NCBI GenBank assembly: GCA_037783545.1
Contig: JBBELK010000449.1
Span: 62,001 to 126,000 of the forward strand
Reading direction: 5' to 3'
From: Henricia sp. BOLD:AAB3569
Lineage: Eukaryota > Echinodermata > Asteroidea > Spinulosida > Echinasteridae
Length of the DNA: 64,000 nucleotides
The notes under the pieces are model-generated. The model saw only the letters and a program-made list of their open reading frames with translations. It made no database searches and was not told where the DNA came from. Shown in pieces: positions 1 through 64,000 of the stretch (its first letter is position 1; each line of letters opens with the position of its first letter). Position numbers and translations under genes: made by a program.

Positions 1-2460
1 TGGAACTGAAGGAATGTCCAGACAAACTTGAAATCTTGCCTGCTTTAACAACTCTATATCCCAAACGTATTCTGCAAATTTCAGCAATTTCCCGTTTAAA
101 CCGACCGAGTTATCGGTGAATCAAGCAAAAACTCCCTGCGGCACATTTTTCGCACAAGCAGACGCCGCTTTCGGGAAACATTTCGTCTGAAGTGGTCGCT
201 ATTTTGGAACTGAAGGAATGTCCAGACAAACTTCAAATTTTGCCTGCTTTAACAACTCTACATCCCAAAAGTATTCTGCAAATTTCAGCAATTTCCCGTT
301 TAAACCGACCGAGTTATCGTTGAATCTAGCAAAAACTCCCTGCCGTCACAGTTTTCGCACAAGCAGACGCCACTTTCGGGAAACATTTCGTCTGAAGTGG
401 TCGCTATTTTGGAACTGAAGGAATGTCCAGACAAATTTGAAATTTTGCCTGCTTTAACAACTCTATATCCCGAACGTTTTCTGCAAATTTCAGCAATTTC
501 CCGTTTAAACCGACCGAGTTATCGGTGAATCTAGCAAAAACTCCCTGCCGGCACAGTTTTCGCACAAGCAGACGCCGCTTTCCGGAAACATTCCATCTGA
601 AGTGGTCGCTATTTTGGAACTGAAGGAATGTCCAGACAAACTTCAAATTATGCCTGCTAAAACAAGTCTATATCCCAAACGTATTCTGCAAATTTCAGCA
701 ATGTCCCGTTTAAACCGACCGAGTTATTGTCGAATATAGCAAAAACTCCCCTGCCGGCACATTTTTCGCACAAGCAGATGCCGCTTTCGTGAAACATTGC
801 GTCCGAAGTGGTCGCTATTTTGGAACTGAAGGAATGTCCAGACAAACTTGAAATTTTGACTGCTTTAACAACTCTATATCCCAAACGTATTCTGCAAATT
901 TCAGCAATTTCCCGTTTAAACCGACCGAGTTAACGTTGAATCTAGCAAAAACTCCCTGCCGTCACAGTTTTCGCACAAGCAGATGCCGCTTTCCGGAAAC
1001 ATTCCATCTGAAGTGGTCGCTATTTTGTAACTGAAGGAATGTCCACACAAACTTCAAATTGTGCCTGCTAAAACAACTCTATATCCCAAACGTATTCTGC
1101 AAATTTCATCAATTTCCCGTTTAAACCGACCGAGTTATCGTTGAATCTAGCAAAAACTCCCTGCCGTCACAGTTTTCGCTCAAGCAGATGCCGCTTTCGG
1201 GAAACATTGCGTCCGAAGTGGTCGCTATTTTGGAACTGAAGGAATGTCCAGACAAACTTGAAATCTTGCCTGCTTTAACAACTCTATATCCCAAACGTAT
1301 TCTGCAAATTTCAGCAATTTCCCGTTTAAACCGACCGAGTTATCGGTGAATCAAGCAAAAACTCCCTGCGGCACATTTTTCGCACAAGCAGACGCCGCTT
1401 TCGGGAAACATTTCGTCTGAAGTGGTCGCTATTTTGGAACTGAAGGAATGTCCAGACAAACTTCAAATTTTGCCTGCTTTAACAACTCTACATCCCAAAA
1501 GTATTCTGCAAATTTCAGCAATTTCCCGTTTAAACCGACCGAGTTATCGTTGAATCTAGCAAAAACTCCCTGCCGTCACAGTTTTCGCACAAGCAGACGC
1601 CACTTTCGGGAAACATTTCGTCTGAAGTGGTCGCTATTTTGGAACTGAAGGAATGTCCAGACAAATTTGAAATTTTGCCTGCTTTAACAACTCTATATCC
1701 CGAACGTTTTCTGCAAATTTCAGCAATTTCCCGTTTAAACCGACCGAGTTATCGGTGAATCTAGCAAAAACTCCCTGCCGGCACAGTTTTCGCACAAGCA
1801 GACGCCGCTTTCCGGAAACATTCCATCTGAAGTGGTCGCTATTTTGGAACTGAAGGAATGTCCAGACAAACTTCAAATTATGCCTGCTAAAACAAGTCTA
1901 TATCCCAAACGTATTCTGCAAATTTCAGCAATGTCCCGTTTAAACCGACCGAGTTATTGTCGAATATAGCAAAAACTCCCCTGCCGGCACATTTTTCGCA
2001 CAAGCAGATGCCGCTTTCGTGAAACATTGCGTCCGAAGTGGTCGCTATTTTGGAACTGAAGGAATGTCCAGACAAACTTGAAATTTTGACTGCTTTAACA
2101 ACTCTATATCCCAAACGTATTCTGCAAATTTCAGCAATTTCCCGTTTAAACCGACCGAGTTAACGTTGAATCTAGCAAAAACTCCCTGCCGTCACAGTTT
2201 TCGCACAAGCAGATGCCGCTTTCCGGAAACATTCCATCTGAAGTGGTCGCTATTTTGTAACTGAAGGAATGTCCACACAAACTTCAAATTGTGCCTGCTA
2301 AAACAACTCTATATCCCAAACGTATTCTGCAAATTTCATCAATTTCCCGTTTAAACCGACCGAGTTATCGTTGAATCTAGCAAAAACTCCCTGCCGTCAC
2401 AGTTTTCGCTCAAGCAGATGCCGCTTTCGGGAAACATTGCGTCCGAAGTGGTCGCTATTT
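1..2460 (+). repeat. 1230-bp A hexamer HOR, two adjacent copies
   Basis: 1-1230 and 1231-2460 look identical by eye. Both even share the same one-base-short monomer (CCCTGCGGCAC where others have CCCTGCCGGCAC, near 148 and 1378). Six monomers make the unit. A third copy starts at 2461 but has the normal CTGCCGGCAC and is soon interrupted by the 46-bp deletion at 2771. Near-identity of the two copies points to a very recent unequal exchange, or to an assembly duplication at the window edge. Confidence 0.9.
205..409 (+). repeat. Satellite A reference monomer (205 bp)
   Basis: A typical monomer, phased to start at TGGAACTGAAGG. In order it holds a segment ending AACTTCAAATTTTGC that is shared with satellite B, an AT-rich middle with CTCTATAT-like sequence (here CTCTACAT), the 8-bp palindrome GTTTAAAC, a short A run after TCTAGC, a CpG-rich stretch around GCACAAGCAGACGCC, and GAAGTGGTCGC leading into the next copy. 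In one common subtype the CpG-rich stretch contains the 10-bp palindrome TTTCCGGAAA; this copy has TTTCGGGAAA instead. Phase is arbitrary because no boundary with unique DNA is visible. Confidence 0.95.
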
Positions 2461-3916
2461 TGGAACTGAAGGAATGTCCAGACAAACTTGAAATCTTGCC
2501 TGCTTTAACAACTCTATATCCCAAACGTATTCTGCAAATTTCAGCAATTTCCCGTTTAAACCGACCGAGTTATCGGTGAATCAAGCAAAAACTCCCTGCC
2601 GGCACATTTTTCGCACAAGCAGACGCCGCTTTCGGGAAACATTTCGTCTGAAGTGGTCGCTATTTTGGAACTGAAGGAATGTCCAGACAAACTTCAAATT
2701 TTGCCTGCTTTAACAACTCTACATCCCAAAAGTATTCTGCAAATTTCAGCAATTTCCCGTTTAAACCGACCGCACAAGCAGACGCCGCTTTCCGGAAACA
2801 TTCCATCTGAAGTGGTCGCTATTTTGTAACTGAAGGAATGTCCACACAAACTTCAAATTGTGCCTGCTAAAACAACTCTATATCCCAAACGTATTCTGCA
2901 AATTTCATCAATTTCCCGTTTAAACCGACCGAGTTATCGTTGAATCTAGCAAAAACTCCCTGCCGTCACAGTTTTCGCTCAAGCAGATGCCGCTTTCGGG
3001 AAACATTGCGTGAAGGAATGTCCAGACAAACTTGAAATCTTGCCTGCTTTAACAACTCTATATCCCAAACGTATTCTGCAAATTTCAGCAATTTCCCGTT
3101 TAAACCGACCGAGTTATCGGTGAATCAAGCAAAAACTCCCTGCCGGCACATTTTTCGCACAAGCAGACGCCGCTTTCGGGAAACATTTCGTCTGAAGTGG
3201 TCGCTATTTTGGAACTGAAGGAATGTCCAGACAAACTTCAAATTTTGCCTGCTTTAACAACTCTATATCCCAAACGTATTCTGCAAATTTCAGCAATTTC
3301 CCGTTTAAACCGACCGAGTTATCGGTGAATCAAGCAAAAACTCCCTGCCGGCACATTTTTCGCACAAGCAGACGCCGCTTTCGGGAAACATTTCGTCTGA
3401 AGTGGTCGCTATTTTGGAACTGAAGGAATGTCCAGACAAACTTCAAATTTTGCCTGCTTTAACAACTCTACATCCCAAAAGTATTCTGCAAATTTCAGCA
3501 ATTTCCCGTTTAAACCGACCGCACAAGCAGACGCCGCTTTCCGGAAACATTCCATCTGAAGTGGTCGCTATTTTGTAACTGAAGGAATGTCCACACAAAC
3601 TTCAAATTGTGCCTGCTAAAACAACTCTATATCCCAAACGTATTCTGCAAATTTCATCAATTTCCCGTTTAAACCGACCGAGTTATCGTTGAATCTAGCA
3701 AAAACTCCCCGCCGTCACAGTTTTCGCTCAAGCAGATGCCGCTTTCGGGAAACATTGCGTGAAGGAATGTCCAGACAAACTTGAAATCTTGCCTGCTTTA
3801 ACAACTCTATATCCCAAACGTATTCTGCAAATTTCAGCAATTTCCCGTTTAAACCGACCGAGTTATCGGTGAATCAAGCAAAAACTCCCTGCCGGCACAT
3901 TTTTCGCACAAGCAGA
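2461..3916 (+). repeat. 749-bp A HOR with two internal deletions, repeated
   Basis: The unit equals four monomers (820 bp) minus 71 bp. One monomer lacks 46 bp, joining GACCG to CACAAGCAG at 2771-2772 and again at 3520-3521. Another lacks 25 bp, joining AAACATTGCG to TGAAGG at 3010/3011 and again at 3759/3760. Both deletion scars recur at exactly 749 bp spacing, so they arose once and were then duplicated together. The copies diverge near 3917, where the second switches to another subtype. The 46-bp deletion has a 2-bp CG overlap at its ends. Confidence 0.9.
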
Positions 3917-5308
3917 TGCCGCTTTCGTGAAACATTGCGTCCGAAGTGGTCGCTATTTTGGAACTGAAGGAATGTCCAGACAAACTTGAAATTTTGACTG
4001 CTTTAACAACTCTATATCCCAAACGTATTCTGCAAATTTCAGCAATTTCCCGTTTAAACCGACCGAGTTAACGTTGAATCTAGCAAAAACTCCCTGCCGT
4101 CACAGTTTTCGCACAAGCAGATGCCGCTTTCGGGAAACATTGCGTCCGAAGTGGTCGCTATTTTGTAACTGAAGGAATGTCCAGACAAACTTAAAATTTT
4201 GACTGCTTTAACAACTCTATATCCCAAACGTATTCTGCAAATTTCAGCAATTTCCCGTTTAAACCGACCGAGTTATCGTTGAATCTAGCAAAAAATCCCT
4301 GCCGGCTCAATTTTCGCACAAGCAGACGCCGCTTTCCGGAAACATTCCATCTGAAGTGGTCGCTATTTTGTAACTGAAGGAATGTCCACACAAACTTCAA
4401 ATTGTGCCTGCTAAAACAACTCTATATCCCAAACGTATTCTGCAAATTTCAGCAATTTCCCGTTTAAACCGACCGAGTTATCGTTGAATCTAGCAAAAAC
4501 TCCCTGCCGTCACATTTTTCGCTCAAGCAGATGCCGCTTTCGGGAAACATTGCGTCCGAAGTGGTCGCTATTTTGGAATTGAAAGAATGTCCAGACAAAT
4601 TTGAAATTTTGCCTGCTTTAACAACTCTATATCCCAAACGTATTCTGCAAATTTCAGCAATTTCCCGTTTAAACCGACCGAGTTATCGGTGAATCTAGCA
4701 AAAACTCCCTGCCGGCACATTTTTCGCACAAGCAGACGCCGCTTTCGGGAAACATTTCGTCTGAAGTGGTCGCTATTTTGGAACTGAAGGAATGTCCAGA
4801 CAAACTTCAAATTATGCCTGCTAAAACAAGTCTATATCCCAAACGTATTCTGCAAATTTCAGCAATGTCCCGTTTAAACCGACCGAGTTATTGTCGAATA
4901 TAGCAAAAACTCCCCTGCCGGCACATTTTTCGCACAAGCAGATGCCGCTTTCGTGAAACATTGCGTCCGAAGTGGTCGCTATTTTGGAACTGAAGGAATG
5001 TCCAGACAAACTTGAAATTTTGACTGCTTTAACAACTCTATATCCCAAACGTATTCTGCAAATTTCAGCAATTTCCCGTTTAAACCGACCGAGTTAACGT
5101 TGAATCTAGCAAAAACTCCCTGCCGTCACAGTTTTCGCACAAGCAGATGCCGCTTTCCGGAAACATTCCATCTGAAGTGGTCGCTATTTTGTAACTGAAG
5201 GAATGTCCACACAAACTTCAAATTGTGCCTGCTAAAACAACTCAATATCCCAAACGTATTCTGCAAATTTCAGCAATTTCCCGTTTAAACCGACCGAGTT
5301 ATCGTTGA
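3917..5308 (+). repeat. Satellite A monomers, mixed subtypes
   Basis: Full-length A monomers of mixed subtype order, linking the 749-bp unit to the next large duplication. The stretch around 4811-5230 carries the same subtype order as 647-1066 and 1877-2296, including ATTATGCCTGC, AACAAGTC and CGAATATAGC. Nothing other than A monomers is present. Confidence 0.85.
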
Positions 5309-7046
5309 ATCTAGCAAAAACTCCCTGCCGTCACATTTTTCGCTCAAGCAGATGCCGCTTTCGGGAAACATTGCGTCCGAAGTGGTCGCTATTTTGGAAC
5401 TGAAAGAATGTCCAGACAAACTTGAAATCTTGCCTGCTTTAACAACTCTATATCCCAAACGTATTCTGCAAATTTCAGCAATTTCCCGTTTAAACCGACC
5501 GAGCAATCGTTGAATCTAGCAAAAACTCCCTGCCGTCACAGTTTTCGCTCAAGCAGATGCCGCTTTCGGGAAACATTGCGTCCGAAGTGGTCGCTATTTT
5601 GGAACTGAAGGAATGTCCAGACAAACTTGAAATCTTGCCTGCTTTAACAACTCTATATCCCAAACGTATTCTGCAAATTTCAGCAATTTCCCGTTTAAAC
5701 CGACCGAGTTATCAGTGAATCAAGCAAAAACTCCCTGCCGGCACATTTTTCGCACAAGCAGACGCCGCTTTCGGGAAACATTTCGTCTGAAGTGGTCGCT
5801 ATTTTGGAACTGAAGGAATGTCCAGACAAACTTCAAATTTTGCCTGCTTTAACAACTCTACATCCCAAAAGTATTCTGCAAATTTCAGCAATTTCCCGTT
5901 TAAACCGACCGAGTTATCGTTGAATCTAGCAAAAACTCCCTGCCGTCACAGTTTTCGCACAAGCAGACGCCGCTTTCGGGAAACATTTCGTCTGAAGTGG
6001 TCGCTATTTTGGAACTAAAGGAATGTCCAGACAAATTTGAAATTTTGACTGCTTTAACAACTCTATATCCCAAACGTATTCTGCAAATTTCAGCAATTTC
6101 CCGTTTAAACCGACCGAGTTATCGTTGAATCTAGCAAAAACTCCCTGCCGGCTCAATTTTCGCACAAGCAGACGCCGCTTTCCGGAAACATTCCATCTGA
6201 AGTGGTCGCTATTTTGTAACTGAAGGAATGTCCACACAAACTTCAAATTGTGCCTGCTAAAACAACTCTATATCCCAAACGTATTCTGCAAATTTCATCA
6301 ATTTCCCGTTTAAACCGACCGAGTTATCGTTGAATCTAGCAAAAACTCCCTGCCGTCACAGTTTTCGCTCAAGCAGATGCCGCTTTCGGGAAACATTGCG
6401 TCCGAAGTGGTCGCTATTTTGGAACTGAAGGAATGTCCAGACAAACTTGAAATCTTGCCTGCTTTAACAACTCTATATCCCAAACGTATTCTGCAAATTT
6501 CAGCAAAATCCCGTTTAAACCGACCGAGTTATCGGTGAATCAAGCAAAAACTCCCTGCCGGCACATTTTTCGCACAAGCAGACGCCGCTTTCGGGAAACA
6601 TTTCGTCTGAAGTGGTCGCTATTTTGGAACTGAAGGAATGTCCAGACAAACTTCAAATTTTGCCTGCTTTAACAACTCTACATCCCAAAAGTATTCTGCA
6701 AATTTCAGCAATTTCCCGTTTAAACCGACCGAGTTATCGTTGAATCTAGCAAAAACTCCCTGCCGTCACAGTTTTCGCTCAAGCAGATGCCGCTTTCGGG
6801 AAACATTTCGTCTGAAGTGGTCGCTATTTTGGAACTGAAGGATTGTCCAGACAAATTTGAAATTTTGCCTGCTTTAACAACTCTATATCCCAAACGTATT
6901 CTGCAAATTTCAGCAATTTCCCGTTTAAACCGACCGAGTTATCGGTGAATCTAGCAAAAACTCCCTGCCGGCACATTTTTCGCACAAGCAGACGCCGCTT
7001 TCGGGAAACATTTCGTCTGAAGTGGTCGCTATTTTGGAACTGAAGG
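5309..7046 (+). repeat. Large A duplication, first copy (partner 9410-11147)
   Basis: About 1.74 kb (8.5 monomers) that recurs 4101 bp downstream, i.e. 20 monomers away, with only scattered single-base differences. Shared private variants include CGAGCAATCG (near 5500 and 9601) and TATCAGTGAATC (near 5711 and 9812). Its 3' part, about 6050-7046, also recurs at about 8306-9302 (offset 2256 bp) and at 10151-11147, giving three copies of that sub-block. Confidence 0.85.
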
Positions 7047-8305
7047 AATGTCCAGACAAACTTCAAATTTTGCCTGCTTTAACAACTCTACATCCCAAAA
7101 GTATTCTGCAAATTTCAGCAATTTCCCGTTTAAACCGACCGAGTTATCGTTGAATCTAGCAAAAACTCCCTGCCGTCACAGTTTTCGCACAAGCAGACGC
7201 CACTTTCGGGAAACATTTCGTCTGAAGTGGTCGCTATTTTGGAACTGAAGGAATGTCCAGACAAATTTGAAATTTTGCCTGCTTTAACAACTCTATATCC
7301 CGAACGTATTCTGCAAATTTCAGCAATTTCCCGTTTAAACCGACCGAGTTATCGGTGAATCTAGCAAAAACTCCCTGCCGGCACAGTTTTCGCACAAGCA
7401 GACGCCGCTTTCCGGAAACATTCCATCTGAAGTGGTCGCTATTTTGGAACTGAAGGAATGTCCAGACAAACTTCAAATTATGCCTGCTAAAACAAGTCTA
7501 TATCCCAAACGTATTCTGCAAATTTCAGCAATGTCCCGTTTAAACCGACCGAGTTATTGTCGAATATAGCAAAAACTCCCCTGCCGGCACATTTTTCGCA
7601 CAAGCAGATGCCGCTTTCGTGAAACATTGCGTCCGAAGTGGTCGCTATTTTGGAACTGAAGGAATGTCCAGACAAACTTGAAATTTTGACTGCTTTAACA
7701 ACTCTATATCCCAAACGTATTCTGCAAATTTCAGCAATTTCCCGTTTAAACCGACCGAGTTAACGTTGAATCTAGCAAAAACTCCCTGCCGTCACAGTTT
7801 TCGCACAAGCAGATGCCGCTTTCGGGAAACATTGCGTCCGAAGTGGTCGCTATTTTGTAACTGAAGGAATGTCCAGACAAACTTGAAATTTTGACTGCTT
7901 TAACAACTCTATATCCCAAACGTATTCTGCAAATTTCAGCAATTTCCCGTTTAAACCGACCGAGTTATCGTTGAATCTAGCAAAAACTCCCTGCCGGCTC
8001 AATTTTCGCACAAGCAGACGCCGCTTTCCGGAAACATTCCATCTGAAGTGGTCGCTATTTTGTAACTGAAGGAATGTCCACACAAACTTCAAATTGTGCC
8101 TGCTAAAACAACTCTATATCCCAAACGTATTCTGCAAATTTCAGCAATTTCCCGTTTAAACCGACCGAGTTATCGTTGAATCTAGCAAAAACTCCCTGCC
8201 GTCACATTTTTCGCTCAAGCAGATGCCGCTTTCGGGAAACATTGCGTCCGAAGTGGTCGCTATTTTGGAATTGAAAGAATGTCCAGACAAACTAAAATCC
8301 TTGCC
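7047..8305 (+). repeat. Satellite A monomers similar to the left-edge HOR
   Basis: Full-length A monomers lying between copies of the large duplication. The order around 7047-7760 matches 217-930 and 1447-2160 at the level of subtypes, including the CACTTTCGGG variant, CCCGAACG and the AACAAGTC/CGAATATAGC pair. It therefore looks like a displaced partial copy of the 1230-bp hexamer, followed by monomers of the CCGGCTCAATTTT subtype. Confidence 0.8.
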
Positions 8306-11147
8306 TGCTTTAACAACTCTATATCCCAAACGTATTCTGCAAATTTCAGCAATTTCCCGTTTAAACCGACCGAGTTATCGTTGAATCTAGCAAAAACTCC
8401 CTGCCGGCTCAATTTTCGCACAAGCAGACGCCGCTTTCCGGAAACATTCCATCTGAAGTGGTCGCTATTTTGTAACTGAAGGAATGTCCACACAAACTTC
8501 AAATTGTGCCTGCTAAAACAACTCTATATCCCAAACGTATTCTGCAAATTTCATCAATTTCCCGTTTAAACCGACCGAGTTATCGTTGAATCTAGCAAAA
8601 ACTCCCTGCCGTCACAGTTTTCGCTCAAGCAGATGCCGCTTTCGGGAAACATTGCGTCCGAAGTGGTCGCTATTTTGGAACTGAAGGAATGTCCAGACAA
8701 ACTTGAAATCTTGCCTGCTTTAACAACTCTATATCCCAAACGTATTCTGCAAATTTCAGCAATTTCCCGTTTAAACCGACCGAGTTATCGGTGAATCAAG
8801 CAAAAACTCCCTGCCGGCACATTTTTCGCACAAGCAGACGCCGCTTTCGGGAAACATTTCGTCTGAAGTGGTCGCTATTTTGGAACTGAAGGAATGTCCA
8901 GACAAACTTCAAATTTTGCCTGCTTTAACAACTCTACATCCCAAAAGTATTCTGCAAATTTCAGCAATTTCCCGTTTAAACCGACCGAGTTATCGTTGAA
9001 TCTAGCAAAAACTCCCTGCCGTCACAGTTTTCGCTCAAGCAGATGCCGCTTTCGGGAAACATTTCGTCTGAAGTGGTCGCTATTTTGGAACTGAAGGATT
9101 GTCCAGACAAATTTGAAATTTTGCCTGCTTTAACAACTCTATATCCCAAACGTATTCTGCAAATTTCAGCTATTTCCCGTTTAAACCGACCGAGTTATCG
9201 GTGAATCTAGCAAAAACTCCCTGCCGGCACATTTTTCGCACAAGCAGACGCCGCTTTCGGGAAACATTTCGTCTGAAGTGGTCGCTATTTTGGAACTGAA
9301 GGATTGTCCAGACAAATTTGAAATTTTGCCTGCTTTAACAACTCTATATCCCAAACGTATTCTGCAAATTTCAGCAATTTCCCGTTTAAACCGACCGAGT
9401 TATCGGTGAATCTAGCAAAAACTCCCTGCCGTCACATTTTTCGCTCAAGCAGATGCCGCTTTCGGGAAACATTGCGTCCGAAGTGGTCGCTATTTTGGAA
9501 CTGAAAGAATGTCCAGACAAACTTGAAATCTTGCCTGCTTTAACAACTCTATATCCCAAACGTATTCTGCAAATTTCAGCAATTTCCCGTTTAAACCGAC
9601 CGAGCAATCGTTGAATCTAGCAAAAACTCCCTGCCGTCACAGTTTTCGCTCAAGCAGATGCCGCTTTCGGGAAACATTGCGTCCGAAGTGGTCGCTATTT
9701 TGGAACTGAAGGAATGTCCAGACAAACTTGAAATCTTGCCTGCTTTAACAACTCTATATCCCAAACGTATTCTGCAAATTTCAGCAATTTCCCGTTTAAA
9801 CCGACCGAGTTATCAGTGAATCAAGCAAAAACTCCCTGCCGGCACATTTTTCGCACAAGCAGACGCCGCTTTCGGGAAACATTTCGTCTGAAGTGGTCGC
9901 TATTTTGGAACTGAAGGAATGTCCAGACAAACTTCAAATTTTGCCTGCTTTAACAACTCTACATCCCAAAAGTATTCTGCAAATTTCAGCAATTTCTTGT
10001 TTAAACCGACCGAGTTATCGTTGAATCTAGCAAAAACTCCCTGCCGTCACAGTTTTCGCACAAGCAGACGCCGCTTTCGGGAAACATTTCGTCTGAAGTG
10101 GTCGCTATTTTGGAACTAAAGGAATGTCCAGACAAATTTGAAATTTTGACTGCTTTAACAACTCTATATCCCAAACGTATTCTGCAAATTTCAGCAATTT
10201 CCCGTTTAAACCGACCGAGTTATCGTTGAATCTAGCAAAAACTCCCTGCCGGCTCAATTTTCGCACAAGCAGACGCCGCTTTCCGGAAACATTCCATCTG
10301 AAGTGGTCGCTATTTTGTAACTGAAGGAATGTCCACACAAACTTCAAATTGTGCCTGCTAAAACAACTCTATATCCCAAACGTATTCTGCAAATTTCATC
10401 AATTTCCCGTTTAAACCGACCGAGTTATCGTTGAATCTAGCAAAAACTCCCTGCCGTCACAGTTTTCGCTCAAGCAGATGCCGCTTTCGGGAAACATTGC
10501 GTCCGAAGTGGTCGCTATTTTGGAACTGAAGGAATGTCCAGACAAACTTGAAATCTTGCCTGCTTTAACAACTCTATATCCCAAACGTATTCTGCAAATT
10601 TCAGCAATTTCCCGTTTAAACCGACCGAGTTATCGGTGAATCAAGCAAAAACTCCCTGCCGGCACATTTTTCGCACAAGCAGACGCCGCTTTCGGGAAAC
10701 ATTTCGTCTGAAGTGGTCGCTATTTTGGAACTGAAGGAATGTCCAGACAAACTTCAAATTTTGCCTGCTTTAACAACTCTACATCCCAAAAGTATTCTGC
10801 AAATTTCAGCAATTTCCCGTTTAAACCGACCGAGTTATCGTTGAATCTAGCAAAAACTCCCTGCCGTCACAGTTTTCGCTCAAGCAGATGCCGCTTTCGG
10901 GAAACATTTCGTCTGAAGTGGTCGCTATTTTGGAACTGAAGGATTGTCCAGACAAATTTGAAATTTTGCCTGCTTTAACAACTCTATATCCCAAACGTAT
11001 TCTGCAAATTTCAGCAATTTCCCGTTTAAACCGACCGAGTTATCGGTGAATCTAGCAAAAACTCCCTGCCGGCACATTTTTCGCACAAGCAGACGCCGCT
11101 TTCGGGAAACATTTCGTCTGAAGTGGTCGCTATTTTGGAACTGAAGG
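8306..11147 (+). repeat. Further copies of the large A duplication (nested)
   Basis: About 8306-9302 repeats 6050-7046, and 9410-11147 repeats 5309-7046. The two copies inside this stretch sit 1845 bp (nine monomers) apart. The nested offsets of 1845, 2256 and 4101 bp fit successive unequal exchanges of different length. Single-base differences such as CTATTTCCCG near 9169 and TTTCTTGTTTAAACC near 9991 mark individual copies. Confidence 0.8.
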
Positions 11148-14100
11148 ATTGTCCAGACAAATTTGAAATTTTGCCTGCTTTAACAACTCTATATCCCAAA
11201 CGTATTCTGCAAATTTCAGCAATTTCCCGTTTAAACCGACCGAGTTATCGGTGAATCTAGCAAAAACTCCCTGCCGGCACAGTTTTCGCACAAGCAGACG
11301 CCGCTTTCCGGAAACATTCCATCTGAAGTGGTCGCTATTTTGGAACTGAAGGAATGTCCACACAAACTTCAAATTGTGCCTGCTAAAACAACTCTATATC
11401 CCAAACGTATTCTGCAAATTTCAGCAATTTCCCGTTTAAACCGACCGAGTTATCGTTGAATCTAGCAAAAACTCCCTGCCGTCACAGTTTTCGCACAAGC
11501 AGATGCCGCTTTCGGGAAACATTGCGTCCGAAGTGGTCGCTATTTTGGAACTGAAGGAATGTCCAGACAAACTTGAAATTTTGACTGCTTTAACAACTCT
11601 ATATCCCAAACGTATTCTGCAAATTTCAGCAATTTCCCGTTTAAACCGACCAAGTTATCGTTGAGTCTAGCAAAAACTCCCTGCCGTCACAGTTTTCGCA
11701 CAAGCAGATGCCGCTTTTGTGAAACATTGCGTCCGAAGTGGTCGCTATTTTGGAACTGAAGGAATGTCCAGACAAACTTCAAATTTTGCCTGCTTTAACA
11801 ACTCTATATCCCAAACGTATTCTGCAAATTTCAGCAATTTCCCGTTTAAACCGACCGAGTTATCGGTGAATCTAGCAAAAACTCCCTGCCGGCACAGTTT
11901 TCGCACAACCGGACGCCTCTTTCCGGAAACATTCCATCTGAAGTGGTCGCTATTTTGGAACTGAAGGAATTTCCAGACAAACATCAAATTGTGCCTGCTA
12001 AAACAACTCTATATCCCAAACGTATTTTTCAAATTTCAGCAATTTCCGTTTAAACCGACCGAGTTATCGTCCAATATAGCAAAAACTCTCTGCCGGCACA
12101 GTTTTCGCACAACCGGACGCCGCTTTCCGGAAACATTCCATCTGAAGTGGTCGCTATTTTGGAACTGAAGGAATGTCCAGACAAACTTCAAATTGTGCCT
12201 GCTAAAACAACTCTATATCCCAAACGTATTCTGCAAATTTCAGCAATTTCCCGTTTAAACCGACCGAGTTATCGGTGAATCTAGCAAAAACTCCCTGCCG
12301 GCACAGTTTTCGCACAAGCAGACGCCGCTTTCCGGAAACATTCCATCTGAAGTGGTCGCTATTTTGGAACTGAAGGAATGTCCAGACAAACTTCAAATTG
12401 TGCCTGCTAAAACAACTCTATATCCCAAACGTATTCTGCAAATTTCAGCAATTTCCCGTTTAAACCGACCGAGTTATCGTTGAATCTAGCAAAAACTCCC
12501 TGCCGTCACAATTTTCGCACAAGCAGATGCCGCTTTCGGGAAACATTGCGTCCGAAGCGGTCGCTATTTTGGAACTGAAGGAATGTCCAGACAAACTTGA
12601 AATGTTGACTGCTTTAACAACTCTATATCCCAAACGTATTCTGCAAATTTCAGCAATTTCCCGTTTAAACCGACCAAGTTATCGTTGAGTCTAGCAAAAA
12701 CTCCCTGCCGTCACAGTTTTCGCACAAGCAGATGCCGCTTTTGTGAAACATTGCGTCCGAAGTGGTCGCTATTTTGGAACTGAAGGAATGTCCAGACAAA
12801 CTTCAAATTTTGCCTGCTTTAACAACTCTATATCCCAAACGTATTCTGCAAATTTCAGCAATTTCCCGTTTAAACCGACCGAGTTATCGGTGAATCTAGC
12901 AAAAACTCCCTGCCGGCACAGTTTTCGCACAACCGGACGCCTCTTTCCGGAAACATTCCATCTGAAGTGGTCGCTATTTTGGAACTGAAGGAATTTCCAG
13001 ACAAATTTGAAATGTTGACTGCTTTAACAACTCTATATCCCAAACGTATTCTGCAAATTTTAGCAATTTCCCGTTTAAACCGACCGAGTTATCGGTGAAT
13101 CTAGCAAAAACTCCCTGCCGGCACAGTTTTCGCACAACCGGACGCCTCTTTCCGGAAACATTCCATCTGAAGTGGTCGCTATTTTGGAACTGAAGGAATT
13201 TCCAGACAAACATCAAATTGTGCCTGCTAAAACAACTCTATATCCCAAACGTATTCTTCAAATTTCAGCAATTTCCGTTTAAACCGACCGAGTTATCGTC
13301 CAATATAGCAAAAACTCTCTGCCGGCACAGTTTTCGCACAACCGGACGCCGCTTTCCGGAAACATTCCATCTGAAGTGGTCGCTATTTTGGAACTGAAGG
13401 AATGTCCAGAAAAACTTTAAATTGTGCCTGCTAAAACAACTCTATATCCCAAACGTATTCTGCAAATTTCAGCAATTTCCCGTTTAAACCGACCGAGTTA
13501 TCGTTGAATCTAGCAAAAACTCCCTGCCGTCACAGTTTTCGCACAAGCAGATGCCGCTTTCGGGAAACATTGCGTCCGAAGTGGTCGCTATTTTGGAACT
13601 GAAGGAATGTCCAGACAAACTTGAAATTTTGACTGCTTTAACAACTCTATATCCCAAACGTATTCTGCAAATTTCAGCAATTTCCCGTTTAAACCGAACA
13701 AGTTATCGTTGAATCTAGCAAAAACTCCATGCCGGCACAGTTTTCGCACAAGCAGACGCCGCTTTCCGGAAACATTCCATCTGAAGTGGTCGCTATTTTG
13801 GAACTGAAGGAATGTCCAGACAAACTTCAAATTGTGCCTGCTAAAACAACTCTATATCCCAAACGTATTCTGCAAATTTCAGCAATTTCCCGTTTAAACC
13901 GACCGAGTTATTGTCGAATCTAGCAAAAACTCCCCTGCCGGCACATTTTTCGCACAAGCAGACGCCGCTTTCGGAAAACATTGCGTCTGAAGTGGTCGCT
14001 ATTTTGGAACTGAAGGAATGTCCAGACAAATTTGAAATTTTGCCTGTTTTAACAACTCTATATCCCAAACGTATTCTGCAAATTTCAGCAATTTCCCGTT

Positions 14101-14840
14101 TAAACCGACCGAGTTATCGGTGAATCTAGCAAAAACTCCCTGCCGGCACAGTTTTCGCACAAGCAGACGCCGCTTTCCGGAAACATTCCATCTGAAGTGG
14201 TCGCTATTTTGGAACTGAAGGAATGTCCAGACAAACTTCAAATTGTGCCTGCTAAAACAACTCTATATCCCAAACGTATTCTGCAAATTTCAGCAATTTC
14301 CCGTTTAAACCGACCGAGTTATCGTTGAATCTAGCAAAAACTCCCTGCCGTCACAATTTTCGCACAAGCAGATGCCGCTTTCGGGAAACATTGCGTCCGA
14401 AGTGGTCGCTATTTTGGAACTGAAGGAATGTCCAGACAAACTTGAAATGTTGACTGCTTTAACAACTCTATATCCCAAACGTATTCTGCAAATTTCAGCA
14501 ATTTCCCGTTTAAACCGACCAAGTTATCGTTGAGTCTAGCAAAAAATCCCTGCCGTCACAGTTTTCGCACAAGCAGATGCCGCTTTTGTGAAACATTGCG
14601 TCCGAAGTGGTCGCTATTTTGGAACTGAAGGAATGTCCAGACAAACTTCAAATTTTGCCTGCTTTAACAACTCTATATCCCAAACGTATTCTGCAAATTT
14701 CAGCAATTTCCCGTTTAAACCGACCGAGTTATCGGTGAATCTAGCAAAAACTCCCTGCCGGCACAGTTTTCGCACAACCGGACGCCTCTTTCCGGAAACA
14801 TTCCATCTGAAGTGGTCGCTATTTTGGAACTGAAGGAATT
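11148..14840 (+). repeat. A pentamer HOR (about 1024 bp) and derivatives
   Basis: A block with the private variant TTTTGTGAAACATTGCG followed by a monomer with CAACCGGACGCCTC recurs at about 11715, 12739 and 14584 (offsets 1024 and 1845 bp). The subtype CAACCGGACGCC first appears here and marks the array from this point to about 36.2 kb. Monomers with GTCCAATATAGC near 12070 and 13298 lack one C in ATTTCCGTTTAAACC, a shared one-base loss. Confidence 0.8.
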
Positions 14841-17800
14841 TCCAGACAAACTTCAAATTGTGCCTGCTAAAACAACTCTATATCCCAAACGTATTCTGCA
14901 AATTTCAGCAATTTCCCGTTTAAACCGACCGAGTTATCGTTGAATCCAGCAAAAACTCCCTGCCGTCACAGTTTTCGCTCAAGCAGATGCCGCTTTCGGG
15001 AAACATTGCGTCCGAAGTGGTCGCTATTTTGAAATTTTGCCTGCTTTAACAACTCTATATCCCAAACGTATTCTGCAAATGTCAGCAATTTCCCGTTTAA
15101 ACCGACCGAGTTATCGGTGAATCTAGCAAAAACTCCCTGCCGGCACAGATTTCGCACAAGCAGACGCCGCTTTCCGGAAACATTCCATCTGAAGTGGTCG
15201 CTATTTTGGAACTGAAGGAATGTCCAGACAAACTTGAAATTGTGCCTGCTAAAACAACTCTATATCCCAAACGTATTCTGCAAATTTCAGCAATTTCCCG
15301 TTTAAACCGACCGAGTTATCGTTGGATCTAGCAAAAACTCCCTGCCGTCACAGTTTTCGCACAAGCAGATGCCGCTTTCGGGAAACATTGCGTCCGAAGT
15401 GGTCGCTATTTCGGAACTGAAGGAATGTCCAGACAAACTTGAAATTTTGACTGCTTTAACAACTCTATATCCCAAACGTATTCTGCAAATTTCAGCAATT
15501 TCCCGTTTAAACCGAACAAGTTATCGTTGAATCTAGCAAAAACTCCCTGCCGTCACAGTTTTCGCACAAGCAGATGCCGCTTTCGTGAAACATTGCGTCC
15601 GAAGTGGTCGCTATTTTGGAACTGAAGGAATGTCCAGACAAACTTCAAATTTTGCCTGCTTTAAACAACTCTATATCCCAAACGTATTCTGCAAATTTCA
15701 GCAATTTCCCGTTTAAACCGACCGAGTTATTGTCGAATCTAGCAAAAACTCCCCTGCCGGCACATTTTTCGCACAAGCAGACGCCGCTTTCGGAAAACAT
15801 TGCGTCTGAAGTGGTCGCTATTTTGGAACTGAAGGAATGTCCAGACAAATTTGAAATTTTGCCTGCTTTAACAACTCTATATCCCAAACGTATTCTGCAA
15901 ATTTCAGCAATTTCCCGTTTAAACCGACCGAGTTATCGTTGAATCTAGCAAAAACTCCCTGCCGTCACAGTTTTCGCTCAAGCAGATGCCGCTTTCGGAA
16001 AACATTGCGTCCGAAGTGGTCGCTATTTTGGAACTAAAGGAATGTCCAGACAAACTTGAAATCTTGCCTGCTTTAACAACTCTATATCCCAAACGTATTC
16101 TGCAAATTTCAGCAATTTCCCGTTTAAACCGACCGAGTTATTGTCGAATCTAGCAAAAACTCCCCTGCCGGCACATTTTTCGCACAAGCAGACGCCGCTT
16201 TCGGAAAACATTGCGTCTGAAGTGGTCGCTCTTTTGGAACTGAAGGAATGTCCAGACAAATTTGAAATTTTGCCTGCTTTAACAACTCTATATCCCAAAC
16301 GTATTCTGCAAATTTCAGCAATTTCCCGTTTAAACCGACCGAGTTATCGTTGAATCTAGCAAAAACTCCCTGCCGGCACAGTTTTCGCACAACCGGACGC
16401 CGCTTTCCGGAAACATTCCATCTGAAGTGGTCGCTATTTTGGAACTAAAGGAATTTCCAGACAAACTTCAGATTTTGCCTGCTAAAACAACTCTATATCC
16501 CAAACGTATTCTGCAAATTTCAGCAATGTCCCGTTTAAACCGACCGAGTTATCGTTAAATCTAGCAAAAACTCCCTGCCGTCACAATTTTCGCACAAGCA
16601 GATGCCGCTTTCGGGAAACATTGCGTCCGAAGTGGTCGCTATTTTGGAACTGAAGGAATGTCCCGACAAACTTGAAATGTTGACTGCTTTAACAACTCTA
16701 TATCCCAAACGTATTCTGCAAATTTCAGCAATTTCCCGTTTAAACCGACCAAGTTATCGTTGAGTCTAGCAAAAACTCCCTGCCGTCACAGTTTTCGCAC
16801 AAGCAGATGCCGCTTTTGTGAAACATTGCGTCCGAAGTGGTCGCTATTTTTGAACTGAAGGAATGTCCAGACAAACTTCAAATTTTGCCTGCTTTAACAA
16901 CTCTATATCCCAAACGTATTCTGCAAATTTCAGCAATTTCCCGTTTAAACCGACCGAGTTATCGGTGAATCTAGCAAAAACTCCCTGCCGGCACAGTTTT
17001 CGCACAACCGGACGCCTCTTTCCGGAAACATTCCATCTGAAGTGGTCGCTATTTTGAAACTGAAGGAATTTCCAGACAAACTTCAAATTGTGCCTGCTAA
17101 AACAACTCTATATCCCAAACGTATTCTGCAAATTTCAGCAATTTCCCGTTTAAACCGACCGAGTTATCGTTGAATCCAGCAAAAACTCCCTGCCGTCACA
17201 GTTTTCGCTCAAGCAGATGCCGCTTTCGGGAAACATTGCGTCCGAAGTGGTTGCTATTTTGAAATTTTGCCTGCTTTAACAACTCTATATCCCAAACGTA
17301 TTCTGCAAATGTCAGCAATTTCCCGTTTAAACCGACCGAGTTATCGGTGAATCTAGCAAAAACTCCCTGCCGGCACAGTTTTCGCACAAGCAGACGCCGC
17401 TTTCCGGAAACATTCCATCTGAAGTGGTCGTTATTTTGGAACTGAAGGAATGTCCAGACAAACTTGAAATTGTGCCTGCTAAAACAACTCTATATCCCAA
17501 ACGTATTCTGCAAATTTCAGCAATTTCCCGTTTAAACCGACCGAGTTATCGTTGAATCTAGCAAAAACTCCCTGCCGTCACAGTTTTCGCACAAGCAGAT
17601 GCCGCTCTTGGGAAACATTGCGTCCGAAGTGGTCGCTATTTCGGAACTGAAGGAATGTCCAGACAAACTTGAAATTTTGACTGCTTTAACAACTCTATAT
17701 CCCAAACGTATTCTGCAAATTTCAGCAATTTCCCGTTTAAACCGAACAAGTTATCGTTGAATCTAGCAAAAACTCCCTGCCGTCACAGTTTTCGCACAAG

Positions 17801-20397
17801 CAGATGCCGCTTTCGTGAAACATTGCGTCCGAAGTGGTCGCTATTTTGGAACTGAAGGAATGTCCAGACAAACTTCAAATTTTGCCTGCTTTAAACAACT
17901 CTATATCCCAAACGTATTCTGCAAATTTCAGCAATTTCCCGTTTAAACCGACCGAGTTATTGTCGAATCTAGCAAAAACTCCCCTGCCGGCACATTTTTC
18001 GCACAAGCAGACGCCGCTTTCGGAAAACATTGCGTCTGAAGTGGTCGCTATTTTGGAACTGAAGGAATGTCCAGACAAATTTGAAATTTTGCCTGCTTTA
18101 ACAACTCTATATCCCAAACGTATTCTGCAAATTTCAGCAATTTCCCGTTTAAACCGACCGAGTTATCGTTGAATCTAGCAAAAACTCCCTGCCGTCACAG
18201 TTTTCGCTCAAGCAGATGCCGCTTTCGGAAAACATTGCGTCCGAAGTGGTCGCTATTTTGGAACTAAAGGAATGTCCAGACAAACTTGAAATCTTGCCTG
18301 CTTTAACAACTCTATATCCCAAACGTATTCTGCAAATTTCAGCAATTTCCCGTTTAAAACCGACCGAGTTATTGTCGAATCTAGCAAAAACTCCCCTGCC
18401 GGCACAGTTTTCGCACAAGCAGACGCCGCTTTCGGAAAACATTGCGTCTGAAGTGGTCGCTCTTTTGGAACTGAAGGAATGTCCAGACAAATTTGAAATT
18501 TTGCCTGCTTTAACAACTCTATATCCCAAACGTATTCTGCAAATTTCAGCAATTTCCCGTTTAAACCGACCGAGTTATCGTTGAATCTAGCAAAAACTCC
18601 CTGCCGGCACAGTTTTCGCACAACCGGACGCCGCTTTCCGGAAACATTCCATCTGAAGTGGTCGCTATTTTGGAACTAAAGGAATTTCCAGACAAACTTC
18701 AGATTTTGCCTGCTAAAACAACTCTATATCCCAAACGTATTCTGCAAATTTCAGCAATGTCCCGTTTAAACCGACCGAGTTATCGTTAAATCTAGCAAAA
18801 ACTCCCTGCCGTCACAATTTTCGCACAAGCAGATGCCGCTTTCGGGAAACATTGCGTCCGAAGTGGTCGCTATTTTGGAACTGAAGGAATGTCCCGACAA
18901 ACTTGAAATGTTGACTGCTTTAACAACTCTATATCCCAAACGTATTCTGCAAATTTCAGCAATTTCCCGTTTAAACCGACCAAGTTATCGTTGAGTCTAG
19001 CAAAAACTCCCTGCCGTCACAGTTTTCGCACAAGCAGATGCCGCTTTTGTGAAACATTGCGTCCGAAGTGGTCGCTATTTTTGAACTGAAGGAATGTCCA
19101 GACAAACTTCAAATTTTGCCTGCTTTAACAACTCTATATCCCAAACGTATTCTGCAAATTTCAGCAATTTCCCGTTTAAACCGACCGAGTTATCGGTGAA
19201 TCTAGCAAAAACTCCCTGCCGGCACAGTTTTCGCACAACCGGACGCCTCTTTCCGGAAACATTCCATCTGAAGTGGTCGCTATTTTGAAACTGAAGGAAT
19301 TTCCAGACAAACTTCAAATTGTGCCTGCTAAAACAACTCTATATCCCAAACGTATTCTGCAAATTTCAGCAATTTCCCGTTTAAACCGACCGAGTTATCG
19401 TTGAATCCAGCAAAAACTCCCTGCCGTCACAGTTTTCGCTCAAGCAGATGCCGCTTTCGGGAAACATTGCGTCCGAAGTGGTCGCTATTTTGAAATTTTG
19501 CCTGCTTTAACAACTCTATATCCCAAACGTATTCTGCAAATGTCAGCAATTTCCCGTTTAAACCGACCGAGTTATCGGTGAATCTAGCAAAAACTCCCTG
19601 CCGGCACAGTTTTCGCACAAGCAGACGCCGCTTTCCGGAAACATTCCATCTGAAGTGGTCGTTATTTTGGAACTGAAGGAATGTCCAGACAAACTTGAAA
19701 TTTTGACTGCTTTAACAACTCTATATCCCAAACGTATTCTGCAAATTTCAGCAATTTCCCGTTTAAACCGAACAAGTTATCGTTGAATCTAGCAAAAACT
19801 CCCTGCCGTCACAGTTTTCGCACAAGCAGATGCCGCTTTCGTGAAACATTGCGTCCGAAGTGGTCGCTATTTTGGAACTGAAGGAATGTCCAGACAAACT
19901 TCAAATTTTGCCTGCTTTAAACAACTCTATATCCCAAACGTATTCTGCAAATTTCAGCAATTTCCCGTTTAAACCGACCGAGTTATTGTCGAATCTAGCA
20001 AAAACTCCCCTGCCGGCACATTTTTCGCACAAGCAGACGCCGCTTTCGGAAAACATTGCGTCTGAAGTGGTCGCTATTTTGGAACTGAAGGAATGTCCAG
20101 ACGAATTTGAAATTTTGCCTGCTTTAACAACTCTATATCCCAAACGTATTCTGCAAATTTCAGCAATTTCCCGTTTAAACCGACCGAGTTATCGTTGAAT
20201 CTAGCAAAAACTCCCTGCCGTCACAGTTTTCGCTCAAGCAGATGCCGCTTTCGGGAAACATTGCGTCCGAAGTGGTCGCTATTTTGGAACTAAAGGAATG
20301 TCCAGACAAACTTGAAATCTTGCCTGCTTTAACAACTCTATATCCCAAACGTATTCTGCAAATTTCAGCAATTTCCCGTTTAAACCGACCGAGTTAT
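14841..20397 (+). repeat. 2230-bp A 11-mer HOR, two full copies and one shortened
   Basis: Copy 1 is about 14841-17070, copy 2 about 17071-19301, and copy 3 runs to about 20397 but lacks one whole monomer (spacing 2026 instead of 2231 bp). Each copy contains one 177-bp short monomer whose scar TATTTTGAAATTTTGCC serves as a period marker (15031, 17261, 19492). Copy 2 has one extra A in GTTTAAAACC near 18358, which changes the spacing from 2230 to 2231. Several monomers have 206 bp because of CTCCCC or CTTTAAACAAC. Confidence 0.88.
14988..15164 (+). repeat. Short A monomer (about 177 bp), HOR marker
   Basis: A 28-bp deletion fuses CTATTTTG to AAATTTTGCC near 15027-15031, with a 4-bp TTTG overlap between the two breakpoints. 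The same scar is found near 17261, 19492, 22751 and 25393. Spacings of 2230, 2231 and 2642 bp show that the deletion arose once and then spread with the HOR. The monomer limits given are approximate. Confidence 0.85.
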
Positions 20398-23300
20398 CGT
20401 CCAATCTAGCAAAAACTCCCTGCCGGCACAGTTTTCGCACAACCGGACGCCGCTTTCCGGAAACATTCCATCTGAAGTGGTCGCTATTTTGGAACTAAAG
20501 GAATTTCCAGACAAACTTCAGATTTTGTCTGCTAAAACAACTCTATATCCCAAACGTATTCTGCAAATTTCAGCAATGTCCCGTTTAAACCGACCGAGTT
20601 ATTGTCGAATCTAGCAAAAACTCCCCTGCCGGCACATTTTTCGCACAAGCAGACGCCGCTTTCGGAAAACATTGCGTCCGAAGTGGTCGCTATTTTGGAA
20701 CTGAAGGAATGTCCAGACAAACTTGAAATCTTGCCTGCTTTAACAACTCTATATCCCAAACGTATTCTGCAAATTTCAGCAATTTCCCGTTTAAACCGAC
20801 CGAGTTATCGGTGAATCAAGCAAAAACTCCCTGCCGGCACAGTTTTCGCACAAGCAGACGCCGCTTTCCGGAAACATTCCATCTGAAGTGGTCGCTATTT
20901 TGGAACTGAAGGAATGTCCAGACAAACTTGAAATTGTGCCTGCTAAAACAACTCTATATCCCAAACGTATTCTGCAAATTTCAGCAATTTCCCGTTTAAA
21001 CCGACCGAGTTATCGTTGAATCTAGCAAAAACTCCCTGCCGTCACAGTTTTCGCACAAGCAGATGCCGCTTTCGGGAAACATTTCGTCCGAAGTGGTCGC
21101 TATTTCAGAACTGAAGGAATGTACAGACAAACTTGAAATTTTGACTGCTTTAACAACTCTATATCCCAAACGTATTCTGCAAATTTCAGCAATTTCCCGT
21201 TTAAACCGAACAAGTTATCGTTGAATCTAGCAAAAACTCCCTGCCGTCACAGTTTTCGCACAAGCAGATGCCGCTTTCGTGAAACATTGCGTCCGAAGTG
21301 GTCGCTATTTTGGAACTGAAGGAATGTCCAGACAAACTTCAAATTTTGCCTGCTTTAAACAACTCTATATCCCAAACGTATTCTGCAAATTTCAGCAATT
21401 TCCCGTTTAAACCAACCGAGTTATTGTCGAATCTAGCAAAAACTCCCCTGCCGGCACATTTTTCGCACAAGCAGACGCCGCTTTCGGAAAACATTGCGTC
21501 TGAAGTGGTCGCTATTTTGGAACTGAAGGAATGTCCAGACAAATTTGAAATTTTGCCTGCTTTAACAACTCTATATCCCAAACGTATTCTGCAAATTTCA
21601 GCAATTTCCCGTTTAAACCGACCGAGTTATCGTTGAATCTAGCAAAAACTCCCTGCCGTCACAGTTTTCGCTCAAGCAGATGCCGCTTTCGGGAAACATT
21701 GCGTCCGAAGTGGTCGCTATTTTGGAACTAAAGGAATGTCCAGACAAACTTGAAATCTTGCCTGCTTTAACAACTCTATATCCCAAACGTATTCTGCAAA
21801 TTTCAGCAATTTCCCGTTTAAACCGACCGAGTTATTGTCGAATCTAGCAAAAACTCCCCTGCCGGCACATTTTTCGCACAAGCAGACGCCGCTTTCGGAA
21901 AACATTGCGTCTGAAGTGGTCGCTCTTTTGGAACTGAAGGAATGTCCAGACAAATTTGAAATTTTGCCTGCTTTAACAACTCTATATCCCAAACGTATTC
22001 TGCAAATTTCAGCAATTTCCCGTTTAAACCGACCGAGTTATCGTTGAATCTAGCAAAAACTCCCTGCCGGCACAGTTTTCGCACAACCGGACGCCGCTTT
22101 CCGGAAACATTCCATCTGAAGTGGTCGCTATTTTGGAACTAAAGGAATTTCCAGACAAACTTCAGATTTTGCCTGCTAAAACAACTCTATATCCCAAACG
22201 TATTCTGCAAATTTCAGCAATGTCCCGTTTAAACCGACCGAGTTATTGTCGAATCTAGCAAAAACTCCCCTGCCGGCACATTTTTCGCACAAGCAGATGC
22301 CGCTTTTGTGAAACATTGCGTCCGAAGTGGTCGCTATTTTGGAACTGAAGGAATGTCCAGACAAACTTCAAATTTTGCCTGCTTTAACAACTCTATATCC
22401 CAAACGTATTCTGCAAATTTCAGCAATTTCCCGTTTAAACCGACCGAGTTATCGGTGAATCTAGCAAAAACTCCCTGCCGGCACAGTTTTCGCACAACCG
22501 GACGCCTCTTTCCGGAAACATTCCATCTGAAGTGGTCGCTATTTTGGAACTGAAGGAATTTCCAGACAAACTTCAAATTGTGCCTGCTAAAACAACTCTA
22601 TATCCCAAACGTATTCTGCAAATTTCAGCAATTTCCCGTTTAAACCGACCGAGTTATCGTTGAATCCAGCAAAAACTCCCTGCCGTCACAGTTTTCGCTC
22701 AAGCAGATGCCGCTTTCGGGAAACATTGCGTCCGAAGTGGTCGCTATTTTGAAATTTTGCCTGCTTTAACAACTCTATATCCCAAACGTATTCTGCAAAT
22801 GTCAGCAATTTCCGGTTTAAACCGACCGAGTTATCGGTGAATCTAGCAAAAACTCCATGCCGGCACAGTTTTCGCATAAGCAGACGCCGCTTTCCGGAAA
22901 CATTCCATCTGAAGTGGTCGTTATTTTGGAACTGAAGGAATGTCCAGACAAACTTGAAATTGTGCCTGCTAAAACAACTCTATATCCCAAACGTATTCTG
23001 CAAATTTCAGCAATTTCCCGTTTAAACCGACCGAGTTATCGTCCAATCTAGCAAAAACTCCCTGCCGGCACAGTTTTCGCACAACCGGACGCCGCTTTCC
23101 GGAAACATTCCATCTGAAGTGGTCGCTATTTTGGAACTAAAGGAATTTCCAGACAAACTTCAGATTTTGTCTGCTAAAACAACTCTATATCCCAAACGTA
23201 TTCTGCAAATTTCAGCAATGTCCCGTTTAAACCGACCGAGTTATTGTCGAATCTAGCAAAAACTCCCCTGCCGGCACATTTTTCGCACAAGCAGACGCCG

Positions 23301-25936
23301 CTTTCGGAAAACATTGCGTCCGAAGTGGTCGCTATTTTGGAACTGAAGGAATGTCCAGACAAACTTGAAATCTTGCCTGCTTTAACAACTCTATATCCCA
23401 AACGTATTCTGCAAATTTCAGCAATTTCCCCTTTAAACCGACCGAGTTATCGGTGAATCAAGCAAAAACTCCCTGCCGGCACAGTTTTCGCACAAGCAGA
23501 CGCCGCTTTCCGGAAACATTCCATCTGAAGTGGTCGCTATTTTGGAACTGAAGGAATGTCCAGACAAACTTGAAATTGTGCCTGCTAAAACAACTCTATA
23601 TCCCAAACGTATTCTGCAAATTTCAGCAATTTCCCGTTTAAACCGACCGAGTTATCGTTGAATCTAGCAAAAACTCCCTGCCGTCACAGTTTTCGCACAA
23701 GCAGATGCCGCTTTCGGGAAACATTTCGTCCGAAGTGGTCGCTATTTCAGAACTGAAGGAATGTACAGACAAACTTGAAATTTTGACTGCTTTAACAACT
23801 CTATATCCCAAACGTATTCTGCAAATTTCAGCAATTTCCCGTTTAAACCGAACAAGTTATCGTTGAATCTAGCAAAAACTCCCTGCCGTCACAGTTTTCG
23901 CACAAGCAGATGCCGCTTTCGTGAAACATTGCGTCCGAAGTGGTCGCTATTTTGGAACTGAAGGAATGTCCAGACAAACTTCAAATTTTGCCTGCTTTAA
24001 ACAACTCTATATCCCAAACGTATTCTGCAAATTTCAGCAATTTCCCGTTTAAACCAACCGAGTTATTGTCGAATCTAGCAAAAACTCCCCTGCCGGCACA
24101 TTTTTCGCACAAGCAGACGCCGCTTTCGGAAAACATTGCGTCTGAAGTGGTCGCTATTTTGGAACTGAAGGAATGTCCAGACAAATTTGAAATTTTGCCT
24201 GCTTTAACAACTCTATATCCCAAACGTATTCTGCAAATTTCAGTAATTTCCCGTTTAAACCGACCGAGTTATCGTTGAATCTAGCAAAAACTCCCTGCCG
24301 TCACAGTTTTCGCTCAAGCAGATGCCGCTTTCGGGAAACATTGCGTCCGAAGTGGTCGCTATTTTGGAACTAAAGGAATGTCCAGACAAACTTGAAATCT
24401 TGCCTGCTTTAACAACTCTATATCCCAAACGTATTCTGCAAATTTCAGCAATTTCCCGTTTAAACCGACCGAGTTATTGTCGAATCTAGCAAAAACTCCC
24501 CTGCCGGCACATTTTTCGCACAAGCAGACGCCGCTTTCGGAAAACATTGCGTCTGAAGTGGTCGCTCTTTTGGAACTGAAGGAATGTCCAGACAAATTTG
24601 AAATTTTGCCTGCTTTAACAACTCTATATCCCAAACGTATTCTGCAAATTTCAGCAATTTCCCGTTTAAACCGACCGAGTTATTGTTGAATCTAGCAAAA
24701 ACTCCCTGCCGGCACAGTTTTCGCACAACCGGACGCCGCTTTCCGGAAACATTCCATCTGAAGTGGTCGCTATTTTGGAACTAAAGGAATTTCCAGACAA
24801 ACTTCAGATTTTGCCTGCTAAAACAACTCTATATCCCAAACGTATTCTGCAAATTTCAGCAATGTCCCGTTTAAACCGACCGAGTTATTGTCGAATCTAG
24901 CAAAAACTCCCCTGCCGGCACATTTTTCGCACAAGCAGATGCCGCTTTTGTGAAACATTGCGTCCGAAGTGGTCGCTATTTTGGAACTGAAGGAATGTCC
25001 AGACAAACTTCAAATTTTGCCTGCTTTAACAACTCTATATCCCAAACGTATTCTGCAAATTTCAGCAATTTCCCGTTTAAACCGACCGAGTTATCGGTGA
25101 ATCTAGCAAAAACTCCCTGCCGGCACAGTTTTCGCACAACCGGACGCCTCTTTCCGGAAACATTCCATCTGAAGTGGTCGCTATTTTGGAACTGAAGGAA
25201 TTTCCAGACAAACTTCAAATTGTGCCTGCTAAAACAACTCTATATCCCAAACGTATTCTGCAAATTTCAGCAATTTCCCGTTTAAACCGACCGAGTTATC
25301 GTTGAATCCAGCAAAAACTCCCTGCCGTCACAGTTTTCGCTCAAGCAGATGCCGCTTTCGGGAAACATTGCGTCCGAAGTGGTCGCTATTTTGAAATTTT
25401 GCCTGCTTTAACAACTCTATATCCCAAACGTATTCTGCAAATGTCAGCAATTTCCCGTTTAAACCGACCGAGTTATCGGTGAATCTAGCAAAAACTCCAT
25501 GCCGGCACAGTTTTCGCATAAGCAGACGCCGCTTTCCGGAAACATTCCATCTGAAGTGGTCGTTATTTTGGAACTGAAGGAATGTCCAGACAAACTTGAA
25601 ATTGTGCCTGCTAAAACAACTCTATATCCCAAACGTATTCTGCAAATTTCAGCAATTTCCCGTTTAAACCGACCGAGTTATCGTCCAATCTAGCAAAAAC
25701 TCCCTGCCGGCACAGTTTTCGCACAACCGGACGCCGCTTTCCGGAAACATTCCATCTGAAGTGCTCGCTATTTTGGAACTAAAGGAATTTCCAGACAAAC
25801 TTCAGATTTTGTCTGCTAAAACAACTCTATATCCCAAACGTATTCTGCAAATTTCAGCAATGTCCCGTTTAAACCGACCGAGTTATTGTCGAATCTAGCA
25901 AAAACTCCCCTGCCGGCACATTTTTCGCACAAGCAG
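20398..25936 (+). repeat. 2642-bp A 13-mer HOR, two full copies and a partial third
   Basis: Copies at about 20398-23039 and 23040-25681 agree at nearly every base, with a partial third copy to about 25936. Differences between copies are single bases, such as CCCTTTAAACC near 23430, CAGTAATTTC near 24242 and TATTGTTGAATC near 24682. The unit contains the 177-bp short monomer (22751 and 25393), so it probably grew out of the 2230-bp HOR by gain of about two monomers. The third copy switches to another subtype where AGCAGATGCC replaces AGCAGACGCC. Confidence 0.88.
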
Positions 25937-28653
25937 ATGCCGCTTTCGTGAAACATTGCGTCTGAAGTGGTCGCTATTTTGGAACTGAAGGAATGTCCAG
26001 ACAAATTTGAAATTTTGCCTGCTTTAACAACTCTATATCCCGAACGTATTCTGCAAATTTCAGCAATTTCCCGTTTAAACCGACCGAGTTATCGGTGAAT
26101 CTAGCAAAAACTCCCTGCCGGCACAGTTTTCGCACAAGCAGACGCCGCTTTCCGGAAACATTCCATCTGAAGTGGTCGCTATTTTGGAACTGAAGGAATG
26201 TCCAGACAAACTTCAAATTTTGTCTGCTTTAACAACTCTATATCCCAAACGTATTCTGCAAATTTCAGCAATTTCCCGTTTAAACCGACCGAGTTATCGT
26301 TGAATCTAGCAAAAACTCCCCTGCCGGCACATTTTTCGCACAAGCAGACGCCGCTTTCGGAAAACATTGCGTCCGAAGTGGTCGCTATTTTGGAACTGAA
26401 GGAATGTCCAGACAAACTTGAAATCTTGCCTGCTTTAACAACTCTATATCCCAAACGTATTCTGCAAATTTCAGCAATTTCCCGTTTAAACCGACCGAGT
26501 TATCGGTGAATCAAGCAAAAACTCCCTGCCGGCACATTTTTCGCACAAGCAGACGCCGCTTTCGGGAAACATTTCGTCTGAAGTGGTCGCTATTTTGGAA
26601 CTGAAGGAATGTCCAGACAAACTTCAAATTTTGCCTGCTTTAACAACTCTACATCCCAAAAGTATTCTGCAAATTTCAGCAATTTCCCGTTTAAACCGAC
26701 CGAGTTATCGTTGAATCTAGCAAAAACTCCCTGCCGTCACAGTTTTCGCACAAGCAGACGCCGCTTTCGGGAAACATTTCGTCTGAAGTGGTCGCTATTT
26801 TGGAACTGAAGGAATGTCCAGACAAATTTGAAATTTTGCCTGCTTTAACAACTCTATATCCCGAACGTATTCTGCAAATTTCAGCAATTTCCCGTTTAAA
26901 CCGACCGAGTTATCGGTGAATCTAGCAAAAACTCCCTGCCGGCACAGTTTTCGCACAAGCAGACGCCGCTTTCCGGAAACATTCCATCTGAAGTGGTCGC
27001 TATTTTGGAACTGAAGGAATGTCCAGACAAACTTGAAATTGTGCCTGCTAAAACAACTCTATATCCCAAACGTATTCTGCAAATTTCAGCAATTTCCCGT
27101 TTAAACCGACCGAGTTATCGTTGAATCTAGCAAAAACTCCCTGCCGTCACAGTTTTCGCACAAGCAGATGCCGCTTTCGGGAAACATTGCGTCCGAAGTG
27201 GTCGCTATTTCGGAACTGAAGGAATGTCCAGACAAACTTGAAATTTTGACTGCTTTAACAACTCTATATCCCAAACGTATTCTGCAAATTTCAGCAATTT
27301 CCCGTTTAAACCGACCGAGTTATCGTTGAATCTAGCAAAAACTCCCTGCCGTCACAGTTTTCGCACAAGCAGATGCCGCTTTCGTGAAACATTGCGTCCG
27401 AAGTGGTCGCTATTTTGGAACTGAAGGAATGTCCAGACAAACTTCAAATTTTGCCTGCTTTAAACAACTCTATATCCCAAACGTATTCTGCAAATTTCAG
27501 CAATTTCCCGTTTAAACCGACCGAGTTATTGTCGAATATAGCAAAAACTCCCCTGCCGGCACATTTTTCGCACAAGCAGATGCCGCTTTCGTGAAACATT
27601 GCGTCCGAAGTGGTCGCTATTTTGGAACTGAAGGAATGTCCAGACAAACTTGAAATATTGCCTGCTTTAACAACTCTATATCCCAAACGTATTCTGCAAA
27701 TTTCAGCAATTTCCCGTTTAAACCGACCGAGTTATCGGTGAATCAAGCAAAAACTCCCTGCCGGCACAGTTTTCGCACAAGCAGACGCCGCTTTCCGGAA
27801 ACATTCCATCTGAAGTGGTCACTATTTTGGAACTGAAGGAATGTCCAGACAAACTTCAAATTTTGTCTGCTTTAACAACTCTATATCCCAAACGTATTCT
27901 GCAAATTTCAGCAATTTCCCGTTTAAACCGACCGAGTTATCGTTGAATCTAGCAAAAACTCCCCTGCCGGCACATTTTTCGCACAAGCAGACGCCGCTTT
28001 CGGAAAACATTGCGTCCGAAGTGGTCGCTATTTTGGAACTGAAGGAATGTCCAGACAAACTTGAAATCTTGCCTGCTTTAACAACTCTATATCCCAAACG
28101 TATTCTGCAAATTTCAGCAATTTCCCGTTTAAACCGACCGAGTTATCGGTGAATCAAGCAAAAACTCCCTGCCGGCACATTTTTCGCACAAGCAGACGCC
28201 GCTTTCGGGAAACATTTCGTCTGAAGTGGTCGCTATTTTGGAACTGAAGGAATGTCCAGACAAACTTCAAATTTTGCCTGCTTTAACAACTCTACATCCC
28301 AAAAGTATTCTGCAAATTTCAGCAATTTCCCGTTTAAACCGACCGAGTTATCGTTGAATCTAGCAAAAACTCCCTGCCGTCACAGTTTTCGCACAAGCAG
28401 ACGCCACTTTCGGGAAACATTTCGTCTGAAGTGGTCGCTATTTTGGAACTGAAGGAATGTCCAGACAAATTTGAAATTTTGCCTGCTTTAACAACTCTAT
28501 ATCCCGAACGTATTCTGCAAATTTCAGCAATTTCCCGTTTAAACCGACCGAGTTATCGGTGAATCTAGCAAAAACTCCCTGCCGGCACAGTTTTCGCACA
28601 AGCAGACGCCGCTTTCCGGAAACATTCCATCTGAAGTGGTCGCTATTTTGGAA
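25937..28653 (+). repeat. 1643-bp A octamer HOR
   Basis: About 26180-27010 recurs at about 27823-28653 with an offset of 1643 bp. Diagnostic order: AAATTTTGTCTGC, then CTCCCCTGCC with TTTCGGAAAAC, then GAATCAAGC, then CTACATCCCAAAAG. The same order appears a third time near 35214-35930, about 9034 bp from the first. The 5' part of this stretch joins on to the end of the 2642-bp HOR. Confidence 0.8.
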
Positions 28654-31600
28654 CTGAAGGAATGTCCAGACAAACTTCAAATTATGCCTGCTAAAACAAG
28701 TCTATATCCCAAACGTATTCTGCAAATTTCAGCAATGTCCCGTTTAAACCGACCGAGTTATTGTCGAATATAGCAAAAACTCCCCTGCCGGCACATTTTT
28801 CGCACAAGCAGATGCCGCTTTCGTGAAACATTGCGTCCGAAGTGGTCGCTATTTTGGAACTGAAGGAATGTCCAGACAAACTTGAAATTTTGACTGCTTT
28901 AACAACTCTATATCCCAAACGTATTCTGCAAATTTCAGCAATTTCCCGTTTAAACCGACCGAGTTATCGTTGAATCTAGCAAAAACTCCCTGCCGTCACA
29001 GTTTTCGCACAAGCAGATGCCGCTTTCGGGAAACATTGCGTCCGAAGTGGTCGCTATTTTGTAACTGAAGGAATGTCCAGACAAACTTGAAATTTTGACT
29101 GCTTTAACAACTCTATATCCCAAACGTATTCTGCAAATTTCAGCAATTTCCCGTTTAAACCGACCGAGTTATCGGTGAATCAAGCAAAAACTCCCTGCCG
29201 GCACATTTTTCGCACAAGCAGATGCCGCTTTCGGGAAACATTTCGTCTGAAGTGGTCGCTATTTTGGAACTGAAGGAATGTCCAGACAAACTTCAAATTT
29301 TGCCTGCTTTAACAACTCTACATCCCAAAAGTATTCTGCAAATTTCAGCAATTTCCCGTTTAAACCGACCGAGTTATCGTTGAATCTAGCAAAAACTCCC
29401 TGCCGTCACAGTTTTCGCACAAGCAGACGCCGCTTTCGGGAAACATTTCGTCTGAAGTGGTCGCTATTTTGGAACTAAAGGAATGTCCAGACAAATTTGA
29501 AATGTTGACTGCTTTAACAACTCTATATCCCAAACGTATTCTGCAAATTTCAGCAATTTCCCGTTTAAACCGACCGAGTTATCGTTGAATCTAGCAAAAA
29601 CTCCCTGCCGGCTCAATTTTCGCACAAGCAGACGCCGCTTTCCGGAAACATTCCATCTGAAGTGGTCGCTATTTTGTAACTGAAGGAATGTCCACACAAA
29701 CTTCAAATTGTGCCTGCTAAAACAACTCTATATCCCAAACGTATTTTGAAAATTTCATCAATTTCCCGTTTAAACCGACCGAGTTATCGTTGAATCTAGC
29801 AAAAACTCCCTGCCGTCACAGTTTTCGCTCAAGCAGATGCCGCTTTCGGGAAACATTGCGTCCGAAGTGGTCGCTATTTTGGAACTGAAGGAATGTCCAG
29901 ACAAACTTGAAATCTTGCCTGCTTTAACAACTCTATATCCCAAACGTATTCTGCAAATTTCAGCAATTTCCCGTTTAAACCGACCGAGTTATCGGTGAAT
30001 CAAGCAAAAACTCCCTGCCGGCACATTTTTCGCACAAGCAGACGCCGATTTCGGGAAACATTTCGTCTGAAGTGGTCGCTATTTTGGAACTGAAGGAATG
30101 TCCAGACAAACTTCAAATTTTGCCTGCTTTAACAACTCTACATCCCAAAAGTATTCTGCAAATTTCAGCAATTTCCCGTTTAAACCGACCGAGTTATCGT
30201 TGAATCTAGCAAAAACTCCCTGCCGTCACAGTTTTCGCACAAGCAGACGCCGCTTTCGGGAAACATTTCGTCTGAAGTGGTCGCTATTTTGGAACTGAAG
30301 GAATGTCCAGACAAATTTGAAATTTTGCCTGCTTTAACAACTCTATATCCCGAACGTATTCTGCAAATTTCAGCAATTTCCCGTTTAAACCGACCGAGTT
30401 ATCGGTGAATCTAGCAAAAACTCCCTGCCGGCACAGTTTTCGCACAAGCAGACGCCGCTTTCCGGAAACATTCCATCTGAAGTGGTCGCTATTTTGGAAC
30501 TGAAGGAATGTCCAGACAAATTTGAAATTTTGCCTGCTTTAACAACTCTATATCCCGAACGTATTCTGCAAATTTCAGCAATTTCCCGTTTAAACCGACC
30601 GAGTTATCGGTGAATCTAGCAAAAACTCCCTGCCGGCACAGTTTTCGCACAAGCAGACGCCGCTTTCCGGAAACATTCCATCTGAAGTGGTCGCTATTTT
30701 GGAACTGAAGGAATGTCCAGACAAACTTCAAATTATGCCTGCTAAAACAAGTCTATATCCCAAACGTATCCTGCAAATTTCAGCAATGACCCGTTTAAAC
30801 CGACCGAGTTATTGTCGAATATAGCAAAAACTCCCCTGCCGGCACATTTTTCGCACAAGCAGATGCCGCTTTCGTGAAACATTGCGTCCGAAGTGGTCGC
30901 TATTTTGGAACTGAAGGAATGTCCAGACAAACTTGAAATTTTGACTGCTTTAACAACTCTATATCCCAAACGTATTCTGCAAATTTCAGCAATTTCCCGT
31001 TTAAACCGACCGAGTTATCGTTGAATCTAGCAAAAACTCCCTGCCGTCACAGTTTTCGCACAAGCAGACGCCGCTTTCCGGAAACATTCCATCTGAAGTG
31101 GTCGCTATTTTGGAACTGAAGGAATGTCCAGACAAACTTCAAATTATGCCTGCTAAAACAAGTCTATATCCCAAACGTATTCTGCAAATTTCAGCAATGT
31201 CCCGTTTAAACCGACCGAGTTATTGTCGAATATAGCAAAAACTCCCCTGCCGGCACATTTTTCGCACAAGCAGATGCCGCTTTCGTGAAACATTGCGTCC
31301 GAAGTGGTCGCTATTTTGGAACTGAAGGAATGTCCAGACAAACTTGAAATTTTGACTGCTTTAACAACTCTATATCCCAAACGTATTCTGCAAATTTCAG
31401 CAATTTCCCGTTTAAACCGACCGAGTTATCGTTGAATCTAGCAAAAACTCCCTGCCGTCACAGTTTTCGCACAAGCAGATGCCGCTTTCGGCAAACATTG
31501 CGTCCGAAGTGGTCGCTATTTTGGAACTGAAGGAATGTCCAGACAAACTTGAAATCTTGCCTGCTTTAACAACTCTATATCCCAAACGTATTCTGCAAAT

Positions 31601-33971
31601 TTCAGCAATTTCCCGTTTAAACCGACCGAGTTATCGGTGAATCAAGCAAAAACTCCCTGCCGGCACATTTTTCGCACAAGCAGACGCCGATTTCGGGAAA
31701 CATTTCGTCTGAAGTGGTCGCTATTTTGGAACTGAAGGAATGTCCAGACAAACTTCAAATTTTGCCTGCTTTAACAACTCTACATCCCAAAAGTATTCTG
31801 CAAATTTCAGCAATTTCCCGTTTAAACCGACCGAGTTATCGTTGAATCTAGCAAAAACTCCCTGCCGTCACAGTTTTCGCACAAGCAGACGCCGCTTTCG
31901 GGAAACATTTCGTCTGAAGTGGTCGCTATTTTGGAACTGAAGGAATGTCCAGACAAATTTGAAATTTTGCCTGCTTTAACAACTCTATATCCCGAACGTA
32001 TTCTGCAAATTTCAGCAATTTCCCGTTTAAACCGACCGAGTTATCGGTGAATCTAGCAAAAACTCCCTGCCGGCACAGTTTTCGCACAAGCAGACGCCGC
32101 TTTCCGGAAACATTCCATCTGAAGTGGTCGCTATTTTGGAACTGAAGGAATGTCCAGACAAACTTCAAATTATGCCTGCTAAAACAAGTCTATATCCCAA
32201 ACGTATTCTGCAAATTTCAGCAATGACCCGTTTAAACCGACCGAGTTATTGTCGAATATAGCAAAAACTCCCCTGCCGGCACATTTTTCGCACAAGCAGA
32301 TGCCGCTTTCGTGAAACATTGCGTCCGAAGTGGTCGCTATTTTGGAACTGAAGGAATGTCCAGACAAACTTGAAATTTTGACTGCTTTAACAACTCTATA
32401 TCCCAAACGTATTCTGCAAATTTCAGCAATTTCCCGTTTAAACCGACCGAGTTATCGTTGAATCTAGCAAAAACTCCCTGCCGTCACAGTTTTCGCACAA
32501 GCAGATGCCGCTTTCGGCAAACATTGCGTCCGAAGTGGTCGCTATTTTGGAACTGAAGGAATGTCCAGACAAACTTGAAATTTTGACTGCTTTAACAACT
32601 CTATATCCCAAACGTATTCTGCAAATTTCAGCAATTTCCCGTTTAAACCGACCGAGTTATCGTTGAATCTAGCAAAAACTCCCTGCCGGCTCAATTTTCG
32701 CACAAGCAGACGCCGCTTTCCGGAAACATTCCATCTGAAGTGGTCGCTATTTTGTAACTGAAGGAATGTCCACACAAACTTCAAATTGTGCCTGCTAAAA
32801 CAACTCTATATCCCAAACGTATTCTGCAAATTTCAGCAATTTCCCGTTTAAACCAACCGAGTTATCGGTGAATCTAGCAAAAACTCCCTGCCGGCACAGT
32901 TTTCGCACAAGCAGACGCCGCTTTCCGGAAACATTCCATCTGAAGTGGTCGCTATTTTGGAACTGAAGGAATGTCCAGACAAACTTCAAATTGTGCCTGC
33001 TAAAACAACTCTATATCCCAAACGTATTCTGCAAATTTCAGCAATTTCCCGATTAAACCGACCGAGTTATCATTGAATCTAGCAAAAACTCCCTGCCGTC
33101 ACAGTTTTCGCACAAGCAGATGCCGCTTTCGGGAAACATTGCGTCCGAAGTGGTCGCTATTTTGGAACTGAAGGAATGTCCAGACAAACTTGAAATTTTG
33201 ACTGCTTTAACAACTCTATATCCCAAACGTATTCTGCAAATTTCAGCAATTTCCCGTTTAAACCGACCAAGTTATCGTTGAATCTAGCAAAAACTCCCCT
33301 GCCGGCACATTTTTTTGCACAAGCAGATGCCGCTTTCGTGAAACATTGCGTCTGAAGTGGTCGCTATTTTGGAACTGAAGGAATGTCCAGACAAACTTGA
33401 AATTTTGACTGCTTTAACAACTCTATATCCCAAACGTATTCTGCAAATTTCAGCAATTTCCCGTTTAAACCGACCGAGTTATCGGTGAATCAAGCAAAAA
33501 CTCCCTGCCGGCACATTTTTCGCACAAGCAGACGCCGCTTTCGGGAAACATTTCGTCTGAAGTGGTCGCTATTTTGGAACTGAAGGAATGTCCAGACAAA
33601 CTTCAAATTTTGCCTGCTTTAACAACTCTACATCCCAAAAGTATTCTGCAAATTTCAGCAATTTCCCGTTTAAACCGACCGAGTTATCGTTGAATCTAGC
33701 AAAAACTCCCTGCCGTCACAGTTTTCGCACAAGCAGACGCCGCTTTCGGGAAACATTTCGTCTGAAGTGGTCGCTATTTTGGAACTGAAGGAATGTCCAG
33801 ACAAATTTGAAATTTTGCCTGCTTTAACAACTCTATATCCCGAACGTATTCTGCAAATTTCAGCAATTTCCCGTTTAAACCGACCGAGTTATCGGTGAAT
33901 CTAGCAAAAACTCCCTGCCGGCACAGTTTTCGCACAAGCAGACGCCGCTTTCCGGAAACATTCCATCTGAA
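28654..33971 (+). repeat. A monomers with overlapping 1437- and 1642-bp duplications
   Basis: Rare variants pair up at fixed distances. CAATGACCCG near 30784 and 32221 is 1437 bp apart. GACGCCGATTTCG near 30041 and 31683 is 1642 bp apart. TTTCGGCAAACATTG occurs near 31486 and 32513. About 30742-30969 is also repeated 411 bp later. One unusual copy has CATTTTTTTGCAC near 33308. No sequence other than A monomers is present. Confidence 0.75.
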
Positions 33972-34990
33972 GTGGTCGCTATTTTGGAACTGAAGGAATG
34001 TCCAGACAAACTTCAAATTTTGCCTGCTTTAAACAACTCTATATCCCAAACGTATTCTGCAAATTTCAGCAATTTCCCGTTTAAACCGACCGAGTTATTG
34101 TCGAATCTAGCAAAAACTCCCCTGCCGGCACATTTTTCGCACAAGCAGACGCCGCTTTCGGAAAACATTGCGTCTGAAGTGGTCGCTATTTTGGAACTGA
34201 AGGAATGTCCAGACAAATTTGAAATTTTGCCTGCTTTAACAACTCTATATCCCAAACGTATTCTGCAAATTTCAGCAATTTCCCGTTTAAACCGACCGAG
34301 TTATCGTTGAATCTAGCAAAAACTCCCTGCCGTCACAGTTTTCGCTCAAGCAGATGCCGCTTTCGGGAAACATTGCGTCCGAAGTGGTCGCTATTTTGGA
34401 ACTAAAGGAATGTCCAGACAAACTTGAAATCTTGCCTGCTTTAACAACTCTATATCCCAAACGTATTCTGCAAATTTCAGCAAGTTCCCGTTTAAACCGA
34501 CCGAGTTATTGTCGAATCTAGCAAAAACTCCCCTGCCGGCACATTTTTCGCACAAGCAGACGCCGCTTTCGGAAAACATTGCGTCTGAAGTGGTCGCTCT
34601 TTTGGAACTGAAGGAATGTCCAGACAAATTTGAAATTTTGCCTGCTTTAACAACTCTATATCCCAAACGTATTCTGCAAATTTCAGCAATTTCCCGTTTA
34701 AACCGACCGAGTTATCGTCCAATCTAGCAAAAACTCCCTGCCGGCACAGTTTTCGCACAACCGGACGCCGCTTTCCGGAAACATTCCATCTGAAGTGGTC
34801 GCTATTTTGGAACTAAAGGAATTTCCAGACATACTTCAGATTTTGCCTGCTAAAACAACTCTATATCCCAAACGTATTCTGCAAATTTCAGCAATGTCCC
34901 GTTTAAACCGACCGAGTTATTGTCGAATCTAGCAAAAACTCCCCTGCCGGCACATTTTTCGCACAAGCAGATGCCGCTTTCGTGAAACAT
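33972..34990 (+). repeat. Displaced fragment of the 2642-bp A HOR
   Basis: This stretch of about 1 kb has the subtype order of 23940-24900 (offset 10032 bp) and of 21298-22260, including the extra A in CTTTAAACAAC, GTCGCTCTTTTGG and CTTCAGATTTTGCC. It is flanked by monomers of the other A lineage. A second, smaller fragment lies at about 35935-36280. Both look like transferred pieces rather than parts of a continuous HOR. Confidence 0.78.
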
Positions 34991-37490
34991 TGCGTCTGAA
35001 GTGGTCGCTATTTTGTAACTGAAGGAATGTCCAGAAAAAATTGAAATTTTGACTGCTTTAACAACTCTATATCCCGAACGTATTCTGCAAATTTCAGCAA
35101 TTTCCCGTTTAAACCGACCGAGTTATCGGTGAATCTAGCAAAAACTCCCTGCCGGCACAGTTTTCGCACAAGCAGACGCCGCTTTCCGGAAACATTCCAT
35201 CTGAAGTGGTCACTATTTTGGAACTGAAGGAATGTCCAGACAAACTTCAAATTTTGTCTGCTTTAACAACTCTATATCCCAAACGTATTCTGCAAATTTC
35301 AGCAATTTCCCGTTTAAACCGACCGAGTTATCGTTGAATCTAGCAAAAACTCCCCTGCCGGCACATTTTTCGCACAAGCAGACGCCGCTTTCGGAAAACA
35401 TTGCGTCCGAAGTGGTCGCTATTTTGGAACTGAAGGAATGTCCAGACAAACTTGAAATCTTGCCTGCTTTAACAACTCTATATCCCAAACGTATTCTGCA
35501 AATTTCAGCAATTTCCCGTTTAAACCGACCGAGTTATCGGTGAATCAAGCAAAAACTCCCTGCCGGCACATTTTTCGCACAAGCAGACGCCGCTTTCGGG
35601 AAACATTTCGTCTGAAGTGGTCGCTATTTTGGAACTGAAGGAATGTCCAGACAAACTTCAAATTTTGCCTGCTTTAACAACTCTACATCCCAAAAGTATT
35701 CTGCAAATTTCAGCAATTTCCCGTTTAAACCGACCGAGTTATCGTTGAATCTAGCAAAAACTCCCTGCCGTCACAGTTTTCGCACAAGCAGACGCCACTT
35801 TCGGGAAACATTTCGTCTGAAATGGTCGCTATTTTGGAACTGAAGGAATGTCCAGACAAATTTGAAATTTTGCCTGCTTTAACAACTCTATATCCCGAAC
35901 GTATTCTGCAAATTTCAGCAATTTCCCGTTTAAACCGACCGAGTTATTGTCGAATCTAGCAAAAACTCCCCTGCCGGCACATTTTTCGCACAAGCAGACG
36001 CCGCTTTCGGAAAACATTGCGTCTGAAGTGGTCGCTCTTTTGGAACTGAAGGAATGTCCAGACAAATTTGAAATTTTGCCTGCTTTAAACAACTCTATAT
36101 CCCAAACGTATTCTGCAAATTTCAGCAATTTCCCGTTTAAACCGACCGAGTTATCGTCCAATCTAGCAAAAACTCCCTGCCGGCACAGTTTTCGCACAAC
36201 CGGACGCCGCTTTCCGGAAACATTCCATCTGAAGTGGTCGCTATTTTGGAACTAAAGGAATTTCCAGACAAACTTCAGATTTTGCCTGCTAAAACAACTC
36301 TATATCCCAAACGTATTCTGCAAATTTCAGCAATTTCCCGTTTAAACCGACCGAGTTATCGGTGAATCTAGCAAAAACTCCCTGCCGGCACAGTTTTCGC
36401 ACAAGCAGACGCCGCTTTCCGGAAACATTCCATCTGAAGTGGTCGCTATTTTGGAACTGAAGGAATGTCCAGACAAACTTCAAATTTTGCCTGCTTTAAC
36501 AACTCTACATCCCAAAAGTATTCTGCAAATTTCAGCAATTTCCCGTTTAAACAGACCGAGTTATCGTTGAATCTAGCAAAAACTCCCTGCCGTCACAGTT
36601 TTCGCACAAGCAGACGCCGCTTTCGGGAAACATTTCGTCTGAAGTGGTCGCTATTTTGGAACTAAAGGAATGTCCAGACAAATTTGAAATTTTGACTGCT
36701 TTAACAACTCTATATCCCAAACGTATTCTGCAAATTTCAGCAATTTCCCGTTTAAACCGACCGAGTTATCGTTGAATCTAGCAAAAACTCCCTGCCGGCT
36801 CAATTTTCGCACAAGCAGACGCCGCTTTCCGGAAACATTCCATCTGAAGTGGTCGCTATTTTGTAACTGAAGGAATGTCCACACAAACTTCAAATTTTGC
36901 CTGCTTTAACAACTCTACATCCCAAAAGTATTCTGCAAATTTCAGCAATTTCCCGTTTAAACCGACCGAGTTATCGTTGAATCTAGCAAAAACTCCCTGC
37001 CGTCACAGTTTTCGCACAAGCAGACGCCGCTTTCGGGAAACATTTCGTCTGAAGTGGTCGCTATTTTGGAACTGAAGGAATGTCCAGACAAATTTGAAAT
37101 TTTGACTGCTTTAACAACTCTATATCCCAAACGTATTCTGCAAATTTCAGCAATTTCCCGTTTAAACCGACCGAGTTATCGTTGAATCTAGCAAAAACTC
37201 CCTGCCGGCTCAATTTTCGCACAAGCAGACGCCGCTTTCCGGAAACATTCCATCTGAAGTGGTCGCTATTTTGTAACTGAAGGAATGTCCACACAAACTT
37301 CAAATTGTGCCTGCTAAAACAACTCTATATCCCAAACGTATTCTGCAAATTTCAGCAATTTCCCGTTTAAACCGACCGAGTTATCGTTGAATCTAGCAAA
37401 AACTCCCTGCCGTCACAGTTTTCGCTCAAGCAGATGCCGCTTTCGGGAAACATTGCTTCCGAAGTGGTCGCTATTTTGGAACTGAAGGAA
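34991..37490 (+). repeat. Mosaic of A subtypes, including a third 1643-type block
   Basis: About 35214-35930 repeats the 1643-bp octamer order. About 35935-36280 carries 2642-type markers, including GTCGCTCTTTTGG, CTTTAAACAAC and GTCCAATCTAGC. After that, monomers with CCGGCTCAATTTTCGC alternate with CTACATCCCAAAAG monomers, and 36465-36893 is nearly repeated at 36875-37303 (410 bp). Single private changes include AACAGACCG near 36552. Confidence 0.75.
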
Positions 37491-38720
37491 TGTCCAGACA
37501 AACTTGAAATCTTGCCTGCTTTAACAACTCTATATCCCAAACGTTTTCTGCAAATTTCAGCAATTTCCCGTTTAAACCGACCGAGTTATCGGTGAATCTA
37601 GCAAAAACTCCCTGCCGGCACATTTTTCGCACAAGCAGACGCCGCTTTCGAGAAACATTTCGTCTGAAGTGGTCGCTATTTTGGAACTGAAGGATTGTCC
37701 AGACAGATTTGAAATTTTGCCTGCTTTAACAACTCTATATCCCAAACGTATTCTGCAAATTTCAGCAATTTCCCGTTTAAACCGACCGAGTTATCGGTGA
37801 ATCTAGCAAAAACTCCCTGCCGGCACAGTTTTCGCACAAGCAGATGCAGCTTTCGGGAAACATTGCGTCCGAAGTGGTCGCTATTTTGGAACTGAAGGAA
37901 TGTCCAGACAAACTTGAAATCTTGCCTGCTTTAACAACTCTATATCCCAAACGTTTTCTGCAAATTTCAGCAATTTCCCGTTTAAACCGACCGAGTTATC
38001 GGTGAATCTAGCAAAAACTCCCTGCCGGCACATTTTTCGCACAAGCAGACGCCGCTTTCGAGAAACATTGCGTCCGAAGTGGTCGCTATTTTGGAACTGA
38101 AGGAATGTCCAGACAAACTTGAAATCTTGCCTGCTTTAACAACTCTATATCCCAAACGTTTTCTGCAAATTTCAGCAATTTCCCGTTTAAACCGACCGAG
38201 TTATCGGTGAATCTAGCAAAAACTCCCTGCCGGCACATTTTTCGCACAAGCAGACGCCGCTTTCGAGAAACATTTCGTCTGAAGTGGTCGCTATTTTGGA
38301 ACTGAAGGATTGTCCAGACAGATTTGAAATTTTGCCTGCTTTAACAACTCTATATCCCAAACGTATTCTGCAAATTTCAGCAATTTCCCGTTTAAACCGA
38401 CCGAGTTATCGGTGAATCTAGCAAAAACTCCCTGCCGGCACAGTTTTCGCACAAGCAGATGCAGCTTTCGGGAAAAATTGCGTCCGAAGTGGTCGCTATT
38501 TTGGAACTGAAGGAATGTCCAGACAAACTTGAAATCTTGCCTGCTTTAACAACTCTATATCCCAAACGTTTTCTGCAAATTTCAGCAATTTCCCGTTTAA
38601 ACCGACCGAGTTATCGGTGAATCTAGCAAAAACTCCCTGCCGGCACATTTTTCGCACAAGCAGACGCCGCTTTCGAGAAACATTTCGTCTGAAGTGGTCG
38701 CTATTTTGGAACTGAAGGAT
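37491..38720 (+). repeat. 615-bp A trimer HOR
   Basis: The order CCAAACGTTTTCTGC with TTTCGAGAAAC, then GGATTGTCCAGACAG, then AGCAGATGCAGC recurs every 615 bp (for example AGGATTGTCC at 37691 and 38306). This is the only part of the array, together with the start of the next block, where the TTTCGAGAAAC and GATGCAGC subtypes occur, so it is a local expansion. Confidence 0.8.
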
Positions 38721-40522
38721 TGTCCAGACAAATTTGAAATTTTGCCTGCTTTAACAACTCTATATCCCAAACGTATTCTGCAAATTTCAGCAATTTCCCG
38801 TTTAAACCGACCGAGTTATCGGTGAATCTAGCAAAAACTCCCTGCCGGCACAGTTTTCGCACAAGCAGATGTAGCTTTCGGGAAACAATGCGTCCGAAGT
38901 GGTCGCTATTTTGGAACTGAAGGAATGTCCAGACAAACTTCAAATTTTGCCTGCTTTAACAACTCTATATCCCAAACGTATTCTGCAAATTTCAGCAATT
39001 TCCCGTTTAAACCGACCGAGTTATTGTCGAATCTAGCAAAAACTCCCCTGCCGGCACATTTTTCGCACAAGCAGACGCCGCTTTCGGAAAACATTGCGTC
39101 TGAAGTGGTCGCTATTTTGGAACTGAAGGAATGTCCAGACAAACTTGAAATTTTGACTGCTTTAACAACTCTATATCCCAAACGTATTCTGCAAATTTCA
39201 GCAATTTCCCGTTTAAACCGACCGAGTTATCGTTGAATCTAGCAAAAACTCCCTGCCGGCTCAATTTTCGCACAAGCAGACGCCGCTTTCCGGAAACATT
39301 CCATCTGAAGTGGTCGCTATTTTGTAACTGAAGGAATGTCCACACAAACTTCAAATTGTGCCTGCTAAAACAACTCTATATCCCAAACGTATTCTGCAAA
39401 TTTCAGCAATTTCCCATTTAAACCGACCGAGTTATCGTTGAATCTAGCAAAAACTCCCTGCCGTCACAGTTTTCGCTCAAGCAGATGCCGCTTTCGGGAA
39501 AAATTGCGTCCGAAGTGGTCGCTATTTTGGAACTGAAGGAATGTCCAGACAAACTTGAAATCTTGCCTGCTTTAACAACTCTATATCCCAAACGTTTTCT
39601 GCAAATTTCAGCAATTTCCCGTTTAAACCGACCGAGTTATCGGTGAATCTAGCAAAAACTCCCTGCCGGCACATTTTTCGCACAAGCAGACGCCGCTTTC
39701 GAGAAACATTTCGTCTGAAGTGGTCGCTATTTTGGAACTGAAGGATTGTCCAGACAAATTTGAAATTTTGCCTGCTTTAACAACTCTATATCCCAAACGT
39801 ATTCTGCAAATTTCAGCAATTTCCCGTTTAAACCGACCGAGTTATCGGTGAATCTAGCAAAAACTCCCTGCCGGCACAGTTTTCGCACAAGCAGATGCAG
39901 CTTTCGGGAAACATTGCGTCCGAAGTGGTCGCTATTTTGGAACTGAAGGAATGTCCAGACAAACTTCAAATTTTGCCTGCTTTAACAACTCTATATCCCA
40001 AACGTATTCTGCAAATTTCAGCAATTTCCCGTTTAAACCGACCGAGTTATTGTCGAATCTAGCAAAAACTCCCCTGCCGGCACATTTTTCGCACAAGCAG
40101 ACGCCGCTTTCGGAAAACATTGCGTCTGAAGTGGTCGCTATTTTGGAACTGAAGGAATGTCCAGACAAACTTGAAATTTTGACTGCTTTAACAACTCTAT
40201 ATCCCAAACGTATTCTGCAAATTTCAGCAATTTCCCGTTTAAACCGACCGAGTTATCGTTGAATCTAGCAAAAACTCCCTGCCGGCTCAATTTTCGCACA
40301 AGCAGACGCCGCTTTCCGGAAACATTCCATCTGAAGTGGTCGCTATTTTGTAACTGAAGGAATGTCCACACAAACTTCAAATTGTGCCTGCTAAAACAAC
40401 TCTATATCCCAAACGTATTCTGCAAATTTCAGCAATTTCCCATTTAAACCGACCGAGTTATCGTTGAATCTAGCAAAAACTCCCTGCCGTCACAGTTTTC
40501 GCTCAAGCAGATGCCGCTTTCG
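38471..40522 (+). repeat. 1026-bp A pentamer HOR, two copies
   Basis: 38471-39496 and 39497-40522 match at almost every base. Both begin near the rare GGGAAAAATTGCG and share CCCATTTAAACC in the fourth part. They differ at a few bases, such as GATGTAGC near 38869 against GATGCAGC, and AAACAATGCG near 38884 against AAACATTGCG. The block joins the 615-bp trimer type to the CCGGCTCAATTTT type. Confidence 0.85.
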
Positions 40523-42588
40523 GGAAACATTGCGTCCGAAGTGGTCGCTATTTTGGAACTGAAGGAATGTCCAGACAAACTTGAAATCTTGCCTGCTTTA
40601 ACAACTCTATATCCCAAACGTATTCTGCAAATTTCAGCAATTTCCCGTTTAAACCGACCGAGTTATCGTTGAATCTAGCAAAAACTCCCTGCCGTCACAG
40701 TTTTCGCTCAAGCAGATGCCGCTTTCGGGAAACATTGCGTCCGAAGTGGTCGCTATTTTGGAACTGAAGGAATGTCCAGACAAACTTGAAATCTTGCCTG
40801 CTTTAACAACTCTATATCCCAAACGTATTCTGCAAATTTCAGCAATTTCCCGTTTAAACCGACCGAGTTATCGGTGAATCAAGCAAAAACTCCCTGCCGG
40901 CACATTTTTCGCACAAGCAGACGCCGCTTTCGGGAAACATTTCGTCTGAAGTGGTCGCTATTTTGGAACTGAAGGAATGTCCAGACAAACTTTAAATTTT
41001 GCCTGCTTTAACAACTCTACATCCCAAAAGTATTCTGCAAATTTCAGCAATTTCCCGTTTAAACCGACCGAGTTATCGTTGAATCTAGCAAAAACTCCCT
41101 GCCGTCACAGTTTTCGCACAAGCAGATGCCGCTTTCGGGAAACATTGCGTCCGAAGTGGTCGCTTTTTTGTAACTGAAGGAATGTCCAGACAAACTTGAA
41201 ATTTTGACTGCTTTAACAACTCTATATCCCAAACGTATTCTGCAAATTTCAGCAATTTCCCGTTTAAACCGACCGAGTTATCGGTGAATCAAGCAAAAAC
41301 TCCCTGCCGGCACATTTTTCGCACAAGCAGACGCCGCTTTCGGGAAACATTTCGTCTGAAGTGGTCGCTATTTTGGAACTGAAGGAATGTCCAGACAAAC
41401 TTTAAATTTTGCCTGCTTTAACAACTCTACATCCCAAAAGTATTCTGCAAATTTCAGCAATTTCCCGTTTAAACCGACCGAGTTATCGTTGAATCTAGCA
41501 AAAACTCCCTGCCGTCACAGTTTTCGCACAAGCAGATGCCGCTTTCGGGAAACATTGCGTCCGAAGTGGTCGCTTTTTTGTAACTGAAGGAATGTCCAGA
41601 CAAACTTGAAATTTTGACTGCTTTAACAACTCTATATCCCAAACGTATTCTGCAAATTTCAGCAATTTCCCGTTTAAACCGACCGAGTTATCGTTGAATC
41701 TAGCAAAAACTCCCTGCCGGCTCAATTTTCGCACAAGCAGACGCCGCTTTCCGGAAACATTCCATCTGAAGTGGTCGCTATTTTGTAACTGAAGGAATGT
41801 CCACACAAACTTCAAATTGTGCCTGCTAAAACAACTCTATATCCCAAACGTATTCTGCAAATTTCAGCAATTTCCCGTTTAAACCGACCGAGTTATCGTT
41901 GAATCTAGCAAAAACTCCCTGCCGTCACAGTTTTCGCACAAGCAGATGCCGCTTTCGGGAAACATTGCGTCCGAAGTGGTCGCTATTTTGTAACTGAAGG
42001 AATGGCCAGACAAACTTGAAATTTTGACTGCTTTAACAACTCTATATCCCAAACGTATTCTGCAAATTTCAGCAATTTCCCGTTTAAACCGACCGAGTTA
42101 TCGTTGAATCTAGCAAAAACTCCCTGCCGGCTCAATTTTCGCACAAGCAGACGCCGCTTTCCGGAAACATTCCATCTGAAGTGGTCGCTATTTTGTAACT
42201 GAAGGAATGTCCACACAAACTTCAAATTGTGCCTGCTAAAACAACTCTATATCCCAAACGTATTCTGCAAATTTCAGCAATTTCCCATTTAAACCGACCG
42301 AGTTATCGTTGAATCTAGCAAAAACTCCCTGCCGTCACAGTTTTCGCTCAAGCAGATGCCGCTTTCGGGAAACATTGCGTCCGAAGTGGTCGCTATTTTG
42401 GAACTGAAGGAATGTCCAGACAAACTTGAAATCTTGCCTGCTTTAACAACTCTATATCCCAAACGTATTCTGCAAATTTCAGCAATTTCCCATTTAAACC
42501 GACCGAGTTATCGTTGAATCTAGCAAAAACTCCCTGCCGTCACAGTTTTCGCTCAAGCAGATGCCGCTTTCGGGAAACATTGCGTCCG
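40523..42588 (+). repeat. 410-bp A dimer HOR and neighbours
   Basis: Dimeric order repeats every 410 bp: the private AACTTTAAATTTTGCC occurs near 40988 and 41398, and the private GTCGCTTTTTTGTAAC near 41160 and 41570. Further on, the CCGGCTCAATTTTCGC monomer recurs 410 bp apart, near 41716 and 42126. The private CCCATTTAAACC variant appears near 42290 and 42490. Confidence 0.8.
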
Positions 42589-43386
42589 AAGTGGTCGCTA
42601 TTTTGGAACTGAAGGAATGTCCAGACAAACTTGAAATCTTGCCTGCTTTAACAACTCTATATCCCAAACGTATTCTGCAAATTTCAGCAATTTCCCGTTT
42701 AAACCGACCGAGTTATCGGTGAATCAAGCAAAAACTCCCTGCCGGCACATTTTTCGCACAAGCAGACGCCGCTTTCGGGAAACATTTCGTCTGAAGTGGT
42801 CGCTATTTTGGAACTGAAGGAATGTCCAGACAAACTTCAAATTTTGCCTGCTTTAACAACTCTACATCCCAAAAGTATTCTGCAAATTTCAGCAATTTCC
42901 CGTTTAAACCGACCGAGTTATCGTTGAATCTAGCAAAAACTCCCTGCCGTCACAGTTTTCGCACAAGCAGACGCCGCTTTCGGGAAACATTTCGTCTGAA
43001 GTGGTCGCTATTTTGGAACTGAAGGAATGTCCAGACAAATTTGAAATTTTGACTGCTTTAACAACTCTATATCCCAAACGTATTCTGCAAAATTCAGCAA
43101 TTTCCCGTTTAAACCGACCGAGTTATCGTTGAATCTAGCAAAAACTCCCTGCCGGCTCAATTTTCGCACAAGCAGACGCCGCTTTCCGGAAACATTCCAT
43201 CTGAAGTGGTCGCTATTTTGTAACTGAAGGAATGTCCACACAAACTTCAAATTGTGCCTGCTAAAACAACTCTATATCCCAAACGTATTCTGCAAATTTC
43301 AGCAATTTCCCGTTTAAACCGACCGAGTTATCGTTTAATCTAGCAAAAACTCCCTGCCGTCACAGTTTTCGCTCAAGCAGATGCCG
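42589..43386 (+). repeat. A module of composite A+B HOR, copy 1 (798 bp)
   Basis: The last 798 bp of the long A array have the same length, subtype order and 3' breakpoint as the A island at 50931-51728 (constant offset 8342 bp). This stretch is therefore the first copy of the A module that is later repeated together with B. It differs from that copy at a few bases, such as GCAAAATTCAGC near 43090 and CGTTTAATCTAGC near 43333. Confidence 0.88.
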
Positions 43387-43903
43387 TTGACACGGCCCAG
43401 TTTGGGACGGGATTTTGGTCAAAGTGTGGTCCAAACGTCGGCAAATTTGGAGGTCGAAAAATGTTCCGACGAACTTCAAATTTTGCATGCTCCAAAGACT
43501 CTATATTGCGCACTTGTCCTAAAAAATTGACAGACTTTCGCCGGGAAATGGCAGAGAAATTTCAGAGTTTAGAAAAAAAAGGGGTTGGCGCTTCCTGGAT
43601 GCTCCCGCAACCTGTGGCTGTCTGTACACACCTCTTTGGTGTACTCCTGACTCGTGCGCATGCTCAGTCCTTCGGACTGTCGTTGACACGGCCCAGTTTG
43701 GGACGGGATTTTGGTCAAAGTGTGGTCCAAACGTCGGCAAATTTGGAGGTCGAAAAATGTTCCGACGAACTTCAAATTTTGCATGCTCCAAAGACTCTAT
43801 ATTGCGCACTTGTCCTAAAAAATTGACAGACTTTCGCCGGGAAATGGCAGAGAAATTTCAGAGTTTAGAAAAAAAAGGGGTTGGCGCTTCCTGGATGCTC
43901 CCG
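43387..43903 (+). repeat. Satellite B module 1 (517 bp, about 1.75 monomers)
   Basis: The first B sequence in the window. It starts at TTGACACGGCCC directly after A's GCAGATGCCG and ends in GGATGCTCCCG, where A resumes with AAGTGGTCGC. Length is one 296-bp monomer plus 221 bp. Its start and end breakpoints are identical to those of the later B modules, so it is a short member of the same composite repeat, not an independent insertion. Confidence 0.93.
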
Positions 43904-44496
43904 AAGTGGTCGCTATTTTGGAACTGAAGGAATGTCCAGACAAACTTGAAATCTTGCCTGCTTTAACAACTCTATATCCCAAACGTATTCTGCAAATTTC
44001 AGCAATTTCCCGTTTAAACCGACCGAGTTATCGGTGAATCAAGCAAAAACTCCCTGCCGGCACATTTTTCGCACAAGCAGACGCCGCTTTCGGGAAACAT
44101 TTCGTCTGAAGTGGTCGCTATTTTGGAACTGAAGGAATGTCCAGACAAACTTCAAATTTTGCCTGCTTTAACAACTCTACATCCCAAAAGTATTCTGCAA
44201 ATTTCAGCAATTTCCCGTTTAAACCGACCGAGTTATCGTTGAATCTAGCAAAAACTCCCTGCCGTCACAGTTTTCGCACAAGCAGACGCCGCTTTCGGGA
44301 AACATTTCGTCTGAAGTGGTCGCTATTTTGGAACTGAAGGAATGTCCAGACAAATTTGAAATTTTGACTGCTTTAACAACTCTATATCCCAAACGTATTC
44401 TGCAAATTTCAGCAATTTCCCGTTTAAACCGACCGAGTTATCGTTGAATCTAGCAAAAACTCCCTGCCGTCACAGTTTTCGCTCAAGCAGATGCCG
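43904..44496 (+). repeat. Satellite A island 1 (593 bp)
   Basis: Just under three A monomers between two B modules. It matches the 798-bp A modules except for the absence of one 205-bp monomer (the CCGGCTCAATTTTCGC copy). It begins at AAGTGGTCGC and ends at GCAGATGCCG, the same breakpoints as the other modules. Confidence 0.93.
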
Positions 44497-47400
44497 TTGA
44501 CACGGCCCAGTTTGGGACGGGATTTTGGTCAAAGTGTGGTCCAAACGTCGGCAAATTTGGAGGTCGAAAAATGTTCCGACGAACTTCAAATTCTGCATGC
44601 TCCAAAGACTCTATATTGCGCACTTGTCCTAAAAAATTGACAGACTTTCGCCGGGAAATGGCAGAGAAATTTCAGAGTTTAGAAAAAAAAGGGGTTGGCG
44701 CTTCCTGGATGCTCCCGCAACCTGTGGCTGTCTGTACACACCTCTTTGGTGTACTCCTGACTCGTGCGCATGCTCAGTCCTTCGGACTGTCGTTGACACG
44801 GCCCAGTTTGGGACGGGATTTTGGTCAAAGTGTGGTCCAAACGTCGGCAAATTTGGAGGTTGAAAAATGTTCAGACGAACTTCAAATTTTGCATGCTCCA
44901 AAGAATCTATATTGCGCACTTGTCCTAAAAAAATGACAGACTTTCGCCGGGAAATGGCAGAGAAATTTCAGAGTTTAGAAAAAAAAGGGGTTGGCGCTTC
45001 CTGGATGCTCCCGCAACCTGTGGCTGTCTGTACACACCTCTTTGGTGTACTCCTGACTCGTGCGCATGCTCAGTCCTTCGGACTGTCGTTGACACGGCCC
45101 AGTTTGGGACGGGATTTTGGTCAAAGTGTGGTCCAAACGTCGGCAAATTTGGAGGTCGAAAAATGTTCCGACGAACTTCAAATTTTGCATGCTCCAAAGA
45201 CTCTATATTGCGCAGTTGTCCTAAAAAATTGACAGACTTTCGCCGGGAAATGGCAGAGAAATTTCAGAGTTTAGAAAAAAAGGGGTTGGCGCTTCCTGGA
45301 TGCTCCCGCAACCTGTGGCTGTCTGTACACACCTCTTTGGTGTACTCCTGACTCGTGCGCATGCTCAGTCCTTCGGACTGTCGTTGACACGGCCCAGTTT
45401 GGGACGGGATTTTGGTCAAAGTGTGGTCCAAACGTCGGCAAATTTGGAGGTTGAAAAATGTTCCGACGAACTTCAAATTTTGCATGCTCCAAAGACTCTA
45501 TATTGCGCACTTGTCCTAAAAAAATGACAGACTTTCGCCGGGAAATGGCAGATAAATTTCAGAGTTTAGAACAAAAAGGGGTTGGCGCTTCCTGGATGCT
45601 CCCGCAACCTGTGGCTGTCTGTACACACCTCTTTGGTGTACTCCTGACTCGTGCGCATGCTCAGTCCTTCGGACTGTCGTTGACACGGCCCAGTTTGGGA
45701 CGGGATTTTGGTCAAAGTGTGGTCCAAACGTCGGCAAATTTGGAGGTCGAAAAATGTTCCGACGAACTTCAAATTTTGCATGCTCCAAAGACTCTATATT
45801 GCGCACTTGTCCTAAAAAATTGACAGACTTTCGCCGGGAAATGGCAGAGAAATTCCAGAGTTTAGAAAAAAAAGGGGTTGGCGCTTCCTGGATGCTCCCG
45901 CAACCTGTGGCTGTCTGTACACACCTCTTTGGTGTACTCCTGACTCGTGCGCATGCTCAGTCCTTCGGACTGTCGTTGACACGGCCCAGTTTGGGACGGG
46001 ATTTTGGTCAAAGTGTGGTCCAAACGTCGGCAAATTTGGAGGTCGAAAAATGTTCCCACGAACTTCAAATTTTGCATGCTCCAAAGACTCTATATTGCGC
46101 ACTTGTCCTAAAAAATTGACAGACTTTCGCCGGGAAATGGCAGAGAAATTCCAGAGTTTAGAAAAAAAAGGGGTTGGCGCTTCCTGGATGCTCCCGCAAC
46201 CTGTGGCTGTCTGTACACACCTCTTTGGTGTACTCCTGACTGGTGCGCATGCTCAGTCCTTCGGACTGTCGTTGACACGGCCCAGTTTGGGACGGGATTT
46301 TGCTCAAAGTGTGGTCCAAACGTCGGCAAATTTGGAGGTCAAGAAATGTTCTGACGAACTTCAAATTTTGCATGCTCCAAAGACTCTATATTGCGCAGTT
46401 GTCCTAAAAAATTGACAGACTTTCGCCGGGAAATGGCAGAGAAATTTCAGAGTTTAGAAAAAAAAGGGGTTGGCGCTTCCTGGATGCTCCCGCAACCTGT
46501 GGCTGTCTGTACACACCTCTTTGGTGTACTCCTGACTCGTGCGCATGCTCAGTCCTTCGGACTGTCGTTGACACGGCCCAGTTTGGGACGGGATTTTGGT
46601 CAAAGTGTGGTCCAAACGTCGGCAAATTTGGAGGTCGAAAAATGTTCCGACGATCTTCAAATTTTGCATGCTCCAAAGACTCTATATTGCGCACTTGTCC
46701 TAAAAAATTGACAGACTTTCGCCGGGAAATGGCAGATAAATTTCAGAGTTTAGTACAAAAAGGGGTTGGCGCTTCCTGGATGCTCCCCCAACCTGTGGCT
46801 GTCTGTACACACCTCTTTGGTGTACTCCTGACTCGTGCGCATGCTCAGTCCTTCGGACTGTCGTTGACACGGCCCAGTTTGGGACGGGATTTTGGTCAAA
46901 GTGTGGTCCAAACGTCGGCAAATTTGGAGGTCGAAAAATGTTCCGACGAACTTCAAATTTTGCATGCTCCAAAGACTCTATATTGCGCACTTGTCCTAAA
47001 AAATTGACAGACTTTCGCCGGGAAATGGCAGAGAAATTTCAGAGTTTAGAAAAAAAAGGGGTTGGCGCTTCCTGGATGCTCCCGCAACCTGTGGCTGTCT
47101 GTACACACCTCTTTGGTGTACTCCTGACTCGTGCGCATGCTCAGTCCTTCGGACTGTCGTTGACACGGCCCAGTTTGGGACGGGATTTTGGTCAAAGTGT
47201 TGGCCAAACGTCGGCAAATTTGGAGGTCGAAAAATGTTCCGACGAACTTCAAATTTTGCATGCTCCAAAGACTCTTTATTGCGCACTTGTCCTAAAAAAT
47301 TGACAGACTTTCGCCGGGAAATGGCAGAGAAATTCCAGAGTTTAGAAAAAAAAGGGGTTGGCGCTTCCTGGATGCTCCCGCAACCTGTGGCTGTCTGTAC

Positions 47401-47947
47401 ACACCTCTTTGGTGTACTCCTGACTCGTGCGCATGCTCAGTCCTTCGGACTGTCGTTGACACGGCCCAGTTTGGGACGGGATTTTGCTCAAAGTGTGGTC
47501 CAAACGTCGGCAAATTTGGAGGTCGAAAAATGTTCCGACGAACTTCAAATTTTGCATGCTCCAAAGACTCTATATTGCGCACTTGTCCTAAAAAATTGAC
47601 AGACTTTCGCCGGGAAATGGCAGAGAAATTTCAGAGTTTAGAAAAAAAAGGGGTTGGCGCTTCCTGGATGCTCCCGCAACCTGTGGCTGTCTGTACACAC
47701 CTCTTTGGTGTACTCCTGACTCGTGCGCATGCTCAGTCCTTCGGACTGTCGTTGACACGGCCCAGTTTGGGACGGGATTTTGGTCAAAGTGTGGTCCAAA
47801 CGTCGGCAAATTTGGAGGTCGAAAAATGTTCCGACGAACTTCAAATTTTGCATGCTCCAAAGACTCTATATTGCGCACTTGTCCTAAAAAATTGACAGAC
47901 TTTCGCCGGGAAATGGCAGAGAAATTTCAGAGTTTAGAAAAAAAAGG

Positions 47948-47977
47948 GGTTGGCGCTTCCTGGATGCTCCCGCAACC
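47948..47977 (+). other. B inverted repeat 1 (GGTT-G-GCG / CGCAACC)
   Basis: Seven potential base pairs with one bulged G and a loop of about 15 nt, directly after the A8-G4 run. It is present in nearly all B monomers; a few have CCCCCAACC instead of CCCGCAACC, which weakens the stem. The B-to-A junctions cut inside this element. Function unknown. Confidence 0.5.
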
Positions 47978-47988
47978 TGTGGCTGTCT

Positions 47989-48009
47989 GTACACACCTCT
48001 TTGGTGTAC
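47989..48009 (+). other. B inverted repeat 2 (GTACAC / GTGTAC)
   Basis: A perfect 6-bp inverted repeat around a 9-nt loop, with an alternative register ACACC/GGTGT around 5 nt. It lies in the B-specific segment. A few monomers have ACACACATC, which removes one pair of the alternative register only. Confidence 0.5.
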
Positions 48010-48029
48010 TCCTGACTCGTGCGCATGCT

Positions 48030-48044
48030 CAGTCCTTCGGACTG
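48030..48044 (+). other. B inverted repeat 3 (CAGTCC-TTC-GGACTG)
   Basis: A perfect 6-bp stem with a 3-nt loop, unchanged in every B monomer I read. The A-to-B junctions lie 3 nt past its right arm, and the 56-bp deletion shared by the short B monomers starts about 11 nt past it. It may form a cruciform or a hairpin during replication; this is inference. Confidence 0.6.
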
Positions 48045-50930
48045 TCGTTGACACGGCCCAGTTTGGGAGGGGATTTTGGTCAAAGTGTGGTCCAAACGTC
48101 GGCAAATTTGGAGGTTGAAAAATGTTCCGACGAACTTCAAATTTTGCATGCTCCAAAGACTCTATATTGCGCACTTGTCCTAAAAAATTGACAGACTTTC
48201 GCCGGGAAATGGCAGAGAAATTTCAGAGTTTAGAAAAAAAGGGGTTGGCGCTTCCTGGATGCTCCCGCAACCTGTGGCTGTCTGTACACACCTCTTTGGT
48301 GTACTCCTGACTCGTGCGCATGCTCAGTCCTTCGGACTGTCGTTGACACGGCCCAGTTTGGGACGGGATTTTGGTCAAAGTGTGGTCCAAACGTCGGCAA
48401 ATTTGGAGGTCGAAAAATGTTCCGACGAACTTCAAATTTTGCATGCTCCAAAGACTCTATATTGCGCACTTGTCCTAAAACATTGACAGACTTTCGCCGG
48501 GAAATGGCAGAGAAATTTCAGAGTTTAGAAAAAAAAGGGGTTGGCGCTTCCTGGATGCTCCCGCAACCTGTGGCTGTCTGTACACACCTCTTTGGTGTAC
48601 TCCTGACTCGTGCGCATGCTCAGTCCTTCGGACTGTCGTTGACACGGCCCAGTTTGGGACGGGATTTTGGTCAAAGTGTTGGCCAAACGTCGGCAAATTT
48701 GGAGGTCGAAAAATGTTCCGACGAACTTCAAATTTTGCATGCTCCAAAGACTCTTTATTGCGCACTTGTCCTAAAAAATTGACAGACTTTCGCCGGGAAA
48801 TGGCAGAGAAATTCCAGAGTTTAGAAAAAAAAGGGGTTGGCGCTTCCTGGATGCTCCCGCAACCTGTGGCTGTCTGTACACACCTCTTTGGTGTACTCCT
48901 GACTCGTGCGCATGCTCAGTCCTTCGGACTGTCGTTGACACGGCCCAGTTTGGGACGGGATTTTGCTCAAAGTGTGGTCCAAACGTCGGCAAATTTGGAG
49001 GTCGAAAAATGTTCCGACGAACTTCAAATTTTGCATGCTCCAAAGACTCTATATTGCGCACTTGTCCTAAAAAATTGACAGACTTTCGCCGGGAAATGGC
49101 AGAGAAATTTCAGAGTTTAGAAAAAAAAGGGGTTGGCGCTTCCTGGATGCTCCCGCAACCTGTGGCTGTCTGTACACACCTCTTTGGTGTACTCCTGACT
49201 CGTGCGCATGCTCAGTCCTTCGGACTGTCGTTGACACGGCCCAGTTTGGGACGGGATTTTGGTAAAAGTGTGGTCCAAACGTCGGAAAATTTGGAGGTCG
49301 AAAAATGTTCCGACGAACTTCAAATTTTGCATGCTCCAAAGACTCTATATTGCGCACTTGTCCTAAAAAATTGACAGACTTTCGCCGGGAAATGGCAGAG
49401 AAATTTCAGAGTTTAGAAAAAAAAAGGGGTTGGCGCTTCCTGGATGCTCCCGCAACCTGTGGCTGTCTGTACACACCTCTTTGGTGTACTCCTGACTCGT
49501 GCGCATGCTCAGTCCTTCGGACTGTCGTTGACACGGCCCAGTTTGGGAGGGGATTTTGGTCAAAGTGTGGTCCAAACGTCGGCAAATTTGGAGGTTGAAA
49601 AATGTTCCGACGAACTTCAAATTTTGCATGCTCCAAAGACTCTATATTGCGCACTTGTCCTAAAAAATTGACAGACTTTCGCCGGGAAATGGCAGAGAAA
49701 TTTCAGAGTTTAGAAAAAAAGGGGTTGGCGCTTCCTGGATGCTCCCGCAACCTGTGGCTGTCTGTACACACCTCTTTGGTGTACTCCTGACTCGTGCGCA
49801 TGCTCAGTCCTTCGGACTGTCGTTGACACGGCCCAGTTTGGGACGGGATTTTGGTCAAAGTGTGGTCCAAACGTCGGCAAATTTGGAGGTCGAAAAATGT
49901 TCCGACGAACTTCAAATTTTGCATGCTCCAAAGACTCTATATTGCGCACTTGTCCTAAAAAATTGACAGACTTTCGCCGGGAAATGGCAGAGAAATTTCA
50001 GAGTTTAGAAAAAAAAGGGGTTGGCGCTTCCTGGATGCTCCCGCAACCTGTGGCTGTCTGTACACACCTCTTTGGTGTACTCCTGACTCGTGCGCATGCT
50101 CAGTCCTTCGGACTGTCGTTGACACGGCCCAGTTTGGGACGGGATTTTGGTCAAAGTGTGGTCCAAACGTCGGCAAATTTGGAGGTCGAAAAATGTTCCG
50201 ACGAACTTCAAATTTTGCATGCTCCAAAGACTCTATATTGCGCACTTGTCCTAAAAAATTGACAGACTTTCGCCGGGAAATGGCAGAGAAATTTCAGAGT
50301 TTAGAAAAAAAGGGGTTGGCGCTTCCTGGATGCTCCCGCAACCTGTGGCTGTCTGTACACACCTCTTTGGTGTACTCCTGACTCGTGCGCATGCTCAGTC
50401 CTTCGGACTGTCGTTGACACGGCCCAGTTTGGGACGGGATTTTGGTCAAAGTGTGGTCCAAACGTCGGCAAATTTGGAGGTCGAAAAATGTTCCGACGAA
50501 CTTCAAATTTTGCATGCTCCAAAGACTCTATATTGCGCACTTGTCCTAAAAAATTGACAGACTTTCGCCGGGAAATGGCAGAGAAATTTCAGAGTTTAGA
50601 AAAAAAAGGGGTTGGCGCTTCCTGGATGCTCCCGCAACCTGTGGCTGTCTGTACACACCTCTTTGGTGTACTCCTGACTCGTGCGCATGCTCAGTCCTTC
50701 GGACTGTCGTTGACACGGCCCAGTTTGGGACGGGATTTTGGTCAAAGTGTGGTCCAAACGTCGGCAAATTTGGAGGTCGAAAAATGTTCCGACGAACTTC
50801 AAATTTTGCATGCTCCAAAGACTCTATATTGCGCACTTGTCCTAAAAAATTGACAGACTTTCGCCGGGAAATGGCAGAGAAATTTCAGAGTTTAGAAAAA
50901 AAAGGGGTTGGCGCTTCCTGGATGCTCCCG

Positions 50931-51728
50931 AAGTGGTCGCTATTTTGGAACTGAAGGAATGTCCAGACAAACTTGAAATCTTGCCTGCTTTAACAACTCT
51001 ATATCCCAAACGTATTCTGCAAATTTCAGCAATTTCCCGTTTAAACCGACCGAGTTATCGGTGAATCAAGCAAAAACTCCCTGCCGGCACATTTTTCGCA
51101 CAAGCAGACGCCGCTTTCGGGAAACATTTCGTCTGAAGTGGTCGCTATTTTGGAACTGAAGGAATGTCCAGACAAACTTCAAATTTTGCCTGCTTTAACA
51201 ACTCTACATCCCAAAAGTATTCTGCAAATTTCAGCAATTTCCCGTTTAAACCGACCGAGTTATCGTTGAATCTAGCAAAAACTCCCTGCCGTCACAGTTT
51301 TCGCACAAGCAGACGCCGCTTTCGGGAAACATTTCGTCTGAAGTGGTCGCTATTTTGGAACTGAAGGAATGTCCAGACAAATTTGAAATTTTGACTGCTT
51401 TAACAACTCTATATCCCAAACGTATTCTGCAAATTTCAGCAATTTCCCGTTTAAACCGACCGAGTTATCGTTGAATCTAGCAAAAACTCCCTGCCGGCTC
51501 AATTTTCGCACAAGCAGACGCCGCTTTCCGGAAACATTCCATCTGAAGTGGTCGCTATTTTGTAACTGAAGGAATGTCCACACAAACTTCAAATTGTGCC
51601 TGCTAAAACAACTCTATATCCCAAACGTATTCTGCAAATTTCAGCAATTTCCCGTTTAAACCGACCGAGTTATCGTTGAATCTAGCAAAAACTCCCTGCC
51701 GTCACAGTTTTCGCTCAAGCAGATGCCG
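50931..51728 (+). repeat. Satellite A island 2 (798 bp)
   Basis: Nearly four A monomers, matching the last 798 bp of the long A array at a constant offset of 8342 bp, with the same 5' start (AAGTGGTCGC after GCTCCCG) and 3' end (GCAGATGCCG). It contains the CCGGCTCAATTTTCGC monomer that the 593-bp island lacks. Confidence 0.93.
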
Positions 51729-54700
51729 TTGACACGGCCCAGTTTGGGACGGGATTTTGGTCAAAGTGTGGTCCAAACGTCGGCAAATTTGGAGGTCGAA
51801 AAATGTTCCGACGAACTTCAAATTCTGCATGCTCCAAAGACTCTATATTGCGCACTTGTCCTAAAAAATTGACAGACTTTCGCCGGGAAATGGCAGAGAA
51901 ATTTCAGAGTTTAGAAAAAAAAGGGGTTGGCGCTTCCTGGATGCTCCCGCAACCTGTGGCTGTCTGTACACACCTCTTTGGTGTACTCCTGACTCGTGCG
52001 CATGCTCAGTCCTTCGGACTGTCGTTGACACGGCCCAGTTTGGGACGGGATTTTGGTCAAAGTGTGGTCCAAACGTCGGCAAATTTGGAGGTTGAAAAAT
52101 GTTCAGACGAACTTCAAATTTTGCATGCTCCAAAGAATCTATATTGCGCACTTGTCCTAAAAAAATGACAGACTTTCGCCGGGAAATGGCAGAGAAATTT
52201 CAGAGTTTAGAAAAAAAAGGGGTTGGCGCTTCCTGGATGCTCCCGCAACCTGTGGCTGTCTGTACACACCTCTTTGGTGTACTCCTGACTCGTGCGCATG
52301 CTCAGTCCTTCGGACTGTCGTTGACACGGCCCAGTTTGGGACGGGATTTTGGTCAAAGTGTGGTCCAAACGTCGGCAAATTTGGAGGTTGAAAAATGTTC
52401 CGACGAACTTCAAATTTTGCATGCTCCAAAGACTCTATATTGCGCACTTGTCCTAAAAAAATGACAGACTTTCGCCGGGAAATGGCAGATAAATTTCAGA
52501 GTTTAGAACAAAAAGGGGTTGGCGCTTCCTGGATGCTCCCGCAACCTGTGGCTGTCTGTACACACCTCTTTGGTGTACTCCTGACTCGTGCGCATGCTCA
52601 GTCCTTCGGACTGTCGTTGACACGGCCCAGTTTGGGACGGGATTTTGGTCAAAGTGTGGTCCAAACGTCGGCAAATTTGGAGGTCGAAAAATGTTCCGAC
52701 GAACTTCAAATTTTGCATGCTCCAAAGACTCTATATTGCGCACTTGTCCTAAAAAATTGACAGACTTTCGCCGGGAAATGGCAGAGAAATTCCAGAGTTT
52801 AGAAAAAAAAGGGGTTGGCGCTTCCTGGATGCTCCCGCAACCTGTGGCTGTCTGTACACACCTCTTTGGTGTACTCCTGACTCGTGCGCATGCTCAGTCC
52901 TTCGGACTGTCGTTGACACGGCCCAGTTTGGGACGGGATTTTGGTCAAAGTGTGGTCCAAACGTCGGCAAATTTGGAGGTCGAAAAATGTTCCCACGAAC
53001 TTCAAATTTTGCATGCTCCAAAGACTCTATATTGCGCACTTGTCCTAAAAAATTGACAGACTTTCGCCGGGAAATGGCAGAGAAATTCCAGAGTTTAGAA
53101 AAAAAGGGGTTGGCGCTTCCTGGATGCTCCCGCAACCTGTGGCTGTCTGTACACACCTCTTTGGTGTACTCCTGACTGGTGCGCATGCTCAGTCCTTCGG
53201 ACTGTCGTTGACACGGCCCAGTTTGGGACGGGATTTTGCTCAAAGTGTGGTCCAAACGTCGGCAAATTTGGAGGTCAAGAAATGTTCTGACGAACTTCAA
53301 ATTTTGCATGCTCCAAAGACTCTATATTGCGCAGTTGTCCTAAAAAATTGACAGACTTTCGCCGGGAAATGGCAGAGAAATTTCAGAGTTTAGAAAAAAA
53401 AGGGGTTGGCGCTTCCTGGATGCTCCCGCAACCTGTGGCTGTCTGTACACACCTCTTTGGTGTACTCCTGACTCGTGCGCATGCTCAGTCCTTCGGACTG
53501 TCGTTGACACGGCCCAGTTTGGGACGGGATTTTGGTCAAAGTGTGGTCCAAACGTCGGCAAATTTGGAGGTCGAAAAATGTTCCGACGATCTTCAAATTT
53601 TGCATGCTCCAAAGACTCTATATTGCGCACTTGTCCTAAAAAATTGACAGACTTTCGCCGGGAAATGGCAGATAAATTTCAGAGTTTAGTACAAAAAGGG
53701 GTTGGCGCTTCCTGGATGCTCCCCCAACCTGTGGCTGTCTGTACACACCTCTTTGGTGTACTCCTGACTCGTGCGCATGCTCAGTCCTTCGGACTGTCGT
53801 TGACACGGCCCAGTTTGGGACGGGATTTTGGTCAAAGTGTGGTCCAAACGTCGGCAAATTTGGAGGTCGAAAAATGTTCCGACGAACTTCAAATTTTGCA
53901 TGCTCCAAAGACTCTATATTGCGCACTTGTCCTAAAAAATTGACAGACTTTCGCCGGGAAATGGCAGAGAAATTTCAGAGTTTAGAAAAAAAAGGGGTTG
54001 GCGCTTCCTGGATGCTCCCGCAACCTGTGGCTGTCTGTACACACCTCTTTGGTGTACTCCTGACTCGTGCGCATGCTCAGTCCTTCGGACTGTCGTTGAC
54101 ACGGCCCAGTTTGGGACGGGATTTTGCTCAAAGTGTGGTCCAAACGTCGGCAAATTTGGAGGTCGAAAAATGTTCCGACGAACTTCAAATTTTGCATGCT
54201 CCAAAGACTCTATATTGCGCACTTGTCCTAAAAAATTGACAGACTTTCGCCGGGAAATGGCAGAGAAATTTCAGAGTTTAGAAAAAAAGGGGTTGGCGCT
54301 TCCTGGATGCTCCCGCAACCTGTGGCTGTCTGTACACACCTCTTTGGTGTACTCCTGACTCGTGCGCATGCTCAGTCCTTCGGACTGTCGTTGACACGGC
54401 CCAGTTTGGGACGGGATTTTGGTAAAAGTGTGGTCCAAACGTCGGAAAATTTGGAGGTCGAAAAATGTTCCGACGAACTTCAAATTTTGCATGCTCCAAA
54501 GACTCTATATTGCGCACTTGTCCTAAAAAATTGACAGACTTTCGCCGGGAAATGGCAGAGAAATTTCAGAGTTTAGAAAAAAAAAGGGGTTGGCGCTTCC
54601 TGGATGCTCCCGCAACCTGTGGCTGTCTGTACACACCTCTTTGGTGTACTCCTGACTCGTGCGCATGCTCAGTCCTTCGGACTGTCGTTGACACGGCCCA

Positions 54701-57700
54701 GTTTGGGAGGGGATTTTGGTCAAAGTGTGGTCCAAACGTCGGCAAATTTGGAGGTTGAAAAATGTTCCGACGAACTTCAAATTTTGCATGCTCCAAAGAC
54801 TCTATATTGCGCACTTGTCCTAAAAAATTGACAGACTTTCGCCGGGAAATGGCAGAGAAATTTCAGAGTTTAGAAAAAAAGGGGTTGGCGCTTCCTGGAT
54901 GCTCCCGCAACCTGTGGCTGTCTGTACACACCTCTTTGGTGTACTCCTGACTCGTGCGCATGCTCAGTCCTTCGGACTGTCGTTGACACGGCCCAGTTTG
55001 GGACGGGATTTTGGTCAAAGTGTGGTCCAAACGTCGGCAAATTTGGAGGTCGAAAAATGTTCCGACGAACTTCAAATTTTGCATGCTCCAAAGACTCTAT
55101 ATTGCGCACTTGTCCTAAAAAATTGACAGACTTTCGCCGGGAAATGGCAGAGAAATTTCAGAGTTTAGAAAAAAAAGGGGTTGGCGCTTCCTGGATGCTC
55201 CCGCAACCTGTGGCTGTCTGTACACACCTCTTTGGTGTACTCCTGACTCGTGCGCATGCTCAGTCCTTCGGACTGTCGTTGACACGGCCCAGTTTGGGAC
55301 GGGATTTTGGTCAAAGTGTGGTCCAAACGTCGGCAAATTTGGAGGTCGAAAAATGTTCCGACGAACTTCAAATTTTGCATGCTCCAAAGACTCTATATTG
55401 CGCACTTGTCCTAAAAAATTGACAGACTTTCGCCGGGAAATGGCAGAGAAATTTCAGAGTTTAGAAAAAAAAGGGGTTGGCGCTTCCTGGATGCTCCCGC
55501 AACCTGTGGCTGTCTGTACACACCTCTTTGGTGTACTCCTGACTCGTGCGCATGCTCAGTCCTTCGGACTGTCGTTGACACGGCCCAGTTTGGGACGGGA
55601 TTTTGGTCAAAGTGTGGTCCAAACGTCGGCAAATTTCGAGGTCGAAAAATGTTCCGACGAACTTCAAATTTGGCATGCTCCAAAGACTCTATATTGCGCA
55701 CTTGTCCTAAAAAATTGACAGACTTTCGCCGGGAAATGGCAGAGAAATTTCAGAGTTTAGAAAAAAAAGGGGTTGGCGCTTCCTGGATGCTCCCCCAACC
55801 TGTGGCTGTCTGTACACACCTCTTTGGTGTACTCCTGACTCGTGCGCATGCTCAGTCCTTCGGACTGTCGTTGACACGGCCCAGTTTGGGACGGGCTTTT
55901 GGTCAAAGTGTGGTCCAAACGTCGGCAAATTTGGAGGTCGAAAAATGTTCCGACGAACTTCAAATTTTGCATGCTCCAAAGACTCTATATTGCGCACTTG
56001 TCCTAAAAAATTGACAGACTTTCGCCGGGAAATGGCAGAGAAATTTCAGAGTTTAGAAAAAAAAGGGGTTGGCGCTTCCTGGATGCTCCCGCAACCTGTG
56101 GCTGTCTGTACACACCTCTTTGGTGTACTCCTGACTCGTGCGCATGCTCAGTCCTTCGGACTGTCGTTGACACGGCCCAGTTTGGGACGGGATTTTGGTC
56201 AAAGTGTGGTCCAAACGTCGGCAAATTTGGAGGTCGAGAAATGTTCCGACGAACTTCAAATTTTGCATGCTCCAAAGACTCTATATTGCGCACTTGTCCT
56301 AAAAAATTGACAGACTTTCGCCGGGAAATGGCAGAGAAATTTCAGAGTTTAGAAAAAAAAGGGGTTGGCGCTTCCTGGATGCTCCCGCAACCTGTGGCTG
56401 TCTGTACACACCTCTTTGGTGTACTCCTGACTCGTGCGCATGCTCAGTCCTTCGGACTGTCGTTGACACGGCCCAGTTTGGGACGGGATTTTGGTCAAAG
56501 TGTGGTCCAAACGTCGGCAAATTTGGAGGTCGAAAAATGTTCCGACGAACTTCAAATTTTGCATGCTCCAAAGACTCTATATTGCGCACTTGTCCTAAAA
56601 AATTGACAGACTTTCGCCGGGAAATGGCAGAGAAATTTCAGAGTTTAGAAAAAAAAGGGGTTGGCGCTTCCTGGATGCTCCCGCAACCTGTGGCTGTCTG
56701 TACACACCTCTTTGGTGTACTCCTGACTCGTGCGCATGCTCAGTCCTTCGGACTGTCGTTGACACGGCCCAGTTTGGGACGGGATTTTGGTCAAAGTGTG
56801 GTCCAAACGTCGGCAAATTTCGAGGTCGAAAAATGTTCCGACGAACTTCAAATTTTGCATGCTCCAAAGACTCTATATTGCGCACTTGTCCTAAAAAATT
56901 GACAGACTTTCGCCGGGAAATGGCAGAGAAATTTCAGAGTTTAGAAAAAAAAGGGGTTGGCGCTTCCTGGATGCTCCCCCAACCTGTGGCTGTCTGTACA
57001 CACCTCTTTGGTGTACTCCTGACTCGTGCACATGCTCAGTCCTTCGGACTGTCGTTGACACGGCCCAGTTTGGGACGGGATTTTGGTCAAAGTGTGGTCC
57101 AAACGTCGGCAAATTTGGAGGTCGAAAAATGTTCCGACGAACTTCAAATTTTGCATGCTCCAAAGACTCTATATTGCGCACTTGTCCTAAAAAATTGACA
57201 GACTTTCGCCGGGAAATGGCAGAGAAATTTCAGAGTTTAGAAAAAAAAGGGGTTGGCGCTTCCTGGATGCTCCCGCAACCTGTGGCTGTCTGTACACACC
57301 TCTTTGGTGTACTCCTGACTCGTGCGCATGCTCAGTCCTTCGGACTGTCGTTGACACGGCCCAGTTTGGGACGGGATTTTGGTCAAAGTGTGGTCCAAAC
57401 GTCGGCAAATTTGGAGGTCGAAAAATGTTCCGACGAACTTAAAATTTTGCATGCTCCAAAGACTCTATATTGCGCACTTGTCCTAAAAAATTGACAGACT
57501 TTCGCCGGGAAATGGCAGAGAAATTTCAGAGTTTAGAAAAAAAAGGGGTTGGCGCTTCCTGGATGCTCCCGCAACCTGTGGCTGTCTGTACACACATCTT
57601 TGGTGTACTCCTGACTCGTGCGCATGCTCAGTCCTTCGGACTGTCGTTGACACGGCCCAGTTTGGGACGGGATTTTGGTCAAAGTGTGGTCCAAACGTCG

Positions 57701-59718
57701 GCAAATTTGGAGGTCGAAAAATGTTCCGACGAACTTCAAATTTTGCATGCTCCAAAGACTCTATATTGCGCACTTGTCCTAAAAAATTGACAGACTTTCG
57801 CCGGGAAATGGCAGAGAAATTTCAGAGTTTAGAAAAAAAAGGGGTTGGCGCTTCCTGGATGCTCCCGCAACCTGTGGCTGTCTGTACACACCTCTTTGGT
57901 GTACTCCTGACTCGTGCGCATGCTCAGTCCTTCGGACTGTCGTTGACACGGCCCAGTTTGGGACGGGATTTTGGTCAAAGTGTGGTCCAAACGTCGGCAA
58001 ATTTGGAGGTCGAGAAATGTTCCGACGAACTTCAAATTTTGCATGCTCCAAAGACTCTATATTGCGCACTTGTCCTAAAAAATTGACAGACTTTCGCCGG
58101 GAAATGGCAGAGAAATTTCAGAGTTTAGAAAAAAAAGGGGTTGGCGCTTCCTGGATGCTCCCGCAACCTGTGGCTGTCTGTACACACCTCTTTGGTGTAC
58201 TCCTGACTCGTGCGCATGCTCAGTCCTTCGGACTGTCGTTGACACGGCCCAGTTTGGGACGGGATTTTGGTCAAAGTGTGGTCCAAACGTCGGCAAATTT
58301 TGAGGTCGAAAAATGTTCCGACGAACTTCAAATTTTGCATGCTCCAAAGACTCTATATTGCGCACTTGTCCTAAAAAATTGACAGACTTTCGCCGGGAAA
58401 TGGCAGAGAAATTTCAGAGTTTAGAAAAAAAAGGGGTTGGCGCTTCCTGGATGCTCCCGCAACCTGTGGCTGTCTGTACACACCTCTTTGGTGTACTCCT
58501 GACTCGTGCGCATGCTCAGTCCTTCGGACTGTCGTTGACACGGCCCAGTTTGGGACGGGATTTTGGTCAAAGTGTGGTCCAAACGTCGGCAAATTTCGAG
58601 GTCGAAAAATGTTCCGACGAACTTCAAATTTTGCATGCTCCAAAGACTCTATATTGCGCACTTGTCCTAAAAAATTGACAGACTTTCGCCGGGAAATGGC
58701 AGAGAAATTTCAGAGTTTAGAAAAAAAAGGGGTTGGCGCTTCCTGGATGCTCCCCCAACCTGTGGCTGTCTGTACACACCTCTTTGGTGTACTCCTGACT
58801 CGTGCGCATGCTCAGTCCTTCGGACTGTCGTTGACACGGCCCAGTTTGGGACGGGATTTTGGTCAAAGTGTGGTCCAAACGTCGGCAAATTTGGAGGTCG
58901 AAAAATGTTCCGACGAACTTCAAATTTTGCATGCTCCAAAGACTCTATATTGCGCACTTGTCCTAAAAAATTGACAGACTTTCGCCGGGAAATGGCAGAG
59001 AAATTTCAGAGTTTAGAAAAAAAAGGGGTTGGCGCTTCCTGGATGCTCCCGCAACCTGTGGCTGTCTGTACACACCTCTTTGGTGTACTCCTGACTCGTG
59101 CGCATGCTCAGTCCTTCGGACTGTCGTTGACACGGCCCAGTTTGGGACGGGATTTTGGTCAAAGTGTGGTCCAAACGTCGGCAAATTTCGAGGTCGAAAA
59201 ATGTTCCGACGAACTTCAAATTTTGCATGCTCCAAAGACTCTATATTGCGCACTTGTCCTAAAAAATTGACAGACTTTCGCCGGGAAATGGCAGAGAAAT
59301 TTCAGAGTTTAGAAAAAAAAGGGGTTGGCGCTTCCTGGATGCTCCCGCAACCTGTGGCTGTCTGTACACACCTCTTTGGTGTACTCCTGACTCGTGCGCA
59401 TGCTCAGTCCTTCGGACTGTCGTTGACACGGCCCAGTTTGGGACGGGATTTTGGTCAAAGTGTGGTCCAAACGTCGGCAAATTTCGAGGTCGAAAAATGT
59501 TCCGACGAACTTCAAATTTTGCATGCTCCAAAGACTCTATATTGCGCACTTGTCCTAAAAAATTGACAGACTTTCGCCGGGAAATGGCAGAGAAATTTCA
59601 GAGTTTAGAAAAAAAAGGGGTTGGCGCTTCCTGGATGCTCCCGCAACCTGTGGCTGTCTGTACACACCTCTTTGGTGTACTCCTGACTCGTGCGCATGCT
59701 CAGTCCTTCGGACTGTCG

Positions 59719-59958
59719 TTGACACGAGGTCGAAAAATGTTCCGACGAACTTCAAATTTTGCATGCTCCAAAGACTCTATATTGCGCACTTGTCCTAAAA
59801 AATTGACAGACTTTCGCCGGGAAATGGCAGAGAAATTTCAGAGTTTAGAAAAAAAAGGGGTTGGCGCTTCCTGGATGCTCCCGCAACCTGTGGCTGTCTG
59901 TACACACCTCTTTGGTGTACTCCTGACTCGTGCGCATGCTCAGTCCTTCGGACTGTCG
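59719..59958 (+). repeat. Short B monomer 1 (240 bp)
   Basis: A 56-bp deletion joins TTGACACG to AGGTCGAAAA. It removes the GGCCCAGTTTGGG part and most of the G-rich start but keeps the three inverted repeats. Because 240 is divisible by three while 296 is not, an open frame continues into the next monomer and reaches 201 codons (59497-60102). The sequence suits a deletion in a monomer with AATTTCGAGG, using a 2-bp CG overlap. Confidence 0.92.
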
Positions 59959-60254
59959 TTGACACGGCCCAGTTTGGGACGGGATTTTGGTCAAAGTGTG
60001 GTCCAAACGTCGGCAAATTTCGAGGTCGAAAAATGTTCCGACGAACTTCAAATTTTGCATGCTCCAAAGACTCTATATTGCGCACTTGTCCTAAAAAATT
60101 GACAGACTTTCGCCGGGAAATGGCAGAGAAATTTCAGAGTTTAGAAAAAAAAGGGGTTGGCGCTTCCTGGATGCTCCCGCAACCTGTGGCTGTCTGTACA
60201 CACCTCTTTGGTGTACTCCTGACTCGTGCGCATGCTCAGTCCTTCGGACTGTCG

Positions 60255-60494
60255 TTGACACGAGGTCGAAAAATGTTCCGACGAACTTCAAATTTTGCAT
60301 GCTCCAAAGACTCTATATTGCGCACTTGTCCTAAAAAATTGACAGACTTTCGCCGGGAAATGGCAGAGAAATTTCAGAGTTTAGAAAAAAAAGGGGTTGG
60401 CGCTTCCTGGATGCTCCCGCAACCTGTGGCTGTCTGTACACACATCTTTGGTGTACTCCTGACTCGTGCGCATGCTCAGTCCTTCGGACTGTCG
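60255..60494 (+). repeat. Short B monomer 2 (240 bp)
   Basis: Same 56-bp deletion as the preceding short copy, 536 bp (one full plus one short monomer) downstream, so the two form a dimeric unit. It also gives an extended 201-codon frame (60033-60638). Its 3' part has ACACACATC. Confidence 0.92.
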
Positions 60495-61974
60495 TTGACA
60501 CGGCCCAGTTTGGGACGGGATTTTGGTCAAAGTGTGGTCCAAACGTCGGCAAATTTGGAGGTCGAAAAATGTTCCGACGAACTTCAAATTTTGCATGCTC
60601 CAAAGACTCTATATTGCGCACTTGTCCTAAAAAATTGACAGACTTTCGCCGGGAAATGGCAGAGAAATTTCAGAGTTTAGAAAAAAAAGGGGTTGGCGCT
60701 TCCTGGATGCTCCCGCAACCTGTGGCTGTCTGTACACACCTCTTTGGTGTACTCCTGACTCGTGCGCATGCTCAGTCCTTCGGACTGTCGTTGACACGGC
60801 CCAGTTTGGGACGGGATTTTGGTCAAAGTGTGGTCCAAACGTCGGCAAATTTGGAGGTCGAAAAATGTTCCGACGAACTTCAAATTTTGCATGCTCCAAA
60901 GACTCTATATTGCGCACTTGTCCTAAAAAATTGACAGACTTTCGCCGGGAAATGGCAGAGAAATTTCAGAGTTTAGAAAAAAAAGGGGTTGGCGCTTCCT
61001 GGATGCTCCCGCAACCTGTGGCTGTCTGTACACACCTCTTTGGTGTACTCCTGACTCGTGCGCATGCTCAGTCCTTCGGACTGTCGTTGACACGGCCCAG
61101 TTTGGGACGGGATTTTGGTCAAAGTGTGGTCCAAACGTCGGCAAATTTCGAGGTCGAAAAATGTTCCGACGAACTTCAAATTTTGCATGCTCCAAAGACT
61201 CTATATTGCGCACTTGTCCTAAAAAATTGACAGACTTTCGCCGGGAAATGGCAGAGAAATTTCAGAGTTTAGAAAAAAAAGGGGTTGGCGCTTCCTGGAT
61301 GCTCCCCCAACCTGTGGCTGTCTGTACACACCTCTTTGGTGTACTCCTGACTCGTGCACATGCTCAGTCCTTCGGACTGTCGTTGACACGGCCCAGTTTG
61401 GGACGGGATTTTGGTCAAAGTGTGGTCCAAACGTCGGCAAAATTGGAGGTCGAAAAATGTTCCGACGAACTTCAAATTTTGCATGCTCCAAAGACTCTAT
61501 ATTGCGCACTTGTCCTAAAAAATTGACAGACTTTCGCCGGGAAATGGCAGAGAAATTTCAGAGTTTAGAAAAAAAAGGGGTTGGCGCTTCCTGGATGCTC
61601 CCGCAACCTGTGGCTGTCTGTACACACCTCTTTGGTGTACTCCTGACTCGTGCGCATGCTCAGTCCTTCGGACTGTCGTTGACACGGCCCAGTTTGGGAC
61701 GGGATTTTTGTCAAAGTGTGGTCCAAACGTCGGCAAATTTGGAGGTCGAAAAATGTTCCGACGAACTTAAAATTTTGCATGCTCCAAAGACTCTATATTG
61801 CGCACTTGTCCTAAAAAATTGACAGACTTTCGCCGGGAAATGGCAGAGAAATTTCAGAGTTTAGAAAAAAAAGGGGTTGGCGCTTCCTGGATGCTCCCGC
61901 AACCTGTGGCTGTCTGTACACACCTCTTTGGTGTACTCCTGACTCGTGCGCATGCTCAGTCCTTCGGACTGTCG

Positions 61975-62214
61975 TTGACACGAGGTCGAAAAATGTTCCG
62001 ACGAACTTCAAATTTTGCATGCTCCAAAGACTCTATATTGCGCACTTGTCCTAAAAAATTGACAGACTTTCGCCGGGAAATGGCAGAGAAATTTCAGAGT
62101 TTAGAAAAAAAAGGGGTTGGCGCTTCCTGGATGCTCCCGCAACCTGTGGCTGTCTGTACACACCTCTTTGGTGTACTCCTGACTCGTGCGCATGCTCAGT
62201 CCTTCGGACTGTCG
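61975..62214 (+). repeat. Short B monomer 3 (240 bp)
   Basis: Same deletion scar. It is followed by a monomer beginning TTGACATGGCCC, a private C-to-T change that recurs after short copy 5. A 200-codon frame runs from 61798 to 62400. Confidence 0.92.
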
Positions 62215-62511
62215 TTGACATGGCCCAGTTTGGGACGGGATTTTGGTCAAAGTGTGGTCCAAACGTCGGCAAATTTGGAGATCGAAAAATGTTCCGACGA
62301 ACTTCAAATTTTGCATGCTCCAAAGACTCTATATTGCGCACTTGTCCTAAACAATTTACAGACTTTCGCCGAGAAATGGCAGAGAAATTTCAGAGTTTAG
62401 AATAAAAAAGGGGTTGGCGCTTCCTGGATGCTCCCGCAACCTGTGGCTGTCTGTACACACCTCTTTGGTGTACTCCTGACTCGTGCGCATGCTCAGTCCT
62501 TCGGACTGTCG

Positions 62512-62750
62512 TTGACACGAGGTCGAAAAATGTTCCGACGAACTTCAAATTTTGCATGCTCCAAAGACTCTATATTGCGCACTTGTCCTAAAAAATTGAC
62601 AGACTTTCGCCGGGAAATGACAGAGAAATTTCAGAGTTTAGAAAAAAAGGGGTTGGCGCTTCCTGGATGCTCCCGCAACCTGTGGCTGTCTGTACACACA
62701 TCTTTGGTGTACTCCTGACTCGTGCGCATGCTCAGTCCTTCGGACTGTCG
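62512..62750 (+). repeat. Short B monomer 4 (239 bp)
   Basis: Same deletion scar; one base shorter because the A run has seven A. The preceding full monomer has AATAAAAAAGGGG in place of the A8 run and TAAACAATTTACAG in place of the usual TAAAAAATTGACAG. Confidence 0.9.
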
Positions 62751-63637
62751 TTGACACGGCCCAGTTTGGGACGGGATTTTGGTCAAAGTGTGGTCCAAAC
62801 GTCGGCAAATTTGGAGGTCGAAAAATGTTCCGACGAACTTCAAATTGTGCATGCTCCAAAGACTCTATATTGCGCACTTGTCCTAAACAATTTACAGACT
62901 TTCGCCGGGAAATGGCAGAGAAATTTCAGAGTTTAGAAAAAAAAGGGGTTGGCGCTTCCTGGATGCTCCCGCAACCTGTGGCTGTCTGTACACACCTCTT
63001 TGGTGTACTCCTGACTCGTGCGCATGCTCAGTCCTTCGGACTGTCGTTGACACGGCCCAGTTTGGGACGGGATTTTGGTCAAAGTGTGGTCCAAACGTCG
63101 GCAAATTTGGAGGTCGAAAAATGTTCCGACGAACTTCAAATTTTGCATGCTCCAAAGACTCTATATTGCGCACTTGTCCTACATAATTGACAGACTTTCG
63201 CCGGGAAATGGCAGAGAAATTTCAGAGTTTAGAAAAAAAAGGGGTTGGCGCTTCCTGGATGCTCCCGCAACCTGTGGCTGTCTGTACACACCTCTTTGGT
63301 GTACTCCTGACTCGTGCGCATGCTCAGTCCTTCGGACTGTCGTTGACACGGCCCAGTTTGGGACGGGATTTTGGTCAAAGTGTGGTCCAAACGTCGGCAA
63401 ATTTGGAGGTCGAAAAATGTTCCGACGAACTTAAAATTTTGCATGCTCCAAAGACTCTATATTGCGCACTTGTCCTAAAAAATTGACAGACTTTCGCCGG
63501 GAAATGGCAGAGAAATTTCAGAGTTTAGAAAAAAAGGGGTTGGCGCTTCCTGGATGCTCCCGCAACCTGTGGCTGTCTGTACACACCTCTTTGGTGTACT
63601 CCTGACTCGTGCGCATGCTCAGTCCTTCGGACTGTCG

Positions 63638-63877
63638 TTGACACGAGGTCGAAAAATGTTCCGACGAACTTCAAATTTTGCATGCTCCAAAGACTCTATA
63701 TTGCGCACTTGTCCTAAAAAATTGACAGACTTTCGCCGGGAAATGGCAGAGAAATTTCAGAGTTTAGAAAAAAAAGGGGTTGGCGCTTCCTGGATGCTCC
63801 CGCAACCTGTGGCTGTCTGTACACACCTCTTTGGTGTACTCCTGACTCGTGCGCATGCTCAGTCCTTCGGACTGTCG
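63638..63877 (+). repeat. Short B monomer 5 (240 bp)
   Basis: Same deletion scar, followed by TTGACATGGCCC as after short copy 3. The spacing of 1663 bp between the two TTGACATGGCCC sites equals four full plus two short monomers, so a HOR of about 1664 bp is repeating at the right edge of the window. Confidence 0.9.
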
Positions 63878-64000
63878 TTGACATGGCCCAGTTTGGGACG
63901 GGATTTTGGTCAAAGTGTGGTCCAAACGTCGGCAAATTTGGAGATCGAAAAATGTTCCGACGAACTTCAAATTTTGCATGCTCCAAAGACTCTATATTGC

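Follow-up and report, generated by a model that had tools for sequence, protein, structure and literature searches.

An apparently recently copied border between two related satellite arrays in a 64-kb window

Introduction

Arrays of different satellites that adjoin or interrupt one another have been described in several systems. The closest published cases are the TmSat1/TmSat2 cassettes of Tribolium madens and the composite repeats of Meloidogyne. In T. madens, TmSat1 and TmSat2 are intermingled satellites of common descent with conserved borders, all three conserved elements are present in 3,385 of 5,764 TmSat2 arrays (59%), and the arrays form inverted macro-dyads (PMC13081366). The higher-order repeats of Meloidogyne chitwoodi and M. 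fallax consist of diverged satellites with shared conserved stretches, joined at fixed junctions; short conserved boxes contain the joints, and each unit strings together single monomers of different satellites (PMC3694981). Abrupt switches between satellite arrays are also reported for cactophilic Drosophila (Kuhn et al. 2009, as cited in PMC3694981), whose satellites are described as nonhomologous (PMC3694981). In the centromeres of the Mongolian gerbil, different repeats of 6, 37, 127 and 1,747 bp form alternating arrays (PMC10210625), and junctions of mouse satellites are in print as well (PMC10880262).

The DNA analysed here, a stretch of 64 kb referred to as the window, contains two satellites, A and B. 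Like the T. madens cassettes, these are intermingled kin satellites with conserved transition zones and a varying number of minor-satellite repeats between the borders. The likeness is one of description, and unlike in T. madens there are five joints of two types, in one orientation and within one 64-kb window. As in Meloidogyne, diverged satellites with a stretch in common are joined at fixed junctions. Here, however, runs of B take turns with a stretch of A, and on the B side the joints fall outside the region over which A and B align. The array switches are abrupt as in cactophilic Drosophila, but A and B are related. The gerbil repeats resemble A and B in arrangement. A literature search with A and B strings of 17-21 bases and with the repeat lengths found no paper on the A or B repeats, and a search for shared satellite breakpoints found none on that subject.

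Organization of the window

The whole window consists of tandem repeats, with A up to position 43386 and then B, interrupted by two short returns to A. TRF rows with periods of 205/410 bp and 296/240 bp covered the window except for 43387-43902, 62221-62277 and 63646-64000, and these three gaps were assigned to B by unit segmentation. Units of A and B tile the window on the plus strand, inversions being absent within it. The arrays, modules and junctions are as follows:

1-43386, plus strand: satellite A array (TRF, monomer segmentation), with 205-bp monomers and a weak 410-bp dimer period, continuing past the left window edge
42589-43386, plus strand: A1, the 798 bp that end the A array, putative template of the later A modules (796/798 identical to 50931-51728)
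43386/43387, plus strand: A-to-B junction 1, GATGCCG to TTGACAC (exact string search)
43387-43903, plus strand: B module 1 of 517 bp, composed of a full 296-bp unit plus a partial one of 221 bp (B01, B02; junction search, unit variants)
43903/43904, plus strand: B-to-A junction 1, GCTCCCG to AAGTGG (exact search; 988-bp context as at B-to-A junction 2)
43904-44496, plus strand: A2, 593 bp, a copy of A1/A3 without one 205-bp monomer (sequence comparison)
44496/44497, plus strand: A-to-B junction 2 (exact string search)
44497-50930, plus strand: B module 2 of 6434 bp, composed of 21 full units plus a partial one of 221 bp (B03-B24; TRF, unit variants)
50930/50931, plus strand: B-to-A junction 2 (exact string search)
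50931-51728, plus strand: A3, 798 bp (sequence comparison)
51728/51729, plus strand: A-to-B junction 3 (exact string search)
51729-55574, plus strand: first 13 units of B module 3 (B25-B37), colinear with module 2 (10/10 informative haplotypes in common)
55575-64000, plus strand: remainder of B module 3 (B38-B67), passing the right window edge (0/23 informative haplotypes of B38-B66 shared; five units with a 56-bp deletion)

The module lengths given in the first-pass annotation (798, 593 and 798 bp for A; 517, 6434 and at least 12272 bp for B) are correct. Its description of three A modules holds for their lengths and for their being copies, but the first of them is the end of the A array at 1-43386 and has no left edge of its own. 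The sequence shows no edge at 42589, since the A array runs unbroken to 43386 according to TRF; this position only matches the start of the later copies.

B was cut into 67 units (B01-B67) of 296 bp, a few of 240 bp, and the variants were listed for each unit. The A consensus was built from 205 of 218 A segments (201 to 209 bp), 13 segments being dropped. Mean pairwise identity is 94.3% among the A segments and 98.9% among the B segments. The higher homogeneity of B suggests that it was amplified more recently than A.

Both A and B form long head-to-tail arrays of similar monomers. Four open reading frames of at least 150 aa were found with the bacterial code, the longest of 201 aa, and none of them spans an array. 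Rfam returned no match at gathering score in the window and none with E up to 1 in 44497-46300, so that by open reading frame spans and Rfam the arrays show neither a conserved coding frame nor a known RNA. The DNA of the window is non-coding satellite DNA, most likely of eukaryotic origin. Pattern scans of viral and prokaryote contig collections yielded no match, and neither did distant blastn searches of plasmids with 596 bases of B and of phages with 1,410 bases taken from A and B module 1. Since these collections do not contain eukaryote genomes as such, the missing matches say little about the source.

Some further features of the arrays were recorded. Bases 1-1369 of the A array are 100% identical to 1231-2599 over 1,369 bp, a shift of 1,230 bp or six monomers, which by its sequence identity points to a very recent duplication within A. 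Monomers of 177 bp occur at intervals of about 2.2 to 3.3 kb in the A array at 14855-25570 (TRF rows; five 177-bp segments), a sign of larger blocks inside A. The observed/expected ratio of CpG is 1.25 in the A array (1-43386) and 0.92 in B module 3 (51729-64000). This lack of depletion would argue against heavy CpG methylation.

The first-pass annotation had spoken of two satellite families. Two satellites are indeed present, but the unrelatedness implied by this wording does not hold. In a gap-tolerant local alignment of the consensus sequences on the same strand, A and B are identical at 118 of 167 positions, with a score of 43; 500 shuffles averaged 12.2 and did not exceed 23. The total of a global scoring lies 5.7 z above 300 shuffles; the ends taken alone were insignificant in this scoring (0.09 and 0.55 of 500 shuffles as good or better). 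Judged from these alignments, A and B are diverged members of one superfamily, with homology claimed for the aligned 167-position stretch only. A composite of unrelated satellites was rejected on the same values.

Junctions and A modules

Three A-to-B and two B-to-A junctions with the same breakpoints had been proposed, and exact searches confirmed all five to the base. The A-to-B string GATGCCGTTGACAC has three exact plus-strand matches in the 64 kb, starting at 43380, 44490 and 51722, and the B-to-A string GCTCCCGAAGTGG has two, starting at 43897 and 50924. Both B-to-A joints are embedded in a spanning context of 988 bp (517 bp of B and 471 bp of A) without any difference between the copies. 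Around the A-to-B joint, modules 2 and 3 agree exactly for 122 bp leftward and 660 bp rightward; joint 1 matches either of the later A-to-B joints exactly for 50 bp to the left and 96 bp to the right. The same breakpoints, the identical B-to-A contexts and the common order of B variants described below support the view that the junctions were copied along with their surroundings and not made independently.

At the B-to-A joint the parent sequences read GCGTCCG/AAGTGG (A, left of 42589) and GCTCCCG/CAACC (B, as it normally continues), so CCG is common to both. At the A-to-B joint the parents share CG. A microhomology of 3 bp is weak, as it arises by simple arithmetic in about 1 in 64 cases by chance, and short shared bases at joints are often to be expected by chance.

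A1 and A3 are identical at 796 of 798 positions. A2 matches A3 at 593/593 positions apart from one 205-bp gap and A1 at 592/593, the monomer missing from A2 being present in A1, in A3 and in the stretch of the A array at 5585. The A-array stretches closest to A1 start at 5585 (5 differences) and at 9686 (7 differences); A3 differs from the 5585 stretch by 3 bases and from A1 by 2. At the two sites that distinguish A1 from A3, both stretches carry the A3 base, which indicates that A1 probably changed after copying. At three further sites A1 and A3 agree against the 5585 stretch. There they have the common A-array base (G in 151/154, 180/199 and 197/205 context matches), and these sites therefore fail to tie A3 to A1. 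With regard to the source of the A copies, the A sequence alone is suggestive, not decisive.

Colinear B units in modules 2 and 3

The same order of variants opens both of these modules, a unit with T97C followed by a unit with C69T C81A C113A T141A. The next variant unit common to both carries C69T T141A G170T A189C and is preceded in module 2 by B05, which has no counterpart. A local alignment of the unit haplotypes of both modules, in which the length of one poly-A run was disregarded, scored 22.2 compared to a mean of 5.5 and a maximum of 11.0 in 2,000 permutations. In the first 13 units of module 3, 10/10 informative haplotypes are common with module 2, whereas in the following 29 units (B38-B66) the value is 0/23. 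Single variants, e.g. G221C and A72G, are found in the copied part as well as in B38-B66, but in different haplotypes.

Twelve unit pairs of modules 2 and 3, picked after the haplotypes had been seen, exhibit no substitution and two indel columns in 3,550 bases compared. For comparison, 240 other pairs from this range have on average 4.03 substitutions each, and when the twelve were re-paired at random 500 times, the totals came to at least 24 substitutions. B05, B12-B17, B22-B24 and B37 remained unpaired. The differences in whole B units between the modules demand both gains and losses. Within module 2 there is an apparent five-unit repeat (46757-47949 compared to 48236-49428, 99.6%, shift 1479).

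Two other observations concern the B units. The same 56-bp deletion (unit positions 8-63) is present in five units at 59719-63877, in the distal part of module 3, among units of full length. At unit position 188, one-base differences in the length of an A-run split otherwise identical units (44497-63637), which may be due either to slippage or to sequencing error.

The 75-bp stretch between the junction points

The stretch of B between the two B-side junction points comprises 75 bp and occurs 64 times, 57 times as the reference sequence and 7 times with one mismatch. In full-length B units, 3/75 sites are variable in this stretch compared to 35/221 elsewhere (Fisher p 0.008). The comparison used 59/67 units, excluding truncated units and those of 221 bp and 239/240 bp; it was made on a region already picked from the junctions, and the sites were taken as independent. 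Positions 1-25 and 201-225 of the B unit, which adjoin the stretch, likewise vary little. We do not claim the stretch to be a discrete inserted block, because its edges were derived from the junctions, making the argument circular, and its neighbours are of low diversity, too. The low diversity of the stretch is thus a lead only. Its similarity to A and to the rest of B was not above that of shuffles. An RNA element was also considered and discarded: the stretch folds hardly better than shuffles, the fold z values of the two strands being -1.14 and -1.51, with 29 and 16 of 200 shuffles as good or better, and there was no Rfam match.

Both consensus sequences were scored with the consensus of the CENP-B box. 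Positions 101-117 of the A consensus, on the minus strand, carry 8/9 essential bases, a value reached by 3.7% of 300 shuffles, and the B consensus carries 7/9, reached by 58% of 300 shuffles. The CENP-B-like 17-mer of A (1-51728) is exact at 170/191 upstream-anchor places and falls in a part of the monomer that is among the least variable. We make no claim of a CENP-B box in A or B.

Origin of the arrangement

The data are best explained by a tandem duplication across a single A/B border, followed by unequal exchange, and we consider this course of events likely. An A array would have been joined once to a B array at GATGCCG/TTGACAC, a first join that we infer. A segment straddling this border, with 798 bp of A and about a dozen or more B units, would then have been duplicated in tandem, creating the B-to-A joint GCTCCCG/AAGTGG at a place where both parents read CCG. 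The colinearity of the B units and the joints in common speak for this second step. In a third step, reconstructed only in part from the data, a third copy of the unit may have been gained by unequal homologous exchange. Whether before or after this gain, A2 would have lost one A monomer through exchange or deletion of whole monomers, a process that probably also contracted B module 1 and left modules 2 and 3 unlike by complete B units. We claim no function other than array turnover for the A/B region.

The abrupt end of haplotype sharing after 13 units (10/10, then 0/23) is what a duplication of the border predicts. Furthermore, about a dozen B units were already present in the unit when it was copied between modules 2 and 3, indicating that module 1, with only 1.75 units, is probably a contracted copy; alternatively it might be an older short form. 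T97C, which marks the first unit of module 2 and that of module 3, is missing from B01, so that an extra exchange is needed.

It was also conceivable that a composite unit, at first with little B, multiplied as a higher-order repeat and that B then grew separately in each copy. Such a course would fit the identical joints of the three A and three B modules and the mere 1.75 B units of module 1. However, the variant order common to modules 2 and 3 over about a dozen units means that the B part was already long when it was copied, there is no separate module boundary on the side of the A array, and only two long copies exist. We therefore regard this account as unlikely. The same results bear on the first-pass annotation, according to which an A+B unit had formed once and was then amplified as a unit while B kept expanding. 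The copying of an A/B piece is borne out by the alignment score of modules 2 and 3 and by the substitution-free pairs chosen from them, but a regular amplification of units is not. B units were gained as proposed, but monomers were also lost, as seen in A2 and in the unit losses of modules 2 and 3, and as is probable for module 1. The term composite higher-order repeat was an overstatement. The copies are indeed more alike than the monomers within them, both in A and in the chosen B pairs, but instead of a regular array of units of constant length there are two long modules and one stump of unequal lengths, and no informative haplotype of module 2 recurs in units 14-42 of module 3.

Misassembly is common in satellite arrays. 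The Tribolium paper concedes the same for its own arrays (PMC13081366). Two versions of one A/B border, from haplotypes or collapsed copies, might thus have been strung together. In the window, however, the B-to-A joint is found at two places, and the A module behind it measures 593 bp in one and 798 bp in the other. Nor are the copies exact loops, since whole monomers set them apart. On this internal evidence an assembly error is quite unlikely.

Insertion of a B cassette into the A array, e.g. from an extrachromosomal circle, would make the right-hand A the continuation of the left-hand A. A is in fact present on both sides of B in modules 1 and 2, and the A-side breakpoints are separated by 22 bp of A with close phases. 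But A2 and A3 repeat the A1 stretch and do not carry on with its next monomers, and the second and third B modules are copies in colinear order, which leaves this insertion very improbable; a circle bearing A and B together may have reinserted. Repeated switching of the arrays at a preferred recombination or protein-binding site, to which the low diversity of the 75 bp bounded by the B-side breakpoints might point, is hardly to be believed, since the edges of this stretch were defined from the junctions, so that their coincidence is circular, and copying alone explains the identical flanks of the joints.

Conclusions

The border between A and B appears to have been copied in tandem recently and is a clear yet ordinary instance of satellite DNA rearrangement. 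A far wider interpretation would see in it a composite higher-order repeat caught near its birth, with tandem duplication of A/B borders, not insertion, as a general route for the interleaving of related satellites and the 75-bp stretch of B as a protein-binding or recombination element directing it; we hold this interpretation to be unlikely. Alone, the A/B border is one more case of the known type of interleaved satellites. It is nevertheless a readable record of satellite turnover, in which colinear variants reveal the copied piece, its end and the later loss and gain of monomers. If the same joints occur elsewhere in the genome, it would become directly testable whether such borders are copied or whether a preferred breakpoint is reused.
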